Positions 1-64,000 of a stretch of 64,000 bases of DNA are shown here, in pieces. Source of the stretch: a virus; IMG/VR virus record IMGVR_UViG_3300006752_006525, positions 33,320-97,319 of that record. One strand, written 5' to 3'. The notes under the pieces were generated by a model. That model searched no databases, was not told the DNA's origin, and saw nothing but the letters and a program-made list of their open reading frames with translations. A program made the translations under genes and the position numbers. Every line of letters starts with the position of its first letter. Within the stretch, counting starts at the first letter, position 1.

Positions 1-1728
1 TTTACAACTAACCTCAATGAAGAAGCCAAGAGCAGTAAGATTGATCCACTGATTGGTAGACATGAAGAAGTCAGCGACCTAGTACACATTCTTGCAAGAC
101 GTAAGAAAAATAATTGTGTAATGGTTGGTGAGCCTGGTACAGGTAAGACTGCTATTGCAGAAGGACTTGCTAAGAAGATTGTTGATGGAGAAGTACCTAA
201 AACTCTCAAGAACAAAGTGGTATACAGTTTAGACTTGGGTGCTATGTTAGCAGGTACTAGATACAGAGGTGACTTTGAAGAACGTATTAAAGGAGTACTT
301 AATGTACTAGAAGCAGACCCAAATGCCATATTGTTTATTGATGAGATACACATGATTATGGGAGCAGGTGCAGGTGGACAAGGTAATGTCGATGCCGCTA
401 ATTTGCTAAAGCCTGTGTTAGGCAGAGGCACAATGCTTACAATAGGTGCTACAACACCAGACGAGTTTGCAGATACTTTTGAGAAGGATAGAGCATTACT
501 TAGACGTTTTGCAAGACTAGACATTGAAGAAACTTCTGTAGAGGACACAAAACTAATTGTACTTGGATTGAAAAAGTATTACGAAGACTTCCATTGTGTT
601 ACATACAACAACGAATTATTAGAACGCAGTGTTGATTTAGTTGACAGGTATCACAAAACAAAACACTTCCCAGACAAAGCAATTGATGTTATCGATGCCG
701 CTGGAGCCGCTGTTAAGTTGCGTGATGAAACACTAGTACAGATGTCAGACTTTGTGAAAGTAATTGCTAAAGTAAGTAAAATTGGTGAAGATGTTATTGA
801 CACTGAAAGCACAAATGCATACAAAGATTTAGATGACAGAATTAAAAATACTGTTTATGGACAAAACGAGGCTGTAGATAAAATTGTAGAAGCCATTCTT
901 GTAAGTAAATCAGGATTGAGAGAACCTCACAAACCAATTGGCAGTTTCTTGTTTGTAGGTCCAACTGGCACAGGTAAAACAGAAACAGCAAGAGCACTGG
1001 CAAAAGAGTTACAGGCAAAACTGGTCAAGTTTGATATGAGTGAATATCAAGAGAGACACAGTGTTGCTAAATTGATTGGTGCTCCTCCTGGATATGTTGG
1101 ACATGCTGAAGGTAAGATGGGACAAGGACAACTTATTGCCGCAGTAGAAGATTCACCTAATTGTGTGTTGCTGTTAGACGAAGTAGAAAAAGCCGCACCA
1201 CAGGTATTGCAAGTATTGTTACAAGTAATGGACGATGGTAAACTTACTGGCAGTATGGGCAAAGAAGTAGACTTCAGTAATGTAGTATTATTAATGACTT
1301 CTAACTTAGGTGCCGCAGAAGCAGAATCTAAAAAGATTGGGTTTGGTGATCAAACAAAAACAAAAGCAGTTGACAAGGCTGTAGAAAAATTCTTTACACC
1401 AGAGTTTAGAAACAGATTGGATTCTGTTGTTAAATTTAACAAACTAGAACCTGAGCAAATGTTACTGATCGTAGATAGATTGCTCAAAGAGACAAACGAA
1501 CTACTACAAACAAACAATTCAACTGTGAGTATTTCGTTAACTGAAAGTGCTAGACAACAATTATCTTTAGATGGTTATGAACCAAGCATGGGTGCAAGAC
1601 CGTTGAAGAGAATATTTGAAGAGAAAATTAAAAAGCCTTTAAGTAAAAAGATATTGTTCGAAGACTTGGAAAATATTACTATCACAGTTGATTGGAATGA
1701 AAGTGAAACCTACTATTTCAACACATGA
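1..1728 (+). CDS. clpA: ClpA/ClpB-like AAA+ unfoldase, 5' end outside the window
   Basis: The reading frame is open from base 1, so the N-terminus is missing. Two AAA+ modules are visible. The first has Walker A GEPGTGKT (near base 130) and Walker B ILFIDEIH. The second has Walker A GPTGTGKT (near base 960) and Walker B VLLLDEVEKA, plus the pore-type segment GAPPGYVGH. The C-terminal FTPEFRNRLD and GARPLKRIFE stretches are typical of Clp/Hsp100 D2 domains. The family unfolds proteins for ClpP or for disaggregation; no ClpP is seen here. The order of motifs fits ClpA better than ClpB because I see no long middle coiled coil. It lies upstream of virion genes, so a role in capsid or host protein remodelling is possible but inferred. 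Confidence 0.9.
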   Translation, partial: FTTNLNEEAKSSKIDPLIGRHEEVSDLVHILARRKKNNCVMVGEPGTGKTAIAEGLAKKIVDGEVPKTLKNKVVYSLDLGAMLAGTRYRGDFEERIKGVLNVLEADPNAILFIDEIHMIMGAGAGGQGNVDAANLLKPVLGRGTMLTIGATTPDEFADTFEKDRALLRRFARLDIEETSVEDTKLIVLGLKKYYEDFHCVTYNNELLERSVDLVDRYHKTKHFPDKAIDVIDAAGAAVKLRDETLVQMSDFVKVIAKVSKIGEDVIDTESTNAYKDLDDRIKNTVYGQNEAVDKIVEAILVSKSGLREPHKPIGSFLFVGPTGTGKTETARALAKELQAKLVKFDMSEYQERHSVAKLIGAPPGYVGHAEGKMGQGQLIAAVEDSPNCVLLLDEVEKAAPQVLQVLLQVMDDGKLTGSMGKEVDFSNVVLLMTSNLGAAEAESKKIGFGDQTKTKAVDKAVEKFFTPEFRNRLDSVVKFNKLEPEQMLLIVDRLLKETNELLQTNNSTVSISLTESARQQLSLDGYEPSMGARPLKRIFEEKIKKPLSKKILFEDLENITITVDWNESETYYFNT

Positions 1729-2362
1729 CATTAAACTGCTTGATGAGAAAAAATACAAAAAGTTTTTATTAGTCCCAAGTTCTAGAGTTTATTACGGCAG
1801 TAAACCTTATAAAGTATCTATAAACGTACTGAAAGACTCAGACGAACTAATAGGTAACAGTCGACGATATCACTGGTGGGCATGGCAGGATTTGATCAAA
1901 GTCATGTGTCTGAATCATGATATCACTGTGAGAACACAGGGCAGATTTCCAAACATGTATCTATTCTTTTCTCATAGAGAAGGCGTAGATCTCTGTATCA
2001 AAAACTATTCTACTAGAATAAATTTTATAGAAGGGCCATTAAGTGATGATCACTTAGAAAAAATATCTGGCCGTAATGATATAATTGTTAGAAGAAATCT
2101 GTTCTACAATCAATATCCAATGAAAGTGAATTGCTGGATGCCCTGGGGTTACGGTAATTATTACAATAGACAAAACGCAGTCAATGAAGTCAGAGAGTAT
2201 GTGAAAGACAATATAGGTTCTGGTAGATTATCAAGTTCCAGATGGAAAGCATCGTTTTTTGCTTCTCCAGATGAGATAAGCGATATCATTCCATTTATTA
2301 AACTTCAGTGGCCTTCACTGAGAATAGAGTACACAGAAATCTATTATCCTGACTCTTTGTGA
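1697..2362 (+). CDS. Hypothetical phage protein, 221 aa
   Basis: The ATG at 1697 overlaps the ClpA-like gene by 32 bases in another frame. An in-frame TTG at 1688 also exists. The product is basic and rich in aromatic residues, with no signal peptide or membrane segment. I recognise no family. Its overlap suggests it is co-translated with the upstream gene. It ends just before a late promoter that starts the next unit. Confidence 0.75.
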   Translation: MKVKPTISTHDIKLLDEKKYKKFLLVPSSRVYYGSKPYKVSINVLKDSDELIGNSRRYHWWAWQDLIKVMCLNHDITVRTQGRFPNMYLFFSHREGVDLCIKNYSTRINFIEGPLSDDHLEKISGRNDIIVRRNLFYNQYPMKVNCWMPWGYGNYYNRQNAVNEVREYVKDNIGSGRLSSSRWKASFFASPDEISDIIPFIKLQWPSLRIEYTEIYYPDSL

Positions 2363-2369
2363 TAAATAG
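2361..2369 (+). promoter_or_regulatory. T4-type late promoter (GATAAATAG)
   Basis: GATAAATAG resembles the T4 late -10 element TATAAATA. It lies about 20 bases before the ATG at 2388, leaving a short leader with an AAGGAG ribosome binding site. The same octamer recurs before other late genes here. Confidence 0.65.
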
Positions 2370-2387
2370 TTACACAAGGAGACACAG

Positions 2388-2552
2388 ATGGCAAAAATAG
2401 TAAGTGAAGCAGTTGTAATTGAAATTAGCAGAATTGCTAAGGAAGATGAGCATTTAGAAACTGCTATCAATGAAGAGATTACTGCTACCATTGAGCAAGT
2501 TGTACAACAACTTGTAGGTGATAGTGCAGTAGTAGAAGTTAAAAACGGATAA
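2388..2552 (+). CDS. Small acidic protein, 54 aa
   Basis: The ATG is preceded by AAGGAGACACAG, a good ribosome binding site, and by a late promoter. The product is acidic and predicted helical, with many Glu, Ala and Ile residues and a C-terminal VVEVKNG. It sits three bases upstream of a virion-type gene and is expressed with it. I recognise no family; a small structural or assembly protein is possible. Confidence 0.65.
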   Translation: MAKIVSEAVVIEISRIAKEDEHLETAINEEITATIEQVVQQLVGDSAVVEVKNG

Positions 2553-2555
2553 GAT

Positions 2556-2969
2556 ATGCCTATTAATAGACGAAGTATTATACTAATGAGTGCCAGTGGC
2601 ACAGAGATGAATCAGTATTCAGACACTGTGAAAGGTGATAGTTACTATGGCTACACTGACGGATACCACACAATTCAAGTAACATACGATCAATTTATAG
2701 GTAGATTGCGAGTACAAGCAACTCTAATGCTAGAGCCAACTGACGACGATTGGTTTGATTTAGTACCTTCCGAGTCAACAGGCACTACATTTAATCCATT
2801 AGGTTACATTCAATACAACGCAAATGACCCAGCAAGTAAGTCAGAAGCATACTCCTTCAAAGGAAATTACGCCTATATACGTATCTACATGGACAGAGAG
2901 CATGTAGGTGACGGCGAAACCTACGATACCTCATACGGACAAGTTAGTCGAATAGTCTTATCTAGTTAA
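2556..2969 (+). CDS. Probable virion structural protein, 137 aa
   Basis: The product is beta-rich, with many Tyr, Thr, Ser and Asp residues, and resembles small structural proteins next to fibre genes in marine T4-like phages. No catalytic motif is visible. It belongs to the late unit started at 2361 and precedes the first long fibre gene. The structural assignment is inferred from composition and context. Confidence 0.65.
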   Translation: MPINRRSIILMSASGTEMNQYSDTVKGDSYYGYTDGYHTIQVTYDQFIGRLRVQATLMLEPTDDDWFDLVPSESTGTTFNPLGYIQYNANDPASKSEAYSFKGNYAYIRIYMDREHVGDGETYDTSYGQVSRIVLSS

Positions 2970-2972
2970 AGT

Positions 2973-2981
2973 GATAAATAG
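2973..2981 (+). promoter_or_regulatory. T4-type late promoter (GATAAATAG)
   Basis: Identical nonamer to the one at 2361, here 33 bases before the start codon of the 1,275-aa fibre gene at 3015. The leader carries GAGATAGGA ahead of the ATG. Confidence 0.65.
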
Positions 2982-3014
2982 TTGTAATATCACTTAAACT
3001 GAGATAGGACATAT

Positions 3015-6000
3015 ATGGCGGCTAATACATTTGTAGAATTAAACGATACCCCTTCTAATTACACTGGTTCAGGTAATAAGTTCCTTGTGGTTAAAGGCGA
3101 CGAGTCGGCTCTTAACTTTACAAACATATCATTAGAAAAAGTCAGCGATGTAAATGTTACAGGTGCATACGTTCCTGTTGGTGGCCAAGTATTACAATAT
3201 AGTTCAGCCGCTAATGAATGGCGAGCAATGGACAATGATCCTTACAGTTTTGGTGCAGGTTTATTAAAGTCAGGCGGTACCATCGATGTTATTGCAAGTG
3301 GTGGTCTAGTTTCAAATGCGTCTGGTGTATATATCCAGGACATAGCAAATGTTGCAGGAACATACGGCAACTCATCAGCAGTCCCTCAGTTTACAGTTAA
3401 TACCAAAGGTCAAATCACAGCAGTAGATTTAGTTGACATTGGTGTTCCTAGTGCAGACGAACTTACAGCAGATTATGTAGGCAACGTTGCAGGCACATCA
3501 GGGCAAATTCGTGTAACAGGTGGCACAGGTAATAATTCAAATGCCACAATAGACTTAGTAGCAACAGGTGTAACAGCCGCAGTATATGGTAATGCTACAC
3601 ATGCTCCTCAAATAACAGTTGACACTTACGGTAGAATATCAAATGTAACAGAGATTGAATTATCAGCAGGTGACGGAAATAGTGTTGCAGGGCTAGGGTA
3701 CAGCAGTATTGCAGTATCTGGACAGACAACTATTGCCGCAGACAAAGTTGAAGATGACTTAACTTTTGTTGCTGGTGATGGCATGTTGATTTCAACTGAT
3801 GCTTCAAATGATTCAATTACATTTAGTATCACAGGAAGTGTAGTAGCAGATGATATTGCACTTGGTCAAATATCAGATGTAAGTATTGGCAGTATCAGTG
3901 ACGGACAAGTTATTAAATGGGATAGTGCAAACAATCAATTTGTACCTCATACATTAGTTGACAACGGTATACTATTAACAGATTTAAGTGGCACCAATGG
4001 TGTTAGTTACGATAACACATCAGGTGAGATATCTTTAGCAACCTCTGGTGCAGTAGCAGGAACATACGGCAATTTATCAAATGTTGCTCAAGTCACAGTA
4101 AATGATAAAGGTATTGTAACAAATATAACAAACGTAAGTTTGTCCACAGGTGTTACTGCAGGTACATATGGTAATGCAACATTAACACCTTCATTTACTA
4201 TTGATGCATCAGGACGTATCACTGACATTGAAGAAGTAAGCAGTGCCAGTTATATTCAAAGTTTAAGTTGGAATACAGCCAACGATGAATTAAGTTTAAG
4301 TGGCGGTGGCAACACAGTTGATTTATCAACATTAAGAAATCCAAGTTTCAGAGGTGTAACAGGACCAGGACAACCTTTAATACTCGCAGAGAATGTAGAA
4401 GACACACTTAATTTTGAGGGTGGCACTGGTATCAGTGTTACAATTAATAGTGTAACTGACACAGTAACAATCAGTGCAACAGGCGATGCGGCTGAAGCAG
4501 ATTTAAGTAACAGCAGTATTTCAGGATTGAGTGATGTGGGTGCAATAGGTGCAATCACAGACGGACAGGCTCTTGTATGGAATGCAAGTTCAGGTGAGTT
4601 CCAGCCAGGCACAGTTGCAGGCAGTTATGGTAATGCCACAGTACAAGCATATTTAGATGCTCAAGGTTACAGCACTACTGATAACGACAGTCAAACATTA
4701 AGTTGGAATGCTGGTTCAAACTCATTGAGTATATCAGGTGGTAACAGTGTTGATCTAAGTGTATTATTAGATAACGTAGATTCACAGGCAATAAGTTTAT
4801 CAGGCAATGTAATTAGTATCACAGGCGATGCTTCAACTGTAGACTTAGGTCCATTGCTAGGCAGTGTTGACAGCAATTATGGTGACAGTAATGTATCAGC
4901 ATATTTGTCAGCACAAGGATACGCAACACAATCTACAATAGTAGCGGCAATAACTGACAGTGCTCCAAGTACGTTAGATACATTAAATGAATTAGCGGCC
5001 GCACTTGGTGACGATCCTAACTTTGCAACCACAACAACAAATGCTATTGCTCTTAAAGCAAACTCAGCAGATTTAGCCACAGTTGCTACAAGTGGTGATT
5101 ATACAGATTTAACAAATAGACCTACAATAGCATTAAGCGGTAGTGACTTATCATATGATGGTACTACATTAGACTTATCAGGTGTAGGCGCAGTAGGACC
5201 TCAGGGTAACATAGGACCAACAGGTGCTACTGGTAATGGAATAACAAACGCAACTGTTAGCAGTGGCGATTTAATTCTAACATATTCAAATACTTCAGTT
5301 CAAAACTTAGGCGACATTACTGGCCCAACTGGTGCAACAGGTCCACAGGGTATACAAGGTAATACAGGACCTACTGGTGCAACAGGACCTCAAGGTGCAA
5401 CAGGACCAGCGGGTGCAGATGGCAGTGATGGAGCAGACGGCAGTAACGGAACGGACGGTGTAGGTGTAACCAACGTAAATTTAGTTGGTGGCAACTTGAT
5501 GTTTACATATTCAAATGTAAGCACACAAGACGTTGGTAATATACAAGGTCCAACAGGTGCTCAAGGACCTGCTGGTAATGACGGAGCCGACGGAGCAGAT
5601 GGTACAAGTATCAGCAGTGGTAGTGTTACAAATGGTGTAATTACTCTCACAATGAGTGATAGCAGTACAATTAATGTATCAGGTAACGTTGAAGGAGCAG
5701 TGGGTGCTACAGGTGCTACTGGACCACAAGGTGTTCAGGGTCCTGCAGGTGCTGACGGAAGTGATGGTGCTACTGGTCCACAGGGTGCTGGCTTAAATGA
5801 TGTAAGTGTTACATCAGCAAGTGCAAGTGGTTCAGGTAGTTTAGCATACAACAGCGGTACTGGTGTATTTACATTTACTCCACCAGACCTAAGTTCATAC
5901 TTAACAAGCGAAACTGATAGTCAAACTTTAACATTAAATAGCACAGCCGGGCAACTGGCAATATCAAGTGGTAACAATGTTGATTTAAGACAAACACAGT

Positions 6001-6842
6001 TCTTATATTCAGCATTAAGTGATTTGCCAAGTGCAAGTTCATATCATGGTGCTATTGCTCATGTACATGCAGAAGGTGCAATGTACTTTGCACACGCCGG
6101 CAACTGGGTTGAACTAGCCAATGCTAGTGATTTATCAACTAACACAGATGCTCAAACATTAAGTTTATCAGGTAACACTGTCACAATCAGTGGTAGTGGT
6201 AGCTCAGTAGACTTAACGCCTATACTAGGAACAAGCGGCGGCGGAGGCGGCATAGCCTTAACAGATTTATCAGCCACAGATGGCGTAGAATATAGCAACG
6301 TAACTGGTGTATTTAATCTAACTGACACAGGTGTAAGTGCTGGCACTTACGGTAGCAGTACACTTGTACCACGAATAACAGTAGATGCCAAGGGTAGAGT
6401 CACATCGGTTACCACTCAAGCAGTAAGTGGCGGAGGTGGCGGTGGCGGATCGGGTGCCACTGTAGAAAGATTCAAATTAAACTACACATCTGCAGGCGCT
6501 CTTGACAGCATCACAGATACCACAGGAGGTATCAGCAGTGTGAGTATTGACAGTGCATCGGGTGGTGATGTCACAGTCGCATTCACAGGATATAATTTCC
6601 CTCCAGCATCTATTATGATATATGGTTATGTGTATGCAAGTAACAAATATCAAATCGCTCCTCTAGAATCATCTATGGGATTGAGAGAAGTTGCAGGCGG
6701 TGGTTCAACAGGTGCACCAAGTTTGTTTGGTGGCATGGGTGTTCCAACAACTAAACTCAGATTACGTGAAGCAGAAACAGGCGCAAGTAGAGGTTTTGGT
6801 ACAACTACACATGCTTGGGTTCAGTTTGTAATGTATGATTAA
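3015..6842 (+). CDS. Long tail fibre protein with collagen-like repeats, 1,275 aa
   Basis: A very long Ser/Thr/Gly-rich beta-type protein. It carries about five copies of a roughly 27-residue motif, A-G-T-Y-G-N-x5-P-x-x-T-V-x-x-x-G-R-I-T. Four stretches of collagen-like Gly-X-Y triplets such as GPTGATGPQG lie near residues 727-742, 769-815, 843-865 and 892-925. A glycine run (near residue 1138) precedes the C-terminal domain. Collagen-like triplets in phage proteins form trimeric fibre shafts, so this is probably a trimeric adhesin or tail fibre whose C-terminus contacts the host. It is transcribed from the late promoter at 2973 and followed by two more structural genes. Confidence 0.85.
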   Translation: MAANTFVELNDTPSNYTGSGNKFLVVKGDESALNFTNISLEKVSDVNVTGAYVPVGGQVLQYSSAANEWRAMDNDPYSFGAGLLKSGGTIDVIASGGLVSNASGVYIQDIANVAGTYGNSSAVPQFTVNTKGQITAVDLVDIGVPSADELTADYVGNVAGTSGQIRVTGGTGNNSNATIDLVATGVTAAVYGNATHAPQITVDTYGRISNVTEIELSAGDGNSVAGLGYSSIAVSGQTTIAADKVEDDLTFVAGDGMLISTDASNDSITFSITGSVVADDIALGQISDVSIGSISDGQVIKWDSANNQFVPHTLVDNGILLTDLSGTNGVSYDNTSGEISLATSGAVAGTYGNLSNVAQVTVNDKGIVTNITNVSLSTGVTAGTYGNATLTPSFTIDASGRITDIEEVSSASYIQSLSWNTANDELSLSGGGNTVDLSTLRNPSFRGVTGPGQPLILAENVEDTLNFEGGTGISVTINSVTDTVTISATGDAAEADLSNSSISGLSDVGAIGAITDGQALVWNASSGEFQPGTVAGSYGNATVQAYLDAQGYSTTDNDSQTLSWNAGSNSLSISGGNSVDLSVLLDNVDSQAISLSGNVISITGDASTVDLGPLLGSVDSNYGDSNVSAYLSAQGYATQSTIVAAITDSAPSTLDTLNELAAALGDDPNFATTTTNAIALKANSADLATVATSGDYTDLTNRPTIALSGSDLSYDGTTLDLSGVGAVGPQGNIGPTGATGNGITNATVSSGDLILTYSNTSVQNLGDITGPTGATGPQGIQGNTGPTGATGPQGATGPAGADGSDGADGSNGTDGVGVTNVNLVGGNLMFTYSNVSTQDVGNIQGPTGAQGPAGNDGADGADGTSISSGSVTNGVITLTMSDSSTINVSGNVEGAVGATGATGPQGVQGPAGADGSDGATGPQGAGLNDVSVTSASASGSGSLAYNSGTGVFTFTPPDLSSYLTSETDSQTLTLNSTAGQLAISSGNNVDLRQTQFLYSALSDLPSASSYHGAIAHVHAEGAMYFAHAGNWVELANASDLSTNTDAQTLSLSGNTVTISGSGSSVDLTPILGTSGGGGGIALTDLSATDGVEYSNVTGVFNLTDTGVSAGTYGSSTLVPRITVDAKGRVTSVTTQAVSGGGGGGGSGATVERFKLNYTSAGALDSITDTTGGISSVSIDSASGGDVTVAFTGYNFPPASIMIYGYVYASNKYQIAPLESSMGLREVAGGGSTGAPSLFGGMGVPTTKLRLREAETGASRGFGTTTHAWVQFVMYD

Positions 6843-6854
6843 TAGGAGATTTGC

Positions 6855-8888
6855 GTGGCTTTGATTAACTACAAGTCTAGTCAAATTAAACTTAACTATC
6901 CAAATAAAGTATTGGCAGTTAATGTAACAAGCATTGCTGGTAGAGACTACTGGCAACATGCCAACGGTTCCAGCGACCCTTGGTACTCAGGTTCAAGTTC
7001 TCCAAAGTATTATCGTTGGGAAATCACATTCACTGTAACTGCACAAGGACACGGTTCTCACTTAACCAGAGATGATAGAACATACAACGGTTTAGATATT
7101 GTTGTAGGTGATTGGGTAGGCAGTGCAACAGCAGGTATTTGTTGTAAAGTAATCAGCATCACAAGTAAAACTTCCACAGAAGTAAGTTGTATTGTAGAAG
7201 ATTGGTTACGTTATAATACTTTTGCAAACTCCACAGGTAATGGTATATTTGGTTTAGGTTCAGCCGCAGTGTTCTCATTGAATGAGAATGGTGTGCCAAT
7301 GCTTGATCCTCTACCAACCACAGTATCCAGTTCATTCTATGCAACTGTGATGAGTAGATTCCAATACTTAAATCCGCAAACAAACTATGTGTTAGAACAA
7401 ACAGCACACGGTTTTGACAAAGGTGATGTTGTAGTAGTTACCAGTAGTGGATTCTCAAAAGCAAATTCAACTACATTAAGTAAAAGTATTGGTGTGGTAA
7501 CAGAGCCTGGTCCAGGACCAGATCAGTTTATGATATTACCTAACAACAGGATCATTGACTTTGAACCACGCATACCAGGAACACAAGGCCAATATGTTTA
7601 TGTAGACACTGATGGTGACTTAACAACCAGCGAAACAGATGCCCCAACATTTTTAGTTATACAACCTGCAATAGAAACTTTACTAGAAGGTGACCAAGAT
7701 GGTCCTGAGATACCTCATGGACATACTGTAACAATAAATGGTTACGACACAGTTATCAGTGCAGGAGCAGGTTCAGGTAATGCAAACGTAAGTGAAATAG
7801 TTTCAAGCATTAACAGTCACACTGCAAATCATAATGTTGTAGCAAGTACAGTTGCAACAAAGACTGTGATAAATTCAGACCCAAGTGGTACAGTGTACGG
7901 ACTCGTAGGTGGCTTTACGCCATTCAGTGCCGCAATAGATAGTGGTAGTGGTAACACAACAATTAATTTTACAACCAATGCCGCAGGTCAAGCCGCATAC
8001 AGTCAAGCAGTTGCTATTCCACAAGACATGGCAACAGACATTAATGCCGCTGGTATTGCAAACTTAACTGCTACATATAATTCAGGTACATTAACATTAA
8101 CAGAAACAAATGGTAATGCTGTTACTATAGTTAATGTAACCAATGATTCTAACAATAATCCTTATGTTGGTGCTGGTAATATATCAGGTTTGCCAGCAAG
8201 TGTAGCCGCACCTGGAACAGAACGTATTAATCTCACACGCAGTGACGGTGGTGAGATATTAATTTTTGAAAGCACAGAATTCTTTAGAGTGAACACAGGT
8301 ATTGCAAGTGGACACACAGGAATGTATCCATTAGCACTCAACGTTGAACAAGGTATCAGAGGTGGTACTGTTAAAGTGGTTGCAGATGTCAGTGCAAGAA
8401 ATGCATTGAATGCACAGGTTGGTGACCAGGCACATGTATTAAGTGCCGACGATGGTGAATGGGCACTGTACTTATATGATGGTTCAAGTTGGGTTAAGAT
8501 ATCTGACAGAGATAGCAGTACAACAGATGCTAGAACACTCACAACAACATTCACAATGCCAGTGGGTGGCTTTGGTGTTAGCACAACAAACTTACTTGGT
8601 AACATATCACCCGGTGGTAAAATTGTTAGTGTTGCTGTAGAAATTAACACAACATTCTCAGGACACAGTGGTGGTGAACCAAACATTGAAGTTGGTACAC
8701 TAGCAGACCCAGATGTGTATTGTGACTCACCAAGTAATGACTTAACTGAAAGTGCAGGTGACACTTTCTTATGTCAACCAGAGTATGTGTGGCCTTCAAC
8801 ACAGACACAAGATTTAGAAGTGAGAGCACGTTGTAATCACTACAATGCAAGTGCTGGAAGTGTCACTGTCATATTAACATACGTTTAA
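6855..8888 (+). CDS. Large virion/tail fibre-associated protein, 677 aa
   Basis: The GTG start at 6855 is preceded by AGGAGA at 6844. The N-terminal 120 residues are Trp/Tyr/Gly-rich. The middle has Thr/Asn/Val-rich beta-type sequence including a GHTVTINGYDT-like segment, and the C-terminal domain is compact and less repetitive. It lies between two fibre genes in a late operon. No enzyme motif is visible. It is likely a fibre, baseplate-associated or head-decoration component; the exact position in the virion cannot be told from sequence. Confidence 0.7.
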   Translation: MALINYKSSQIKLNYPNKVLAVNVTSIAGRDYWQHANGSSDPWYSGSSSPKYYRWEITFTVTAQGHGSHLTRDDRTYNGLDIVVGDWVGSATAGICCKVISITSKTSTEVSCIVEDWLRYNTFANSTGNGIFGLGSAAVFSLNENGVPMLDPLPTTVSSSFYATVMSRFQYLNPQTNYVLEQTAHGFDKGDVVVVTSSGFSKANSTTLSKSIGVVTEPGPGPDQFMILPNNRIIDFEPRIPGTQGQYVYVDTDGDLTTSETDAPTFLVIQPAIETLLEGDQDGPEIPHGHTVTINGYDTVISAGAGSGNANVSEIVSSINSHTANHNVVASTVATKTVINSDPSGTVYGLVGGFTPFSAAIDSGSGNTTINFTTNAAGQAAYSQAVAIPQDMATDINAAGIANLTATYNSGTLTLTETNGNAVTIVNVTNDSNNNPYVGAGNISGLPASVAAPGTERINLTRSDGGEILIFESTEFFRVNTGIASGHTGMYPLALNVEQGIRGGTVKVVADVSARNALNAQVGDQAHVLSADDGEWALYLYDGSSWVKISDRDSSTTDARTLTTTFTMPVGGFGVSTTNLLGNISPGGKIVSVAVEINTTFSGHSGGEPNIEVGTLADPDVYCDSPSNDLTESAGDTFLCQPEYVWPSTQTQDLEVRARCNHYNASAGSVTVILTYV

Positions 8889-8906
8889 TACTTTTCCCTT
8901 AATTTA

Positions 8907-8914
8907 GATAAATA
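8907..8914 (+). promoter_or_regulatory. T4-type late promoter (GATAAATA)
   Basis: GATAAATA followed by TACATAAC, 75 bases before the fibre gene at 8989. The leader is longer than for other late genes and carries TAGGAGATATAA just before the ATG. Confidence 0.55.
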
Positions 8915-8988
8915 TACATAACGTTTAGCTCTTATGGCTGGATGTTATCGATAACACGCAAAAAATACGTATTATATAGGAGATATAA

Positions 8989-11900
8989 ATGGCTGACATT
9001 AAGAACTTTGGTATAAAGGGTCTATCGTCAGACGTCCAACTCGGTAAGGGTGGCGGTAAAGTCAAATATGATTCTAGTAATAACAGATTCGACCTCACGC
9101 AGTCGGATGGTTCAACACTAGAAAATTTAAGACTTGGCGCGATCACTGCAGGTGCATGGACGGCAACAGCAATTGGTACGCAATATGGTGGTTTAGGACT
9201 TGACGGTTCCTCTTCAACTGGTATTGCAACGTTCTCATCTGGTACGGCTAGTATTGGTACAATCGATCTAAGCGATTCAGGCTTAGTTGATGCATCTTCG
9301 CAACTTCCAGTTGCACAAGGTGGTACTGGTGCAAGTACAGCAGGTGGAGCAAGAACTAACTTAGGGTTAGGTTCAATTGCAACGCAAGACTCAAACAATG
9401 TTGCTATTACAGGTGGTGCTTTAGATAGCACCGTCATCGGCGGTAGTACGGCGGCGGCAGGTAGTTTCACAACTATTAATGCTTCCGGTGCAATCACAGG
9501 TAACTTAACAGGTACAGCAGATGATGCTGATGGCCTATCAAGTGCTGTTACAGTTGGTCTTTCAGGAGACGCAACAGGTACAGCAACTTTTCAAGATGCT
9601 GGTGATACCGCAACAATTTCCACAACTTTAGCCACTGTTAACAGTGATGTAGGATCATATGGTAGTTCAACTGCTATTCCTGTACTCACAGTTAATGCTA
9701 AAGGTTTAGTTACAGCAGTAAGTACTGCTAGTATCTCAACAAGTTGGACAATTAGCGATGGCTCAAACACTTCTTCAATTGACGGTGGCGATACTTTAAC
9801 GGTATCAGGTACTGCAAACGAAGTAGATGTTGTTGTAAGCGGCGACTCATTAACAATCGGTTTACCTAACGATGTAACAATAGGTAACAACTTGACAGTA
9901 ACTGGTTCATTCCTTTCGGATGACATTACAGCGGCACAGGTAAGTGTTGCAGGTGATGCAGTTATTACAGGTAACTTAACAGTACAAGGAACTCAAACAA
10001 CAGTTAATTCGACAACAGTTGAAACTGCTGATGCAATTTTCCGTGTAAACAGTAATGGTACAACAGGTACTGACGTAGGTTTCGAAGCCAACGTTGGTGG
10101 CACTGCAAAGCAAATTGTTTATACAGGTGCTGGTAGTAAGTGGAGTGTAGGCTCCGAAACTTTTGTAGCGGCAACGTTCGAAGGTGATGTAACTGGTGAT
10201 GTAACTGGTGATGTAACAGGTAATGTTACAGGTAACTTAACTGGTGATGTAACTGGTGATGTAACTGGTGATGTAACTGGTAATGCAGATACAGCAACAA
10301 CTTTAGCGAATGCTAGAACAATAACAATAGACGGTGATGTAGATGCAACTGCTACTGCTTTTGATGGTAGTCAGAACATTACATTAACAACTACACTTGA
10401 TAACACAGGTGTTACAGCGGCTAGTTATGGTTCTGCTTCACTAGTTCCAGTATTAACTATTGATGCAAAAGGACGAGTAACATCTGCTAGTACAGCGGCT
10501 ATTACAACTTCTTTCACATTAGCAGGTGATACAGGTACGCAACTTGTTGAAGGTGGAGACACAGCAACAATAGCAGGTGGTACTAACATCACTACAGTAG
10601 CAAGTGCAACTGATACTTTAACAGTTAATCTAGATCCAAATATTAGTTTAACAAACGTTACTACATCAGGTGGCATTTTCACTGATGACATCTACGAGCA
10701 AACTACTAATGCAGGTATTACTTTTGGACATGACGTCAATGGTGGTGCGGCAACATTTAGTGGTACAGTAACTGGTGGTACATTAACTGACGGCACATTA
10801 AGTGCTTCAAGTGGTGCAATCACAGGTGCTACAACAATCACTGCAAGTGGTGCAATCACTGGTGGTAGTTTAACAGACGGTACTGCTACATTAAGTAGTG
10901 GTGCATTAACAGGTGCAACTAACGGTACATTTAGTGGTACAGTAACTGGTGGTACATTAACTGATGGCACATTAAGTGCAAGTTCAGGTGCTATTACAGG
11001 TGCTACAAATATCACAGCAAGTGGTACTGTTCAGTATGGTTCATTAAGTGATGGTTCAATCACAGTTACTGGTTTTGTCGATGAAGACAACATGGCTAGT
11101 GACAGTGCAACACTTATCCCAACGCAACAATCTGTTAAAGCATACGTCGACGCAGTTGCAACAGCGGCTGACTTAGACTTCCAAGGTGATGACGCAACTG
11201 CTTTAAGTATTGATCTTGATAGTGAAGTACTTACAATCGCAGGTGGAACTGGTCTAACAACAGCAGGTAGTGGTAACACTCTTACTGTTAACTTAGACAA
11301 CACAGCAGTAAGTGCTGGATCATATGGTAGTTCAACTGCTATTCCAACATTTACAGTTGATGCACAAGGACGTATTACAAATGCCTCTACAGCGGCAATT
11401 AGTACTTCTTGGACATTAAGTGATGGTTCCAATACACAAACTATCGATGGTGGTGATACTTTAACAGTATCAGGTACTACTGGCGAAGTTGATGTAGCGG
11501 TTAGTGCAACAGATACATTAACAATTGGTTTACCAAGCGATGTAACAATCGGTAATGACTTAACAGTTACTAACGACTTAACAGTATCAGGTACACTTAA
11601 CTCGGATGATATTACATCTGCAACAGTTAGTGTGTCAGGTGATGCAGTTATTTCTGGTAACTTAACAGTTAACGGTACACAAACTATTGTTAATTCAACA
11701 ACAGTTCAAACAGAAGATGCTATCTTCAGAACAAACAGTGGCGGTGCTAATACTGATGCTGGTTTTGAAGCAAACACAGCAAGTGGTGTAAAACAAATTC
11801 TTTACACAGCGGCTGGTACAGAATGGGACTTCGGTTCTGAGAATGTAAAAGCAAGTACGTTTGAAGGTAACTTAACAGGTGACGTAACAGGTGACACAAC

Positions 11901-12618
11901 AGGTGCTCACAATGGTACAGTTGGTGCAACAACACCAGCAACTGGTGCATTTACTACAATTAATGCTTCAGGTACAATTACTGGTGATGTAACTGGTGAT
12001 TTAACTGGTGACGTAACTGGTGATGTAACAGGTGATGTAACTGGTGATTTAACTGGTGATGTTACAGGTAGCATCAGTGGTGCAACTGGTACGTTTACAG
12101 GCGCAGTAAGTTTTGGTACATTAACAGATTCAGGTGAGAGCATTGCAATCACTAAGTTTGTTGATGAAGCAGATGGCATTGGCAACAACGACAATGACAC
12201 TACTATTCCAACTTCAGCGGCAGTTGTTGATTATGTTGCAACAAATGGTGGTGACGGACTATTACTTAGACAAGCATTGACATCAGGTAGTGCAACTATC
12301 GATACAAGTGCTATGCCTAACATTAGTAGCAGAACTTACTATGCACAAAAAATTGTAATTAAGATTGGAACAGCATTTAGTGGCGGTTCTTTCAACCATA
12401 TTCTTGTTAAAGAGAATGGTGGTAGTGGAACAGTATTAGTAGCGGCTGATGACGCAGATGCGGCAACAGCAGGTACTTACATCATCGAGTTAGATGGTGA
12501 TGCGGCACTTACAAAGAATGCGGCTGTACAAGTACAGTTCATGCAGGCAGACAGTAGCACAGCGGCTACAACTACTGCAGGTTCAGGTACAATCTCAGTA
12601 CATTACAACTATGTCTAA
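8989..12618 (+). CDS. Repetitive tail fibre protein, 1,209 aa
   Basis: A Thr/Gly/Ser/Asp-rich fibre. It has three copies of the Y-G-S-x5-P-x-x-T-V-x-A-x-G-R-V/I-T motif also seen in the 1,275-aa fibre. Two arrays of the pentapeptide G-D-V-T-G lie near residues 399-432 and 998-1028. An internal duplication of about 105-115 residues is encoded by 9742-10058 and 11407-11748. A short segment around residue 710 (STLIPTQQSVKAYVD-type) is common in marine phage fibres. The C-terminal 120 residues are less repetitive and may form the tip. It ends at a strong terminator. Confidence 0.85.
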   Translation: MADIKNFGIKGLSSDVQLGKGGGKVKYDSSNNRFDLTQSDGSTLENLRLGAITAGAWTATAIGTQYGGLGLDGSSSTGIATFSSGTASIGTIDLSDSGLVDASSQLPVAQGGTGASTAGGARTNLGLGSIATQDSNNVAITGGALDSTVIGGSTAAAGSFTTINASGAITGNLTGTADDADGLSSAVTVGLSGDATGTATFQDAGDTATISTTLATVNSDVGSYGSSTAIPVLTVNAKGLVTAVSTASISTSWTISDGSNTSSIDGGDTLTVSGTANEVDVVVSGDSLTIGLPNDVTIGNNLTVTGSFLSDDITAAQVSVAGDAVITGNLTVQGTQTTVNSTTVETADAIFRVNSNGTTGTDVGFEANVGGTAKQIVYTGAGSKWSVGSETFVAATFEGDVTGDVTGDVTGNVTGNLTGDVTGDVTGDVTGNADTATTLANARTITIDGDVDATATAFDGSQNITLTTTLDNTGVTAASYGSASLVPVLTIDAKGRVTSASTAAITTSFTLAGDTGTQLVEGGDTATIAGGTNITTVASATDTLTVNLDPNISLTNVTTSGGIFTDDIYEQTTNAGITFGHDVNGGAATFSGTVTGGTLTDGTLSASSGAITGATTITASGAITGGSLTDGTATLSSGALTGATNGTFSGTVTGGTLTDGTLSASSGAITGATNITASGTVQYGSLSDGSITVTGFVDEDNMASDSATLIPTQQSVKAYVDAVATAADLDFQGDDATALSIDLDSEVLTIAGGTGLTTAGSGNTLTVNLDNTAVSAGSYGSSTAIPTFTVDAQGRITNASTAAISTSWTLSDGSNTQTIDGGDTLTVSGTTGEVDVAVSATDTLTIGLPSDVTIGNDLTVTNDLTVSGTLNSDDITSATVSVSGDAVISGNLTVNGTQTIVNSTTVQTEDAIFRTNSGGANTDAGFEANTASGVKQILYTAAGTEWDFGSENVKASTFEGNLTGDVTGDTTGAHNGTVGATTPATGAFTTINASGTITGDVTGDLTGDVTGDVTGDVTGDLTGDVTGSISGATGTFTGAVSFGTLTDSGESIAITKFVDEADGIGNNDNDTTIPTSAAVVDYVATNGGDGLLLRQALTSGSATIDTSAMPNISSRTYYAQKIVIKIGTAFSGGSFNHILVKENGGSGTVLVAADDADAATAGTYIIELDGDAALTKNAAVQVQFMQADSSTAATTTAGSGTISVHYNYV
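9742..10058 (+). repeat. Internal duplication in fibre gene, copy 1
   Basis: Encodes a block beginning SWTISDGSN and ending near AIFRVNSNG. It is closely matched by the second copy at 11407-11748. Confidence 0.7.
10183..10284 (+). repeat. GGTGATGTAACT tandem array encoding G-D-V-T-G
   Basis: Near-perfect tandem 12-15 base units encode repeated GDVTG/GNVTG/GNLTG. A second array lies at 11982-12070. Such arrays can change length by slippage or recombination. Confidence 0.75.
11407..11748 (+). repeat. Internal duplication in fibre gene, copy 2
   Basis: Encodes SWTLSDGSN to AIFRTNSGG, matching the block at 9742-10058 with a small insertion (an extra LTVTNDLTV-like segment). Confidence 0.7.
11982..12070 (+). 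repeat. Second G-D-V-T-G coding tandem array
   Basis: Same repeat type as 10183-10284, with alternating GDVTG and GDLTG units. Confidence 0.75.
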
Positions 12619-12635
12619 TTAATTTTAGATAACTA

Positions 12636-12665
12636 AAAAGGGCAGTTTAACTGCCCTTTTTTTTG
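12636..12665. terminator. Bidirectional rho-independent terminator
   Basis: AAAAAGGGCAG, loop TTTAA, CTGCCC and an eight-T run. The A-run on the other side becomes a T-run on the minus strand. It can therefore end both the fibre operon (+) and the riboswitch-peptide unit (-) that converge here. Confidence 0.85.
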
Positions 12666-12667
12666 AC

Positions 12668-12817
12668 TTAAGGATAGAAAGGATTATCTGTGATATACTT
12701 AGGCCACTCTGTTCTTTTCTCCACAGTGGGGAAACTCAAAGTTGACACTCTTTTTACTTTCTTAAGTTGTTTTTGTACAGCACGTCGAACGAGTACTGTC
12801 TCTTGATACTTAGTCAT
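12668..12817 (-). CDS. Basic 49-aa peptide under a tandem glutamine-riboswitch-like leader
   Basis: The ATG is preceded by ATAGGAGAATGAC, a strong ribosome binding site. The N-terminal half is strongly basic, with many Lys and Arg. The C-terminal part is Trp/Tyr/Pro-rich and ends NPFYP. There is no signal peptide or membrane segment. The gene lies directly below two aptamers of the glnA/downstream-peptide class and stops just before a terminator, so it forms a one-gene unit. Known glutamine riboswitches in cyanobacteria and marine metagenomes often precede glnA, glutamine synthetase inactivating factors or short peptides. A role in nitrogen metabolism is inferred from that; I do not recognise the peptide itself. 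Confidence 0.75.
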   Translation of the reverse strand: MTKYQETVLVRRAVQKQLKKVKRVSTLSFPTVEKRTEWPKYITDNPFYP

Positions 12818-12838
12818 GTCATTCTCCTATCGGAAAAT

Positions 12839-12887
12839 GCGTTCCTTCGGCTTCATTGCCTACTTCCGTCCTTTACAGGATGAACGT
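12839..12887 (-). ncRNA. Glutamine riboswitch-like aptamer, copy 2 (gene-proximal)
   Basis: Read on the minus strand, an outer helix ACGTTC/GAACGC encloses two hairpins, TCC-TGTAAA-GGA and GGC-AATGAA-GCC. They are joined by the conserved CGGAAGTAG and CGAAGGAACGC. This matches the three-way-junction pattern I know for the glnA/downstream-peptide glutamine riboswitch. Compared with copy 1, both hairpin stems change on both sides while pairing is kept. Confidence 0.82.
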
Positions 12888-12893
12888 AACAAT

Positions 12894-12943
12894 GCGTTCC
12901 TTCGTCACTATTGACTACTTCCGCCCAATGATTGGGTGAACGT
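12894..12943 (-). ncRNA. Glutamine riboswitch-like aptamer, copy 1 (promoter-proximal)
   Basis: Minus strand: outer helix ACGTTC/GAACGC, hairpin CCCAAT-C-ATTGGG, conserved CGGAAGTAG, hairpin GTC-AATAGT-GAC and conserved CGAAGGAACGC. The aptamer begins at about the expected transcription start of the late promoter at 12950-12957, so it would be the very 5' end of the mRNA. Confidence 0.82.
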
Positions 12944-12949
12944 ATAAAA

Positions 12950-12957
12950 TATTTATC
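12950..12957 (-). promoter_or_regulatory. T4-type late promoter driving the riboswitch unit
   Basis: GATAAATA on the minus strand. With T4-late geometry the start falls near 12944, at the first base of aptamer copy 1. It lies just past the ferredoxin stop codon. Confidence 0.7.
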
Positions 12958-12961
12958 ACTT

Positions 12962-13288
12962 TTAGGATTCTAATTGTACGATTTTAATGGCTTCTTCTGT
13001 GCTATATGGACTTGATTCTGCCATTGGAGGCTTAGTTTCGTAGATGTTTTCATACTTTTCTACCATGTCAGCATTGATTTGTATGAATGGCTTTTCTGCT
13101 TCTGGCACATCAATCTCATCAAATATTGCATCAACAGGACATTCTGGTACACACAATCCACAATCAATACATTCATCTGGATCTATGACCAACATATTTG
13201 GTCCTTCATAAAAACAATCAACAGGACATACTTGAACGCAATGTGTGTCCTTACAGCCGACACAAGCACTAGTTACTACAAATGCCAT
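12962..13288 (-). CDS. fdxA: Seven-iron ferredoxin (FdxA type), 108 aa
   Basis: The cysteine pattern is C9, C12, C17, C21-P, then C40-x2-C43-x2-C46-x3-C50-P. This equals the Azotobacter FdI/FdxA spacing: C9, C17 and C50 would hold a 3Fe-4S cluster and C21, C40, C43 and C46 a 4Fe-4S cluster. Length (108) fits the family (about 107). Such ferredoxins carry electrons in the cytoplasm. It follows the 2OG-oxygenase-like gene after one base, so both are probably co-transcribed. It may serve phage-encoded or host redox enzymes such as the radical SAM QueE, but that link is inference. Confidence 0.9.
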
Positions 13289-13289
13289 T

Positions 13290-13892
13290 TTACCCCTTTT
13301 GAAATTTTGGTTTTAAGTCTATATGATACGTGCAAGAAAATACCAGTGTTCTTTTATCTGATAAGTTTGGTGTCATGCCCCATGGAATATGACTTGGCCA
13401 AAACATTACCTTTGCTGGCTTACCTCTTTTAACAACATTGGATGGTGTCACTATAGGTGGCGTAGCCCAACGTTTGTCTCCAAAGTGTTCAAAGTAAACA
13501 CTTGAACTTTTATCTGCACTCTCATCTACATCGAGGAACACTAATGCTGAATACCATCTAAGTCTTTCAGCATTGAGTGGAAAATTATGTTTAGGATTAA
13601 TTGATATAAATTTACTATTAGCACAGGTTATATCTATTTGTGCTTGATTCAACTTATAGTAATCAAAAACTTGCTGGTGAAAAACGTTGCCAAGTATCTG
13701 TACTAGTTTCCTAGTCTTGTCAACTGTGTTGTTTTCTCCTGTGATAAATCCAAAGTTAGTTTCAATTCGAGGAAGTTTTGTATCTACCTCAGTAATAATA
13801 TCAGATATCATATTGCTATCTAATTCTAGTTGTCCATCAAAAACCAAGTCTGGAAACATAGGAGTAATATTCCACCCTAGCGATTTCCTCAT
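13290..13892 (-). CDS. Putative 2OG-Fe(II) oxygenase-like phage protein, 200 aa
   Basis: The N-terminus contains [14 protein letters not shown] and the C-terminus a [16 protein letters not shown] segment followed by [13 protein letters not shown]. This is the His...Arg pattern of the oxygenase-like family common in T4-like marine phages. The substrate is unknown. The start is uncertain: ATG 13892 sits only five bases after a late promoter core (GGTAAATA), which would make the mRNA leaderless. The next Met is residue 12. The gene lies one base upstream of the ferredoxin. Confidence 0.65.
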
Positions 13893-13896
13893 ACTA

Positions 13897-13905
13897 CTAT
13901 TTACC
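13897..13905 (-). promoter_or_regulatory. Possible late promoter (GGTAAATAG)
   Basis: Minus-strand GGTAAATAG ends next to the start codon at 13892, with a five-base gap. If active, the transcript would start at or next to the ATG. Confidence 0.45.
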
Positions 13906-13922
13906 GGCTGGCTTTAATATGC

Positions 13923-13950
13923 TTGACATATAATGAATGTACTGTATAAT
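13923..13950 (+). promoter_or_regulatory. Sigma70-type promoter, TTGACA-16-TATAAT
   Basis: Perfect -35 (13923-13928) and -10 (13945-13950) with a 16-base spacer, 27 bases upstream of the lipoprotein start codon at 13978. Confidence 0.85.
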
Positions 13951-13977
13951 ATAGTTTTTACACATAGTAGGTATGAA

Positions 13978-15417
13978 ATGAATAAGCATTGTTTATTGTT
14001 AGGTACAATATTATTAGCCAGTTGTGGAGGCGGAGGAACATCTCCTGCTGTTGGTTTGCAACCGTTAAATCCAACACCACCTGCACCAACACCACAATTC
14101 AAAGAAGATGCAGTAGTATTATCAAATCCCAATACATATTTTACACAAAGTTGTATGGAGCCAAACGTTCAATTTGTTTTGCCTACTAAACTTAACGGTG
14201 ATGAACATGTTGATTTCATAGTACACTATTGGTGTTCTGCTGATCCATGGGGTGACTCTAAACGTGAACCCACACCAGATACACTAGTAGCATGGGCAAG
14301 TAATGGACTAGGTGGATATGATGTTGTTAACTATGAAGTGTTTAATGATTCGTATCCAAAGATAGGCTCAGCAACAAGAAAAGTTTCTGTCAAAGACATC
14401 AACAATGATGGCTTACCCGACTTTGCATTTGCTACAAACATGGAAGATGGTAGAGCAACAGGTGGTCCAGATAACCAAGAAGATGCATTGAGCAATGGTG
14501 CCTACCCTGCTATCCTATTAAGTTCTGCTGATTACAAATACACAGTCCACACTATGGGAGAAATTGATTGGGGACATGCTGTAGACTTTGCACCCAACGG
14601 TGATGCAGTTTTTGCTGGTTACTTATGGACAGCAGAGCAACAGGCATTTAGATTACAAGACAGTTCTTTTGTAGATGTATCTGATCAATATCCAGTTGTG
14701 CAAGGTAACTCGTTTAGGTTTGGTGCAGAATTGTTAGTAAACACTAACCGATTGGAAAGTGGTAATCACTCAATTGAATTATACAACGGAAAAGAACTTT
14801 TACATGTGTGGGAAAGGCCTACATTGTTTGAAGTAGATATAGACAACCAAATGTATCCAGTATCAGATATCAATGGTAGAAAAGCAGTTGGTGGAACAGT
14901 GCCTGAGATATGTGTAATGGACTACAACGGCAAAGAAACATTTGTGATGTCTGTGCTGTCTAGTCAATTAGTATCCGGTGAGGACTTACAGGAAGATTAT
15001 TACTACACCAACAGCGAATTTCTAAACGCATTACGCATTGAATTCTTCCAAGTAGAGAACAATCAATTAATAAGGATTGCAGACCCAATTGATGTAGAGT
15101 TAGACACAGCAGACTTCAACTTTATGGTGTGTGATGATATCAATGGTGACGGATTAGATGATTTGCAAATACAAAAACACAGTAATCGCATTGACAATGA
15201 CAGAGATACAGGCGGTATACCTGACGTTTTATTGCAATCTTCTAGTGGTATGAACTATGTAAACACCACAGAATGGCCACAATACAGCAGTAAAAACATG
15301 TCTACTTGGGGTATGTTACTGGATGTAAATGCTGATGGATACAGTGATCTCATGCTGTGGGAAGAAGCAGTAGACTTGGGCGATATAGAAATATATTTAG
15401 GAAACAAAGACTTATAA
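13978..15417 (+). CDS. Lipoprotein with VCBS/FG-GAP-like repeats, 479 aa
   Basis: I chose ATG 13978, because it gives a proper lipoprotein signal: M-N-K-H, hydrophobic LLLGTILL, lipobox LAS-C (Cys about residue 18), then a Gly run and a Pro/Thr-rich linker. An upstream in-frame ATG at 13933 would overlap the promoter. The mature part has D-x-N-x-D-G-x-x-D calcium-binding-type motifs near residues 72 (degenerate), 140, 387 and 449, as in VCBS/FG-GAP beta-propellers. It would be exported and lipid-anchored in the host envelope. A host-type promoter suggests expression early in infection. Superinfection exclusion or receptor masking is possible but inferred; a host-derived moron gene is likely. 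Confidence 0.8.
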   Translation: MNKHCLLLGTILLASCGGGGTSPAVGLQPLNPTPPAPTPQFKEDAVVLSNPNTYFTQSCMEPNVQFVLPTKLNGDEHVDFIVHYWCSADPWGDSKREPTPDTLVAWASNGLGGYDVVNYEVFNDSYPKIGSATRKVSVKDINNDGLPDFAFATNMEDGRATGGPDNQEDALSNGAYPAILLSSADYKYTVHTMGEIDWGHAVDFAPNGDAVFAGYLWTAEQQAFRLQDSSFVDVSDQYPVVQGNSFRFGAELLVNTNRLESGNHSIELYNGKELLHVWERPTLFEVDIDNQMYPVSDINGRKAVGGTVPEICVMDYNGKETFVMSVLSSQLVSGEDLQEDYYYTNSEFLNALRIEFFQVENNQLIRIADPIDVELDTADFNFMVCDDINGDGLDDLQIQKHSNRIDNDRDTGGIPDVLLQSSSGMNYVNTTEWPQYSSKNMSTWGMLLDVNADGYSDLMLWEEAVDLGDIEIYLGNKDL

Positions 15418-15422
15418 AAAGG

Positions 15423-15450
15423 TTGACAAATATGCAAAATTTGCTATACT
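15423..15450 (+). promoter_or_regulatory. Sigma70-type promoter, TTGACA-16-TATACT
   Basis: Perfect -35 and TATACT -10. From 15441 to 15469 it shares a near-identical 29-base block (TTGCTATACTATAT-N-CATAG, then TTAGGAAAT) with the promoters at 16763 and 41687. Confidence 0.85.
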
Positions 15451-15487
15451 ATATACATAGTTAGGAAATAGGAAACAGGAGTTAAGT

Positions 15488-15799
15488 ATGTATATTTTAG
15501 AAAACAAAACAAACGGTTCGGTCTTTGGTGCAAAGAGTTATTACATCAAGTCTGAATTTTCAACAGCGGCGGCGGCTAAAGCGGCTTTAACCAGATACAC
15601 TAAGAAGTATGCTGATCATGACTACATCAACTTTGATCCAGAGAACTTCAAGGTAACTGCTTGGGCTGATTATGATGAGCCTCAAGTTACTAGAACTGCA
15701 AGGTTCCCAGGTACTGGTGAAGAGAGAACTTACACAATTGGTATCAATAGTGTTGGTACTTGTGTAGACCCAGCAACAGAAACTTACTGGAGTATGTAA
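15488..15799 (+). CDS. Hypothetical early protein, 103 aa
   Basis: Preceded by GGAAACAGGAG and the strong promoter at 15423, so likely expressed early. The N-terminal half has an Ala-rich helix (STAAAAKAALTRYTKKY); the rest is polar with many Thr and Tyr. No known motif. It lies directly upstream of the tRNA-Arg gene, which may be on the same transcript. Confidence 0.7.
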   Translation: MYILENKTNGSVFGAKSYYIKSEFSTAAAAKAALTRYTKKYADHDYINFDPENFKVTAWADYDEPQVTRTARFPGTGEERTYTIGINSVGTCVDPATETYWSM

Positions 15800-15805
15800 T
15801 CAAGA

Positions 15806-15882
15806 GCGGCTGTAGCTCAGTTGGATAGAGTATGTGGCTACGAACCACAAGGTCGGGAGTTCGAATCTTCCCAGCCGCGCCA
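15806..15882 (+). tRNA. tRNA-Arg (ACG)
   Basis: A 77-base cloverleaf with acceptor GCGGCTG/CAGCCGC and encoded CCA. The D-arm has AGCTCAGTTGGATAGAG, the anticodon loop is CTACGAA (anticodon ACG) and the T-loop is TTCGAAT. Confidence 0.95.
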
Positions 15883-15893
15883 AGAGGAAATGT

Positions 15894-16511
15894 ATGGTAG
15901 TTAAAAACAACAAAATTATTCTCACAGATTGTGATGGAGTCCTACTCGATTGGGAGGAGGGCTTTTCTGTTTGGATGGAACATCACGGACATGAAAAGGT
16001 AGAAGGCTATCAATACATGTATAACATTGGTGATAGGTATGGTATCACTAAAGAACAAGGTAAGAAGTCTATCAAGACATTCAATGAGAGTGCCGCCATT
16101 GGCTTCTTACCTCCCCTCAGAGATGCACAATACTATGTGAAGTTACTTGCTGAAAAACATCAGTATAGGTTTGTTGTGCTCACAAGTCTCAGTTTAGATC
16201 CTTATGCAAAAGAACTGAGAATCAGAAACCTAAACAAAATATTCGGCGACATATTCTTAGACGTCATTTGTTTAGACACAGGTGCAGACAAAGATGAAGC
16301 ACTGGACCAACTTGCTCAAAAGTACCAAGGTAACTATTGGGTTGAAGATAAACCTGAGAATGTTATGGCTGGTGTAGACAGAGGCTTTACAGGTATTCTC
16401 ATAGAGCATGGACATAACATGGGTTGGGAAGATACCTTTGTTGCTAAGAAGTGGGAAGATATCTACAATCTTGTAACAAGGAATGAAAAGCAAGAAGACT
16501 ACTCTCGGTAA
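15894..16511 (+). CDS. HAD-superfamily phosphatase/5'-nucleotidase-like, 205 aa
   Basis: ATG 15894 is chosen because the longer frame runs into the tRNA; GAGGAAA precedes it. Motif I is LTDCDGVLLDW near residues 10-20, with D-x-D nucleophile and acid. A motif II-like VVLTSLS is near residue 100. WVEDKPENVMAG near residue 160 resembles the acidic motif III/IV region. HAD enzymes of this kind dephosphorylate nucleotides or polynucleotide ends; 5'(3')-nucleotidase is the closest guess. It lies in an early gene cluster downstream of tRNA-Arg. Confidence 0.75.
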   Translation: MVVKNNKIILTDCDGVLLDWEEGFSVWMEHHGHEKVEGYQYMYNIGDRYGITKEQGKKSIKTFNESAAIGFLPPLRDAQYYVKLLAEKHQYRFVVLTSLSLDPYAKELRIRNLNKIFGDIFLDVICLDTGADKDEALDQLAQKYQGNYWVEDKPENVMAGVDRGFTGILIEHGHNMGWEDTFVAKKWEDIYNLVTRNEKQEDYSR

Positions 16512-16740
16512 GTATCTCAAGTTTAGATTACCCACTGGAGGTGCAGGGTTGCCAGCTCAAATGCACAAGAACAAAATAGCAAAATGTGTAAGAGGTTACA
16601 CAGAACCAGTTGGTATAGATGTTAAATTTGAAACAGAAGGGTACACATTGAACGTGTATTTTGAATCAAATACGGATTTAGCACAGTTTTTATTGCTATA
16701 CAGCAACGAATACGGCAAACCCAGTGTGCTAAGTTATTGA
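16483..16740 (+). CDS. Hypothetical protein, 85 aa
   Basis: Overlaps the end of the HAD gene by 29 bases in another frame. The N-terminus is basic; the rest alternates hydrophobic and polar residues as in a small alpha/beta domain. I recognise no family. Confidence 0.6.
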   Translation: MKSKKTTLGKYLKFRLPTGGAGLPAQMHKNKIAKCVRGYTEPVGIDVKFETEGYTLNVYFESNTDLAQFLLLYSNEYGKPSVLSY

Positions 16741-16762
16741 TTTTATTAGAGAAAAAAACCGG

Positions 16763-16790
16763 TTGACAATACACAGAAATTTGCTATACT
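16763..16790 (+). promoter_or_regulatory. Sigma70-type promoter, TTGACA-16-TATACT
   Basis: Preceded by CCGG and followed by the conserved block at 16781-16809. Drives the gene at 16821, with AGGAGAGCAG before its ATG. Confidence 0.85.
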
Positions 16791-16820
16791 ATATGCATAG
16801 TTAGGAAATAGGAGAGCAGA

Positions 16821-17486
16821 ATGAAATTCCCAGTAATAGAAGTTATATCAACGTCTGTAGCAATACACAAAATGAATGGTGGCTTTGTAAAGACACATAA
16901 TCTTCGTGAGGAAGATGAGAGCAAAACACCAAACAGCAAATTGCTATATTCTTATTTCCTTGATTCAAAGAAGAAGCCTGATGTAACAATCACTCAGGAT
17001 GACACTAACAAGGCTATGGAGATCATTGAGTATCTCAAAGGCTTAGGCTTCAAAGCAATTGAGCGTAAGCTCACAGATTTTGAGAGCAATGTTCTCAAAT
17101 TGGTCACTGCCGAAGAGATTGGCAAAGACAAGATTGGTATTGCCGCTAGTTTACCTAAGGTATACCAAAACAAACTTGATCAAGATACTTGGTCTGTACG
17201 TGAGAACGAACTTGCTAACCAAAGTGAATTCGAGGGCGAGTTGCACAAAAGAGGTAACTTTGAACTCACAGTTGAGAACGTGAGGTACATTGCTTCAGTT
17301 GGTAGCACACTGTTCTGCACTTGCTCATCTAAGGGCAACATTGTCAAGTTCTTTAATGACAATGAACGCAAAATCAAAGTGGGCGACAAGATTCATGTTA
17401 CAGGTTACATCAAGTCTCATGAAGAAAGCAAGTATCATGGCGGTAAGGAAACTATGATCAATCGTATAAAATATTGCGATAAGTAA
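16821..17486 (+). CDS. Hypothetical early protein, 221 aa, possible OB-type C-terminal domain
   Basis: Strong promoter and ribosome binding site. The N-terminal half is Lys/Glu-rich and helical. The C-terminal half (from about residue 130) alternates beta-type segments (NVRYIASVGSTLFCTCS, KIKVGDKIHVTGYIKSH), a pattern seen in OB-fold nucleic-acid binding domains. Resemblance is by pattern only. No zinc-finger spacing or catalytic motif is evident. A DNA- or RNA-binding early protein is the best guess. Confidence 0.7.
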   Translation: MKFPVIEVISTSVAIHKMNGGFVKTHNLREEDESKTPNSKLLYSYFLDSKKKPDVTITQDDTNKAMEIIEYLKGLGFKAIERKLTDFESNVLKLVTAEEIGKDKIGIAASLPKVYQNKLDQDTWSVRENELANQSEFEGELHKRGNFELTVENVRYIASVGSTLFCTCSSKGNIVKFFNDNERKIKVGDKIHVTGYIKSHEESKYHGGKETMINRIKYCDK

Positions 17487-17496
17487 AAATTTCCGG

Positions 17497-17524
17497 TTGA
17501 CACATAGTACAGTTCCTGTATAAT
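17497..17524 (+). promoter_or_regulatory. Sigma70-type promoter, TTGACA-16-TATAAT
   Basis: Preceded by CCGG like the promoter at 16763. It leaves a leader of about 25 bases to the TTG start at 17554. Confidence 0.85.
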
Positions 17525-17553
17525 TAACAAATATTCACAAGAGGTATTCAACC

Positions 17554-17973
17554 TTGAACATTGGCATTGAAGGTCCACGAGGCGGTAAAGTTGATTTAGG
17601 TTTACAGGCGTATGCTACTCTGGCTGTACGCAGTTTTGCCCAGCAACTTGGCATTAGCCGTTTGAAGACAAACATTGTGGTGCGTTTGCACAACAGGATT
17701 CATGTTGGTGACTTTGGTACTGAAGGTTTATGCGAGAGCATCGACAATCGTAATTTTGTAATTGATGTTGCTCTGTTTGGCAACTGGCTGAGCATACTTG
17801 CACACGAAATGGTGCATGTAAAACAGTTTGCTCGTGATGAGATGGACGCAGGTCTTACTCGTTGGAAGAGCAACCACTATGCAGGCAACATTGATTATTG
17901 GGACCAGCCCTGGGAGAAAGAGGCTCGTAAATTGCAACACAAGATGGTTGCAGAATTTGACAAACTAGATTAA
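17554..17973 (+). CDS. SprT-like zinc metallopeptidase-type protein, 139 aa
   Basis: Starts at TTG 17554 after AAGAGG; there is no nearby ATG in frame. The core motif LAHEMVHVKQF near residue 88 is a classical HExxH zinc site followed by a helix. WEKEARKLQ near residue 128 may supply a further acidic ligand. It resembles short SprT/zincin-like proteins of phages. SprT-type proteases can cleave DNA-bound proteins, but whether this one is active is unknown. It ends seven bases before tRNA-Arg(TCT), probably on the same transcript. Confidence 0.75.
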   Translation: MNIGIEGPRGGKVDLGLQAYATLAVRSFAQQLGISRLKTNIVVRLHNRIHVGDFGTEGLCESIDNRNFVIDVALFGNWLSILAHEMVHVKQFARDEMDAGLTRWKSNHYAGNIDYWDQPWEKEARKLQHKMVAEFDKLD

Positions 17974-17979
17974 GTTTAT

Positions 17980-18056
17980 GCGCCTGTAGCTCAACCGGAT
18001 AGAGCATCGGCCTTCTAAGCCGAGGGTTGCAAGTTCGAGTCTTGCCAGGCGTGCCA
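17980..18056 (+). tRNA. tRNA-Arg (TCT)
   Basis: 77 bases with GCGCCTG/CAGGCGT acceptor (one G-T pair), D-arm AGCTCAACCGGATAGAG, anticodon loop CTTCTAA (anticodon TCT), T-loop TTCGAGT and encoded CCA. It reads AGA, a codon that is frequent in this window. Confidence 0.95.
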
Positions 18057-18261
18057 AAGAAGTGAGTGAGTTGAAAACAGTAGACTGCATTCACATAAAG
18101 TGTAGTAAAAGTTAAGAAGAGGGTAATAGTTAGAGGGCAAGAAAGGACGGCTAGTTGGCGGTGGCAAGAGAAGACCACAGGAGTTTAGATTTAGTCGTGA
18201 TGTGCAATAACCTATCATACAGGTTGCGGGGTCCTTTCGATTATTTTGTAAAAAGTATATG
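18057..18261. other. 205-base non-coding gap between tRNA genes
   Basis: No supported ORF on either strand. It contains one anticodon-arm-like hairpin (AACCT, loop ATCATAC, AGGTT at 18209-18225), but no matching acceptor, D or T arms could be built. Antisense ORFs here are by-products of the flanking tRNA sequences. Confidence 0.5.
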
Positions 18262-18348
18262 CCTGAGTGGTGAAATTGGTAGACACAAGGGACTTAAAAT
18301 CCCTCGCCTGTAATGGGTGTGCCGGTTCGAGTCCGGCCTCAGGTACCA
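18262..18348 (+). tRNA. tRNA-Leu (TAA)
   Basis: An 87-base class II tRNA with a long variable arm (CGCCTGTAATGGGTG region), anticodon loop CTTAAAA (anticodon TAA), T-loop TTCGAGT and encoded CCA. Confidence 0.95.
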
Positions 18349-18357
18349 TTTTAATTA

Positions 18358-18434
18358 GGGCCCTTAGCTCAGTTGGTTAGAGCATCCGACTCATAATCGG
18401 CAGGTCGTTGGTTCAAATCCAACAGGGCCCACCA
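18358..18434 (+). tRNA. tRNA with CAT anticodon, probably tRNA-Ile2
   Basis: 77 bases with acceptor GGGCCCT/AGGGCCC, D-arm AGCTCAGTTGGTTAGAG, anticodon loop CTCATAA and encoded CCA. The body resembles bacterial tRNA-Ile2 (CAT, lysidine-modified, reads AUA) more than elongator tRNA-Met. That choice is by recall of known sequences and is not certain. Confidence 0.9.
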
Positions 18435-18437
18435 ACT

Positions 18438-19040
18438 TTATTTTAGTGATATGAATTCTGGATTTGCAAATGACAATTCTCTTTGCTCTTGCCATTCAGT
18501 AAAGCTCACAGGTTCAAACTCTATATCATCTTTCACAAACCAAGTTTCGAATACACCAACTTCTAAACCTTCGGGTATATATCTCACAGGTGTTACATCA
18601 TATACAGCAACTTTATAACCTCTATCAAGCAAGTAGTCCTCTACATCTTGCTTTGTGCTGTCCTCAAACCTGTAGTAATCGTGTTCAAATGTAATGCTGT
18701 CAAACGTACAGCCTGCTTCTATAATGTGCTGTAGGGCCTTGTACGTTGTTGTAGAGCCCAGTATGTCTATGCTGAGATAGCCATAATGTCCTGCATGTTG
18801 TTCAAAGTCATAGTTAAATACATCTATAAAATGTATGTTCTTTCTATTATGATATGCCCAATGTTTCCACCATTGGTCTCTGTCAATTTCAATACTGAAA
18901 CCTTGCCAGCATAATGTGTCTAATAGAAATGTATTGTTACTGATAACAGGATGGTGGCCACCTATCTCTATATAGGTATTGTGTTTGCATGTTTCTAATG
19001 CAAAGATATCTTGATAAGATTGGCTAAAACTACTGTACAT
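18438..19040 (-). CDS. FkbM-family-like methyltransferase, 200 aa
   Basis: The N-terminal SYQDIFAL and TYIEIGGHHPVISNNT segments match the FkbM pattern (S-Q-x-x-D, then Y-I-D-V-G-x-x). GFSIEID supplies the acidic SAM-ribose ligand and GYLSIDILGST matches the conserved D-x-E/L-G region. FkbM enzymes O-methylate sugars or natural products. It is transcribed opposite to its neighbours from a late promoter whose core ends seven bases before the ATG, so the mRNA would be almost leaderless. Confidence 0.75.
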   Translation of the reverse strand: MYSSFSQSYQDIFALETCKHNTYIEIGGHHPVISNNTFLLDTLCWQGFSIEIDRDQWWKHWAYHNRKNIHFIDVFNYDFEQHAGHYGYLSIDILGSTTTYKALQHIIEAGCTFDSITFEHDYYRFEDSTKQDVEDYLLDRGYKVAVYDVTPVRYIPEGLEVGVFETWFVKDDIEFEPVSFTEWQEQRELSFANPEFISLK

Positions 19041-19047
19041 GTAATAG

Positions 19048-19055
19048 TATTTATA
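19048..19055 (-). promoter_or_regulatory. T4-type late promoter (TATAAATA)
   Basis: Exact T4 consensus on the minus strand, seven bases upstream of ATG 19040. It lies back-to-back with the plus-strand late promoter at 19068. Confidence 0.7.
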
Positions 19056-19067
19056 ATCCTACTTTAT

Positions 19068-19076
19068 GATAAATAG
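19068..19076 (+). promoter_or_regulatory. T4-type late promoter (GATAAATAG)
   Basis: Drives the holin-like gene at 19101; the leader has GTAGGAGATTTT before the ATG. Confidence 0.7.
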
Positions 19077-19100
19077 TACAATAAGGTAGGAGATTTTATT

Positions 19101-19430
19101 ATGGCAGAGGAACAAACAGCAGACAAACACTTTCATCCAGCAGACAGCAACGGTGATGGTAAAGTCTCAAAACAAGAAGAGCAAATGTATTTGGAATTCA
19201 GACGTAAGGAGTTAGAAGACCAAGACGCAATGAGAGACGCACAAAGACAGATGGCGTGGTTCTCATTGTATGGAATGTTAGCATACCCAGTGCTAGTTAT
19301 CGGTACAAATTTTGCAGGCGTTGAAAAGGCCGCAGACATTTTAGGTGACATGGCAGGCGTATACTTCATTGCAGTTGCAGGTATTGTTGCCGCATTTTTT
19401 GGTGCCCAGGCTTGGACAGGTAAGAAGTAA
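19101..19430 (+). CDS. Holin-like membrane protein with an EF-hand-type motif, 109 aa
   Basis: Residues 14-26 (DSNGDGKVSKQEE) form an EF-hand-type calcium loop. It is followed by a charged helix, and then by two hydrophobic segments (about residues 51-70 and 82-103) separated by a short charged turn. It has a late promoter and a short basic C-terminus. This layout fits a two-helix phage holin; calcium sensing would be unusual and is inferred from the loop only. Confidence 0.6.
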   Translation: MAEEQTADKHFHPADSNGDGKVSKQEEQMYLEFRRKELEDQDAMRDAQRQMAWFSLYGMLAYPVLVIGTNFAGVEKAADILGDMAGVYFIAVAGIVAAFFGAQAWTGKK

Positions 19431-19432
19431 AG

Positions 19433-19735
19433 ATGGATTTTATCAAACACTTTTGTAGATTGATTACTAAGGAAGAACTTAGTAATGATGATGTAGTGAA
19501 CTATTTTGACATAGTTCAAAGTGTTTGTCCATCTAAAATTGTTAAAGCATACAGCAACGACGGAACACAAATAGAAGCCAACGTTACTGTATATGAAGCA
19601 GACAATGATAAACTTATCTATGAGATTGTTTTAGAACAACAACTCGACATAAACGAAGGGGAAGACATAGCAGATGAAATTGCAGAAGAATTCCCTGATT
19701 TAGATTTTGAATACGAGACCAGTTTAGAGTTTTAA
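19433..19735 (+). CDS. Hypothetical acidic protein, 100 aa
   Basis: Starts two bases after the holin-like gene and shares its late transcript. It is very acidic toward the C-terminus, with Asp/Glu-rich helices. No motif recognised. Confidence 0.65.
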   Translation: MDFIKHFCRLITKEELSNDDVVNYFDIVQSVCPSKIVKAYSNDGTQIEANVTVYEADNDKLIYEIVLEQQLDINEGEDIADEIAEEFPDLDFEYETSLEF

Positions 19736-19736
19736 T

Positions 19737-20093
19737 ATGAGATTACAAGAACTATTTTTAACGCAAGAAGACAAAGTCAAGAAGGCAGAGCAAAAGCTCA
19801 AAGGTCTTAGACGTGCAATCGAAGATGGTGATACACCAGAGATTCACAATGCTGGTTACACTATTCAAGGACCTGCTTGGGGTGACCTAGAGAAGATGGG
19901 TTTTGCTGAGAAGCAACAAGAACCTTCAGGTGGTAACTATGTACGTGAGCGTTGGATGTACAATGGACCAGGTCCAATTAAATTGTTAACCAAGTACGCC
20001 AAGTCAACCGACAGTGGAATGCAACATGGTACAAAGGAACGTGTCATGCAACCAGGCGATGCAACTGATTGGATAGAAGTAGACTATACGTGA
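19737..20093 (+). CDS. Hypothetical protein, 118 aa
   Basis: Begins one base after the previous stop. An N-terminal basic helix (KVKKAEQKLKGLRRAIEDG) is followed by a Gly/Trp-rich domain. I recognise no family. Tight spacing places it in the same operon as the holin-like gene. Confidence 0.65.
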   Translation: MRLQELFLTQEDKVKKAEQKLKGLRRAIEDGDTPEIHNAGYTIQGPAWGDLEKMGFAEKQQEPSGGNYVRERWMYNGPGPIKLLTKYAKSTDSGMQHGTKERVMQPGDATDWIEVDYT

Positions 20094-20185
20094 GCGTAGG
20101 CGTTTTCTTTCTTGGAGTAATTATGATGCTACCAATGATTGCAGGTGCCATTACATTCTATCTATCAGTTAAAGAATGCAAATAG
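20090..20185 (+). CDS. Small membrane peptide, 31 aa
   Basis: GTG 20090 overlaps the previous stop by four bases (GTGA). The product is one hydrophobic helix with Lys/Glu/Cys at the end. A second start, ATG 20123 with GGAG upstream, would give 20 residues. Function unknown. Confidence 0.45.
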   Translation: MSVGVFFLGVIMMLPMIAGAITFYLSVKECK

Positions 20186-20385
20186 AAGTATACAGAATAG
20201 GCGATATATTTGTTGCATACGATAAGCAAGGCAACAGAATTAAAGATCGCAACATCCTCGATCAAATATCATTTGATCAAATCCCAGGTCTTAAGGTACA
20301 CTACGAAATAGATTTACCGATTGACACTAGCCAAAAACCTGCTATAATTAATGCTGTGGACATAAATATTAACACAGGAAAATAA
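20176..20385 (+). CDS. Hypothetical protein, 69 aa
   Basis: Overlaps the previous peptide by ten bases. Small beta-type sequence (MQIEVYRIGDIFVAYDKQG). A sigma70-type promoter for the next gene is embedded in its 3' half, so its C-terminal coding is constrained by the promoter. Confidence 0.6.
   Translation: MQIEVYRIGDIFVAYDKQGNRIKDRNILDQISFDQIPGLKVHYEIDLPIDTSQKPAIINAVDININTGK
20321..20348 (+). promoter_or_regulatory. Sigma70-type promoter inside a coding region, TTGACA-16-TATAAT
   Basis: Perfect -35 and -10 hexamers with the 16-base spacer, within the 69-aa gene. It lies 38 bases ahead of the DsbA-like gene at 20387 and may also feed the DNA polymerase gene. Confidence 0.75.
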
Positions 20386-20386
20386 T

Positions 20387-20650
20387 ATGGCATTTAACAG
20401 ATCATTTAATACAGAAGAACAAGCACGTCTTAAGAAGTTAATCGACGAAGGCATGCAAGTTACGTATGAGATTGAAAATCTCAAAGAAGGTCTTCGCGAT
20501 ACAGTGAAAGCAATCGCAGAAGAAATGGACCTCAAACCAGGTGTGCTAAACAAAGCAATTCGTATTGCACACAAAGCAAGTTTCCAAGATGAGTATGACA
20601 AGTTCGATGAACTAGAAACTATCCTTGAAACTGTTGGTAGAACTCTTTAA
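20387..20650 (+). CDS. Possible DsbA-like double-stranded DNA-binding protein, 87 aa
   Basis: A helical, charged protein with a segment (VKAIAEEMDLKPGVLNKAIRIAHKA) that resembles T4 DsbA and its marine phage relatives (89 aa in T4). DsbA binds DNA and helps late transcription. It lies just before DNA polymerase and has its own promoter at 20321. The assignment rests on length, pattern and position. Confidence 0.5.
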   Translation: MAFNRSFNTEEQARLKKLIDEGMQVTYEIENLKEGLRDTVKAIAEEMDLKPGVLNKAIRIAHKASFQDEYDKFDELETILETVGRTL

Positions 20651-20682
20651 TTAGATAACTATCTTTTTTAATTTGGTATTGC

Positions 20683-20708
20683 GTCAGCCGGAAGTGATGC
20701 TCGGAGAC
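20683..20708 (+). promoter_or_regulatory. Possible hairpin over the DNA polymerase ribosome binding site
   Basis: GTC-ag-CCG pairs with CGG-a-GAC around an 11-base loop, placing the GGAGAC ribosome binding site in the 3' strand. The polymerase ATG follows at 20717. T4 gp43 represses its own translation through a hairpin at this location; a similar role here is inferred. Confidence 0.4.
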
Positions 20709-20716
20709 AGACAAAT

Positions 20717-23398
20717 ATGAGTTACGTAGACGCCTTCTACGATAAGCAGAAAGATCTTATTCGCGTTGTCGAACGTATAAACGGACAACGTCTGCTAGTG
20801 GAACACAAACCCGAATACAATTTTTATGTTGCCGATCCGAGAGGTTCGCATAGAAGTATCTATGGCGAGCCAGTTGCAGAAATTCGCTGTAAGAATATCA
20901 AAGACTTTCGCAAGAATGTTGCTATCAATAAAACAAACAAAACGTTTGAAACTGATATCAAGCCTGTAAATAAAACATTAGCAAAGCATTATCTCAATGC
21001 TGATATCCCTAAACTACATACTGCATTTTTAGATATCGAGGTAGACTTTGATCCACAACGTGGATACAGTTCACCCGAAGATGCATTCATGGAGATCACA
21101 TCTATTGGTGTGTACTTACAGTGGATGGATGCTATGGTGTGTTTGGCTGTTCCGCCTAAGACACTTAGTTGGGGTCAAGCACAAAACGTTGCCAGTGAAT
21201 TGCAAGAAGTAATACTGTTTAAGACTGAGAAAGAAATGCTACAAACATTTCTCAACCTCATAGAAGATGCAGACATACTGAGTGGTTGGAACAGTGAGGG
21301 CTATGATATTCCTTATATTGTAAATAGGATTATCAAGGTACTGGGCAAAAGTGAATTACGTAAACTTTGTTTGTTTGATCAACTGCCAAAGCAGAGAACA
21401 TATGAAGCATTCGGTAGTGAGCGTGAGACATATGATTTAATTGGTCGTGTACACTTAGACTATATGCAACTGTATCGCAAATACAACTATGAGGAACGAC
21501 ACAGTTACAGGCTGGACTACATTGGTGAGATGGAAGTAGGTGAGAAGAAGGTAGCCTATGAAGGTAGTTTGGACAGGCTTTATAATCATGACTTCAAACT
21601 GTTCTTAGAATACAACATCCAAGACGTTATGCTGTTGGATAAACTAGATAAGAAACTACAGTTTATTGACTTAGCAAACACTATTGCACATGATAACACA
21701 GTGCTATTGCCAACCACAATGGGTGCTGTGGCAACAACAGAACAAGCAATTATCAATGAAGCACACAGACGTGACTACATTATTCCAGACAGAGATCGCA
21801 GTGAGCGAAAGAACACACAGGCGGCAGGTGCTTATGTTGCGTTCCCCAAGAAAGGTTTTCATGAATGGGTAGGTAGCATGGACTTAAACAGTCTGTACCC
21901 TAGTGTGTTCAGAGCATTGAATATGGCACCAGAGACTATTGTAGGGCAACTGAGACAAGACTACACTGAAGAAGAAATCATAAACAAGCAGACACTGGAA
22001 AAGAAATCATTTGCAGATGCATGGTTAGGTAAGTTTGGTAGCAATGAATATGAAATGGTCATGGGCAAAGACGTTAACCACACAATGCATTTGGATATGG
22101 AAGATGGCTCAACTGTAGAAGTTACAGGCGCCGATGTTTACAACTTAGTTTTTAATAGTGGGCAACCTTGGAATATCAGTGCTAATGGTACAATATTCAA
22201 AACAGACTTCCAAGGTATTGTTCCAGGCTTATTGGAGAGATGGTATGCAGAAAGAAAAGAGTTACAAGCAAACAAAAAGAAAGCAACCACAGATGCCGAC
22301 ATTGCATTTTGGGATAAGCGACAGTTGGTCAAGAAGATTAATCTTAATAGTTTGTATGGTGCTATTCTCAATCCTGGTTGTAGATTCTTTGACAAAAGAA
22401 TCGGTCAATCCACAACACTTACTGGACGGGCCATTACCAAACACATGGGAGCAGAAACAAACAGAATGCTTACAGGAGTGTACGATCATACTGGCGACAC
22501 TATAGTATATGGTGACACTGACTCTGTGTACTTTACTGCAACTCCAGCATTAAAAGAAGGACAGACATTAGATATGGAGAGTGCAATTAATTTGTATGAC
22601 CACATCTCAGATAGTGTTAGTTCTACTTTTCCTAAGATGCTGAAGGAACAATTTAACGTACCTTATGAACAAGGTGCAGTTATGCAGGCAGGTAGAGAAG
22701 TAGTTGGTAGGTCAGGTTTGTTCATTACCAAGAAGCGATATGCAATCAAGTGTTTAGACATTGAGGGATATCAACCTGAGGGTGGTAAACTAAAGATCAT
22801 GGGCATGGACATCAAGCGAAGTGATACGCCTGAGTTTATACAAGACTTCTTAGAAGAAGTATTAGATGATGCTCTTGATGGTAAGCCTGAAGATGAAGTA
22901 TTGGATAAGATTAGAACATTTAAGAAAGGCTTCCAAGAACTAGATCCTTGGTTAAAAGGTATGCCTAAACGTGTAAACAACTTAACAACATACAGTGAGA
23001 AACTTGCAAAGCAACGTAGAGTCGAAGCAAACAACTACAAGTTAAAACGTCTCACAGACATGGCACCAGAGAACAATATGATACCTGGACATGTTAGAGC
23101 AAGTATAAACTGGAACGAACTTAAAAATGCACACGGTGACAACTACAGTATGACTATCATGGATGGCATGAAAGTGATTGTGTGTAGGCTTAAAAATAAT
23201 CCTATGGGTTACTCAAGTATTGCATATCCCACAGATGAAATGCATATACCTGAATGGTTTAAGGATTTGCCGTTTGATACTGAAGCAATGGAGCAGGCAG
23301 TATTGGATAAGAAGATCAGCAATGTACTAGGTGCAATGAATTGGGATCTCAAACGAATTAACGAAAGTGAGGCCTTACAAGCCTTCTTTGAATTTTAA
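20717..23398 (+). CDS. 43: Family B DNA polymerase (T4 gp43-like), 893 aa
   Basis: Exonuclease motif I is FLDIEVDF with D106 and E108, motif II is the NSEGYDIPYI region and motif III is NIQDVMLLDKL. Polymerase motif A is DLNSLYPS (D389), motif B KKINLNSLYGA and motif C YGDTDSVYF (D600, D602). All active-site residues are present and the length equals T4 gp43 (898). The C-terminus EALQAFFEF is a likely sliding-clamp binding peptide and is nearly copied at the end of the DpdA-like protein encoded downstream. It replicates the phage genome together with the clamp at 23716. Confidence 0.97.
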   Translation: MSYVDAFYDKQKDLIRVVERINGQRLLVEHKPEYNFYVADPRGSHRSIYGEPVAEIRCKNIKDFRKNVAINKTNKTFETDIKPVNKTLAKHYLNADIPKLHTAFLDIEVDFDPQRGYSSPEDAFMEITSIGVYLQWMDAMVCLAVPPKTLSWGQAQNVASELQEVILFKTEKEMLQTFLNLIEDADILSGWNSEGYDIPYIVNRIIKVLGKSELRKLCLFDQLPKQRTYEAFGSERETYDLIGRVHLDYMQLYRKYNYEERHSYRLDYIGEMEVGEKKVAYEGSLDRLYNHDFKLFLEYNIQDVMLLDKLDKKLQFIDLANTIAHDNTVLLPTTMGAVATTEQAIINEAHRRDYIIPDRDRSERKNTQAAGAYVAFPKKGFHEWVGSMDLNSLYPSVFRALNMAPETIVGQLRQDYTEEEIINKQTLEKKSFADAWLGKFGSNEYEMVMGKDVNHTMHLDMEDGSTVEVTGADVYNLVFNSGQPWNISANGTIFKTDFQGIVPGLLERWYAERKELQANKKKATTDADIAFWDKRQLVKKINLNSLYGAILNPGCRFFDKRIGQSTTLTGRAITKHMGAETNRMLTGVYDHTGDTIVYGDTDSVYFTATPALKEGQTLDMESAINLYDHISDSVSSTFPKMLKEQFNVPYEQGAVMQAGREVVGRSGLFITKKRYAIKCLDIEGYQPEGGKLKIMGMDIKRSDTPEFIQDFLEEVLDDALDGKPEDEVLDKIRTFKKGFQELDPWLKGMPKRVNNLTTYSEKLAKQRRVEANNYKLKRLTDMAPENNMIPGHVRASINWNELKNAHGDNYSMTIMDGMKVIVCRLKNNPMGYSSIAYPTDEMHIPEWFKDLPFDTEAMEQAVLDKKISNVLGAMNWDLKRINESEALQAFFEF

Positions 23399-23410
23399 TC
23401 GAAAAAAATG

Positions 23411-23422
23411 GATAAATTTATC
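23411..23422. promoter_or_regulatory. Perfect 12-base palindrome abutting a promoter -35
   Basis: GATAAATTTATC reads the same on both strands and touches the TTGACT at 23423. Its position suggests an operator; no regulator is identified. Confidence 0.4.
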
Positions 23423-23450
23423 TTGACTTTTCTAAATAATAGTGTACAAT
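23423..23450 (+). promoter_or_regulatory. Sigma70-type promoter, TTGACT-16-TACAAT
   Basis: The -10 ends seven bases before the ATG at 23458, so transcription should begin at or one base before the start codon. Confidence 0.75.
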
Positions 23451-23457
23451 TAGACTT

Positions 23458-23706
23458 ATGCCAGAACCTAAACAAGTAAAACAAGCATTCTACGAAGCAT
23501 TAACTGATACAGGTATTGCGGCCGTAGTTAACATACCACTAAACTTTGTGTTAGTGTATTTGTGTATTGATGTATGGCAAGTAGGTACTATGTGGACTAG
23601 TGTTATTATGACAACTTTGTTCACGGCGTATGCTATTATACGTAAGACAATAGTTAGACTATATTTTGAACGTGAAGCAATTAAGAAACAAGCCAAAGTA
23701 ATTTAA
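23458..23706 (+). CDS. Two-helix membrane protein, 82 aa, probably leaderless mRNA
   Basis: Hydrophobic segments at about residues 20-37 and 43-62 are flanked by an amphipathic N-terminus (EPKQVKQAFYEALTDTG) and a basic C-terminus. It lies between polymerase and clamp genes. No ribosome binding site precedes the ATG; the promoter spacing predicts a leaderless transcript. Small membrane proteins of this look occur in many phages with unknown function. Confidence 0.7.
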   Translation: MPEPKQVKQAFYEALTDTGIAAVVNIPLNFVLVYLCIDVWQVGTMWTSVIMTTLFTAYAIIRKTIVRLYFEREAIKKQAKVI

Positions 23707-23715
23707 GGAGATAAT

Positions 23716-24471
23716 ATGGCAGATAATTATATCAAAGATACATTGCGAGATGTATTAAGGCATACCCATAACTTGGGTATTTTTGAAATGGTAAAGATCA
23801 AAGGCAGTGTTGAATCAACTGACATTGAAACTGTTGATGCAGAAAAGACTGTGATCTTAAAAGGTAACACAATTAATCCTGTGCCAGACTTTGTTGATGC
23901 AACAGTAGGTCTAAGCAGAATGGGTGTGTTAGATGGTTACTTGAAGTTTCCAGGCTTTGATGATGAGGCGGCCACAGTGCAAGTTGTTACACAAAATCGT
24001 AACGATGAAGATGTGCCTGTTGAAGTTGAATTTGTTAGTCCTGAAGGAACAGATGCACACTACAGATTTATGTTAGCAGATGTTGTTAACCAGCAACTAA
24101 AAGACATCAAGTTTAAGGGTGCAGAGTTCGATGTAAACATTGTGCCTAGTGCAAAGATGCTTAAAGATCTAAGTTACTTCAACAGTGTAATTGGTGCATT
24201 TGAAACTAACTTCTCGCCAAAGACTGAAGACAATAAGTTGTATTTCTACATTGGTGATGAAGGCAGTGACAGAACTAAAGTACTTGTTGCTGATGGTGTT
24301 GATGGCGACATCAAACATGACTTCCGTTGGAACTTAGATATTGTACTTAAGATTTTACGTTTAGGTGACAATTCAAATGTTGTTATGAGTTTTAATGCAC
24401 AAGGTCTATGTCAAATTGTTGTTGACAGTGGACTAGGTGTATACACTTACTTACTACCAGCAAGGAGTTAA
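23716..24471 (+). CDS. 45: DNA polymerase sliding clamp (T4 gp45-like), 251 aa
   Basis: The order and pattern of strands, the N-terminal helix (DTLRDVLRHTHNLGIFEMVKIKG) and the C-terminal CQIVVDSGLGVYTYLLPARS-like end match gp45-type clamps of marine T4-like phages; T4 gp45 has 228 residues. A trimeric ring holds polymerase on DNA and activates late transcription. AAGGAG precedes the ATG. The gene is followed after two bases by the DpdA-like gene. Confidence 0.85.
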   Translation: MADNYIKDTLRDVLRHTHNLGIFEMVKIKGSVESTDIETVDAEKTVILKGNTINPVPDFVDATVGLSRMGVLDGYLKFPGFDDEAATVQVVTQNRNDEDVPVEVEFVSPEGTDAHYRFMLADVVNQQLKDIKFKGAEFDVNIVPSAKMLKDLSYFNSVIGAFETNFSPKTEDNKLYFYIGDEGSDRTKVLVADGVDGDIKHDFRWNLDIVLKILRLGDNSNVVMSFNAQGLCQIVVDSGLGVYTYLLPARS

Positions 24472-24473
24472 GT

Positions 24474-26033
24474 ATGGATTTAGGCAAGAGACAGAGAGAC
24501 TATGCAGTTTATCTCCCTGCGATTAGTAGTTTCTATGTAAAACAAGTAGACAAGATTGTGAACAAAGTTCCACAAGACAGCAGAACTCCTGCAGGCTTTG
24601 AACACGGTAATGAAGGTCTTGACTTCCTAAAGCCTAAAGATACATACTATCATTATCCTTGGGGTCTATATTCTGCAGGTCATGCTCATTTAGACATTGA
24701 CAAAAGTCATGCCGATGAGCCAATGATACAAGACAGAGATAGAAATGACACATTAATTTTAGGTGACAGTGGTGGATTCCAAATTGCTACTGGTGTACTA
24801 AAACTAGATTGGGCTAACGCAAAGGATCCACTTGATCCTGCTCGAACTGCGATCTGCGAGAAGATATTGCGTTGGCTCGAACACACCGCAGATTGGAGTA
24901 TGACACTTGATATTCCAGCATTTGCCGCAGTTGAGCCTCTCAGCAGTAAAACTGGGTTGACATCTTTTGATGATACATTAGATATCAGTCTACTAAACCT
25001 GGACTACTTTGTTCGTAATCGAGTACCAGGTGCAACCAAGTTCCTTAATGTATTAAGTGGTACAGATGAGGCCACAAGTAAAACTTGGTATGAAGCAGTT
25101 AAGAGCTTCAGTCAACCGCAGTTTACTGCTGACGCATACGGTGATGCCAATAGGGCATTAGAAGGATATGCCTTTGCTGGTATTAACATGAAAGACCTTA
25201 GTTGTGTCTTGAATAGGTTACTAGACTTGCGTGAAGATGGATTACTAGAAGGCAAGGATTGGATACACTTCCTTGGTACTGGTAAACTACAATGGGCCTG
25301 TTTCCTAACCAGCATTCAGAGAATGTTACGACAGCACGATAACCCAAACATTACTTTGAGCTTTGACGCGGCATCACCGTTTGTGAATACAGCATATGGA
25401 CAAACGTATGCACATAACTTTTTTGAGCCTGGTAAGTTTGGTTACTTTATGGACAGAGCATTTGATCAACAAGAACTTGTTGGTAGTGATTTGCCTGCTC
25501 CGTTTGGCCACAGTCCTATTATGGAAAGGCTTACAATGGGAGACCTATGTTCAATGGGTCCAGGTGCTCAGGACAAGAACGGTAACTACAAGTTCAGTGA
25601 AGGACAACCACTTACAGATAAGCATGGTGAGCCTAAACTAGATGCAGAAGGCAATCAGTTGTATGCAGAACGTGACAGCACTACTTGGGACACACAAAGT
25701 TATTTGTATTACATGGCTCACAGTGTGTTCAATCACATTGACGCAGTACAAGAAGCAAACAGACTTGCTGACGTAGAACGTACAAGAGAATCAGTACACT
25801 ATACACAGTGGCGTAAACCTACAAAGAAAAGCAGTAAAGCACAAGAGGTATCACCTTACGTGCCAGTTAACTTGTTCTTCTTTGATAGTTTTGTTAAAGA
25901 TGTATTAGACCCTGCGTGTAGTGAACCGAGAAAACTAATCAAAGACTACAAGGAAATGTTAGATTCATTCAGTGTAGGCGGCGAAGCAGAAGATACTAAA
26001 GAAGAGGTGTTAAATGAGTTTTTTGAATTTTAA
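24474..26033 (+). CDS. dpdA: DpdA-like DNA transglycosylase (TGT superfamily), 519 aa
   Basis: DSGGFQ at residue 98 is the signature of tRNA-guanine transglycosylases and phage DpdA. FLGTGK near residue 265 and SFDAASPFVNTAYG, with D298, match the region of the nucleophilic Asp in archaeal-type TGT. DpdA enzymes swap guanine in DNA for a 7-deazaguanine. FolE and QueE are encoded 8-10 kb downstream. The C-terminus is EVLNEFFEF, almost the same nine residues as the phage DNA polymerase tail, suggesting clamp binding. A roughly 50-residue insert near 365-415 and a Lys/Ser-rich linker near 445 are visible. An RNA (tRNA) substrate cannot be excluded by motif alone. Confidence 0.78.
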   Translation: MDLGKRQRDYAVYLPAISSFYVKQVDKIVNKVPQDSRTPAGFEHGNEGLDFLKPKDTYYHYPWGLYSAGHAHLDIDKSHADEPMIQDRDRNDTLILGDSGGFQIATGVLKLDWANAKDPLDPARTAICEKILRWLEHTADWSMTLDIPAFAAVEPLSSKTGLTSFDDTLDISLLNLDYFVRNRVPGATKFLNVLSGTDEATSKTWYEAVKSFSQPQFTADAYGDANRALEGYAFAGINMKDLSCVLNRLLDLREDGLLEGKDWIHFLGTGKLQWACFLTSIQRMLRQHDNPNITLSFDAASPFVNTAYGQTYAHNFFEPGKFGYFMDRAFDQQELVGSDLPAPFGHSPIMERLTMGDLCSMGPGAQDKNGNYKFSEGQPLTDKHGEPKLDAEGNQLYAERDSTTWDTQSYLYYMAHSVFNHIDAVQEANRLADVERTRESVHYTQWRKPTKKSSKAQEVSPYVPVNLFFFDSFVKDVLDPACSEPRKLIKDYKEMLDSFSVGGEAEDTKEEVLNEFFEF

Positions 26034-26382
26034 GAATCCTTTTAAGAAGACTGTTAAAGTTAATGGTTTAATAAAAGGCGATGTCCAGATGTTTGATAAT
26101 GCTATTAGACAATGGCATCATGATAGAAATTTAATTGATGGTAGTACTGATAAAGATCAAGTACTTAAATTAATGCAGGAGTTAGGCGAACTGTCTGATA
26201 ATTGTTGCAAGGGTAAAGACATGCGTGATGACCTAGGTGACATGATGGTAGTAATGCTTAATATTATGGAACGCAATGGCTACTCATTAGAAGGTTGCCT
26301 TGCACAGGCATATGGTGACATCAAAGACCGTAAAGGTAAAATGGTAGATGGTATCTTTGTCAAGGAAGAAGACTATCTATGA
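26014..26382 (+). CDS. mazG: MazG-like nucleotide pyrophosphohydrolase, 122 aa
   Basis: The E-x-x-E pair in LMQELGELSDN and the downstream D-D-L-G-D of MRDDLGDMMV form the metal site of the MazG/all-alpha NTP-PPase fold. Such enzymes hydrolyse (d)NTPs or ppGpp and are common in marine phages. The start overlaps the DpdA-like gene by 20 bases, so the two are co-expressed. It could clean the nucleotide pool during replication; the substrate is unknown. Confidence 0.8.
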   Translation: MSFLNFKNPFKKTVKVNGLIKGDVQMFDNAIRQWHHDRNLIDGSTDKDQVLKLMQELGELSDNCCKGKDMRDDLGDMMVVMLNIMERNGYSLEGCLAQAYGDIKDRKGKMVDGIFVKEEDYL

Positions 26383-26567
26383 CTAGGATTATTGTTGGGT
26401 TGTATACCAACGAGGGACACGATGTTGTATTCGAAGAACACAGCGACAGCGAAGTGCAGGTAACAGAAACATATAATGGTAACACAATGCCAACTGTGAT
26501 TGTTAATCTTGCTGATGCTAAAGCAAAACAAGATCAACTATCAGCATTAGGTTATCAGTTGGTATGA
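26379..26567 (+). CDS. Hypothetical protein, 62 aa
   Basis: The start overlaps the previous stop by four bases (ATGA). Small beta-type domain; ends LSALGYQLV. No family recognised; co-translated with mazG. Confidence 0.65.
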   Translation: MTRIIVGLYTNEGHDVVFEEHSDSEVQVTETYNGNTMPTVIVNLADAKAKQDQLSALGYQLV

Positions 26568-26749
26568 AAACTATCAGAGCAACTATCACAGTAGAAATTC
26601 CGTACAGTAATGAACTTATGAACTATGGTGATAAGTTGAGCGATAAGTTAAAGCAAGTAATTGCAGATACAGATTTTATATCACACGAAACTCAGGCAGG
26701 TGATTTACAACCTTGTACAAGACCAGTTATAAGAGTAACAGATGAATAG
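26564..26749 (+). CDS. Hypothetical protein, 61 aa
   Basis: Four-base overlap with the previous gene. Begins MKTIRATITVEIPYSNELM, a beta strand then helix; no motif recognised. Confidence 0.65.
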   Translation: MKTIRATITVEIPYSNELMNYGDKLSDKLKQVIADTDFISHETQAGDLQPCTRPVIRVTDE

Positions 26750-27254
26750 AGAAGGACACACAATAGACACAAAGTTCTTTATAGGCACTGAAGTAGAGCA
26801 TAGCCCTGCTTATGGTCAGAGAACATTGTTTGTTATTGGACCACAACCTTACAAAGAAGTATTAGCAAGGGCATTGAATAATAACTGTCCTCACATATAC
26901 TTAGGTGCTAATCAAAGTTTTGACATCAGCACAGAACATGCTAAACAAGAATGGGACTTTATGTTAAACAAACTTGTAGTTGATACAGGTATTTGGGTAA
27001 CACTTGACTTTGATGTAAAACATGTTGAATGGGTACTCGATAGTGGTATGACAGAGTATAACACTTTTATACCAATGATGAGTTGTAAGTTACCATTTAT
27101 AAATCAATTAGGATACAATGCATGTCTCAAATTAGATGACATGGATTTCAAAGCAACAAACCCAGGTGTATGGACACACAGAGTACACGACTTGATGGAT
27201 AGGAAAGTATTCACCGATTGGACCAAGTACACCAAAGATGAGGTAATAGAGTAA
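26742..27254 (+). CDS. Hypothetical phage protein, 170 aa
   Basis: Overlaps the previous gene by eight bases. Several hydrophobic beta strands (TLFVIGPQ, HIYLGANQSF, IWVTLDFDVKHVEWVLDSG, FIPMMSCKLP) alternate with helices, suggesting an alpha/beta domain. I recognise no catalytic motif. Its place among replication and nucleotide genes is the only functional hint. Confidence 0.7.
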   Translation: MNREGHTIDTKFFIGTEVEHSPAYGQRTLFVIGPQPYKEVLARALNNNCPHIYLGANQSFDISTEHAKQEWDFMLNKLVVDTGIWVTLDFDVKHVEWVLDSGMTEYNTFIPMMSCKLPFINQLGYNACLKLDDMDFKATNPGVWTHRVHDLMDRKVFTDWTKYTKDEVIE

Positions 27255-27268
27255 TCGAGGAAGATACT

Positions 27269-27436
27269 ATGAAAAGAGATGAAAGAATGTATAAGTCTAC
27301 AAAAGCAAGACAAAAACGCAGACTAGTAAAAGCAATCAGAGCAAAAATTAAACGTAGTTACTATGCTCACATGCGACATCTCCGAAAGAAGTATCAAAAG
27401 ATCAGAGGAAGACATCATGATGAGGCAACAAATTGA
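27269..27436 (+). CDS. Very basic small protein, 55 aa
   Basis: CGAGGAAG precedes the ATG. Nearly half the residues are Lys, Arg or His, with no acidic cluster except near the ends. It probably binds nucleic acid. The stop overlaps the TTG start of the next gene (TTGA). Confidence 0.6.
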   Translation: MKRDERMYKSTKARQKRRLVKAIRAKIKRSYYAHMRHLRKKYQKIRGRHHDEATN

Positions 27437-27675
27437 CAATAACTGATGTCATAGGATTGATAGGGGTAGCATTATTAATCTACACTTATGCAATGCTACA
27501 GTTTGATAGGATAGACCCTAAAGGATTTTGGTACAGTTTTAATAATATGGTTGTTGCCATACTGGTAACTGTGAGTTTACTCTACAGTTTTAACTTAGCA
27601 AGTATGGTTATAGAAGTATTTTGGTTTAGTCTAAGTGTGTATGGCATTTGGAATTATTATAGGAAGAAGAAATAA
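27433..27675 (+). CDS. Three-helix membrane protein, 80 aa
   Basis: Starts at TTG 27433, overlapping the previous stop by four bases. Three hydrophobic segments near residues 5-22, 37-55 and 57-73, with a basic C-terminal KKK. It resembles small CBU_0592-type membrane proteins of bacteria and phages; function unknown. Confidence 0.65.
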   Translation: MTITDVIGLIGVALLIYTYAMLQFDRIDPKGFWYSFNNMVVAILVTVSLLYSFNLASMVIEVFWFSLSVYGIWNYYRKKK

Positions 27676-27837
27676 ATGGACGGTGTAATATTAGCGGCAG
27701 GTATGGTAGCAAGTTTGATTGCTATTGTGGGTTTACTATTTGGTGCAGAAGGCAGTAAAGGTATTACAGAAGAATACACCACAAAGTCGGGTGTCAAGCA
27801 CACTGCAAAAAAAGATAGAGAGGAACACTTAGTATGA
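27676..27837 (+). CDS. Small membrane-anchored protein, 53 aa
   Basis: The ATG directly follows the previous stop. One N-terminal hydrophobic helix (VILAAGMVASLIAIVGLLFG) and a charged tail. It overlaps the PsiE-like gene by four bases. Confidence 0.6.
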   Translation: MDGVILAAGMVASLIAIVGLLFGAEGSKGITEEYTTKSGVKHTAKKDREEHLV

Positions 27838-28280
27838 GAGAACTATTTGATACTTTACTGAAGCAGGACCACAAGTTACATTGGACCACAGTACTAACTG
27901 AACGTGCAATTATTGCACTGATTGGTTTGTGTACTGTTATGGCCGTAGGTGATTATGTTTATGGCATGTGGTTAATAAAGTCTGTTCAACTAGCAGACTT
28001 GTTTATGTTGTTTATTTTTGCAGAGGTAGTTGCAATGATTGGTGCGTTTTATAATACAGAACGTATTCCTGTAACATTGCCAATAATCATTGCCATTACA
28101 GCACTATGTAGATTAATAGTGTTACACAGCAAAGAAATGGAGAGTTTGGACTTGATTGCTGAGGCAGGAGCCATATTAATCTTAGCAGGTTCGGCTTACT
28201 TGATGAGCCTCAAAGATAAACTCAGTTTAGAAAAATTAAAAATTCAATCTAAGAAAGTAAAGGTTGACAAAAAGAAATAG
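27834..28280 (+). CDS. PsiE-like membrane protein, 148 aa
   Basis: Four hydrophobic segments (about residues 24-42, 52-72, 79-96 and 105-124) and a Lys-rich cytoplasmic tail. The spacing, with LFMLFIFAEVVAMIGAFY in the second helix, resembles the phosphate-starvation-inducible PsiE family. PsiE function is poorly known. A phosphate-stress link would suit a marine phage but is inference. The promoter for the next gene begins inside its 3' end. Confidence 0.55.
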   Translation: MRELFDTLLKQDHKLHWTTVLTERAIIALIGLCTVMAVGDYVYGMWLIKSVQLADLFMLFIFAEVVAMIGAFYNTERIPVTLPIIIAITALCRLIVLHSKEMESLDLIAEAGAILILAGSAYLMSLKDKLSLEKLKIQSKKVKVDKKK

Positions 28281-28291
28281 GTATGTATAAT
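28264..28291 (+). promoter_or_regulatory. Sigma70-type promoter, TTGACA-16-TATAAT
   Basis: Perfect hexamers. The -10 ends seven bases before ATG 28299, the same spacing as at 23450/23458, predicting a leaderless mRNA. Confidence 0.8.
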
Positions 28292-28298
28292 ATATAGT

Positions 28299-28478
28299 AT
28301 GAAGATAAATCTATCGACCAGAAAAGGCAGAACAGAAATTGCCACAGAAATTGACAGTGACTTTGAAACTGAATATGACTGGCAAGAGTTTATGTTAGGC
28401 GTGTTTGATTTTTTATTAGCGGCAGGCGTTGAACTGCCAGATGAAATAGCAGATGCTTTAGACGATTTTAATGATTGA
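28299..28478 (+). CDS. Hypothetical acidic protein, 59 aa, probably leaderless mRNA
   Basis: No ribosome binding site; the ATG lies at the predicted transcription start. Acidic with a central hydrophobic helix (FMLGVFDFLLAAGVELP). Function unknown. Overlaps the next gene by eight bases. Confidence 0.65.
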   Translation: MKINLSTRKGRTEIATEIDSDFETEYDWQEFMLGVFDFLLAAGVELPDEIADALDDFND

Positions 28479-28566
28479 GTTATTATTGTGGAGTCTAATA
28501 GTTATTACATGGTTAAGTTATGGAATGCATGTGATAAGAGAATACATAAGGCATCACAGTGAATAG
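28471..28566 (+). CDS. Single-helix membrane peptide, 31 aa
   Basis: Overlaps the previous gene by eight bases. One hydrophobic helix (LLLWSLIVITWLSYGMHV) followed by a basic tail. Confidence 0.5.
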   Translation: MIELLLWSLIVITWLSYGMHVIREYIRHHSE

Positions 28567-28574
28567 GAGAATTT

Positions 28575-28985
28575 ATGATTGAACCACATATGAAAAAGCC
28601 ACCTTTATTTAGAAGGGCAGTAATGAATACTGTTTGGTTATGGAGACGTATAATGAGTCTCAAATATAATCCACTAGGCAAGATTCCAGACCCAAGTCTG
28701 CAGACTTACTTTATGTTAGTGCTGTTTACTATTTGGAGTGTATGGTTTGGTTTCTTAGCATCAAGTTACCTAGGCTGGTTTGGCTATAGTACTGTAGCAA
28801 GTATTATTATTCATGCCGCTATATTGGTACCATTGGCAATGACTAATGCAATCTTTATTGATGCAGAACGTGATGGTCATAAGTGGCTAAAAGAATGGAA
28901 AGAAGAACACAATAGATGGACTATTGTTACCAATAGACTCAAGACAAAGAACTTGACTATATGGGATCCGAGCAAGGAGGCGTAA
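28575..28985 (+). CDS. Two-helix membrane protein, 136 aa
   Basis: AATAGGAGA precedes the ATG. Basic N-terminus, hydrophobic segments at about residues 45-66 and 73-95, then a charged soluble tail (KWLKEWKEEHNRW). No family recognised. Confidence 0.65.
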   Translation: MIEPHMKKPPLFRRAVMNTVWLWRRIMSLKYNPLGKIPDPSLQTYFMLVLFTIWSVWFGFLASSYLGWFGYSTVASIIIHAAILVPLAMTNAIFIDAERDGHKWLKEWKEEHNRWTIVTNRLKTKNLTIWDPSKEA

Positions 28986-29167
28986 TGGCAATATCAGATG
29001 AAATGAGAGAACAACTTGAACAGGTTGTTCAGTATGGTGATCAAATCAAAGCAATGTTTGCAGAACAAGACGACGTTGACTATGAGATTGGTGACTACGA
29101 TGAACCTATCACACAACTGCTAGGACACATGAATGAAGTCATGGAATCAATAGACGGAGGTTGGTAG
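28985..29167 (+). CDS. Small acidic protein, 60 aa
   Basis: ATG 28985 overlaps the previous stop by one base (TAATG) with AAGGAGGCG upstream; a longer frame from 28961 is less likely. Acidic helical protein; no motif. Confidence 0.65.
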   Translation: MAISDEMREQLEQVVQYGDQIKAMFAEQDDVDYEIGDYDEPITQLLGHMNEVMESIDGGW

Positions 29168-29598
29168 TGAGAAGTATTTGGGTAACGTTTACTAAAGAGG
29201 GTATTCACAAGTACCCTGCCGCCTTAGATGATCCTAAGTTAGCAACAGGCGATTGGGACGATGTATCCTTTTTAGGATATCCACATAGACACACCTTTCA
29301 CTTTAAGGTGTGGCTCGAAGTGTTCCATGATGACAGAGACGTAGAATTTATACAGTTTAAGAGATGGATGGAAAGACTGTATGCACAAGACACATTGCAA
29401 TTAGATTACAAGAGTTGTGAAATGATTGCAGACGATTTAGCGAGTGAGATACAAGCAAAGTATCCTGATCGCTGGATTAAGATTTCGGTAGCCGAAGATA
29501 ATGAAAACGGTTGCGAAATGGAGTATCCAATAAATTATATGGATGGTCCAAACTTTGATGCTGATGGTATCGAAGAAGTATTTGATAGTCTAAAATAA
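29167..29598 (+). CDS. queD: QueD/6-pyruvoyl-tetrahydropterin synthase-like protein, 143 aa
   Basis: GTG 29167 overlaps the previous stop by one base (TAGTG). H14, H40 and H42 (PHRHTFHFKV) match the three zinc histidines of QueD/PTPS (H-then-HGH). DVEFIQFK near residue 58 parallels the V-D-F-x-x-L-K region, DYKSCEMIADDLASEI parallels the N-P-T-x-E-x-x-A region, and VAEDNENG parallels the late V-x-E-T segment. The catalytic Cys expected between H14 and H40 is absent. QueD makes carboxy-tetrahydropterin for 7-deazaguanine synthesis. FolE and QueE in the window support the role; the fold assignment is by eye. Confidence 0.5.
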   Translation: MRSIWVTFTKEGIHKYPAALDDPKLATGDWDDVSFLGYPHRHTFHFKVWLEVFHDDRDVEFIQFKRWMERLYAQDTLQLDYKSCEMIADDLASEIQAKYPDRWIKISVAEDNENGCEMEYPINYMDGPNFDADGIEEVFDSLK

Positions 29599-29608
29599 GG
29601 AGAAAACT

Positions 29609-29791
29609 ATGAGTTCAGAAATACATTTACAAATCAAAGCCGCAATGGATACTTACTTAGAGGAAAGTTCTAAGTTTGAAGACAAAGGTGTAAAGGCCGC
29701 GGCTACTAGAGCACGTGGTGCTTTGATGGAATTAACTAAACTTGCAAAAGCAAGACGTGGTGAAATCCAAGACAAAAAGAATGCAATGTAA
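29609..29791 (+). CDS. Small histone-like or hypothetical protein, 60 aa
   Basis: TAAGGAGAAAAC precedes the ATG. Helical, with Ala/Lys/Arg-rich KAAATRARGALMELTKLAKARR near the middle, similar in look to short histone H1-like or DNA-binding proteins of phages. Function inferred from composition only. Confidence 0.55.
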   Translation: MSSEIHLQIKAAMDTYLEESSKFEDKGVKAAATRARGALMELTKLAKARRGEIQDKKNAM

Positions 29792-29958
29792 TGACAAAGA
29801 AGAAGGCAAACACTAGCTCAACACCTAAAGTTATTAGCAAAAATGAGGCTGACAAAATGGACAACTATGTTCAAAGTCTCGAAGATGAAGTAACTCATGT
29901 TGTTGACTATGGTGACATAGCAGAACCAAAAAAGAAACGAGGTAAAAAGAAGAAATGA
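29791..29958 (+). CDS. Small charged protein, 55 aa
   Basis: ATG overlaps the previous stop by one base (TAATG). Lys-rich at both ends with an acidic middle. Overlaps the glycosyltransferase start by four bases. Confidence 0.55.
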   Translation: MTKKKANTSSTPKVISKNEADKMDNYVQSLEDEVTHVVDYGDIAEPKKKRGKKKK

Positions 29959-31163
29959 GAAAACTGTTTTATATGGGACTTGAGTCCTACGAGGCACGAT
30001 ATACACTTCAGTTACAAGACTGGAATGAACGAGTATTCAAACGCAGAGGCATTGACTATGAGATCATTACAGGTGAAGAGCTGGATAACAGCAAGGCTAT
30101 TGTAACAGGTAGTGTGTTAGATGCACATGGGCGTTCCTATTACAGTTTGTCTCAGACTATGAACCTTGTTCAAATGATGAAGAACGGCGAACTAACAAAC
30201 GAGGATGTTATCTTTTATGAAGATATGTTTACTCCTGGTATTGAATGTTTGCCTTACATCATGGATCAGTCACCGCCAGAATACAGACCCAAAGTGTATT
30301 TGCGTTTCCTTGCACAAACTACAGACCCAGATGACTTCCTTATTAGAGAAGGAATGTTCCACTGGATGCGTAAGTATGAGGAAATGGTAGATCACGTAGT
30401 AAGTGGTATTATGGTAGCGAATGAAGAGTTTGCCGCACACTTGCGTATTGCTGGATTGTTAGCACCTATTTATGTAACTGGCTTGCCATATGGTAAAGAA
30501 GAAGTACAAGGTAGGGTTGATCACAGCACACCATTGCATAAAAGAAAGAAGCGTGTAGCCTTTGCCGCACGTTGGGATGACGAGAAGCAACCTAACTTCT
30601 ATATGGATCTTGCAGAAGCATACTACAAGATTGATCCTGAAGTAGAGTTTGCAGTATTTTGCGGACACCCAGAACTAAAGAGCAACAGGCAAGAGTATGT
30701 TGATAGGGCATTAGCCTATGAAGGTGGTCACAACAGACTCGGTGATGCAAACTTCAAAGTCTACACAGGCTTAAAGAAGAATGACTACTATAATTTACTT
30801 GCAGACAGCCAGGTGCTGTTCAATTGTGCATTGCAGGATTGGACCAGCAACACTGTAAGTGAAGCGGATACCATGGGGGCATTAACACTGTTTCCTGCTT
30901 ACAGAAGTTTCCCAGAAGTATTTGCAAATAACCATAACCACTTGTATGCTCCTTGGAGTATTGATGATGCAGTAAACAAATTGCAGAATATGTTTGCCAA
31001 CATCGAAGCCAAAGACCTCAGTGGTTATAACTTAGGAAAAATATCAGACTACCAGAATGGTACTATCGATAGAACGTTAGATATTATGATGGGCAACGGA
31101 GAGCAATATGCAAGGAACGAATGGGACTTCCGTAGACATGTTGCTATAAACAAATATGAGTGA
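29955..31163 (+). CDS. Putative glycosyltransferase (GT-B type), 402 aa
   Basis: Two halves are visible. The N-terminal domain has an acidic/aromatic stretch and VVSGIMVANEEFA. In the C-terminal domain, KKRVAFAARWDDEKQPNFYMDLAEAY resembles the donor-domain opening of GT4-like enzymes. FAVFCGHPE and KVYTGLKKNDYYNLLADSQVLFNCALQDWTS then match the later GT-B pattern with a Glu-type motif (SEADTMGAL). It overlaps the GalE-like gene by eight bases, so it may use its sugar nucleotide. The acceptor (DNA base, fibre or host glycan) is unknown. Confidence 0.65.
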   Translation: MRKLFYMGLESYEARYTLQLQDWNERVFKRRGIDYEIITGEELDNSKAIVTGSVLDAHGRSYYSLSQTMNLVQMMKNGELTNEDVIFYEDMFTPGIECLPYIMDQSPPEYRPKVYLRFLAQTTDPDDFLIREGMFHWMRKYEEMVDHVVSGIMVANEEFAAHLRIAGLLAPIYVTGLPYGKEEVQGRVDHSTPLHKRKKRVAFAARWDDEKQPNFYMDLAEAYYKIDPEVEFAVFCGHPELKSNRQEYVDRALAYEGGHNRLGDANFKVYTGLKKNDYYNLLADSQVLFNCALQDWTSNTVSEADTMGALTLFPAYRSFPEVFANNHNHLYAPWSIDDAVNKLQNMFANIEAKDLSGYNLGKISDYQNGTIDRTLDIMMGNGEQYARNEWDFRRHVAINKYE

Positions 31164-32124
31164 AGCAAAAACAATCTTAGTAACAGGAGGTAGCGGATAC
31201 ATTGGTGGGCAAGTTTGTCGACTACTTGTAGATGCAGGCCACAATGTTATTAACGTAGACAGGCGTAAGAGCGACATACCAGGTGTTACACTATATCCTT
31301 TCGATATAGATAACCACCAACTAAAAGGTGTTATCCAACTTACAAAGCCAGATACCATTATGCACTTTGCCGCAGACCATGAAGTTGGTCGTAGCATGAG
31401 TGAACCAGGAGTGTTCTATTGGAACAACGTGGCTAACACTATTGCATTGTTAAATCATGCAGTAGAGGCTGGTGTACAGAACTTTATCTTTAGCAGTTCA
31501 AGTTCAGTGTATGGGGATATAGATAACTTCCCAACCACAGAAGACACACCAAAGTCACCTGTTAGTTCTTATGGAATGAGCAAAAGTATTATTGAAGATA
31601 TACTACCAGACTATAAACGAGCATACGGTCTTAACTATGCCGCTCTGAGGTACTTCAATGCCGCTGGTGCAAGTCCAGACAACACACATGGTTACATGCA
31701 AGAAAAGGCTTCTCACATTGTCCCAATCATTAGCAGAAAGATACTTGCTGGTGAAGTTGTAGAAGTGTTTGGTAACGACTATAACACAGAAGATGGTACA
31801 TGCGAACGTGACTACACTCACATGTTTGACATTGCCACAGCACATTTGGCCGCTGATTACTACCTGTCTGATGGTGGAGAAGGTGGCATATTTAACATTG
31901 GTGCAGGTAACAGCATGAGTGTTTTACAAGTAATAAATGCATTTGAAAGAGTGCTAGGCAAAACTGTACACTATGAATTTGTACCAAGACGTGATGGTGA
32001 TGCACCTAAGACGTTTGCAGACAACACAAAGGCACGTGAAGCATTTGGTTGGACTCCAATGTTTGGTTTAGATGAAATAGTTGAACATTCGTTTGCATGG
32101 GAAGAGAAGAACTTTAAGAAATGA
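31156..32124 (+). CDS. GalE-like NAD-dependent sugar-nucleotide epimerase, 322 aa
   Basis: TGGSGYIGGQV at residues 10-20 is the Rossmann G-x-x-G-x-x-G. FSSSSSVYG carries the catalytic Ser/Thr region and Y-G-M-S-K the Y-x3-K pair. LRYFNAAGASPD and RDYTHMFDIA are typical of UDP-glucose 4-epimerases. Length fits the family (about 330-340). It likely converts UDP-Glc/UDP-Gal or the N-acetyl forms for the upstream glycosyltransferase. Confidence 0.88.
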   Translation: MSEAKTILVTGGSGYIGGQVCRLLVDAGHNVINVDRRKSDIPGVTLYPFDIDNHQLKGVIQLTKPDTIMHFAADHEVGRSMSEPGVFYWNNVANTIALLNHAVEAGVQNFIFSSSSSVYGDIDNFPTTEDTPKSPVSSYGMSKSIIEDILPDYKRAYGLNYAALRYFNAAGASPDNTHGYMQEKASHIVPIISRKILAGEVVEVFGNDYNTEDGTCERDYTHMFDIATAHLAADYYLSDGGEGGIFNIGAGNSMSVLQVINAFERVLGKTVHYEFVPRRDGDAPKTFADNTKAREAFGWTPMFGLDEIVEHSFAWEEKNFKK

Positions 32125-32588
32125 ATAGTTACGAATATATAAGTCAGGACTTAATGAAAACGTATTACAAATCTGTAATACAAAAGATGGCACAAAGCAA
32201 TTACAAACCAGATTTGGTTATAGGGTTACTTCGAGGTGGTGCTGAGATGGCTGTGAATTTCAGTCACTACTTTGATGTACCTTGTGAAATTATCAAGTGG
32301 CAGTTACGTGACAGCAACAAAGATATTGATAAAGAATTACTTGCTGAAATTATAAAAAGCAATTCGCATTCTAATATTTTAGTTGTAGATGATTTGTGTG
32401 ACACAGGTGCGGCATTACAAGGCGTTGATGATGTCTTCTCTGATGCACACTTCTTAGGTGATGTTTCCTATGCTGTATGTATAGAAAACATTGATAATGA
32501 TTTCAACATTGATTTTACTGCTAGACAGATTAGTAGAAATGTTGATGAACAATGGTTTGTATTTCCATGTGAGAGTTGGTGGTTATGA
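32121..32588 (+). CDS. Phosphoribosyltransferase-like protein, 155 aa
   Basis: NILVVDDLCDTGAAL near residues 88-102 is the PRPP-binding loop of type I phosphoribosyltransferases, and VIGLLRGGAEMAVNFSHYF fits the PPi loop. It resembles purine (xanthine/hypoxanthine) enzymes. It overlaps galE by four bases. Near deazaguanine genes, it might recycle purine bases released by base exchange; that is inference. Confidence 0.8.
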   Translation: MNSYEYISQDLMKTYYKSVIQKMAQSNYKPDLVIGLLRGGAEMAVNFSHYFDVPCEIIKWQLRDSNKDIDKELLAEIIKSNSHSNILVVDDLCDTGAALQGVDDVFSDAHFLGDVSYAVCIENIDNDFNIDFTARQISRNVDEQWFVFPCESWWL

Positions 32589-32782
32589 AAACAGCAGATA
32601 TAAAAAATGAAAACGGTTATGTGGTTTATTTGTATATAAACAATGACCTATTTGGTACAGTTGATGTTAGAAACAAGTCTATTCACTATGCTGAAGATGT
32701 AGTAGAGAATTGGCAGAACGGTATACTAACAGAAGACAACCAACACATTAAAAATAAAAAGACGAAATTATTCACATCATAG
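32585..32782 (+). CDS. Hypothetical protein, 65 aa
   Basis: ATG 32585 overlaps the previous stop by four bases (ATGA). Beta-type N-terminus, Lys-rich C-terminus. No motif recognised. A promoter follows directly after the stop. Confidence 0.6.
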   Translation: MKTADIKNENGYVVYLYINNDLFGTVDVRNKSIHYAEDVVENWQNGILTEDNQHIKNKKTKLFTS

Positions 32783-32811
32783 TTGACTTTTTATCTAAAT
32801 ACAAGTATAAT
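32783..32811 (+). promoter_or_regulatory. Sigma70-type promoter, TTGACT-17-TATAAT
   Basis: Drives folE at 32849. It is the only listed promoter with a 17-base spacer. The leader carries ACTCGGAGAAAACGAC before the ATG. Confidence 0.75.
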
Positions 32812-32848
32812 ATAAAGACATCCTCGTCTTAAACTCGGAGAAAACGAC

Positions 32849-33538
32849 ATGAAAAAACATGAAGAAGTAGCCAAAAGGTTACAAGAAAGTAACACTCGTT
32901 ACTGGGCCGGAGATAACATCTCACAACATCTTGAAGAAGGTGACAAACAAACATTAATAGAAGAAGCCACAGTAGCATTTGAAAATGTGCTAGACACGTT
33001 GGTTATCGATAGACACAATGACCCTAACAGCATGGGCACAGGCAAACGTCTTGCTAAAATGTATATCAATGAACTAATGGCAGGACGTTATGATCCAATA
33101 CCACCTGCAACTGCTTTCCCTAACGACAGTGCTGATAGGTATGAAGGCATGTTGGTTGTGCGTAGTGAGCTCACAAGTATGTGTTCACATCATCACCAGA
33201 TCGTTAAAGGTGTTGCATACATTGGTATCATTGCCAGTGAGAAACTAATTGGACTAAGCAAGTACACAAGGATTGCACAGTGGTGTGCAGAGCGTGGTAC
33301 ATTGCAAGAAGAACTTGCTAACGACATCGTTAGAGAGATTCAGAAAGCAACAGGCACAGAGAACTTGGGTGTATACATTCAAGCCACACACGGTTGTGTA
33401 GAGAACAGGGGTGTTAAAGCACACAGTAGTCTCACACAAACAACTGTATTAAAAGGTGCATTCAAAGATGACCCAGCAACTAAGAAAGAGTTTATGGACA
33501 ATATTAAACTACAACAATCATATGCGTGTGATAGATAA
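32849..33538 (+). CDS. folE: GTP cyclohydrolase I, 229 aa
   Basis: TSMCSHHHQIVKG near residues 109-121 gives the zinc Cys and the catalytic His pair; THGCVENRGV near 180 gives the second zinc Cys. SEKLIGLSKYTRIAQWCAERGTLQE is the conserved L-S-K-x-x-R segment. Length fits FolE. It makes dihydroneopterin triphosphate, the first intermediate of folate and of 7-deazaguanines. With QueE 1.2 kb downstream on the same transcript, the deazaguanine role is likely. Confidence 0.93.
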   Translation: MKKHEEVAKRLQESNTRYWAGDNISQHLEEGDKQTLIEEATVAFENVLDTLVIDRHNDPNSMGTGKRLAKMYINELMAGRYDPIPPATAFPNDSADRYEGMLVVRSELTSMCSHHHQIVKGVAYIGIIASEKLIGLSKYTRIAQWCAERGTLQEELANDIVREIQKATGTENLGVYIQATHGCVENRGVKAHSSLTQTTVLKGAFKDDPATKKEFMDNIKLQQSYACDR

Positions 33539-34071
33539 TGTCGATTAGTGCTAGAGGACCAAGAAACATATTAGTGATTGATCGTAATTGCGTTCCTATC
33601 AATGAAATTATTAATCATGTAGTTCATCACAGAGACATTGATAATGTAATGTCAAGATACAGTGTTCATGAGAGCGAAGTATTTGATGCTATCAGTTGCT
33701 GGTGTGATGTGCGTGAACCCACTGAGAATGATTTTATCAAGTTCAAGACAGAGATGAATGATACTGGTATACTTGATGTTGAGACAACAGGTATCAGTGA
33801 CTGGATGATGCTGAGTTGTATATCATTTGGTAAGGATTATCAACCTAATGAATCAGACCTATCATACCTTTATGGTTGGGGACTAGGTGAACTGTTGATA
33901 CAATCTATGACTGATATCAAAAACGATACCAAGGACTACGAAGCAAGTGTATTGCATGAAGCAATACTGTTAGCATTTGAAAGCAGTTACAAAAAAGTAA
34001 CACCAGAGAATGCTGAAGAAATGATTTACAGTATTGAATTAGAAAGAAGCAGAGATGAGGTAAGACATTGA
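33538..34071 (+). CDS. Unknown protein between folE and queE, 177 aa
   Basis: ATG 33538 overlaps the folE stop by one base and the gene overlaps queE by four. Acidic, mixed alpha/beta, with two Cys in SCWCDVREP near residue 58 and a Trp/Gly-rich middle. No family recognised. Its position inside the folE-queE operon makes it a candidate pathway partner. Confidence 0.7.
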   Translation: MSISARGPRNILVIDRNCVPINEIINHVVHHRDIDNVMSRYSVHESEVFDAISCWCDVREPTENDFIKFKTEMNDTGILDVETTGISDWMMLSCISFGKDYQPNESDLSYLYGWGLGELLIQSMTDIKNDTKDYEASVLHEAILLAFESSYKKVTPENAEEMIYSIELERSRDEVRH

Positions 34072-34964
34072 GCAACGTACCTATTAAATATTCTGAGACA
34101 TTTTACTCAGCACAAGGTGAAGGCCAGTACATAGGCATACCCAGTTTGTGGATGCGATTCTTTTTGTGTAACTTACAATGTAATGGCTTTGGACAAGCAG
34201 ATCCTACTAATCCTGATACATATGAATTGCCATTTGAGGAGATTGATATATCTGATATAACAGATGTACGTGATCTTCCTGTGTTCGATAAAGGCTGTGA
34301 TAGTTCGTACACATGGAGTAGAAAGTACAGGCATCTTATTACTAACAGAAGTATCAAAGAAGGAGTTGATGAGCTCACAGAACTACTGCCACATGGCAAG
34401 TTCCAGAACCCTGTTACCAAACAATGGGTACACATGGTGTTTACTGGTGGTGAGCCATTACTCCATCCTACACAACCTGGTATCATTGGCGTACTAAATG
34501 AATTCAAAGAGCGTGATAACTTCCCTAACAATGTCACAGTTGAAACAAATGGTACACGTGAACTAAGTGATGATTTGTTTTACTACATACAAAACAACTT
34601 CACAGATGTAACTGGCAGAGAATGGTTTTGGTCGTTGAGTCCTAAGTTATGGAGTACTGCTGGAGAAAAGCATAAACGTGCTATTAAGCCTGAGTTTGTT
34701 GCTAAGTATGCAAAGTGTACACCACACGGTCAGTTAAAGTTTGTAGTAAACGGAAGTGAGGAGAGTTGGCGTGAAGTCGAAGAGAACACAAAAGCATTTC
34801 GTGATGCTGGTTGCGATTACCCTGTTTGGATTATGGGGGTCGGTGGCACCTTGGAAGGACTCAAGGTCACTGAAGCAGACATTGCCGATGAGGCCATCGC
34901 CAGAGGATATTATTACTCCAGCAGGGTCCACGTTCATATATACGGCAATGCTATAGGCAAGTAA
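34068..34964 (+). CDS. queE: QueE-like radical SAM 7-carboxy-7-deazaguanine synthase, 298 aa
   Basis: TTG 34068 overlaps the previous stop (TTGA). YSETFYSAQGEGQYIGIPSL at residues 8-27 is the QueE substrate loop. C34-x3-C38 begins the iron-sulfur motif, but the third Cys (normally three residues on) is replaced by Phe. C77-DSSYTW, which looks like the usual C-D-T-x-Y-T-W, follows after a 38-residue insert. VFTGGEPLLHP and VTVETNGT are the SAM-binding and substrate motifs. QueE ring-contracts carboxy-tetrahydropterin to CDG. All needed elements appear present, with a rearranged cluster loop. Confidence 0.9.
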   Translation: MSNVPIKYSETFYSAQGEGQYIGIPSLWMRFFLCNLQCNGFGQADPTNPDTYELPFEEIDISDITDVRDLPVFDKGCDSSYTWSRKYRHLITNRSIKEGVDELTELLPHGKFQNPVTKQWVHMVFTGGEPLLHPTQPGIIGVLNEFKERDNFPNNVTVETNGTRELSDDLFYYIQNNFTDVTGREWFWSLSPKLWSTAGEKHKRAIKPEFVAKYAKCTPHGQLKFVVNGSEESWREVEENTKAFRDAGCDYPVWIMGVGGTLEGLKVTEADIADEAIARGYYYSSRVHVHIYGNAIGK

Positions 34965-35515
34965 TGTTTAGATATATTGAGAATGTATTTGATGAAACAA
35001 TACTAAATCGCTTTTACAATAAGTATTTTCAAATACTTGATAGCGATCTCAATAGCCACGACATTTGGGCAGACAGTGCAACAAAGAATAAAACACTGCC
35101 CGAATGTTTTACAAGCAACCTAACAACACAAGAACGTTATGAACTCATAGAGTATTTGTACTCTACACCAACTTCACCTTTCCACCAAGACAACCGAATA
35201 CGTAATTGCGATGTAGCAATACAAAAATTGTTGCCAAATTGTAGCATACCAAAACACACAGACACTTGTATAGGCAGTATGACGGTGTTCATGAACAAAG
35301 AGTATGACACTTCTAATGGCGGACAGTTTGTTTGGTATGACCCGGAAGTAGAAAAAGTGTCATACTCTGTGATACCAAAATGGAACTGTGCCGTGTGGAG
35401 TTATAACAGCGGTATAGAGCATGAGGTTACCACAGTAAACCAACACAATAGAATCACAATGCAGTTTTTTATATGGGACAATAAAAAGGATGCGAAAGTC
35501 CAAGTCAAAAGTTGA
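34964..35515 (+). CDS. 2OG-Fe(II) oxygenase (prolyl hydroxylase-like), 183 aa
   Basis: PKHTDTCIGSMTVFMN near residue 98 holds the H-x-D iron ligands and GGQFVWYDP follows as in P4H-type oxygenases. GIEHEVTTVNQHNRITMQFFIW near residue 150 supplies the distal His and the 2OG-binding Arg. It starts one base inside the queE stop, so it belongs to the folE operon. It might oxidise the modified base or a protein; the substrate is unknown. Confidence 0.78.
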   Translation: MFRYIENVFDETILNRFYNKYFQILDSDLNSHDIWADSATKNKTLPECFTSNLTTQERYELIEYLYSTPTSPFHQDNRIRNCDVAIQKLLPNCSIPKHTDTCIGSMTVFMNKEYDTSNGGQFVWYDPEVEKVSYSVIPKWNCAVWSYNSGIEHEVTTVNQHNRITMQFFIWDNKKDAKVQVKS

Positions 35516-35663
35516 AAGATATTTGAGAGTGAGGATTGACATGTTGTGTGAAGAACGTAAAAAGAACAACAACGAAGTTGCTCACATGGTCATAGATAAA
35601 TGTGTAGGCGAACTGAGTTATGTATTGGAATTGATTGAGAGAGAAAACAATGCAAACAATTAA
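35490..35663 (+). CDS. Small basic/helical protein, 57 aa
   Basis: Overlaps the oxygenase by 26 bases. Charged N-terminus RKSKSKVERYLRVR then an amphipathic helix. AAAAAGGATG gives a ribosome binding site. No motif recognised. Confidence 0.55.
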   Translation: MRKSKSKVERYLRVRIDMLCEERKKNNNEVAHMVIDKCVGELSYVLELIERENNANN

Positions 35664-36258
35664 AGAAACAGTTGTATACGAAAAGACACATAATAAAACA
35701 GGTCAAAAATATGTTGGCATCAGTACCAGAGACACAGACAATTATGATGGCTCAGGTCCTAGATGGCTAGAACATTTAGAAGAACACGGTAACGATCATT
35801 CTACTGAAATTTTATTTAAGACCACTTTACAACAAGAACTCACAGACTTTTGTGAAGCATACAGCAAAGAAAAGAACATTGTAGAAAGTGACTTGTACTC
35901 AAATGTACTACCAGAGCATGGTGGATGCTTAGGTGGTGAAGCCAATCCAAATTACAAAGATGGTAAGTGGGTAGGCAGACATGATGATAAAGAATTAGAA
36001 CGTCGTGTACAAAAAGAGGCAGATGCTGTTAAATATGAAAGAGACAAAGACCTTTTTACTAAATATCAAATGAATGCCAGATACCACAAAAGCAAAGGCA
36101 ACCGTGAACAAGCACGTTATTGGTTTGATAAATGGCAAGCCGGTATAAGAGGAGAGGACAATAACGGACAGTCTTTACAAAAAACAGACACCTTTGAATT
36201 TTGGTATCAGTGTGTAGGTAGAATGAGTTGGGAGAAAAGAAAGGCATTTTATGGTTGA
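35650..36258 (+). CDS. Putative GIY-YIG/homing-type endonuclease, 202 aa
   Basis: ATG 35650 is chosen (MQTIKETVVYE). VVYEKTHNKTGQKYVGIST is a V-Y...Y-V-G pattern like the GIY-YIG start. The H and E of the family could be in later segments. GGCLGGEANPNYKDGKW near residue 105 resembles the NUMOD-type DNA-binding modules of phage homing enzymes. The C-terminal 100 residues are Lys/Arg/Trp-rich. No intron is visible. A free-standing homing nuclease is the best guess. Confidence 0.5.
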   Translation: MQTIKETVVYEKTHNKTGQKYVGISTRDTDNYDGSGPRWLEHLEEHGNDHSTEILFKTTLQQELTDFCEAYSKEKNIVESDLYSNVLPEHGGCLGGEANPNYKDGKWVGRHDDKELERRVQKEADAVKYERDKDLFTKYQMNARYHKSKGNREQARYWFDKWQAGIRGEDNNGQSLQKTDTFEFWYQCVGRMSWEKRKAFYG

Positions 36259-36282
36259 CATTAGCCAGAAAAACTGTATAAT
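36255..36282 (+). promoter_or_regulatory. Sigma70-type promoter, TTGACA-16-TATAAT
   Basis: Perfect hexamers starting inside the previous stop region. Drives 36306 with CTAGGAGAACCC before its ATG. Confidence 0.85.
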
Positions 36283-36305
36283 ATATATTAAGACTAGGAG
36301 AACCC

Positions 36306-36746
36306 ATGGCAAAGAAATTACTACCCTTTCATATGTCGCCCAAGAGTTGGGGTAAGAAAGGCAAAGACAGAGAAGTTGCAGAAGCAGAATACACCCTTGA
36401 TGGCGACGAATTGCAATTTGAATTAAACAAAATTGAAAGCAAGTATGAAAGGCTTGAAGCAGACAAGTTAGGCGAACCTTACGTGAATGTTATTAGGATG
36501 GGTGTTGATCCTGACAATGTAGTACAAGGATACTTTGAATTAGATTGGAACGATGCATTTGTTGCAATGCTACAAGAAAAAGGTATGCAAGGTACAAGCG
36601 ATGAGGACGTTGTAAACAAATGGTTCAATGCTGTTTGTAGAACAGTTTTATTACAAGAACAAGCAGACCATGACTATGGTATGCAAACAGGACAGAGAGA
36701 CGATGTCATCAGGACAACAGACACTAGATCAGAAGGCGAAGACTAA
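36306..36746 (+). CDS. Hypothetical early protein, 146 aa
   Basis: Strong promoter and ribosome binding site. Basic N-terminus (KSWGKKGKDR), acidic C-terminus, and a central WNDAFVAMLQEKGMQGTSDEDVVNKW stretch. No known motif recognised. Confidence 0.7.
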   Translation: MAKKLLPFHMSPKSWGKKGKDREVAEAEYTLDGDELQFELNKIESKYERLEADKLGEPYVNVIRMGVDPDNVVQGYFELDWNDAFVAMLQEKGMQGTSDEDVVNKWFNAVCRTVLLQEQADHDYGMQTGQRDDVIRTTDTRSEGED

Positions 36747-36939
36747 ACTAGCAGTTCTAGTACAAAAACTAGATGCAGTAGTCACAGAAGCCATTGAGGA
36801 TATGGATACTAAAGAAGTATCATATATACTTGAGAACTTTAGACAACATCTTAAATATGATGTTAGCAGGAACTTTGAAGAACGTAGAGTTGAGGACTTA
36901 AAGAAGAGTCCATTTGATGACATACTAGGAGACATATGA
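36703..36939 (+). CDS. Hypothetical helical protein, 78 aa
   Basis: ATG 36703 is preferred over the longer frame because it reduces overlap to 44 bases. Charged helical protein ending KKSPFDDILGDI. It could be a small transcription or replication accessory protein; no firm match. Confidence 0.55.
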   Translation: MSSGQQTLDQKAKTKLAVLVQKLDAVVTEAIEDMDTKEVSYILENFRQHLKYDVSRNFEERRVEDLKKSPFDDILGDI

Positions 36940-37253
36940 ACACTAAAATTACTTGGGCTGAACTAGCACTTACTAAACCTAGAACACTTGCAGAAGGTCT
37001 TAACGTGTATAGTTCTAGTGTAGGTGGCATACCTGTTAAACAAATTGTAATGTCTACTATCACTAACATTACATTCACTAGTAATTGTGTTGTGTTGCCC
37101 CTACAAGCAATGGGTAGCCTAACACACAAAGATGGTAATACAATGATGTCAATGGGAGAGATGCACAGTATTGCTGAAGGCACAGTTTATACACCTAGCA
37201 TGGCTTTTTCTACTATCATTATCATAGGCGAAGGAGATATTACACATGGCTAA
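36936..37253 (+). CDS. Hypothetical protein, 105 aa
   Basis: Overlaps the previous stop by four bases. Thr/Ile/Val-rich beta-type protein; no signal peptide or motif recognised. Confidence 0.65.
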   Translation: MNTKITWAELALTKPRTLAEGLNVYSSSVGGIPVKQIVMSTITNITFTSNCVVLPLQAMGSLTHKDGNTMMSMGEMHSIAEGTVYTPSMAFSTIIIIGEGDITHG

Positions 37254-37401
37254 CACATATTCATATCATGAAGTTAACTACGATGGTAACAGTGGTTGGC
37301 GTGTGATTTTAACAGATAGCACTGGCAGGATTGTGGAGTCACGTTCATTCCCAACAGAAGCACAATGTATTTCATATATGGAGAAAAAACAAAATGGCTA
37401 A
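37246..37401 (+). CDS. Small protein, 51 aa
   Basis: GAAGGAGATATTAC precedes ATG 37246. Small domain of the beta-beta-alpha look (GWRVILTDSTGRIVESRSFP then TEAQCISYMEKKQ). Overlaps the exonuclease start by eight bases. Confidence 0.6.
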   Translation: MANTYSYHEVNYDGNSGWRVILTDSTGRIVESRSFPTEAQCISYMEKKQNG

Positions 37402-38383
37402 TTATATTCTTGTAGACAGTTTGAATATGTTTATGCGAGCCAAGCACGTTGGTGGTGGCAAGGACATAGACATGCGTGTAGGTATGGCTATGCACATCAT
37501 GTTCAACAGCATTAAGAAGTGTTGGAAAGACTTTAATGCTGATCATGTTGTATTCTGTTTAGAAGGACGTAGTTGGCGTAAAGACTTTTATCCTCCATAC
37601 AAAGCAAACAGAAAAGTTACTGCTGACAAACGTAGTCCACGTGAGATTGAGGACGACGAGTTATTCTTTGAAGCATATAATGATATGATTACTTTCTTTG
37701 CAGAAAAGACTAACTGTAGTGTAATACGTGTTCCTAATGCAGAAGCAGACGATCTTATTGCAACATGGGTACAACAACACCCCAACGATAATCATGTTAT
37801 TGTTAGCACAGACAGTGACTTTTATCAGCTCATAGCACCTAATGTAACGCAGTACAACGGCACTACGGATCAGATAGTTAGTCTTGCTGGCTTTCTTAAT
37901 GCTAAAACAATGGAAAGAGTGGTAGATAAAAAGACAGGCAAAGAAAAAGAATTACCCGACCCAGAGTGGTTGCTGTTTGAGAAATGTGTTAGGGGCGATA
38001 GCAGTGATAATGTATTCAGTGCATACCCTGGTGCTAGAAAGAAAGGCAGTAAAAATAAGACTGGTATGCTAGAAGCATATGAAGATAAAGAGCGAGGCGG
38101 TTTCAACTACAACAACTTCATGTTACAGCGATGGGTCGACCATGAAGAAGTTGAGCATAGAGTGAAAGATGATTACGAACGCAATCGCACACTTATTGAT
38201 CTCACACAGCAACCTGATGATATTAAAGAAGCATGTATAAATATTGTCAATGAAGCAAAGCAATCAGAGCCCACAACAAACGTTGGTATACACTTTATGA
38301 AGTTCTGTAACAAGTGGAACTTACAAAGACTTAGTCAAGCACCAACAGAGTTTGGAGAGATATTTAGTAAACAGATTACATAG
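37394..38383 (+). CDS. rnh: 5'-3' exonuclease of the T4 RNase H/FEN family, 329 aa
   Basis: ATG 37394 gives MANYILVDSLNMF, the usual start of the PIN/5'-exonuclease domain with its first Asp. FCLEGRSWRKDFYPPYKANR is the helical-arch entry motif. NAEADDLIATWVQQ and VSTDSDFYQLI supply the acidic metal ligands. Length is near T4 RNase H (305). It removes RNA primers and flaps during lagging-strand synthesis. Confidence 0.9.
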   Translation: MANYILVDSLNMFMRAKHVGGGKDIDMRVGMAMHIMFNSIKKCWKDFNADHVVFCLEGRSWRKDFYPPYKANRKVTADKRSPREIEDDELFFEAYNDMITFFAEKTNCSVIRVPNAEADDLIATWVQQHPNDNHVIVSTDSDFYQLIAPNVTQYNGTTDQIVSLAGFLNAKTMERVVDKKTGKEKELPDPEWLLFEKCVRGDSSDNVFSAYPGARKKGSKNKTGMLEAYEDKERGGFNYNNFMLQRWVDHEEVEHRVKDDYERNRTLIDLTQQPDDIKEACINIVNEAKQSEPTTNVGIHFMKFCNKWNLQRLSQAPTEFGEIFSKQIT

Positions 38384-38390
38384 GAATAAA

Positions 38391-38642
38391 ATGGATTTAG
38401 GAAGATGGTATCACAATTTTAAGTTTTGGGGAGTAGTACCTCCAGAGAAACAACCAGAACCAGAACAGAAGGAAACTAAAGTTATTGACGTCATGGAAGA
38501 CGATGTTGACCCAGCAGAAGTAACTTTGGAGAATGCATATAAAACGAGGTGGATATGGTATCACACAATACTAGCAATAGAGATATTAATGACGAATCTG
38601 TTATTGATAGCCATTCTAATAGTGATAGCAGTGAAGTTGTAG
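38391..38642 (+). CDS. Membrane-anchored hypothetical protein, 83 aa
   Basis: ATG 38391 follows TAGGAATAAA. Soluble, Pro/Glu-rich N-terminal half, then a C-terminal hydrophobic helix (about residues 60-82). Tail-anchored topology is likely; function unknown. Confidence 0.6.
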   Translation: MDLGRWYHNFKFWGVVPPEKQPEPEQKETKVIDVMEDDVDPAEVTLENAYKTRWIWYHTILAIEILMTNLLLIAILIVIAVKL

Positions 38643-38965
38643 AATGGAGTGATGCTGATAAAGCATTATGGATACTACAAAATGGTCAGCCCAAGTATGC
38701 TGAAATATTTGAGCGTGTAGACGATCATGTATATTCCAGACCGAGCAGTGCCCCGGAAGACATCGTACCTCCCTGGGTGAGCAGAGAAAGAAAATTAAAG
38801 TACGTAACAAAGAAAAAGAGCTATATGGAGGCACACAATGAGTTTCAAGATCAATTTACAGAACCAGCCAAGCACGGCAACAGGTTCCTTAAAGAGGACA
38901 ACCATCACCAAAGGTGGCTCACTAAGGACGAACAGCAAAGACTTAGGATTAAGAGAGATGAGTAA
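38555..38965 (+). CDS. Hypothetical acidic/charged protein, 136 aa
   Basis: ATG 38555 with GAGG five bases upstream; overlaps the previous gene by 88 bases. Ser/Asp-rich N-terminus, then charged helices ending LTKDEQQRLRIKRDE. No family recognised. Confidence 0.6.
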   Translation: MVSHNTSNRDINDESVIDSHSNSDSSEVVEWSDADKALWILQNGQPKYAEIFERVDDHVYSRPSSAPEDIVPPWVSRERKLKYVTKKKSYMEAHNEFQDQFTEPAKHGNRFLKEDNHHQRWLTKDEQQRLRIKRDE

Positions 38966-39467
38966 GACTATGCTACAACAAATTTCAGATGTAGCATGGC
39001 TGGTACACCAGGGTGAAGAAAAATTAGGTATCTTAAATCAAGATATACAAGGACATTATACCTACATTACTGGCAGAGACTTAATTAAGTTTGACGACGA
39101 AGACGAAGTTAAAACACACTTTGGTAACATTACACTGTTCACTGAGAAGATTGGAACTCCATTACAAACAACAGAAAAGTTCTTTATCAGAGGACATGAA
39201 GTTGATTATGAAATGCCATTTGCACTAGATAAAGATCACCCTGACTATGATGAAGCCCTCCCATTATACACAAAGATAGAAGGCAGTGATGTTTACTATG
39301 CCGCAGGATTCTACTGCATCAACTTTGAAAAAGGTTGGAAACATGCACATGGTCCTAAATTGGCTACATTGACCAAGTATGGCTTTGAAGGTCCATTTAA
39401 GACTGAAGATGAAATGCGTCAACGTCTCAAAGTATTAAACAGATTAAGGAGAAAGGTTGGTGAATGA
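38958..39467 (+). CDS. Conserved-looking phage protein, 169 aa
   Basis: ATG 38958 (MSKTMLQQISDVAWL) is preferred over an upstream in-frame ATG at 38838, which would overlap the previous gene by 128 bases. Mixed alpha/beta protein with WLVHQGEEKLGIL and a Tyr-rich middle. No catalytic motif recognised. Confidence 0.65.
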   Translation: MSKTMLQQISDVAWLVHQGEEKLGILNQDIQGHYTYITGRDLIKFDDEDEVKTHFGNITLFTEKIGTPLQTTEKFFIRGHEVDYEMPFALDKDHPDYDEALPLYTKIEGSDVYYAAGFYCINFEKGWKHAHGPKLATLTKYGFEGPFKTEDEMRQRLKVLNRLRRKVGE

Positions 39468-39645
39468 ATTACAGCAATTACTACTTAGGATCAAACAACT
39501 AGAAGACAGGAACATTGTGTCAGCAGAGTTTGATATTGCATTTATAAAAAAGGCATTGTCTTATGCTATTATCAACCCTAAAGCCAAGGGCAGTAGCAAA
39601 CTTGAGGTTGACGGTGGGAATTTTTCAACCAACTCAAAAGGTTGA
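39460..39645 (+). CDS. Small helical protein, 61 aa
   Basis: GTG 39460 with AAGGAGAAAGG upstream; overlaps the previous gene by eight bases. Leu/Ile-rich helix then a Lys/Gly/Ser-rich tail. Function unknown. Confidence 0.55.
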   Translation: MNELQQLLLRIKQLEDRNIVSAEFDIAFIKKALSYAIINPKAKGSSKLEVDGGNFSTNSKG

Positions 39646-39931
39646 TTTACACTTGTCTGATCGTTCTACTAAAACTACTATAGAACACAAAGGTGAATAC
39701 AGAGTAGAATTTCCATATCGTGTGTACGTGAATAACAATGCTATTCTATTGTCTGACATGTATAAAGTAGATGATATGGTTACAGGAAGGTGGGGTTGGA
39801 ACTTCAAACCTCATCCAGATATGGATGTATACAGTGAATCATGGTATGAAAAACAAGATGCATATCTGTCATTTGAAAAACAAGAAGATGCTGTTCAAGT
39901 ACAACTAGGTATGCAATTTAACAAGGATTAA
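39614..39931 (+). CDS. Hypothetical protein, 105 aa
   Basis: The start is uncertain: GTG 39614 has GAGG six bases upstream, and TTG 39608 is an alternative. Aromatic-rich beta-type protein (GRWGWNFKPHPDMDVYSESWYEK). No family recognised. Confidence 0.55.
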   Translation: MGIFQPTQKVDLHLSDRSTKTTIEHKGEYRVEFPYRVYVNNNAILLSDMYKVDDMVTGRWGWNFKPHPDMDVYSESWYEKQDAYLSFEKQEDAVQVQLGMQFNKD

Positions 39932-39955
39932 AACGTGTGTTAACTGCTATTTTTT

Positions 39956-39964
39956 GATAAATAA
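39956..39964 (+). promoter_or_regulatory. T4-type late promoter (GATAAATAA)
   Basis: Lies 19 bases before ATG 39984; the leader has TACGGAGACAAC as ribosome binding site. Confidence 0.65.
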
Positions 39965-39983
39965 TAGTACGGAGACAACACAC

Positions 39984-40283
39984 ATGAGCAGACCAAAACC
40001 AACAATTTTGTTAGAAGCAATTAACAAACATACTTATAAAGCAGAACAAGTACTCAGTGCAGATGCAATCTACAGTGTATTTCACGAGGGTCATCCAATC
40101 AATCTCAGAACATTAAACACACTTGTAGATTATCCAGGACCAAAGTATAAGAAGGTATCATTCAGTAATCCAGGTCATGCATTTAATTTAGCAGAAAGAC
40201 TTAACAAAATATTTAAGTCAGAGTCATTCACAGTTGTTAAATTAACAGAGGGTGTTGAAGTCAAAGAGTCTGATATAAAATAA
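39984..40283 (+). CDS. Hypothetical late protein, 99 aa
   Basis: ATG 39984 is chosen over the in-frame ATG at 39954, because the late promoter core overlaps that upstream codon. Small alpha/beta protein with NPGHAFNLAERLNKIF. Function unknown. Confidence 0.65.
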   Translation: MSRPKPTILLEAINKHTYKAEQVLSADAIYSVFHEGHPINLRTLNTLVDYPGPKYKKVSFSNPGHAFNLAERLNKIFKSESFTVVKLTEGVEVKESDIK

Positions 40284-40287
40284 ATAC
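40279..40287 (+). promoter_or_regulatory. Possible late promoter (AATAAATAC)
   Basis: Spans the stop of the previous gene. Five bases separate its core from ATG 40292, so transcription could start at the start codon (leaderless). Confidence 0.4.
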
Positions 40288-40291
40288 TTGT

Positions 40292-40696
40292 ATGCTGAAC
40301 AATTTGCATACATACATTTTAGACGAAGTAAAAGACCACCTAGTAAAATCACTTACCTCCTTGCACGGTGAAAAGAAGTACACCGATGAAGAACTATTCC
40401 GTACCTTATTCAAAAACTATCGTATGCGAGATGGTGAGCATACTGGTTTATTACTTTCATACTATGGACACAGAGTACTAGCAAAATCATTCCAGTCGTA
40501 TTCATACCAAATTAACTTTCAAGACAAAGCAAAAAAGATGAAAAAAACTAAGCATAGCACATTAATAGCACTTGACAAAAACATGAAATGGCCTTATTAT
40601 ATAGGTAAGAAATATGTCACTTTCTTCAGCGAAGATGATGCAAGTTGGTTTAGATTATCTGGTAGTGACATCAACGACTTTTCAGGATACGTGTAG
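40292..40696 (+). CDS. Hypothetical protein, 134 aa
   Basis: Preceded by no obvious ribosome binding site; the late promoter core ends five bases upstream. Basic, Lys-rich middle (QDKAKKMKKTKHS) and Tyr/Phe-rich strands. Function unknown. Confidence 0.65.
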   Translation: MLNNLHTYILDEVKDHLVKSLTSLHGEKKYTDEELFRTLFKNYRMRDGEHTGLLLSYYGHRVLAKSFQSYSYQINFQDKAKKMKKTKHSTLIALDKNMKWPYYIGKKYVTFFSEDDASWFRLSGSDINDFSGYV

Positions 40697-40704
40697 GAGT
40701 TACA

Positions 40705-41208
40705 ATGGACACCTTGATGCTTAACAAAGATGCATCACCTATTAGTATCTTGCCACTGAGTGCTGTGGGCTGGCAAGATGCAATTAAGTATATGTGGTTA
40801 GATAGAGTAGCGGTATTAGAATGGTACGACGATTGGGTTGTGCGATCTCCCAGTTGGGAAACAAAAGTACCTGCGGTAATGATGGTCAAAGACTATGTGC
40901 GTAAAAGCACGTATCCTCGTTTTAGCAAGTATAACGTAACACTTAGGGATAAGTTTACGTGTCAGTATTGCACAAAGCCTGTAGCACTATCTAACGTTAC
41001 AATGGATCATGTGTACCCTGTGAGCATGGGTGGCTCTACTTGCTGGGAGAACATTGTGGCAAGTTGTATGAAATGTAATACCACCAAGGGCTCCAAACTA
41101 ATCAAACCAAGACGCGAACCTTACAAACCAACTTACTATGAGTTGGCTAACATAAGAAAGCAATTACCGTTTGATATCAAACATCCTAGTTGGGAAAACT
41201 ACATCTAA
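40705..41208 (+). CDS. HNH endonuclease, 167 aa
   Basis: CQYCTKP near residue 91 and CMKCNTTKGSK near residue 130 form paired CxxC zinc knuckles. Between them TMDHVYPVSMGG supplies the HNH His and WENIVASC the Asn. This is the typical McrA/HNH layout. N-terminal 80 residues (LNKDASPISILPLSAVGWQ) match the domain often fused in bacterial and phage HNH proteins. It may cut host DNA or act in packaging or homing; the role is open. Confidence 0.85.
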   Translation: MDTLMLNKDASPISILPLSAVGWQDAIKYMWLDRVAVLEWYDDWVVRSPSWETKVPAVMMVKDYVRKSTYPRFSKYNVTLRDKFTCQYCTKPVALSNVTMDHVYPVSMGGSTCWENIVASCMKCNTTKGSKLIKPRREPYKPTYYELANIRKQLPFDIKHPSWENYI

Positions 41209-41216
41209 AAAAAAGG

Positions 41217-41244
41217 TTGACAATACCTAAAACTCGTGTATAAT
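41217..41244 (+). promoter_or_regulatory. Sigma70-type promoter, TTGACA-16-TATAAT
   Basis: Perfect hexamers after an A-run. Drives the winged-helix gene at 41308 with a structured leader. Confidence 0.85.
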
Positions 41245-41251
41245 GTGTAAC

Positions 41252-41275
41252 ATGCTTAGGAATAAACCTATGCAT
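41252..41275 (+). promoter_or_regulatory. 5'-leader hairpin near the transcription start
   Basis: ATGC-T-TAGG, loop AATAAA, CCTA-T-GCAT: eight base pairs with one T-T mismatch, beginning at the predicted start of the mRNA. It could stabilise the transcript; no ligand pattern seen. Confidence 0.5.
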
Positions 41276-41307
41276 ATTGTTAAACTAAGGTAAAATTAGG
41301 AGGTCAT

Positions 41308-41577
41308 ATGACTACAACTACTACTTTAACTAAAGAGCAAAAAGTATTAAACGCTCTACAAGAAGGAAGAACTCTTTCATCTGCACAGATGAGAGCATTC
41401 TTTGGAACTGGTAACCCACAAGCAGTGATCCAATCACTAAGATTCAAAGGATTTCCAATCTATTTGAATGTTGTGACTGACACTAAAGGAAGATCAAGAA
41501 ACGTATATCGTCTTGGTACTCCTTCAAGAGCAGTTATTGCCGCTGGATACAAAGCGATCGCAAACGGCACTGTCTAA
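41308..41577 (+). CDS. Winged-helix DNA-binding protein, 89 aa
   Basis: LTKEQKVLNALQEGRTLSSAQMRAFF then NPQAVIQSLRFKGFPI is a helix-turn-helix pattern, followed by a beta wing with GRSRNVYRLG. TTAGGAGGTCAT gives a very strong ribosome binding site. It sits alone between a strong promoter and a strong terminator. A phage transcription regulator expressed at high level is likely. Confidence 0.75.
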   Translation: MTTTTTLTKEQKVLNALQEGRTLSSAQMRAFFGTGNPQAVIQSLRFKGFPIYLNVVTDTKGRSRNVYRLGTPSRAVIAAGYKAIANGTV

Positions 41578-41598
41578 ATCCAGTTCTGGAACAGAAAG

Positions 41599-41623
41599 AG
41601 AGGGCATTCCGCCCTCTTTTTTT
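41599..41623 (+). terminator. Rho-independent terminator
   Basis: AGAGGGC, loop ATTCC, GCCCTCT followed by six more T residues; ends the winged-helix gene transcript. Confidence 0.85.
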
Positions 41624-41686
41624 GAACTTTTTTACACTAATTTAATTTCTTTAATCAAATCAAGCACTTACAAAACATCAAAACGG

Positions 41687-41714
41687 TTGACAATATACAA
41701 AGATTTGCTATACT
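41687..41714 (+). promoter_or_regulatory. Sigma70-type promoter, TTGACA-16-TATACT
   Basis: Third member of the near-identical promoter-leader group (block 41705-41733). Drives the MoxR gene with AATAGGAGTAAGAT upstream of its ATG. Confidence 0.88.
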
Positions 41715-41749
41715 ATATTCATAGTTAGGAAATTAAATAGGAGTAAGAT

Positions 41750-42850
41750 ATGGACCTACAAGTAAAACCCAGTTCAGTTACTAATATTGTAAACAGAGCG
41801 TTTGAAGCAAAAAGACCTGTCTTTTTGTGGGGAGCACCTGGTATTGGTAAATCAGAACTTATTGAGCAAATTACTGAGTCTCTCGGTAATTCCACAATGA
41901 TAGACATGCGTTTGGCACTTATGGAGCCAACTGATTTGCGTGGCTATCCTTTCCGTAACCCAGAAACAAATACCATGGAGTGGGCTCCTCCAGCAGACTT
42001 GCCTACGCAAGAATTTGCGGCACAATACGATAATGTTGTATTGTTCTTAGACGAGCTCAACTCTGCACCACCAAGTGTACAGGCGGCGGCTTACCAACTT
42101 ATCCTAAACGGCCGAGTTGGTCAATATGAGTTGCCAAGTAACACTCTCATTATTGCGGCAGGTAACCGTGAGACAGACAGAGGTGTTACATACCGTATGC
42201 CAGCACCGTTGGCTAACAGGTTCCGTCATATTAATATGGCAGTTGACTTTGGTGATTGGCAGAAGTGGGCACTTAACAATAGCATCCACCAGGATGTAGT
42301 TGGTTACCTTTCATATGCCAAGCAGGATCTTTTTGACTTTGATCCTAAAACAAGTTCACAGGCATTTGCTACTCCTCGTTCATGGAGTTATGTAAGTGAG
42401 ATGTTGAACGTTGCTTCATTCGACGAGGCATCTATCTCAGAGCAAAAGGCTGAGATTGCAGGTGCAGTTGGTGAGGGAATGGCTGGTAAGTTTATTGAGC
42501 ACAGACGTATCTCAGGTAAACTACCCCACCCATCCGACATTATGGATGGTAAAGTCAAGAAACTTAATGAGGATATTTCCAGAGAAATCTCTGCCAAGTA
42601 TTCCTTAGTTGTCGGTCTCACCTACGAGATTGCAGAATTGCACAAAGAAAACAAAGGTGGTAAGGAGTTCCAGACTGCCTTTAACAATGCTGTAAGGTTT
42701 GCATACGATAACTTTGAGCCTGAAATGGTTATCTTATTGTTCAAGACAATCATGACAGACTACAAGATTAAGTTCAATATCCGAACAGATCTAGACAAGG
42801 ATGTGTACAAAGTGTTCTCTGAGAGATACACCAAGTACATTGTAGATTAA
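41750..42850 (+). CDS. MoxR-family AAA+ ATPase, 366 aa
   Basis: Walker A GAPGIGKSE near residue 28, Walker B VVLFLDELNSAP near residue 97, sensor 1 IIAAGNRE near 137 and an arginine-finger region PAPLANRFRH. This is the MoxR/CbbQ type, which usually works with a VWA-domain partner. That partner is encoded directly downstream at 42997. The pair may act as a chaperone for a metalloprotein or in a phage-specific process; the target is unknown. Confidence 0.9.
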   Translation: MDLQVKPSSVTNIVNRAFEAKRPVFLWGAPGIGKSELIEQITESLGNSTMIDMRLALMEPTDLRGYPFRNPETNTMEWAPPADLPTQEFAAQYDNVVLFLDELNSAPPSVQAAAYQLILNGRVGQYELPSNTLIIAAGNRETDRGVTYRMPAPLANRFRHINMAVDFGDWQKWALNNSIHQDVVGYLSYAKQDLFDFDPKTSSQAFATPRSWSYVSEMLNVASFDEASISEQKAEIAGAVGEGMAGKFIEHRRISGKLPHPSDIMDGKVKKLNEDISREISAKYSLVVGLTYEIAELHKENKGGKEFQTAFNNAVRFAYDNFEPEMVILLFKTIMTDYKIKFNIRTDLDKDVYKVFSERYTKYIVD

Positions 42851-42856
42851 TCAGTT

Positions 42857-42905
42857 TTAGCACTGGGCACCTACTACTCCTCCTACCTAACTGTCTCAGT
42901 GCTAA
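42857..42905 (+). promoter_or_regulatory. Long stem with pyrimidine-rich loop between moxR and VWA genes
   Basis: TTAGCACTG (42857-42865) pairs perfectly with CAGTGCTAA (42897-42905), enclosing a 31-base loop rich in C and T. Directly followed by a second hairpin. Confidence 0.5.
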
Positions 42906-42907
42906 TC

Positions 42908-42927
42908 GACCCCTCTTCGGAGGGGTC
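42908..42927 (+). terminator. GC-rich UUCG hairpin, possible terminator or processing site
   Basis: GACCCCTC-TTCG-GAGGGGTC, eight base pairs with a stable tetraloop, followed by ACCCTTTAATAA rather than a clean T-run. Termination is therefore uncertain; 3'-end protection is an alternative. Confidence 0.55.
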
Positions 42928-42944
42928 ACCCTTTAATAAATAGG

Positions 42945-42972
42945 TTGACAAACAGGCATTATTTGCTATAAT
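42945..42972 (+). promoter_or_regulatory. Sigma70-type promoter, TTGACA-16-TATAAT, overlapped by a late-type AATAAATAG
   Basis: Perfect hexamers. AATAAATAG at 42935-42943 touches the -35, so both promoter classes may operate here. Drives the VWA gene at 42997. Confidence 0.85.
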
Positions 42973-42996
42973 AGTTGTATTAGTTAGGAGAACTTC

Positions 42997-44289
42997 ATGA
43001 GCAAAGATATTAAAAAAGCGGCATCCGAAGTAGCAGATGTAATCATACCAGAAACTACAAAGACTTCTGCACAAATCGAAGACACACTGATCGGCTCTCG
43101 TATTAAAATGCTGATTAACCAGCCCTTTTTTGGTAACCTAGCAACTAGGTTACACTTTGTTGACGCCACTGCTTGGTGTCCCACATTGGCTACTGACGGT
43201 AGAAACTTTTATTACAACCGTAACTTTGTTGCCGCACTTAGCGACGAAGAAGTAGTGTTTGGTTTTGGTCATGAAGTTCTCCATTGTGTATATGATCACA
43301 TGAACAAGGACATGATTGGTAATAGAGATCGTAGACTTTGTAACATTGCACAGGACTATGTTATTAACGCAGACCTTATTGATGCTGGTGTTGGTGAACA
43401 GATCAAGTTAGTTCAAATATGTCATGATTGGAAGTATCGTGGAATGCACTGGATGGAAGTGTATGACGAACTGTTCCGTCAGGCTGAAGAAGAAGGTCGT
43501 GTTATTGAGGTTGGTACACTTGATATGCACATGGACGGCATGGACCAAAATGGTGGCGAAGGCAATGATGCACCAGGTGAAGGTAACAACGATGGTTCAG
43601 AAGGTCCTATTCAATACAGCGATGACGAGATGGAGACTATCAAGAACGAAATGCAAAATGCTGTGGTGAATGCCGCTAAGGTTGCAGGTGCAGGTAACTT
43701 GCCTGCAGGTGTTAAGCGAATGCTGAAAGACTTGTTGAATCCTCAGTTAGACTGGCGTGAACTACTTGCAATGCAAATCCAAAGTGTTATCAAAAGTGAT
43801 TACACATTTGGTGTCCCTTCACGTAAGGGTATGGACGCAGGCATTTGGTTACCTGGTATGGATCGTGAAACAACAATTGATGTTGCTATTGCATTAGACA
43901 TGTCAGGTTCTATTATGGACGAGATGGCACGTGACTTCCTTTCAGAAGTAAAAGGTGTTATGGATCAGTACACAGACTTCAAGATACACTTGTTCTGCTT
44001 TGACACTGAAGTACACAATCCGCAGAGTTTCACACAAAACACTATGGAAGAGTTCATGGAGTATGAACTTGCTGGTGGTGGCGGTACTGAGTTTGATTGC
44101 TGTTTCAACTACTTGAAAGACGAAGGCATTGTGCCTAAGAAGTTTATTATGTTCACAGATGGTTACCCTTGGAGTAGTTGGGGCGACGAGTCCTACTGTG
44201 ACACACTGTTTGTTGTACATGGTGGCGGCTATGGCGAGCCTCCTGTAGCACCGTTTGGTATCACTGTTCCATACACAAGAGAGGATTAA
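42997..44289 (+). CDS. VWA-domain protein with zincin-like N-terminal domain, 430 aa
   Basis: The N-terminal domain has GHEVLHCVYDH near residue 92, an HExxH-type zinc motif as in the DUF2201/VWA metallopeptidase-like family. An acidic/Gly-rich linker follows at about 180-205. The C-terminal VWA-like domain has ALDMSGSIMDEM near residue 300 (D-x-S-x-S metal site) and MFTDGYPWSSW near 385. It pairs with the MoxR ATPase upstream. Whether it is a protease or only a scaffold is unknown. Confidence 0.85.
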   Translation: MSKDIKKAASEVADVIIPETTKTSAQIEDTLIGSRIKMLINQPFFGNLATRLHFVDATAWCPTLATDGRNFYYNRNFVAALSDEEVVFGFGHEVLHCVYDHMNKDMIGNRDRRLCNIAQDYVINADLIDAGVGEQIKLVQICHDWKYRGMHWMEVYDELFRQAEEEGRVIEVGTLDMHMDGMDQNGGEGNDAPGEGNNDGSEGPIQYSDDEMETIKNEMQNAVVNAAKVAGAGNLPAGVKRMLKDLLNPQLDWRELLAMQIQSVIKSDYTFGVPSRKGMDAGIWLPGMDRETTIDVAIALDMSGSIMDEMARDFLSEVKGVMDQYTDFKIHLFCFDTEVHNPQSFTQNTMEEFMEYELAGGGGTEFDCCFNYLKDEGIVPKKFIMFTDGYPWSSWGDESYCDTLFVVHGGGYGEPPVAPFGITVPYTRED

Positions 44290-44291
44290 TA

Positions 44292-44507
44292 ATGAGTAAG
44301 AAGTATGCTGTTTTAGAAGGCTATGGCAAATTGATTGTGCCTGTTAGCATGTTAGAAAAAGTTACAGAGCATTGCTATTTAGGTTCTACTAGTTGGACCA
44401 CGGAAAAGGAAGTCTTAACTGAAGTCCATGAGATTGGTAAGGTATTGCTCATTGATCAAAAGGACATTGACGATGCAAAGGTGCAGATGGCACTGTCAGG
44501 AGATTGA
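44292..44507 (+). CDS. Hypothetical protein, 71 aa
   Basis: Starts two bases after the VWA gene. Small alpha/beta protein ending MALSGD. The promoter for the ligase gene begins in its last codons. No motif recognised. Confidence 0.65.
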   Translation: MSKKYAVLEGYGKLIVPVSMLEKVTEHCYLGSTSWTTEKEVLTEVHEIGKVLLIDQKDIDDAKVQMALSGD

Positions 44508-44531
44508 CAAATCTACAATTTTTGCTATAAT
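44504..44531 (+). promoter_or_regulatory. Sigma70-type promoter, TTGACA-16-TATAAT
   Basis: Perfect hexamers; TTTGC precedes the -10 as in several others. Drives the ligase at 44560 with TTAGGAGTAGATAT upstream of ATG. Confidence 0.85.
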
Positions 44532-44559
44532 ATGTGTATAGTTAGTTAGGAGTAGATAT

Positions 44560-45834
44560 ATGCAACCTTGGGAAATAATACAAAAATTAGAATCAGATAA
44601 CAGCAGACTGTTCAAAGAATCTGTTGTTGCAGATCATATTGATGATGGCTTGTTTAAGACAGGCCTTCAGTATGCACTCGACCCACTTGTGACATTTGGT
44701 GTTCAACAAGTTCCTGTTAAGAAAGACCCCACTGGCGAAGGACTTTTGCCTGAGGATTTCTATGACATGGCTGATGCATTGATTGCCAGAGACCTCACAG
44801 GACATGCGGCCAGAGATGCTATCCTTGTTGCAATGGCTAAGGCTACACAAGAAGAATGGAACGACTGGTACAGACGTATCCTAATCAAAGACCTACGTTG
44901 CGGCGTAAGTGTTAAAACAGTGAACGGTGTAAAGAAAGATACTGTTCCTGTGTTTGGTTGTATGTTAGCACATGATGGTGCAAAACACCCTAAGAAAATT
45001 ACAGGAGAATGCTTTGTCGAATATAAGTATGATGGTGTTAGAGTTATTGCAATCGTTAAAAATGGCGATGCTACTCTTTATTCACGTAATGGTAAGTTAC
45101 TAGCAAACTTCCCTCACATCAATGAAGCACTCAGTAAGCCAGAGTTTGAAGGCTTGGTGTTTGATGGTGAAGTAATGAGTGATGATTTCCAAACACTCAT
45201 GAAGCAGGTACACAGAAAAGAAGGTGCTCAAACAGAAGATTCATATCTAGCAGTGTTTGACTTGCTCACAATAGAAGAGTTCAATGCTGGTGGTACAGAG
45301 TTAAACGCATTTCACAGACGTGAGAGATTAATCAGTTACCAACCTTTCTTTAATGTAAGGCTACAACTTGTACAGGCTGTTAAATTAGACTTAGACAGCG
45401 AAGCAGGACAACTTGCATTCAAGAACATGAACAAAGAAGCCTTAGAAGAAGGCTATGAAGGCTTAATGATCAAGCCTATACACGAAGGCTACAAGTGTAA
45501 ACGTTCACATGCTTGGTTAAAGATCAAACCTTTTATAGAAGTTACACTGAACGTTGTAGCACTAGAAGAAGGCACAGGCAAGAATGAAGGTGGGCTTGGT
45601 GCTCTTGTTGTAGAAGGTGAGGACGACGGTAAGTTCTTCCATCTCAACGTTGGTAGTGGACTTACTGATGAGAACAGAGAGCAAATTTGGGCTAACCAAG
45701 ATAGTGTTATTGGACAGTTAGTTGAGATTAGAGCTGATGCGGCAACGCAAAGCCAGGACGCAGAAGATACTTGGAGCCTTAGGTTCCCAAGGTTTAAGAC
45801 CTTTAGAGGTTTTGAACTAGGAGAGAAACTGTAA
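44560..45834 (+). CDS. 30: ATP-dependent DNA ligase (T4 gp30-like), 424 aa
   Basis: EYKYDGVR gives the adenylated Lys, K156 (T4 K159), in motif I. LYSRNGK (motif III), FDGEVM, EGLMIKP and KRSHAWLKIKP (motifs IIIa-V) follow in order. RFPRFKTFRG near the C-terminus matches the OB domain end. It is a little shorter than T4 ligase (487). It seals nicks in replication and repair. Confidence 0.95.
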   Translation: MQPWEIIQKLESDNSRLFKESVVADHIDDGLFKTGLQYALDPLVTFGVQQVPVKKDPTGEGLLPEDFYDMADALIARDLTGHAARDAILVAMAKATQEEWNDWYRRILIKDLRCGVSVKTVNGVKKDTVPVFGCMLAHDGAKHPKKITGECFVEYKYDGVRVIAIVKNGDATLYSRNGKLLANFPHINEALSKPEFEGLVFDGEVMSDDFQTLMKQVHRKEGAQTEDSYLAVFDLLTIEEFNAGGTELNAFHRRERLISYQPFFNVRLQLVQAVKLDLDSEAGQLAFKNMNKEALEEGYEGLMIKPIHEGYKCKRSHAWLKIKPFIEVTLNVVALEEGTGKNEGGLGALVVEGEDDGKFFHLNVGSGLTDENREQIWANQDSVIGQLVEIRADAATQSQDAEDTWSLRFPRFKTFRGFELGEKL

Positions 45835-46001
45835 TGAAGCGACTTGCTGAATGGTTACAGATCTGTAAAGTACACTGGAAAGAAATCTTTGCTATGAGTT
45901 TTATATTGCATTTTGTTACAGACCTATTAATTATAGGACCTCTTTTTTATGTGCTAGGTGCTGTATTTGGATTGCCTGTAGAGTGGCACGGACATGAATG
46001 A
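45834..46001 (+). CDS. Small membrane protein, 55 aa
   Basis: ATG overlaps the ligase stop by one base (TAATG). Amphipathic N-terminus and one hydrophobic segment (about residues 22-46). Overlaps the next gene by eight bases. Confidence 0.6.
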   Translation: MKRLAEWLQICKVHWKEIFAMSFILHFVTDLLIIGPLFYVLGAVFGLPVEWHGHE

Positions 46002-46275
46002 AGTCTATGTTACATTTAATAAACTAGGAGAGTTAGACTTAGAACTCCTCAAAGGATCGCCAGAATTAGTTACTATGATTAAGAATGGCGTGGTAATTAG
46101 TTGTGACAATGAAACTTTTGAAGAGCTAGAACAGTTTGTAGAAGAGACTGCCACAGGCATTTGGTATGTTAAAAAGTCGCCTTACTATCAGCATAAGTTT
46201 TATTTCTTAGAAGTAATGGACAGGGAAAATTTGATAGCAAAAATAGCACAAATAAAACTAAGCAATGGCAAATAA
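45994..46275 (+). CDS. Hypothetical acidic protein, 93 aa
   Basis: Begins MNEVYVTFNKLGELDLELL; helical and acidic with GIWYVKKSPYYQHKFYFLEV near residue 55. No family recognised; overlaps the next gene by 11 bases. Confidence 0.65.
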   Translation: MNEVYVTFNKLGELDLELLKGSPELVTMIKNGVVISCDNETFEELEQFVEETATGIWYVKKSPYYQHKFYFLEVMDRENLIAKIAQIKLSNGK

Positions 46276-46870
46276 CTATAAAGTATACAACAATGTTCTT
46301 AGTGAAACACAAATTAAACAATGGAAAAAGTTTTACGTAGAACAGGCTACATTTGCATATAACAGTGTTGACAGAGAACAACACGGTACAAGTTTTTTAC
46401 AGAATACTGGATGGGACTTAAAACGTTCTATTGAGATGTTTGGTATAGATGAATGGATAGAACCTTACATCAAACCAGTAGAACCAAAAGTTAAAGCAAA
46501 CGATTTTCACGATGCATATCTCAATGCATTACTATCAGGCGATGACTTTTGTGAACATCAGGACATCATAGATACTACAGATGACATGTATTATGTGAGT
46601 TGTGTATTGATGTTGAATCCTTACATGACTGAAAAAGATGCAGGGTTTGTGCTTGACGATACACTTATCCCATACGAGTTTAACAAACTAATAGTGTTCA
46701 ACGGTAAACAAACACATAAGCCGTTAGCACCCAAAGAAGGTTGGGTAAGACTTAGTTACTATTGTAGTTTTTCTAATGCATTCAAGGTTAGATACAATGC
46801 TAACAATACTAAATCAAGCAATCCGTGGCATAGAGACATAATAATTAACCAGAAATTCACTGGTCAATAA
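46265..46870 (+). CDS. 2OG-Fe(II) oxygenase-like protein, 201 aa
   Basis: FCEHQDIIDTTDDMYYVSCVLMLNP near residue 97 gives the H-x-D iron ligands. KLIVFNGKQTHKPLAPKEGWVRLSYYCSF near residue 140 gives the distal His and the 2OG-binding Arg. This is the usual jelly-roll order. It is the second clear 2OG oxygenase in the window; the substrate is unknown. Confidence 0.75.
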   Translation: MANNYKVYNNVLSETQIKQWKKFYVEQATFAYNSVDREQHGTSFLQNTGWDLKRSIEMFGIDEWIEPYIKPVEPKVKANDFHDAYLNALLSGDDFCEHQDIIDTTDDMYYVSCVLMLNPYMTEKDAGFVLDDTLIPYEFNKLIVFNGKQTHKPLAPKEGWVRLSYYCSFSNAFKVRYNANNTKSSNPWHRDIIINQKFTGQ

Positions 46871-46891
46871 AAGTAGATCATTAAATACTAC

Positions 46892-46900
46892 TATAAATAA
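46892..46900 (+). promoter_or_regulatory. T4-type late promoter (TATAAATAA)
   Basis: Exact TATAAATA core, 31 bases before ATG 46932. The leader has TTAAGGAGCAGAC. Confidence 0.75.
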
Positions 46901-46931
46901 ATTTACCATTTACTATTAAGGAGCAGACAAA

Positions 46932-47222
46932 ATGGCAGAAGAAAATCAAGTAGAAGTCGAAGAGCAGGTTGAAGCACCCGCAGAAGGACAAGATGGTGTT
47001 GCTACACCTGAAAGTATCTCATTACAAGACTTACAAGTACTTGCACAGATTGTAGATCTAGCAAGTCAACGTGGGGCATTTAGAGGTGCTGAATTAACAC
47101 AAGTCGGTAGCATTTTCGACAAATTAAATGCATTTTTAGGCTTTGTTGCAGAACAACAAGCCGCTAACGCAGAAGCCGAAGAAGGTGAGGGAGAGCCTGA
47201 AGCGCCTGCAGAAGGAGAATAA
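46932..47222 (+). CDS. Conserved-looking late protein, 96 aa
   Basis: Glu/Pro/Ala-rich acidic ends flank a helical core, SLQDLQVLAQIVDLASQRGAFRG. It resembles small proteins seen in late operons of marine T4-like phages. It starts a late operon of three genes. Function unknown. Confidence 0.7.
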   Translation: MAEENQVEVEEQVEAPAEGQDGVATPESISLQDLQVLAQIVDLASQRGAFRGAELTQVGSIFDKLNAFLGFVAEQQAANAEAEEGEGEPEAPAEGE

Positions 47223-47224
47223 TC

Positions 47225-47854
47225 ATGGCAGATATTATGAAACATGTTGGAGTTTATGGAGGCAAACCTTGTGTTGTAGTCTTCCGTGAAGTTCCAAATG
47301 AACCAGAAAATTGTTTGATTGTACTTAGTGACGCACTTGAAGAAACAAAGCATGATGATCTTATGAGCATTGTGTCAAGTAACGAAGGTCAGGGTGCTAG
47401 AAACATCTCTGATGTATTAGGCAGACGTCAATATACTACAGGTGAACAAGTATTAAATGATTTACACTTTACTAAGAAATTAGTTAAAGTTCCAGTAAGT
47501 CAAGTTAGTCTTACACCTACACCCAGTCAAAATGTACCATTGAGTGAAGTCAATGCTGAAATCCGCAAGATTGATGCAGACATCAAAGATGTAAGAGACC
47601 CTGCTGTTGCAAATCAAGTTGCTGAACAACCACTTATGGAAAGTTCCGCAGACGTTGTACAAGCAGAAGCACCTGTTGCTGATGTTGCTGACCAAGACCC
47701 AAGTGATATTGCTAAAGGCTTAATTGCTCAAGCAGAACTAATGGAAGAGGACGGTAATCGTATGCTACATGATGCAGACTTAAAAAGAGAAGAAGCATAC
47801 GCACTAGACCCTAAATTAAGGGGTCCAGGAAGACCAAAAAAGATCGCTAAATAA
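47225..47854 (+). CDS. Late protein with AT-hook-like C-terminus, 209 aa
   Basis: The N-terminal domain (about 100 residues) begins MADIMKHVGVYGGKPCVVVF and is followed by a long acidic, Ala/Asp-rich coil. The end GPGRPKKIAK contains an AT-hook-like G-R-P-K-K. It could bind AT-rich phage DNA; this rests on the short motif only. Confidence 0.65.
   Translation: MADIMKHVGVYGGKPCVVVFREVPNEPENCLIVLSDALEETKHDDLMSIVSSNEGQGARNISDVLGRRQYTTGEQVLNDLHFTKKLVKVPVSQVSLTPTPSQNVPLSEVNAEIRKIDADIKDVRDPAVANQVAEQPLMESSADVVQAEAPVADVADQDPSDIAKGLIAQAELMEEDGNRMLHDADLKREEAYALDPKLRGPGRPKKIAK
47847..47854 (+). promoter_or_regulatory. Possible late promoter (CTAAATAA)
   Basis: Overlaps the previous stop, 27 bases before GTG 47882. 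It is a weaker match (CTAAATA). Confidence 0.35.
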
Positions 47855-47881
47855 GTGTAGTACACTATAAGGAGAACACCG

Positions 47882-48226
47882 GTGAGCAAGTCTGCCCCAC
47901 AGGTTGTATTGCTAGGAAAAGGCAAGAGCGACCACACTGATGAGATGTCTAAATTAATTGATGATATCAAACCAGAAAACATACCAGCTCAATTCTTAGA
48001 AGGTGTTTACGTTACTACACCTAGTGGTAAGAAGTATCAAATAGATCCTCGATTATATGCAGACCGTGGGTTGAATTATAAAAATGTCGGGGACTATATT
48101 GATACACTTAAACTCAACATTGACGAGAGTCCAGAAACAATCGAGGTCGTAATAGACCTCGATGCTACTAAAAAAATCCTATCTAAAAGTGTTAAGTCCT
48201 TAACAGATATTTTAGAAGGCGACTAA
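47882..48226 (+). CDS. Hypothetical late protein, 114 aa
   Basis: GTG start with AAGGAGAACACCG upstream. Charged alpha/beta protein; its 3' end overlaps the convergent DUF3307-like gene by 15 bases. No motif recognised. Confidence 0.65.
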   Translation: MSKSAPQVVLLGKGKSDHTDEMSKLIDDIKPENIPAQFLEGVYVTTPSGKKYQIDPRLYADRGLNYKNVGDYIDTLKLNIDESPETIEVVIDLDATKKILSKSVKSLTDILEGD

Positions 48227-48586
48227 TAACCAACACATCAATACATAAGTCGCAAAATGTGCGCCTTGATCAATACCATGCATTATCCAATACTGATGAT
48301 CATTTGGTGTTAGTGGTGGGTTAGCCGTTGCTAAACTACTGCTTTTGATGTAGTCTACGTGATAGTGTAAAAACGTATCAAGTAAAAAACCTACTGCTAG
48401 TGCAGGCCATATACCTACTCCTGCACTCCATAATACGATAAAACTGCCTATGCCATGAAGTCCTGCGTGAAGCATTCCTCCGTCGCCACCGTATATATGT
48501 TTATCTTTGAATTGATATCGAGTCTGTACAAAATAATCAAATATATAATGCTTGATCATTAGACCGATTAATAGAGCGATGTCCAT
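48212..48586 (-). CDS. DUF3307-like membrane protein, 124 aa
   Basis: Hydrophobic segments near residues 1-18, 42-56, 58-72 and 108-123 surround a conserved-looking H-A-G-L-H-G and F-L-H-Y-H-V-D-Y-I-K pattern, then TPNDHQYWIMHGIDQGAHFATY. This resembles the DUF3307 family of bacterial and phage membrane proteins, function unknown. AGGAGGAACACAC precedes the ATG. Confidence 0.75.
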   Translation of the reverse strand: MDIALLIGLMIKHYIFDYFVQTRYQFKDKHIYGGDGGMLHAGLHGIGSFIVLWSAGVGIWPALAVGFLLDTFLHYHVDYIKSSSLATANPPLTPNDHQYWIMHGIDQGAHFATYVLMCWLLVAF

Positions 48587-48612
48587 GTGTGTTCCTCCTG
48601 TCTACTCTACTG

Positions 48613-48620
48613 TATTTATT
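48613..48620 (-). promoter_or_regulatory. Late-type promoter (AATAAATA)
   Basis: Minus-strand AATAAATA followed by CAGTAGAG, 26 bases before ATG 48586. Confidence 0.6.
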
Positions 48621-49284
48621 ACTTGTACCCTATTTGCATAAAACGAGTGTACACAGGCGTTTTTAAGGCGCCTACGTAACGTGTATTGCTTAATGGGTAC
48701 TTAGATTGCATATCATCTATGCTTTGACAAGTGTTTATATGGCCATTAAAATCAGGTGAGTCGTTGGTTTGCATGACTATTAGTTGCTCGTTACTAGCAG
48801 TTTCAAACCAACTTGTATCCATGTGTTCACAACTGGTATTGATAACTACGTTTGGTGTAACTTCTATCAGTTCGCCACCTGTTTGAAACTCCATATTATC
48901 TGTGGACAGCATCGATACATCAGCAACGACACCTTTATATTTCCAAGAATTTTCGACATATCGTCTATTGAATATTTCGCTTTTGCTAACTGCAACTGGA
49001 TCTACATCAAACCCATACAATCTTTCTATGCTAAACGAATCGTGAAGCAGTGGTACCAAACTACCAATCCAACAACCTAACAATGCCCATGTGGTGTTAG
49101 ATTCAATTGGTACCACTTGTAAACAGTTCTTTAACCATATTTTGCTTGCCATTTGTCCTAGACTGAATGCGTCTTTTGGGTACAGTTGACTATTAACTAA
49201 CTCTAGATAACTAGGCTTAAAAGAACCTAATTCATCACACCAATCTCTTACTTGGTCCCATGATTCTAGATTGACATTACTCAT
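48619..49284 (-). CDS. Class I SAM-dependent methyltransferase-like protein, 221 aa
   Basis: ALLGCWIGSLVPLL near residue 68 corresponds to SAM motif I and LYGFDVDPVAV near residue 90 to motif II with an acidic ribose ligand. VVINTSCEHMDTSWF near 147 fits motif IV-V. The substrate is unknown. It overlaps the giant repeat gene by eight bases, so it may modify the same product. Confidence 0.72.
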   Translation of the reverse strand: MSNVNLESWDQVRDWCDELGSFKPSYLELVNSQLYPKDAFSLGQMASKIWLKNCLQVVPIESNTTWALLGCWIGSLVPLLHDSFSIERLYGFDVDPVAVSKSEIFNRRYVENSWKYKGVVADVSMLSTDNMEFQTGGELIEVTPNVVINTSCEHMDTSWFETASNEQLIVMQTNDSPDFNGHINTCQSIDDMQSKYPLSNTRYVGALKTPVYTRFMQIGYK

Positions 49285-52200
49285 TGTCTTCTTTGTAACG
49301 GTTCTCTAGCCATTCGTAGTCGTTGATTTTAGCAAGTCTTACAGGCTTATTGATATTCTCTTTTGCATACACTGTGCCTGCTTGGGCTCCTGCTCTTGCG
49401 GCTTCTTTGAACTCAGCATCTTTAGCAGGGTTCATCCATTGAGATAGTCTTTGTATGCTGTCTTGATCTGCATTCACTGTTAACTTAACACACTCTCTGA
49501 ATGCACCACGCCATGTAGAGAACTCGTCTGTGTTAAATTTAGTTGTACTTGCAACTTCAGGCATTGCTTTGAACCTACTGCTAAGTCCTGTTGTAAAGTC
49601 TAGTCCCCAACTTGTAGCATCTAATACTTGTTTGGTGTTAAACAACTTGATACCACCATAACCATATTCAGTGCCTGTGATTGGATTACGTGCAAGCCAT
49701 ACATGTACAACTTCTTGGTCGTACACATCAGGTATGTACGAGAAGTCAAACTCATCGTCAACCATGCTGTCTGCATCAACTACCCAGAACATTGAGGTAC
49801 CTACTTGCTTTGCGGCTTCTTGGTGTGCTGAGAATATTCCGTCGATGTCTCTTACCCATAGTGCATTAGGGAACCTTGCTTGTAGACGCTTATATGCGTT
49901 CTCAGCATAGGTTTCGTGGTAGGAAAGGAACACAATATCATATGATTTATACGTGCTACCCGGCTCTCTAACATACTGTAGACCACGAATCTTGTTTAAG
50001 AATATCTGATCTGTTGTTAAACTAGCATAGTCTTTGTTAGTAGGCCACAGGCGTAATCCACCATAACTGTGTGTCTTTTGTGTATGCGGATTGAGTCTTT
50101 GCCATACGTGAACTTTGTCTATGTTGTTCAATTGTGGCATAAAACTATCATCAATTACTTCTGTGTACACATCAACATCTGTGTCTGTTGTCCAAGCAAA
50201 CGAATGCCCTTGCTCTTTGTGTTCATTAATTTGTTTGACAAACTCATCTCTGTCTGTAACAGTTGCCATATCAATAATAGGAAATGCTGTTGTTGTACTT
50301 GCTACAATATCTACTTGCTTTAAGTTGGCAAAACTGTTGTTTGTTACTTCTTTTATACCTAAGCCATGCTTACCTGCAAAGGTTCCTTTAGGTACAAGTC
50401 TAACGTTTCTGTATTCATCTTGTGCTGAACGGAACACATGAACTGTTTTCTCTTCCCATTTGTTTGGTGAGAACTTATAGTTCCAGCCTGGGAATCGTTT
50501 GGTAAACGGATCAATTAGCCAGTACATACTGCTTGTACACTTCTTATCAAACTGTTCTGCCTGCTTGATGTAATCGTGTGCAGGATCAATAACACACATT
50601 TCAAATATGCGTTGTGTACTACCTACTTCTTCTAACAGCAATTGATTCTCAATCTCACTGGTACGAAGCATTTCGTCTGTGAGCTGTTTGGTAGGCTTGA
50701 AACTAGTTGGGAACAATCTTAGACCACCATAGCCGGCTACTTTACCATCCTCTTCGTTAACACGTTGCCAAACATGTACACGATCGTGATTATCAAGTTT
50801 AGGAGAATAACTGCTGTAAATTAATGCACGTTTTTCTTCTACGTCTGGATCAATAACCCAAACATAGTCTGAGCTTTTGTGTTTTTCAAGTATCTCTTTG
50901 AGCTCACCAACTGTGACATCTGTAAATCTTTCCACTGGCCATAGACTTGGTTTTACATTGATAGTGTCTAGCACTTTCAAAGGTGTAAAACTGTTGTTCG
51001 CTATATCTTCTACAGACATGTCGTTTGGATATGTCTCTTTGGGGTATAGTCGCACATAGCGATTTTGGTTTGTGGTTTCAAACACATGCACAGTTGATTT
51101 GTCCCACTGATTTGGCAAGTAATGAAGTTCTTCCTCATTGATTTCTACACCTGGATCTATCACCCAATACATGCCTGCTTCAGTCTTAACATCAAAGTCA
51201 TTTAACTGCGTAACCATTGCTTCGCTGTCAGTGATTTGATATACTGGATAAGTGTTTAACACACTGCCTGGTTCTTCTATGTAACGTTGTGATTCACAAT
51301 CACTTGTTACTAATTGTTCTGTTGTTACTTCATCTAAATCAAAGTTTGTAGGCCATAAACGCAATCCAGCATAGTTAATAATGCTGTCTTCTTTGTCTAC
51401 ACACTGCCATACATGTACTTTGGTTGGATCAATTGGCATATTAAATAACTGTGGGTTGCCGTCCGGACTATATAGTTCTCCCATAACCGTACTCTTGGCT
51501 TGAACATCCGGGTCTACACTCCATATGTATTTGTGTCCTTGTTCTTTATAACTGTTCAACAATGAACGCATTTTTTCCACAGTTACATCTTCCCACTTAG
51601 TGAACTTGTGTACCAACCAACTTTCTTGTACACTGGCAACTTGGTCTATAAGTTTAATATCAGGGAAACTGTTATAACTTACATCGTCTGCTGTAAATCC
51701 ATGTTCACCATGGAATAAGTGTGTAGGATATAGTCTTACATTTCTGTATGTTCCTGCATTAGTACGGAATACATGAACTGTGTTTATATCCCACCTTGTT
51801 GGGTAGTAATCAAACTCAAAGCCAGGTTCTAGCACTGTGAATGGATCAACTGCCCAAAACATTTCTGCTTTACATTCTCCTGCAATGTTTTCCAACTGTG
51901 TAATAATATCTGTTGACATATCCAAGTTCCAAACAGGAATAGTTTTCTGTGTACAACCTGGTTCATCCATATACTCACAGTTTTTAACATCGTTCAAACG
52001 TAATTGGTCTGTGGTAATACCACCTACATTAAAATCTGTACTCCATAGTCTAACACCGGAGTTACTGAGAACTTCTCCTTTATCGTTTACACGTTGGTAA
52101 GCAACAACTTTGCCGGAGAAGTTTGTTGTTTGTTCTTGATTAAGTGTTTGCTTAAACACTTTGGTAATTGCTTTTACATCTGGATCTACGGTCCAAACAT

Positions 52201-54343
52201 AAGGCACACTGTTGTTCTTGTGTGATGCTAATATTTTACCTAGCTCTGCAACGTTAAACTTCTCAAATTCAACAACAGGATATGTAGGTAACTTACTTGC
52301 CACTGTAGGCATTTCTTTAAGGTATTGAAAACTGTTATAGCGATAGTCTTCTTCAGAATACATGTGAATACCTGGTTCAAATGTATCCTTAGGAACAAGT
52401 CTAACGTCTCTGTATTCTTGCTTTTCGTTTTGGAATACATGAACTTTGTCTATGTCATATTGCGTAGGGTAGTAATCAAAGTTAAAGTCCTCTGCAGGTT
52501 CTACACCTGGGTCCAGCACCCAATACATTTTTGTTTGTGTTTTATCATCAAACTCTTCCAATTGACTAATAAGACCTCTGTTTGTTTTCAAATGGTATAC
52601 AGGATATTCTCTCTGCGTACTAGCAGGTGCCATAACAAATTTAGGTCTGCCCTTACTGGTTTTATTTTTAGGGCATAACATGACTCCACCGTAATCATAT
52701 TGCTTGTTTGTAACAGGATTTAGTTTTTGCCACGTGTGATTTTTACCCGAGTCATTGATGTCTGGTAACCAATCAAAATCAAATGTGTCTAATACAACAA
52801 CATCAGGATCAACTACCCAGAACCAATCATGTTTAGTACGAGCTCTACCTTCACTTTCTGTAGAGAAAATTTCATACCTCACAAACTCAATATCACTGCT
52901 ACCCAAGTTACCTTGATACTTTGCACTGCTAGGATCATACTGCTTAGGAACTAACTTGGCACCACCACAGCGATTATCACTTACATTTTTAATCTCTAAC
53001 GGATACTTGTGGCTTAACTGCCCAGGTACTTTGAATATGTTTATGTAACGTTGATCGTATATAGCAGGAACGTACTTGATAAAGTTATCTACTAACTGAT
53101 ACTCTTCATCCACTAACCAAAATGCATCTGTGTGACTTTTACGTGCATACTTCTCATAGTTTGTTAAATCTTCATGCGGCACATAAAAGATATCATATCT
53201 CACAGGCACAATGTCAGTGTGCAGTTTCTGTTGTGTGATATCAAAGTTTTTATTGACTAGATATATACCACCAACACGTTCGTCCCACAGTTCTGTTACT
53301 TCAGGATCATATCTATCTTCTAATCCCCATTTGAATACATGTATATATTCTTGCTCGTGTTCTGCAGGTACATATAAAAGTTTACCGTTGAAGTCATATG
53401 TTCTATCAACTACCCAAAACCAATCAGTACCGGCACGTTCAGCATAATGATCAAATGTATCTGCATCAAACTTTCTGTTTGTGTAAAATACATCATAGTT
53501 CTCATCTTCTATAGGACAATCTTTGTGTATCTTTACAGGTGCATTTTTCCATTGCTTTGGTACTAAACGTATACCTCCCATTGCCATAGGATACTTTTCG
53601 TTTAATTGATACGGCATACGGAAACTGTGAACCATATCACGTTCAAAAGGATTAGGTACCCAGTCAACATCACCTGGATTTACTCTGTATTCTTTGTCAA
53701 TTAACCAAACGTACTCGTCATTAAACGTATCACGTTGGCTGTAGTTGTCTACATCTTCTACATATAATACAGGATAGTCAACTACATTGTTCAAGAAGCC
53801 ATGATACTTCATGTGTGCTTTCTTGTGATCTCTTGGGAATAATTTTACACCTCCCTCACTCTCAGGATACAAATGTTCTAGTTGACCTTTCAAATGGAAA
53901 CTGTGAATAAAGTTAGGCTCAAAATTACCTGGTGCCCAATCAATATCATCTGTTAATACATACTCAGGATCTACACACCATACATGACTTGCATGTGGGT
54001 TCTGATCAAAATACTTACCAGGTGTTTTCTTACGCAACACTTCAAATGTTCTTTTACATACAACTCTGTTGACTTGTTTTGTTTCTTCTTCTGGATTTTT
54101 GCTGGGTATTAATCTAAGACCACCATAGTTACCTCTGTCCCATTTGAATACATGCTCATACTTGTGATCATAATCATTTGGTCTGAATTCAAAGATGCCA
54201 TAGTCTGTTACTTCGATACTAGGCTCTACTAACCAAAACATTTTTGTACGTGGATTAATATCTTCGAGACTTTCTACCTGCTTTGCAACAGGCAAATCCT
54301 CTTTTAATTTTTCATTTGAACCTAGGTAATAAATGTCAAACAT
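49277..54343 (-). CDS. Giant repeat protein with glycosyltransferase-like modules, 1,688 aa
   Basis: I count 15 copies of a roughly 106-residue unit, from about residue 35 to 1520. Each has an [MFYH]-[FVY]-W-x-[VIL]-D-x core (for example MFWVVDADSMV), then F-x-Y-x-P, V-H-V-F/W and a G-G-x-R-L-x-P end. Copies 7-14 alternate in two types, giving a ~200-residue super-repeat. The last unit is the most complete: YDIVFLSYHE, an AHQEAAKQVG helix and the VVDAD core look like a GT-A glycosyltransferase with a D-x-D motif. Other copies mostly keep D-P. No signal peptide. It lies between sulfotransferase-like and methyltransferase genes. Enzyme, scaffold or virion protein are all possible. Confidence 0.75.
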   Translation of the reverse strand: MFDIYYLGSNEKLKEDLPVAKQVESLEDINPRTKMFWLVEPSIEVTDYGIFEFRPNDYDHKYEHVFKWDRGNYGGLRLIPSKNPEEETKQVNRVVCKRTFEVLRKKTPGKYFDQNPHASHVWCVDPEYVLTDDIDWAPGNFEPNFIHSFHLKGQLEHLYPESEGGVKLFPRDHKKAHMKYHGFLNNVVDYPVLYVEDVDNYSQRDTFNDEYVWLIDKEYRVNPGDVDWVPNPFERDMVHSFRMPYQLNEKYPMAMGGIRLVPKQWKNAPVKIHKDCPIEDENYDVFYTNRKFDADTFDHYAERAGTDWFWVVDRTYDFNGKLLYVPAEHEQEYIHVFKWGLEDRYDPEVTELWDERVGGIYLVNKNFDITQQKLHTDIVPVRYDIFYVPHEDLTNYEKYARKSHTDAFWLVDEEYQLVDNFIKYVPAIYDQRYINIFKVPGQLSHKYPLEIKNVSDNRCGGAKLVPKQYDPSSAKYQGNLGSSDIEFVRYEIFSTESEGRARTKHDWFWVVDPDVVVLDTFDFDWLPDINDSGKNHTWQKLNPVTNKQYDYGGVMLCPKNKTSKGRPKFVMAPASTQREYPVYHLKTNRGLISQLEEFDDKTQTKMYWVLDPGVEPAEDFNFDYYPTQYDIDKVHVFQNEKQEYRDVRLVPKDTFEPGIHMYSEEDYRYNSFQYLKEMPTVASKLPTYPVVEFEKFNVAELGKILASHKNNSVPYVWTVDPDVKAITKVFKQTLNQEQTTNFSGKVVAYQRVNDKGEVLSNSGVRLWSTDFNVGGITTDQLRLNDVKNCEYMDEPGCTQKTIPVWNLDMSTDIITQLENIAGECKAEMFWAVDPFTVLEPGFEFDYYPTRWDINTVHVFRTNAGTYRNVRLYPTHLFHGEHGFTADDVSYNSFPDIKLIDQVASVQESWLVHKFTKWEDVTVEKMRSLLNSYKEQGHKYIWSVDPDVQAKSTVMGELYSPDGNPQLFNMPIDPTKVHVWQCVDKEDSIINYAGLRLWPTNFDLDEVTTEQLVTSDCESQRYIEEPGSVLNTYPVYQITDSEAMVTQLNDFDVKTEAGMYWVIDPGVEINEEELHYLPNQWDKSTVHVFETTNQNRYVRLYPKETYPNDMSVEDIANNSFTPLKVLDTINVKPSLWPVERFTDVTVGELKEILEKHKSSDYVWVIDPDVEEKRALIYSSYSPKLDNHDRVHVWQRVNEEDGKVAGYGGLRLFPTSFKPTKQLTDEMLRTSEIENQLLLEEVGSTQRIFEMCVIDPAHDYIKQAEQFDKKCTSSMYWLIDPFTKRFPGWNYKFSPNKWEEKTVHVFRSAQDEYRNVRLVPKGTFAGKHGLGIKEVTNNSFANLKQVDIVASTTTAFPIIDMATVTDRDEFVKQINEHKEQGHSFAWTTDTDVDVYTEVIDDSFMPQLNNIDKVHVWQRLNPHTQKTHSYGGLRLWPTNKDYASLTTDQIFLNKIRGLQYVREPGSTYKSYDIVFLSYHETYAENAYKRLQARFPNALWVRDIDGIFSAHQEAAKQVGTSMFWVVDADSMVDDEFDFSYIPDVYDQEVVHVWLARNPITGTEYGYGGIKLFNTKQVLDATSWGLDFTTGLSSRFKAMPEVASTTKFNTDEFSTWRGAFRECVKLTVNADQDSIQRLSQWMNPAKDAEFKEAARAGAQAGTVYAKENINKPVRLAKINDYEWLENRYKEDNE

Positions 54344-54626
54344 CTTTGCTTCTCGTTTCCTGTATGTGTTTTAATTTGTCTATCCTTTCCTCAATCATGC
54401 TAAAAAGTTGTTCGTTTTCCATTTGTGTTTTGGCAACTGTCTCAACTAAATTATGTAACTTTTGCTGTTGATCGGTAATGTATTGCTTAATGTTTCTAAG
54501 TTTTCTATTTACTATATTTACTTCATATAGGCTACAATGAACCGAGTGTTCTGGCAGTACAGCACTGCATTCCAAACATCTGCCCTCTAATATTTTTTGT
54601 ACTGTGTCTAATTCTTCTTCAGTCAC
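54336..54626 (-). CDS. Small zinc-site/coiled-coil protein, 96 aa
   Basis: CLECSAVLPEHSVHC near residues 17-31 is a CxxC-(x)-HxxxC-type possible zinc site; the rest is a long charged coiled coil. It overlaps both neighbours by eight bases. It may link proteins; function unknown. Confidence 0.65.
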   Translation of the reverse strand: MTEEELDTVQKILEGRCLECSAVLPEHSVHCSLYEVNIVNRKLRNIKQYITDQQQKLHNLVETVAKTQMENEQLFSMIEERIDKLKHIQETRSKDV

Positions 54627-55329
54627 TGATCCAATTCCATAACTTCAAATCTTCTGAGCATAATTGTTCACATACTGTATTCACTGTGTTTGTTTGATGT
54701 TGTGCAGGAAAGCCTTCTGGGAAATGTTCATACTTTGTAGACTCGTTGGCCCTCACTATTTCACGTTCTTGCATACCTAAATGATCATGAATTAATTGCA
54801 CTACATCATCACCATCTCCCCACTTGGTAAATGAAAACGTATCGTCAGTCCATTCCATGTATTCCATGAAGTCGAGTACTCTAGCATTCATAACCCAATT
54901 ACGTTTACCAAACCTTTTAGTTGCTATATACTCTTTTCTAATAGGTATTTGTCCTATTTGAGGATGTATGTGAGAGTCTACTGCACTTGGTAAATGTGTA
55001 AACAATGCAACATTACTAACACTGTATCCATAATCTCTGCGAATGTTAGCAGTAAAATGATCTATTTGACTGCGGAGTCTATGGTAAGGATTTCTAAGAA
55101 AGATATGAAAATGCTGTGGTTGTGTTAAATCCTCATAATCCTTATCTGGCATCACTGCCCACTCACCTGGAATATTTCTCGATGCACTGGTACTACCGCC
55201 TTTGGCAAATGTCACCATAAAGTTGCCGTCATTGTGGTATATGTTACCCCAATATGGATCTTCATGATCAGGAAACTCCAGTTGTCTGTGTTCCCAAGCC
55301 AAATAAGAGTATGCGTCTTGCATCTTCAT
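54619..55329 (-). CDS. Sulfotransferase-like protein, 236 aa
   Basis: ATG 55329 is preferred, with GGAGGTTAGC upstream; a longer frame from 55386 lies inside the previous gene. VTFAKGGSTSASR near residue 42 resembles the 5'-phosphosulfate-binding loop. FLRNPYHRLRSQIDHF near residue 78 matches the R-x-P...R-L-x-S 3'-phosphate motif of PAPS-dependent sulfotransferases. It is one of two tandem copies; it may sulfate a glycan. Confidence 0.7.
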   Translation of the reverse strand: MKMQDAYSYLAWEHRQLEFPDHEDPYWGNIYHNDGNFMVTFAKGGSTSASRNIPGEWAVMPDKDYEDLTQPQHFHIFLRNPYHRLRSQIDHFTANIRRDYGYSVSNVALFTHLPSAVDSHIHPQIGQIPIRKEYIATKRFGKRNWVMNARVLDFMEYMEWTDDTFSFTKWGDGDDVVQLIHDHLGMQEREIVRANESTKYEHFPEGFPAQHQTNTVNTVCEQLCSEDLKLWNWISD

Positions 55330-56108
55330 GTTGCTAACCTCCATAGTATAGTGTCTTCTTTGTAAATTGTTTGTTGACCACACCATGGTGCAAAGTCAGG
55401 TATTTCTTCAGCAACAAACGTTGTCCTATCGCCGTACCAGTTATCTTTTCTATACACATCTTTAAGAACTGTAGGATCTATACCTACACATTCTAAGAGA
55501 AAATTATTTACAGCATTATCAGTTTTCATTTTATAAAATTTATAATGATCGGGTCCTGCAAGTATACTGTCAACTACATTTAAGTCCTTGAGAATAAACT
55601 TCCAATCCACAAGTTCATGCAAAGACTGATGATGGAAGTCGCCTAGCTCTTCGCACCTAGACAGTATTGTTCTGTATAGCTCACTGTTTTTGCGGAAAGG
55701 TATTAAACAATGTTGAGGTGCAGAATGAATATTAATAACTTTATGAAAGTGTGAAAAGAATTCATGCGGTACTGGCCCTAGGCCCCACATGGTTTTTATT
55801 TCTCTGTGAGCATGGTTTATTACACTGGCAAGTCTTTCTACAGGTTCTCTGACCAATGCACAAAATGTTTGTGGTTGTTTTAAGTCACAGTCTGGATTCC
55901 TAGGAACTGAACCAAGCTCATCCATATTCAGTGTGCCTAGTATACTTGTTTGACATGCTTTTGTTATACGAACTATCCACTTATCCAGTATAGGATCTAT
56001 GTCTAGTGGTCTGTCGCTGTAAAGTATTTCTGATTCTCGCGGACTACTGCGATAATTTGATACCATGTGATAAACAGTGGTAAACTCTTGTTGCAGTTGA
56101 ACAGACAT
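55326..56108 (-). CDS. Sulfotransferase-like protein, 260 aa
   Basis: Overlaps the next gene by four bases. WIVRITKACQTSILGTL near residue 44 fits the PAPS loop and FCALVREPVERLASVINHA near residue 83 the 3'-phosphate motif. Divergent from its downstream neighbour but with the same motif order, so an old duplication is likely. It starts right after the carbamoyltransferase stop. Confidence 0.68.
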   Translation of the reverse strand: MSVQLQQEFTTVYHMVSNYRSSPRESEILYSDRPLDIDPILDKWIVRITKACQTSILGTLNMDELGSVPRNPDCDLKQPQTFCALVREPVERLASVINHAHREIKTMWGLGPVPHEFFSHFHKVINIHSAPQHCLIPFRKNSELYRTILSRCEELGDFHHQSLHELVDWKFILKDLNVVDSILAGPDHYKFYKMKTDNAVNNFLLECVGIDPTVLKDVYRKDNWYGDRTTFVAEEIPDFAPWCGQQTIYKEDTILWRLAT

Positions 56109-57629
56109 TTAATCGTCTCTGCAATGAACTGGTACTCCATAGTGTTTAGAAAAGTCAATTGCTTCTTGTTCTGTGTTCACTATAGGTTGTCCTTTGATAT
56201 TCAACGATGTGTTTACAATCATTGGACACCCAGTTGCATCATAAAAACGACTCAACAACCTAAACAACTCAGGGTGATCGAGTTGATTAACTGTTTGTAC
56301 TCTGCTGGTTCCATCAGCATGTACAATAGCAGGAAACTCATCTGGCTTTTTGCATTTAGCAGTGTATTGCATGTAAGGAGCACTCAACATGTCTCCCGGC
56401 ATTTCAAAATAATCTCTGGCATGATGTTGTAAAATCATAGGAGCAAAAGGTCTAAACTTTTGACGCTTCTTGATTACATTCATACGGTCTTTGATCTCTG
56501 CACCACGTGGGTCAGCACATAAACTTCTGTTGCCTAATGCTCTAGGTCCATACTCTGCACGACCATTAGCAATACCAAATATTTCGCCATTTAATAGACT
56601 GTTTAATGCTTTGTCTACAGGGTACTTACCTGGAATCTCTGTGCCTAAATAGGGTGTAAATCGTTCTAGTCTGCGACCTGTATGCTTGTGATAATGTAAT
56701 GCGGCGGCTCCTAAACTGCTACCTGCATCACCTGGGTTAGGCATAATGTGTACTTTATCAAAGTATTCAAACAGTCTACTGTTTGCAACACAATTTAATG
56801 CTACACCACCCATGTATACCAAGTTCTTAGAACCTGTTAACTTCTTTGCTTTCTCTGCATAAGCAAATATCTTATTCTCTACTACTGCTTGGGCACTTGC
56901 GGCTAAGTCATAGTCTAAACTGTAATGACCCCATTCATCTTTATTCTCTTGCAGATGCCTACCAGTAACTTTCTGTTCTAATCCACGTTGTAGATTGCGT
57001 TTGGTTTTGAGACTATTCTTGCCTTTGAACAATCTATTTTCTAACCTTTCTGTGTATGCGGCTTGCCCATAAGCGGCCATACCCATTAATATATACTCAT
57101 CTTCCATAGGCTTTAATCCTACGTGAGATGTCATAGCACTATAAAACAATCCTACTGAATTAGGAAACCAAACACTGTGCTTCTTCTTTAATTTATTGTT
57201 TTGCCAATGCCAAATAGTTGCTGTGTCAAACTCGCCTATGGCATCTATAACCATAACAGCACATTCGTCAAATTCGCTAGTCATAACACCAGCGGCGGCA
57301 TGTGTTTCATGATGCCAATACTCTTTGATAGGTATGCCTGCTAGTTGTGGATAGAACTCTTTGATCCACTGCTTGGTGTCTAATTCTTTTAGTGCAGACC
57401 AATTGCCTGCGTAGATGTTTCTAGCACGTTTTGCCCATGACTTTTCATGTAGTGCTATGACATCAGGTCGCCCATAACCTAATGCCTCAGAAACTATATT
57501 CTGATTGAGGAAAGCATCGTTCTTTATTCTGCTGTATCTTTCTGCATGACCTGCAAATAAAATATTACCGTTGTCTATAACACTGATCGAAGCATCATGA
57601 AACTGGCTACTAATACCAAGTACTTTCAT
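56109..57629 (-). CDS. NodU/TobZ-family carbamoyltransferase, 506 aa
   Basis: The N-terminal part starts MKVLGISSQFHDASISVI, and a central VYMGGVALNCVANSRLFE and NPGDAGSSLGAAAL form the nucleotide-binding (YrdC/Kae1-like ASKHA) half. The C-terminal GRAEYGPRALGNRSLCADPR, FRPFAPMIL and PMIVNTSLN are hallmark carbamoyltransferase segments. Enzymes of this family add carbamoyl groups to hydroxyls of sugars or antibiotics using carbamoyl phosphate and ATP. Here the acceptor is probably a sugar made by the surrounding genes. Confidence 0.93.
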   Translation of the reverse strand: MKVLGISSQFHDASISVIDNGNILFAGHAERYSRIKNDAFLNQNIVSEALGYGRPDVIALHEKSWAKRARNIYAGNWSALKELDTKQWIKEFYPQLAGIPIKEYWHHETHAAAGVMTSEFDECAVMVIDAIGEFDTATIWHWQNNKLKKKHSVWFPNSVGLFYSAMTSHVGLKPMEDEYILMGMAAYGQAAYTERLENRLFKGKNSLKTKRNLQRGLEQKVTGRHLQENKDEWGHYSLDYDLAASAQAVVENKIFAYAEKAKKLTGSKNLVYMGGVALNCVANSRLFEYFDKVHIMPNPGDAGSSLGAAALHYHKHTGRRLERFTPYLGTEIPGKYPVDKALNSLLNGEIFGIANGRAEYGPRALGNRSLCADPRGAEIKDRMNVIKKRQKFRPFAPMILQHHARDYFEMPGDMLSAPYMQYTAKCKKPDEFPAIVHADGTSRVQTVNQLDHPELFRLLSRFYDATGCPMIVNTSLNIKGQPIVNTEQEAIDFSKHYGVPVHCRDD

Positions 57630-57632
57630 GTA

Positions 57633-57830
57633 TTACCTATATATGAAAGGATCGCGTTTACGCAATTCTTCTATTTTCTTCTTGAGTTTTTCCTCGTCTG
57701 ATAAAGGAACATCTTCCCCTGTGATAGGTTTAACTTCCTCACCATCCTCGTCTATACCGCGATTGCCATCGCCATTGAACTCAGTAAGGTCCTGTTGCTT
57801 GTGCTTATAATTCTTTTCGTCTTCAGTCAT
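57633..57830 (-). CDS. Small charged protein, 65 aa
   Basis: Begins the late unit from 57857; three bases separate it from the carbamoyltransferase. Very rich in Asp, Glu and Lys, with no hydrophobic core, so probably disordered. Function unknown. Confidence 0.6.
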   Translation of the reverse strand: MTEDEKNYKHKQQDLTEFNGDGNRGIDEDGEEVKPITGEDVPLSDEEKLKKKIEELRKRDPFIYR

Positions 57831-57849
57831 TGGGCATCTCCTGTGCTAA

Positions 57850-57857
57850 TATTTATT
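57850..57857 (-). promoter_or_regulatory. Late-type promoter (AATAAATA)
   Basis: Minus-strand AATAAATA then TTAGCACAGGAG; drives 57633-57830 and probably the carbamoyltransferase, sulfotransferase and giant repeat genes. Confidence 0.6.
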
Positions 57858-57869
57858 TGGTAATTATTC

Positions 57870-58760
57870 CTAATTATAAATAATCCGGTTGCCGGATCTT
57901 AGCATTCTTGTATATTCTTTTTGATTTTCTTCTGTAAGTGTGCCTGCATTGTATTCTGGTAATTGATATAATTGTTGTGTTTCAAAGCAATGCTCTGCTA
58001 ATTCTCCAGCGGCTCTGAACTGCGTTATGTGCCCTTGGTGCGATAGATCTCTGGCTAAAAAATTACTGATATCTATTTCATCAAGCGATACAGTTTGTAT
58101 GTTATATTTCACATAACGATTAATACTGTGATCATCAAAGTAACTCCACAACCTAACAGGTATACCCCAAGCATTAAAATGATCAACTAAACTGTTGATT
58201 GTATCTCCAAGATGTAGTTCTTGTGTTGTATCGTGTTCTGATATCTGTTGTTCTTCAGTTGTCATTGTGGTTATCCAAGTATCATGCGATACTCCCTCAA
58301 TGTCTGTGTATCCTTGTTGGAGAGTTGATGTGGTCTTGCGACTTATATCAGGTATTTGAATTACAACTATGTCAGGCTTTGCAAAATACTTACACCATTC
58401 CTTTGCTACAAGACTAACTGCTAATATGCCATGGCTTTCACAGCCTAAGTTAACAAAGTCTTTGTTGACCAAACGACCTAACTCAGCATGCCATGTGTCT
58501 TCTGCTTTAACACCTACACCATATGTGTGACTGCAACCTAATGCTAAACCAAAGTTCTTGGTATAACTTTCAAAAGGCTTTGAGCGAAAACCATGATTAT
58601 TATTAACATAACTGATGTCAGCATTTTTATAATATGAATGTAACCTGTCATAGTTTTCTTCAAATGCTTCTTTGCTGTCTGTGCTGATAAACTCTTTGGT
58701 TACATTGATCTTGTCCAGCATTTTAGGAAACTGATCAGGAAAGTATGCTAAAGTAGCCAT
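57870..58760 (-). CDS. SGNH/GDSL hydrolase-like protein, 296 aa
   Basis: LALGCSHTYGVG near residue 72 is the G-x-S block I with the catalytic Ser. NLGCESHG near 104 fits block II. DLSHQGH near 237 has a D-x-x-H arrangement like block V. SGNH enzymes remove or transfer acyl groups on sugars and lipids. It overlaps the upstream glycosyltransferase-like gene by 13 bases. Two more SGNH-like genes lie at 61.8-63.4 kb. Confidence 0.72.
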   Translation of the reverse strand: MATLAYFPDQFPKMLDKINVTKEFISTDSKEAFEENYDRLHSYYKNADISYVNNNHGFRSKPFESYTKNFGLALGCSHTYGVGVKAEDTWHAELGRLVNKDFVNLGCESHGILAVSLVAKEWCKYFAKPDIVVIQIPDISRKTTSTLQQGYTDIEGVSHDTWITTMTTEEQQISEHDTTQELHLGDTINSLVDHFNAWGIPVRLWSYFDDHSINRYVKYNIQTVSLDEIDISNFLARDLSHQGHITQFRAAGELAEHCFETQQLYQLPEYNAGTLTEENQKEYTRMLRSGNRIIYN

Positions 58761-59992
58761 GGTACTCCTTGACTGTTGATGTCTTCGCCAGTGATTGCTG
58801 ATTGTTGATTTGCTATCTGTTGCTTACGATACCAACTAAAGTCTGTTACAAAGTCTATTTGCCCTGCATAACCTGAGTACTCTTTGTCTTTGAATATCAA
58901 TTTACGTCCTGGCAAACCAGATTCTGGATATTTCATAATAAAGTCTGGTATAAATCCTCTTTGTTTAATAACATTCTGTATGTGATTTTTAGCAGAGTCT
59001 GTCATGTTTCTCAGCATAAACTTGCAATCTCTTTCTTTGCCTACAAATTGTTTTTCATTAAATTCGTGTAGTTGTTCACAAAGTCCTTTGACTCTGTCCT
59101 CATAATGTCTATACTGATCCCAATCAAAGTTGATAAATTGATCCAGTGGCCACCCACCCATTAACTCTTGGAAAGCGGCATTGGCATTTCTTGCACCCAA
59201 TATAACCATAGGCTTACCATAAAACACAGGACGCCACGTTTTTTCTGTGCTGAAACGTGCTCTGATAGTGCTTTCCATAACAACATCTATTAAACCATTT
59301 GTGTATTCCTGTGGCCAAACACCATATTGATCTACTGTGCCGTTACCAGCAGTGCGAACCATGTTGCTTTTGTCCCAATGCTGAAAGTTTGGATATTGTT
59401 GTTTTGTGTTGTTCAGTATTACTTTACCCAATGGCATAACACCTTGCTCTGCCATTATGTCTAATGCTCTGTGTCTGTGATACCAGCATTCACCTATCAT
59501 TGTGGTCCACAAATGTGTAGGAGTGTTGTTTGCTATATCGTTTGCTACACTGGCTTGAAATTCATTTAATTCATTATTCCTACTGACTTCTAGATAGTTG
59601 TGTGCTGTTAACCACATGAAATATGAAGGCCAACACACTACGTCTACACGAGCTATAAAGTATTCCAATTGATGTATGGTTGGTTCAGTGTCTTCCCATT
59701 TAATGGATAACCTATCCATGTCGTCAGCACCATATACATTCCTGTGAGCACCAGTAACAAATGTAATAAATGCCTGTGCTTGTTCTAATGCATCACGCAA
59801 CTCCAACACACTGTCTTCATTGATACAACTGGCAAATGTCCATTCTTCAGGACCCCAGTGAATTATATGAGTGTTGTTGAACTCACCGTTTTGTATTTGT
59901 TTGATAATATCAACAAATTCTACTTGATCATACCATTGATAGATATGAACAGTGTTAGATATATTGTTGGTATAGTGCGTGAAAGTACTCAT
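58748..59992 (-). CDS. Glycosyltransferase-like protein, 414 aa
   Basis: The C-terminal half has FSTEKTWRPVFYGKPMVILGARN, an S/T-E-K-T...P-x-x-I-L-G pattern shared with the proteins at 59955 and 63383. This resembles the donor site of GT-B enzymes that carry an E-K motif. The N-terminal half is Trp/His-rich. No membrane segment. It overlaps the upstream paralogue by 38 bases. Confidence 0.6.
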   Translation of the reverse strand: MSTFTHYTNNISNTVHIYQWYDQVEFVDIIKQIQNGEFNNTHIIHWGPEEWTFASCINEDSVLELRDALEQAQAFITFVTGAHRNVYGADDMDRLSIKWEDTEPTIHQLEYFIARVDVVCWPSYFMWLTAHNYLEVSRNNELNEFQASVANDIANNTPTHLWTTMIGECWYHRHRALDIMAEQGVMPLGKVILNNTKQQYPNFQHWDKSNMVRTAGNGTVDQYGVWPQEYTNGLIDVVMESTIRARFSTEKTWRPVFYGKPMVILGARNANAAFQELMGGWPLDQFINFDWDQYRHYEDRVKGLCEQLHEFNEKQFVGKERDCKFMLRNMTDSAKNHIQNVIKQRGFIPDFIMKYPESGLPGRKLIFKDKEYSGYAGQIDFVTDFSWYRKQQIANQQSAITGEDINSQGVPWLL

Positions 59993-61097
59993 GTTCCTTA
60001 ACCTTTTCCGATGTGTGTGCTACTAATCGTATGTAATGATCCATTTGATAATTGTAAATATCTTTAGGAACACTTCTCTGTTCTCGGACTATTTGTAAAA
60101 ACTTGTTGCAATTATTCCATGCCACATGACTTACTTTTCTATATAGATCGTTGAGATTCTTGTCTTCCAGTGTTCTCAAATTGTCCATAATGGCTTCTAT
60201 GCGTTTCTGTGCATCTGGTTCACTGTCAAAACTGTAATCAAAAATGTCATCATAGAGATAAAAACCCATTTCTGTTAATTTTTTATGTATGCCTGGCGCA
60301 CCTAGTATGAGGAAAGGCTTTTGTGCCATTATAGGCTCTATGGTTTTTTCTGTTATCCAAGGATGATCTAATGTGGTTTCTGTTATTACTTGACAGAATG
60401 CTTGACTGTAAATTGGGTGTACTTGATATGAATACCATGTGGTGTCGTCAATCAAGTTAGGATGAACCCTTGTTGCTGTGCCTAAATGATGATTTTTGAA
60501 GTCTGTTAACCATTTTGGAGGGGTGTTTACGTCTGGTTTAGGCAGTGGCATTGGCGTTGTTGTGTCATCGAAGTTTTCAAACTCATAGCCAGAACTCTTA
60601 TTCCATGTATAAACATTGTTATCCAAGAAGCCTTGCTCTGCTAGATTATCCATCAATTGACATCTATGTGGTCTAGGCTTACCGTTATACACAATAAAAG
60701 GATAAGTGATACCCATTTCTAAGTCTTCATATGGGAAGTCCTCGCACTCTGGTACAAGTTTTCTAGCAGTGAATCTCATTGCACTGTCATATAAAAAGTA
60801 TTCGGGCCAACTGATGATTTTAGCAAACTGAGACATTTCGTTCCACTGCTGATCAATTGTGAGTTTGTCTATACTGCTCACAATAGTCAACATGAGGTCT
60901 CTGTCGCCTAACATTTTAACTATCTCATGTACTTTGTCTACTTCGGAATCTTTGGGGAAACGCAATCCTTCATAAGCATCAATCCATATAACATGACTGC
61001 TTTGATCTATGTTAGCAAGTATTGCAATTATATCTTGTTTATATTTGATCCAGGGTGCTTCATCTGGATTTACGTAAATTATATTGTTTTTAGCCAT
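59955..61097 (-). CDS. Glycosyltransferase-like protein, 380 aa
   Basis: ATG 61097 (MAKNNIIYVNPDE) is chosen because an upstream ATG at 61142 lies before the predicted late transcription start. WITEKTIEPIMAQKPFLILGAPG near residue 280 and GFYLYDDIFDYSFD match the same family as 58748 and 63383. FIVYNGKPRPHRCQLMDNLAEQG near residue 160 fits the linker to the second GT-B domain. The sugar and acceptor are unknown. Confidence 0.62.
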   Translation of the reverse strand: MAKNNIIYVNPDEAPWIKYKQDIIAILANIDQSSHVIWIDAYEGLRFPKDSEVDKVHEIVKMLGDRDLMLTIVSSIDKLTIDQQWNEMSQFAKIISWPEYFLYDSAMRFTARKLVPECEDFPYEDLEMGITYPFIVYNGKPRPHRCQLMDNLAEQGFLDNNVYTWNKSSGYEFENFDDTTTPMPLPKPDVNTPPKWLTDFKNHHLGTATRVHPNLIDDTTWYSYQVHPIYSQAFCQVITETTLDHPWITEKTIEPIMAQKPFLILGAPGIHKKLTEMGFYLYDDIFDYSFDSEPDAQKRIEAIMDNLRTLEDKNLNDLYRKVSHVAWNNCNKFLQIVREQRSVPKDIYNYQMDHYIRLVAHTSEKVKEHEYFHALYQQYI

Positions 61098-61121
61098 ATA
61101 CTCTATCTTTTGTGTGTAATA

Positions 61122-61137
61122 ACAGTTAAATAACTGT
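61122..61137. promoter_or_regulatory. Inverted repeat between divergent genes
   Basis: ACAGTTA-AA-TAACTGT, seven perfect base pairs per arm, next to the predicted start of the minus transcript and 33 bases before the plus gene at 61170. It could be an operator or an mRNA hairpin. Confidence 0.4.
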
Positions 61138-61143
61138 ATCAAC

Positions 61144-61151
61144 TATTTATT
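61144..61151 (-). promoter_or_regulatory. Late-type promoter (AATAAATA)
   Basis: Minus-strand AATAAATA followed by GTTGATAC; drives the 61097-57870 operon. Confidence 0.6.
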
Positions 61152-61169
61152 AAAGGTCAAAAGAAAATC

Positions 61170-61793
61170 ATGAGTTTTTCCGCTGTAAATGAATTCGAAA
61201 AACAACTTGCAGACTGGTGGGGTGCTCCTTTTGCTGTAGCAACTGATTGTTGTACCCATGCTATAGAGCTGTGTTTGCGTTATAAACGTGCTACAAGCAT
61301 TCACACTGTGCCTAAACACACTTATATCAGTATTCCCATGACATTGGAAAAAGTAGACTTACCTTGGGATTGGACCGACGAAGAGTGGTTTAGTTTTTAT
61401 GAAATTGGCACCTCAGGTATCATTGACAGTGCTGTATACTGGAAAAAAGGCGGTTACATTGATTTAAGTCTACAGTGTTTGAGTTTTCAATTCAAAAAGC
61501 CTCTCAACTTAGGCAGAGGTGGTGCTATATTGTGTGGCACAGAAAAAGAATACAGTGATCTCAAAGCAATGGCATATGACGGCAGAGATCAGAACAGTAA
61601 TACATATTGGGGTGATCAACGCATCAGCACAATGGGTTATCACTATTACATGACACCCGAAACTGCTGTAATGGGCATGGAAAGACTGCCCAGCAGTCAT
61701 AAACGTGCTACCAAGCAATGGAGTTGGCAAGATTACCCAGACTGTTCACAAATGCCTGTGTTTCGCAAAAAGGGCATGATGTATTATGTCTAG
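61170..61793 (+). CDS. Short DegT/DnrJ/EryC1-like sugar aminotransferase, 207 aa
   Basis: FEKQLADWWGAPFAVATDCCTHAIELCL near residues 8-36 matches the start of DegT-type PLP enzymes (cofactor loop T-x-x-x-H/A-A). FQFKKPLNLGRGGAIL near residue 108 aligns with the catalytic Lys segment (F-x-x-x-K-x-x-x-x-G-x-G-G). The usual C-terminal domain (family about 370 residues) is missing, yet the frame ends cleanly. It could be a minimal active form, a degenerate copy or a binding protein. It shares eight bases with the next gene. Confidence 0.75.
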   Translation: MSFSAVNEFEKQLADWWGAPFAVATDCCTHAIELCLRYKRATSIHTVPKHTYISIPMTLEKVDLPWDWTDEEWFSFYEIGTSGIIDSAVYWKKGGYIDLSLQCLSFQFKKPLNLGRGGAILCGTEKEYSDLKAMAYDGRDQNSNTYWGDQRISTMGYHYYMTPETAVMGMERLPSSHKRATKQWSWQDYPDCSQMPVFRKKGMMYYV

Positions 61794-62676
61794 AACCTTT
61801 ATATTTGGTTGTTCATACACACAATACATGTGGCCCACATGGGCAGATATCATACAATTATCAGAAAGAGAACGTGGCAACCAATGCTGGAACTTTGGCA
61901 TGTGTGGTGTCAGCAATTCAGGCATAGCAACCAACATAAACATTGCAGACAGTGTGTTCAACTTCACAGAAGCAGATCGCATAATGATATTGTGGACCAG
62001 TTTGCACAGAATAGACCGTTTAGAAACCTATTGGGACTGCCAGTTAGAGCGAAATGTAATGCAATGGGAGATGCGTGGCAGTATATTTGGCAACGATAAA
62101 CCTGAACACATACAGCAATGGATCAAACACGAATGGCAAATGGAAACAGACATCATGAACAACTGGACCACTATGCGTTCAATTGATCGTGCATATCAGC
62201 CTGCTTTCCAAGGACATATCCGAGAACCACTGCTAGAACGTGATGTACAGCATTTTGATCTTAATCCTGAAATTGCCATGTGGTATAGAAGTTATTATAC
62301 AAAAAATAAACACAATTTATTTGACATAGACAAGAAATCAATGTGGAACAACGGCGAACTAGATGACTATGCTGTGCGTGATCCACATCCATGCCCCGTA
62401 AGCCACCTTAAATACGCAGAAAGCACAGGTATACCCATCACTGATTCAGTAAAACAATTAATACATAATTGGCAAGATGAATTTATTGCAAAAGGCTATT
62501 CAGCAGACCAATTACAAGAAATTATTCCATGGAGAGACTGGGAGATGCCCAGAGTAAACTGTATTACCACAGAATTAAATGAAAAATGGGGAATAGAATC
62601 AGGTGCAGAAATCGAAAACTATGTGTGGCTATGGAAGCAGGTCAGCCCTAGCACCATTTTGAATAAAATCATATAA
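61786..62676 (+). CDS. SGNH-hydrolase-like protein, 296 aa
   Basis: FIFGCSYTQY at residues 5-14 is block I with the catalytic Ser, NFGMCGVSNSGIA near residue 37 fits block II, and RDPHPCPVSHLKYAE near residue 202 supplies a D-x-H pair. It is a clear relative in layout of the 57870 protein. Its 3' end overlaps the convergent gene at 62629 by 48 bases. Confidence 0.68.
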   Translation: MSRTFIFGCSYTQYMWPTWADIIQLSERERGNQCWNFGMCGVSNSGIATNINIADSVFNFTEADRIMILWTSLHRIDRLETYWDCQLERNVMQWEMRGSIFGNDKPEHIQQWIKHEWQMETDIMNNWTTMRSIDRAYQPAFQGHIREPLLERDVQHFDLNPEIAMWYRSYYTKNKHNLFDIDKKSMWNNGELDDYAVRDPHPCPVSHLKYAESTGIPITDSVKQLIHNWQDEFIAKGYSADQLQEIIPWRDWEMPRVNCITTELNEKWGIESGAEIENYVWLWKQVSPSTILNKII

Positions 62677-63390
62677 CACATCAGCATACAGTGCATGTGG
62701 TTCTTCTGCATGATGCCAATACTTTGCCAGAGGGTTCTCATGACCCAGGTTCTTGTAGTACCAATAAAAACATTTTGAATTATTTCTAGGATAAAGATAG
62801 TTGCTCTCATCTATGTGTGCATAATCCTGTGAACAATAGTGATTAAAGCCTTCATGATTGCTGTTAGGATACATGTACATGGTGTTACAGAACGTGTAGG
62901 GTATGTTTTCCATTTTCAAATAACTCTGTAAACCCCACTGTAATGAGATTGTTTGTAACCACATCATCTTCTCTTGTCTCACTTGATAATCGTGCCAATA
63001 CTTGATAATGTGCTTCTCTTCGTCGTTAGCACCTTCCCAACCTGAATTAACCTGTAAGAAGTTGTCCATATAGCCATTATACCATGTAACAGCAGGATTC
63101 ATCTCCCCATACCACACTTTATAAGGGCTTGGCACATCTAATCTGGTTAATTCTGTGAAAGCAACCAACACACGAGCAGGTTTACCATTCTCACTAATCC
63201 ATTCTCTCACACTTCGCACAATAGCAGGGTTAGAACTGGCGCCCAGTGCAATGTTTACCGGCTCTAACCCCATTTTTTTAGCAAGTTGATTGCCAAAACT
63301 CTTGCGACGATTGTGTTTGCAGTCTTCAATGCCTGATATCTCATATCCTGCGGCATTGCTACATCCTGCTATCAATAACTGTTCACTCAC
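62629..63390 (-). CDS. SGNH-hydrolase-like protein, 253 aa
   Basis: LLIAGCSNAAGYE at residues 5-17 is block I, with Ser after Cys as in its relatives, and NIALGASSNPAIVRS near 46 block II. HHAEEPHALYADVLYDFI near residue 226 has the late His, but Glu-Glu replaces the usual D-x-x. It overlaps the next upstream gene by eight bases. Confidence 0.65.
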   Translation of the reverse strand: MSEQLLIAGCSNAAGYEISGIEDCKHNRRKSFGNQLAKKMGLEPVNIALGASSNPAIVRSVREWISENGKPARVLVAFTELTRLDVPSPYKVWYGEMNPAVTWYNGYMDNFLQVNSGWEGANDEEKHIIKYWHDYQVRQEKMMWLQTISLQWGLQSYLKMENIPYTFCNTMYMYPNSNHEGFNHYCSQDYAHIDESNYLYPRNNSKCFYWYYKNLGHENPLAKYWHHAEEPHALYADVLYDFIQNGARADLLP

Positions 63391-64000
63391 TGCGTATTCC
63401 TTTTTTGCTTACTTTAACGTCTTGCATTTTGTGTGCATCACCGTGATCTGGTGCAAAACTTCTGCTAACCTCTTCCACATCATAACTGTGACGTGTGGCT
63501 ATTCTGCCTGTTACTGTGACATCTCGCACCAATACCTCCCAGTTGTGTCTCAGCACTTCACTCATCTCTCGATACATTATGCGTAAATCTTCTATGCTAC
63601 GATTACGTATGCTTTGTGCTACACGCAACACTTCACATAGACGTTGTGGATTATCCCGTATATTATCGTACTTTTCAGGCCACCATTCTGAAAACGTTTC
63701 AAAACCCATTTCCCGCATGTACTGTAAACTGTGTACAGGTGCTATCAGCAAGAACGGCGATGCATACAGTATGCTTTGAAACACTTTTTCTGATATGTTG
63801 CCGGTGGGTTGTGCAAAACGACTTTCTGTTACCAGATCACAAAATGAATCCATGTAGTAACTTCTCAAGCGATAGTGTATCAAATTCTCATGCACAGGGT
63901 TATGTCCGTGTGCATACAGTTCTTCCTGTATGTGTCGAGGATACACATGCCCAGCACATTCTACCAAATCAGTTGCTCGACGTGCAGGCAAGTCTACCAC
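63383..64000 (-). CDS. Glycosyltransferase-like protein, 5' end outside the window
   Basis: The frame is open to the window edge (a GTG codon there may be internal), so only the last 205 residues are seen. NISEKVFQSILYASPFLLIAPVHSLQYMREMGFETF shares the S-E-K...P-F-L-L-I pattern with the proteins at 58748 and 59955. The C-terminal tail is charged. Confidence 0.6.
   Translation of the reverse strand: MVDLPARRATDLVECAGHVYPRHIQEELYAHGHNPVHENLIHYRLRSYYMDSFCDLVTESRFAQPTGNISEKVFQSILYASPFLLIAPVHSLQYMREMGFETFSEWWPEKYDNIRDNPQRLCEVLRVAQSIRNRSIEDLRIMYREMSEVLRHNWEVLVRDVTVTGRIATRHSYDVEEVSRSFAPDHGDAHKMQDVKVSKKGIRSE

Follow-up and report, generated by a model that had tools for sequence, protein, structure and literature searches.

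A phage QueE-like radical SAM protein with a conserved 38-residue spacer between its second and third predicted cluster cysteines

We describe a queE-like gene in a 64,000-nucleotide stretch of viral DNA (positions 33,320 to 97,319 of the IMG/VR record IMGVR_UViG_3300006752_006525; here called the window), the product of which carries 38 residues between the second and third cysteine of its radical SAM motif. Such split QueEs make up a large, mostly marine phage subfamily and are common in marine phages. The window protein is very probably a QueE-type radical SAM synthase of 7-carboxy-7-deazaguanine (CDG) that would hold its cluster on C34, C38, and C77, carry a looped extension, and supply CDG for the 7-deazaguanine modification of phage DNA. 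The sequence comparisons and the predicted structure make a working CDG synthase with an extended cluster loop the most likely reading. The three-cysteine motif of a radical SAM enzyme can, it appears, open between its second and third ligands and accommodate a conserved 38-residue loop with none of the ligands lost.

The gene (34068 to 34964, plus strand) encodes 298 amino acids, was assigned by its match to PHROG 2076 and by its AlphaFold2 fold, and starts with a TTG codon overlapping the stop of the preceding open reading frame (ORF); its frame is open. The protein contains five cysteines, C34, C38, C77, C217, and C249. The segment C34-x3-C38 (34167 to 34181, plus strand; codons read directly at 34167 to 34169 and 34179 to 34181), which holds predicted cluster ligands 1 and 2, is followed by N-G-F, with Phe41, three positions past C38, occupying the place of the third cysteine of the canonical CX3CX2C motif. 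C77 (codon 34296 to 34298) lies 39 positions past C38 and opens the segment C77-DSSYTW (34296 to 34316, plus strand), which would comprise the third ligand and the motif after it. The intervening spacer, residues 39 to 76 (34182 to 34295, plus strand), is thus 38 residues long, 36 above the canonical two, and the window copy has neither Cys nor His in it. The sequence TGGEP, which we take to be the SAM-binding motif of radical SAM enzymes, occupies residues 126 to 130 (34443 to 34457, plus strand). The coordinates and spacing reported in an earlier note on this DNA, C34-x3-C38-x38-C77-DSSYTW with Phe at residue 41, proved correct.

A full-length match was obtained to the PHROG 2076 profile "QueE-like radical SAM domain" (E value of 1.8e-49; residues 6 to 296 on positions 13 to 245 of 247). 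Curated bacterial QueE models matched the window protein in short pieces only and far under their cut-offs, the NCBIfam QueE equivalogs giving 31.4, 30.7, 26.6, 25.0, and 21.7 bits against required scores of 200 to 300, and the match to Pfam Radical_SAM fell below the gathering score. Several NCBIfam QueE models nevertheless matched every one of the 81 proteins in a diverse alignment of the family, with a best E value of 3.5e-22. The spacing CX3CX38C corresponds to neither CX3CX2C nor CX14CX2C, patterns that describe the known QueE subtypes and not the whole family, and the window protein is therefore filed as QueE-like, in a new spacing subtype outside both. Since the cysteine motif is opened, motif-based rules and curated bacterial models miss these enzymes.

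In the 81 diverse sequences, with identity down to about 30%, C34, C38, C77, and D78 turned out to be invariant (81/81), as were TGGEP, E159, N161, S191, K193, K224, R286, and G297. The profile made from these sequences found the solved QueEs among the PDB sequences and matched the enzymes of Escherichia coli (6nhl) and Bacillus subtilis (5tgs) in two pieces, with the insert skipped. The first piece, with C34-x3-C38 in the region of the first two cluster cysteines, stops just past the second of them, and the second piece places CDSSYTW on CDTKHTW of E. coli and CDSAFTW of B. subtilis. The three predicted cluster cysteines thereby stand, by invariance and by profile alignment, at positions homologous to those of QueE, and the identification of C77 as the homologue of the third cluster cysteine is well supported by these alignments. 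The statement of the earlier note that all three cysteines are kept, with the insert lying inside the cluster-binding motif, is borne out by the family profile and the 81-row invariance, which put the insert between predicted ligands 2 and 3.

Two ways in which the split could mislead have to be weighed against this reading. One is that C77 is not a ligand and that the cluster sits on C34, C38, and another residue or cysteine. Phe41 at the canonical third-cysteine position would agree with it, as would a gap of 38 residues, which is well outside the spacings described for QueEs. We looked for an alternative cysteine completing the site, as had been proposed, and none was conserved: position 217 is Cys in 2 and position 249 in 20 of the 81 sequences, which rules out both, and leaves C34, C38, and C77 as the only invariant cysteines. 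A cluster held by the insert itself is unlikely as well, with 68 of the 75 long inserts devoid of Cys. Moreover, the invariant C77-D78 pair aligns with the CD(T/S) motif of canonical QueEs, and the graded spacers of 2, 6, 17, 23, and 27 to 44 residues all run into this same CD motif. A cluster formed without C77 is thus very improbable, and C77 is the favored third ligand because the profile aligns it to the third cysteine of solved QueEs and no other cysteine is conserved. The other alternative, an assembly error, a frameshift repair, an intein remnant, or a decaying gene, has practically no likelihood: nothing was found in its favor, the split recurs in isolated phages and at about 180 loci, the frame is open with an insert dN/dS of 0.08, and 38 residues are far below the size of an intein, for which they are far too short. 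The homologues and the dN/dS rule out error, intein, and decay alike.

The AlphaFold2 model, run on the 81-row alignment, had a mean pLDDT of 95.6 and a pTM of 0.93, and the blocks of the insert, with pLDDT of 90 to 96, showed little regular secondary structure. In a second look with VIA-align, the closest solved fold was B. subtilis QueE (5tgs/5th5; Z 22.8, 2.4 Å over 225 residues); the top three of this list were all QueEs (5th5/5tgs, 6nhl, and 4njg; Z 17 to 23), with pyruvate formate-lyase activase and viperin ranking behind them. The best match among viral models was a Stenotrophomonas phage QueE (TM 0.87). The model thus supports a QueE fold overall. Given the 2.4 Å fit of the core to B. 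subtilis QueE, the insert would seem to loop out of a core that is otherwise normal, and the reshaping of the cluster loop expected in the earlier note may not extend to the cluster itself; the same fit makes a placement of C77 far from the cluster site unlikely. The B. subtilis enzyme (5tgs, 5th5), a CX3CX2C protein of 22% identity, has CDSAFTW after its third cysteine, much like the CDSSYTW of the window, but two residues in place of 38 between Cys2 and Cys3. The precedent for a long QueE cluster loop is the CX14CX2C enzyme of Burkholderia multivorans (4njg; fold match Z 17.0), in which an enlarged cluster loop goes with a normal cluster (PMC4389238); its extra residues lie between Cys1 and Cys2, whereas those of the window protein lie between Cys2 and Cys3, and the NCBIfam model of this type, TIGR04508, gave 30.7 bits against a cut-off of 240. 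A wide gap within the cysteine motif is found also in the radical SAM enzyme PhnJ, with CX2CX21CX5C (PMC4389238), but PhnJ belongs to an unrelated family and has its motif near the C terminus; the window protein, with its QueE fold, has it close to the N terminus.

An alignment with other phage QueEs had been suggested earlier, and it showed the split to be fixed in a large subfamily, PHROG 2076, so that the window phage is not a singleton. Homologues are encoded at 178 loci from public collections (the loci overlap between searches and are not all independent), and tblastn gave 179 phage records at a coverage of at least 80%. A motif count found exactly 38 spacer residues in 151 of 190 matched proteins, which, with the same overlap, are not all independent. 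The split is present in Vibrio phages KVP40, nt-1, 6E35.1a, 2.275.O, Bakedbeans, and D479, Aeromonas phage Ahp1, Pseudomonas phages pf16, PA5oct, and Pori-4, Stenotrophomonas phage Moby, Xanthomonas phage PhiXhv-12, and nearly every IMG/VR homologue found. When prokaryotes were scanned with each species represented by one genome, 20 contigs were returned, nearly all from metagenome bins and many of them short; these are probably mostly binned phage DNA. The spacer has the canonical two residues in actinophages, JenP1, and Knedl, 6 in the Cellulophaga type, 17 in Campylobacter phage CPt10, 23 in HCTV-1, and between 27 and 44 in the main clade, where 38 is by far the commonest. When the spacer was left out of tree building, all the proteins with spacers of 27 to 44 residues fell into one clade (support 98/99), which takes in PA5oct and nearly all the IMG/VR homologues, those with 6 to 23 into a neighboring group (support 87/89), and the canonical phage QueEs outside both; CPt10, PhiXhv-12, Pori-4, and Moby sit on long branches, and their placement is uncertain. 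This arrangement fits a gap between Cys2 and Cys3 that opened once, early on, and then lengthened. The QueEs of Vibrio phages nt-1, KVP40, and 6E35.1a (PHROG 2076; 40 to 43% identity) share the clade of the window protein and have a spacer of 40, while those of Cellulophaga phage phi47:1 and halovirus HCTV-1, with enlarged spacers of 6 and 23 running into CDS as in the window, belong to the neighboring group and not to the long-spacer clade. A text search of open papers found no description of a Cys2-Cys3 split, and CX3CX27-44C is apparently an undescribed spacing variant of QueE, widespread in phages. The natural spacer series of 2, 6, 17 to 30, and 34 to 44 residues makes the role of the QueE cluster loop testable.

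We then asked how the insert compares with the rest of the protein. Column entropy was no higher in the insert than elsewhere (1.60 versus 1.79 bits), its GFGQ, L70-P71 (in the conserved LPV), and G76 are near-invariant, and dN/dS, pooled over 561 close and nonindependent pairs, came to 0.082 for the insert against 0.085 for the remaining residues. Purifying selection thus acts on the insert as it does on the rest of the protein, of which the insert is a maintained part. It is acidic, with a mean net charge of -4.9, and usually lacks Cys, which makes a cluster of its own unlikely. Flavodoxins and ferredoxins are usually acidic as well, so docking of an electron donor by simple attraction of opposite charges is disfavored.

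In the mechanism that we propose, C34, C38, and C77 would bind a [4Fe-4S] cluster in the way usual for QueE, and the conserved 38-residue loop, in place of the two residues between Cys2 and Cys3, would leave the cluster site and come back to it. With FolE and QueD, of the phage or of the host, CDG could then be made for the 7-deazaguanine modification of phage DNA. We infer ligation by C77, enzymatic activity, and a loop that would tune the access of reductant or solvent to the cluster. As to how the loop acts, one may guess at donor docking or, with about equal weight, at cluster shielding, and a role in stability may also be named. Shielding is worth considering because the clusters of radical SAM enzymes have been described as exposed to solvent and destroyed by air (PMC9576991). 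The loop may also be noncatalytic altogether, by analogy with the variable region E45-W67 of E. coli QueE, which lies past the cluster motif and is needed for a second function of that enzyme in cell division (PMC11142719).

GTP cyclohydrolase I (FolE) catalyzes the first step of the 7-deazaguanine pathway, and its gene (32849 to 33538, plus strand; Pfam PF01227, E value of 8e-37; PHROG 2197) lies two genes upstream of the queE-like gene and was found in 22 of the 22 records searched. Between the two is an ORF of 177 amino acids (33538 to 34071, plus strand) that overlaps the queE start, has a homologue at 35 of the 178 loci, and matched no family in Pfam, NCBIfam, or PHROGs. Upstream of folE are a galE-like epimerase gene and a phosphoribosyltransferase-domain gene (31156 to 32588 in the window); since their homologues occur near queE at 77 and 102 of the 178 loci, the neighborhood is conserved. 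Immediately 3' of queE is a 2OG-Fe(II) oxygenase-domain gene (34964 to 35515; Pfam PF13640), with a homologue at 7 of the 178 loci only.

Further along the pathway, QueD is present in most large relatives and was not found in the 97-kb record of the window, which is a fragment. A clear QueC is encoded by KVP40, nt-1, 6E35.1a, 1.081.O, 2.275.O, and pf16; searches with PF06508 and TIGR00364 found none in the window's own clade, the window's record being a fragment. DpdA, a divergent protein, was likewise not found in this fragment with PF01702, nt-1 DpdA2-type, and Cellulophaga phi47:1 probes. In this respect the window's record and its near relatives differ from nt-1, KVP40, and 6E35.1a, which have a clear QueC and a DpdA2-type gene. 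FolE and QueE without detectable QueC or DpdA were seen in the window's record (G000) and in relatives G001, G002, G009 to G011, and G013, most of these relatives having QueD, which is absent from G000 and G002.

The pathway has been described as complete in the KVP40-like group. The DNA of nt-1 contains dPreQ0 at about 0.1% of G, plus dADG and dG+ (PMC6884629), and that of 6E35.1a has 15% of dG as dPreQ1 (PMC12028318). Both phages carry the split QueE, and of the evidence available, their modified bases speak most clearly for a functional split enzyme, although host QueE could contribute. The QueE of phage 9g complements an E. coli queE deletion (PMC6884629); JenP1, a relative of 9g, has the canonical spacing.

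It is conceivable, though unlikely, that fold and cluster were kept while CDG synthesis was lost, the loop and other changes having turned the protein to another substrate or product within the nucleotide metabolism of the phage. Scores far below all the QueE equivalog cut-offs would suit such a loss, as would the failure to find QueC, or DpdA with three kinds of probe, in the window's clade, and the replacement of Pro257, present in 55 of the 81 sequences, by Gly in the window protein and 23 others. Against it stand the constant presence of folE, with QueD in most relatives, the complete pathway of the KVP40-like relatives with the same split, and E18, R30, E159, N161, S191, K193, and K224, which a 20-sequence alignment showed to be common to canonical and split QueEs. 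A CDG synthase thus remains the preferred function of the window protein. A further reading, in which the loop is a phage-evolved module of cluster control (donor choice or oxygen shielding) and the pathway of the window's clade stops at CDG or one of its derivatives and not at preQ0, is a rather doubtful proposal.

Some minor observations may be added. The replacements Pro257 to Gly (24/81) and Gln265 to Leu (29/81), found in the window protein and part of its clade, could mark a change near the substrate end. A weak QueC match in the window's record, at 12388, was rejected: this ORF of 314 amino acids with SGGIDS reads by eye like an NAD synthetase. Adjoining it is an ORF of 372 amino acids that, again by eye, reads like IMP dehydrogenase/GMP reductase; the two ORFs together lie at about 11.2 to 13.3 kb of the 97-kb record, outside the window. 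Pseudomonas phage PA5oct (MK797984) has two PTPS/QueD-family genes close together, at 169215 and 171534, with FolE just upstream.

Follow-up and report, generated by a model that had tools for sequence, protein, structure and literature searches.

Organization of the locus

The DNA under study (the window, 64,000 nucleotides) forms the final 64 kb of a virus record of 97 kb. On its minus strand an uninterrupted frame (49277–54343, stop codon included) specifies a protein of 1688 amino acids composed of 15 modules; we refer to module 15 as T and to modules 1–14 as the arm. The gene lies in a cluster of sugar-enzyme genes, away from the tail-fibre genes at 3015–12618.

The neighbouring genes are on the same strand. 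An O-carbamoyltransferase gene (56109–57629, minus) specifies a product which matches Carbam_trans N and C and has as its nearest solved relatives NovN, GdmN and TobZ, enzymes which transfer carbamoyl to hydroxyls of sugars and similar compounds. Between it and the modular gene are two overlapping frames (54619–56108, minus) which appear by eye to be sulfotransferase-like and were not seen in more distant relatives. Downstream, and overlapping the modular gene by 8 nt, is the gene for a 221-residue protein (48619–49284, minus) with class I methyltransferase-like motifs recognized by eye; no profile or PDB match supported this assignment. Based upon the loci with enough flanking sequence, which partly share lineages, the O-carbamoyltransferase gene occurs within 3.5 kb upstream at 36/36 multi-module loci versus 0/27 loci with a single-domain relative of T, and the gene for the 221-residue protein within 1.5 kb downstream at 37/38 versus 1/23.

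Several other genes were noted. At 58748–61142 the window codes for two adjacent proteins with an E-K-T...P...I-L-G motif, members of a family (g59955) which has up to three copies per locus, no Pfam or PHROG matches and, by eye, a possible likeness to fucosyltransferases. A 207-residue piece of a DegT/DnrJ aminotransferase followed by a 296-residue frame (61170–62676) forms a pair which recurs in L010, L024 and L033. The product of 46265–46870 matches the PHROG for DNA endonuclease V [7e-10], yet by eye it resembles a 2-oxoglutarate/Fe(II) oxygenase. Upstream of the carbamoyltransferase gene in the cluster of a relative (L004, 96–5622) is a row of several frames which by eye are radical-SAM/SPASM-like.

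Modules of the 1688-residue protein

Modules 1–5 (52874–54343, minus) make up the N-terminal set common to complete multi-module orthologs, modules 2–5 each forming one clade. They are followed by module 6 (52637–52903, minus), which carries the sequence DPD, and by modules 7–14, which are four A/B pairs: A1 (module 7, 52292–52627) and B1 (module 8, 51950–52303), A2 (module 9, 51629–51961) and B2 (module 10, 51260–51640), A3 (module 11, 50951–51271) and B3 (module 12, 50615–50962), and A4 (module 13, 50294–50626) and B4 (module 14, 49952–50305), all minus, with DPD in B1, B2 and B3 and DTD in B4. T itself (49280–49942, minus; about residues 1468–1688) has single-domain homologs and bears the sequence D-A-D at residues 1523–1525 (49769–49777, minus).

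A motif scan located 15 copies, their Trp falling between residues 37 and 1520 at a mean spacing of 105.9 residues, and a profile built from the modules recovered 15/15 copies in the window protein; L003 and L009, two views of one other contig, gave the same 15. Both methods thus agree with the preliminary description, which had reported 15 copies about 106 residues apart without naming the strand. The shared core that it gave as W-x-V-D-P exists, but this strict pattern has to be widened to W-x-[hydrophobic]-[D/E]-x. An assembly artefact was considered and rejected because the same architecture recurs in contigs of other metagenomes, at 100% identity in 3300010149 and, gapless, at 97% over modules 8–15 in 3300025653, and because relatives with other module counts exist.

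Since the first profile had come from the modules themselves, homology was examined independently with a profile from 39 single-domain relatives which included no repeat proteins. Against residues 1–1445 of the window protein it matched 13 stretches with a total of 212 bits, the maximum in 1600 composition-preserving shuffles of eight such proteins being 10.4 bits. The repeats are homologous. Individually modules 2–5 are weak, while module 6 is the strongest [i-E 2.9e-16]. The modules align with the DxD-bearing half of the domain only (profile positions about 45–130), the matches ending at about position 105–152.

The alternation of two subtypes in copies 7–14, also proposed earlier, is borne out: identities are 33–44% among A modules, 30–43% among B modules and 14–25% between A and B, and over 15 orthologous proteins A and B are each monophyletic (support 0.84 and 0.97). 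A tree of the 168 modules of these 15 proteins has single clades for T, A, B, a further type (C) and each of positions 2 to 6, with support of 0.84 to 1.00. That positions 2–6 and T each form one clade points to their being old, orthologous positions. No clade confined to A or B copies of the window was found in this tree.

Predicted structure and GT-A motifs

An AlphaFold2 model of A4-B4-T (modules 13–15 and the tail), based upon an alignment of 50 sequences, has a mean pLDDT of 91.9 and a pTM of 0.81. Foldseek returned 26 PDB matches to the model as a whole at E<=1e-3 [best 9.5e-6], and the best are nearly all GT-A or nucleotide-sugar enzymes, including chondroitin polymerase, lysyl hydroxylase LH3, mimivirus R699, SunS and ArnC. 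With individual PDB entries the TM-scores are low, TMt not exceeding ~0.40, and the relation to GT-A enzymes is therefore distant. The model of modules 1–5 [pLDDT 86.9, pTM 0.70] gave no significant PDB match when folded alone, the weak top matches being mostly GT-A enzymes; for these modules a GT-A origin therefore rests more on homology to T than on fold.

Profile libraries added little. The window protein reached no Pfam family threshold and did not match Glycos_transf_2 (PF00535), a family weakly matched by 6/50 members of the alignment [best 6e-4] under its curated cut-off; no PHROG family reached threshold [best 0.043]. A Pfam match of one region to Uma2 [7e-5], below the cut-off of that family, and PDB sequence matches to citrate synthase, enolase and DRS2 [0.25 or worse] were dismissed as chance.

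Judging from the alignments and models, the GT-A-like domain is complete in T and reduced to one half in each arm module. None of modules 1–14, in which the DxD half alone aligns, showed all eight strands and six helices of the GT-A core; they lack the C-terminal part bearing the acceptor-side helix and the presumed catalytic base. This agrees with the duplication of a GT-A-like half domain put forward in the preliminary description.

The motifs common to the GT-A core, against which we compared T, are the DxD, the G-loop, the xED and a C-terminal His (PMC7185993). T reads D-A/G-D in 35/35 orthologs, some of them nearly identical, and the DxD is also present in the single-domain relatives. A YGYGG sequence, invariant in 50 sequences, resembles a G-loop and, from sequence alignment alone, is in a plausible place, so that T probably has one. 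At what may be the xED position T has N-T-D before a predicted helix; the Asp is at least 90% conserved in phages and is replaced in the Streptomyces and Rhodobacter homologs. The 50-sequence alignment contains no conserved C-terminal His after the helix in T; this residue has been lost in several GT-A families (PMC7185993).

It had been claimed that the DxD is confined to the last copy. This is incorrect, for the motif is also found in modules 6, 8, 10, 12 and 14; what does hold for module 15 alone is that both Asp are kept in 35/35 orthologs. The first Asp hardly varies from ortholog to ortholog at almost every position in the array; the N-terminal module frequently has Glu. The second is F, C, Y or H in nearly all A modules and variable elsewhere in the arm, except that it is kept in 27/35 last-B modules, where it is Asn or His in the other 8/35, and in 26/35 at position -4. 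Because most orthologs keep this DxD, the B modules and module 6 may not be inert.

Our preferred reading, which we hold to be moderately probable, is that the protein is a phage glycosyltransferase in which a single active site follows an arm of 14 truncated donor-binding halves, and which works in a carbamoylated-glycan pathway. One might instead suppose that several modules are active, the B modules and module 6 binding nucleotide-sugars in a multi-site, assembly-line glycosyltransferase. We regard this as unlikely: while their DxD, the frequency with which the second Asp is kept and the strong purifying selection on the arm (see below) would agree with it, every arm module lacks the acceptor-side helix and the presumed base, the profile matches break off well within the domain, and Asn or His stands in for the second Asp in some last-B modules.

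The GT-A-like modules might also form a glycan-binding fibre or decoration of the virion. The protein is long, repetitive and variable in copy number, like fibres and adhesins, and the pTM values of 0.70–0.81 suggest a fixed packing of modules; set against this are the fixed cassette with carbamoyl- and methyltransferase-like genes, the distance from the tail-fibre genes, a C-terminal domain which is intact and enzyme-like and has single-domain relatives, and the fact that no export signal was seen by eye. The idea of a structural role, already raised in the preliminary description, finds no support because the gene sits in a glycan-enzyme cluster, and we consider it very unlikely.

Relatives and variation in module number

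A scan of viral contigs yielded at least 583 relatives. Those in IMG/VR have 9–13, 15, 16 or 17 modules, a range from 9 to at least 17. Complete distinct proteins among the matches listed comprise 30 with one module, one each with two, four and eight, nine with 9, twelve with 10, five with 11, seven with 12, three with 13, and one each with 15, 16 and 17; these counts, made by profile with a loose filter, are possibly off by one because a divergent module was missed in some (L040, L042, L130). Copy number changes at two places. One is the A/B array, where 9-module proteins carry a single pair, L010 two pairs, the window protein four and L130 about five; the other lies between modules 5 and 6, where another set of phages has insertions of C modules, a type which groups near module 3.

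Single-domain members of the family, of ~230 residues, occur in many freshwater phages and are 44–49% identical to T in the viral contigs. Their genes are mostly directly preceded by one for a second paralog of ~330 residues (e.g. L073, 9015–9995), 25–33% identical to the modular protein, and the two products may work as a pair. Frames of ~340 residues like this paralog also lie far from the modular gene in G001–G003.

Outside the phages, homologs of T with ~30% identity are found on Streptomyces plasmids beside two annotated glycosyltransferases, and Rhodobacter also has one. A scan of genome contigs with the Streptomyces protein as query gave 20 actinomycete loci; with the terminal-domain alignment none was confirmed. 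On a plasmid of Rhodobacter sp. CZR27 (L089, 4980–5906) a distant homolog lies among genes for OmpA-family, ImcF-related and protein phosphatase 2C proteins, surroundings which resemble a type VI secretion locus. Three queries, namely the full protein, the terminal domain and a single-domain relative, were run against 50,697 phage records and gave no match, and none of the isolated phages in the searched collection encodes the domain.

Selection and possible recombination

Comparison of the window with L002 over modules 8–15 (gapless, 97% identical) gave dN 0.021 and dS 0.346, and omega was about 0.06 for B1, 0.04 for A2 and 0.01 for B2 versus 0.06 for T. These arm modules are as constrained as T and under purifying selection. 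Across modules 11–13 (50294–51271) the synonymous divergence drops from ~0.6 to ~0.02–0.1, a sign that this patch may have recombined between alleles which are diverged elsewhere; with dS so low the dN/dS ratios of these modules are uninformative.

These values bear upon the view that the arm arose neutrally by duplication and does nothing of its own beyond folding, the least probable of the alternatives in our judgement. Differences in copy number between relatives are what it would lead one to expect, but the dN/dS of arm modules is no higher than in the catalytic domain, modules 2–6 have been kept as orthologous positions over 15 proteins, and among carbamoyltransferase-linked forms those read from end to end contain about 9 modules or more.

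The phage and the proposed function

In the window is a gene for a T4-type DNA polymerase; the named proteins closest to it (42% identity) belong to jumbo phages of Sinorhizobium and Agrobacterium. Contigs carrying relatives of the modular gene reach 250 and 340 kb, and the source is therefore likely to be a large phage.

Phage glycosyltransferases are known to modify DNA (PMC12619734), and together with the T4-like polymerase in the same window this raises the question of whether the protein glycosylates modified bases of the phage's own DNA, in the manner of T4. Against such hypermodification, no member of the thymidylate-synthase/dCMP-hydroxymethylase family was found in the record of 97 kb, nor in longer relatives, three in number, of 122, 251 and 340 kb, all records which may be incomplete, and the relatives of the carbamoyltransferase act on small-molecule sugars. 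We find this no more credible than a role in the virion.

Returning to the enzyme with a single active site, T would transfer sugar from a nucleotide donor, a catalytic role which we infer from its fold and motifs. We likewise infer the role of the arm, including the "binding modules" of the preliminary description, and the nature of the product. The 14 modules would be non-catalytic and would position the acceptor glycan or partner enzymes; additional modules would make the arm longer or alter its specificity; and the glycan produced would be carbamoylated, perhaps methylated as well, and carried by the cell surface or the virion. A bolder proposal, and in our opinion quite an unlikely one, is that the A/B arm offers repeating sugar- or nucleotide-binding sites which hold the growing glycan, the number of pairs (1 to 5) setting the length or pattern of the product as a molecular ruler.

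With the preferred reading, the locus points to an uncharacterised glycan pathway in large aquatic phages which would involve glycosyl-, carbamoyl- and perhaps methyl-transfer, its target probably being the host surface or the virion.

Comparison with known systems

An architecture of tandem half-domains before one intact domain is not described in the literature and profile libraries which we searched, and Pfam and PHROG matches stay under threshold, in keeping with the earlier statement that no such family is on record. The closest proteins are the single-domain relatives (L046–L087) and Streptomyces WP_030978560.1, which share the whole terminal domain with its DxD, YGYGG and FREC motifs; they differ in consisting of one domain, with neither an arm nor, in phages (0/27), a carbamoyltransferase neighbour. 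Two proteins of uncultured Caudovirales phages in BFVD/UniProt, A0A6J5LK21 (804 residues) and A0A6J5L5L5 (1076 residues), agree in fold with the A-B-T query [about 1e-29; TMq 0.67 and 0.49, 20% identity] and are apparently, from their predicted structures, multi-module relatives deposited as uncharacterized.

Among solved enzymes, the GT2-type chondroitin polymerase of E. coli K4 (2z86/2z87) has in common with the modular protein the GT-A fold, the DxD and the presence of more than one GT-A domain per chain; it has two complete active domains, whereas the modular protein has one complete and fourteen half domains. LH3 (PLOD3) and mimivirus R699 likewise contain GT-A domains, and in LH3 the catalytic GT domain is joined by an accessory domain which is GT-like but not catalytic. 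Both differ from the modular protein in having a single accessory domain within another architecture, and their sequence similarity to it is undetectable. A precedent for non-catalytic GT-A modules is COSMC (C1GALT1C1), a GT-A relative without DxD and xED which acts as a scaffold or chaperone (PMC7185993), although this is a separate protein with a complete fold and no tandem repeats. The GT-A fold and accessory, non-catalytic GT-A domains were thus already known; new with respect to the sources searched is the long tandem array of half-domains, and the series of 1, 2, 4 and 9–17 modules provides a test of how an enzyme fold becomes a repeat scaffold.
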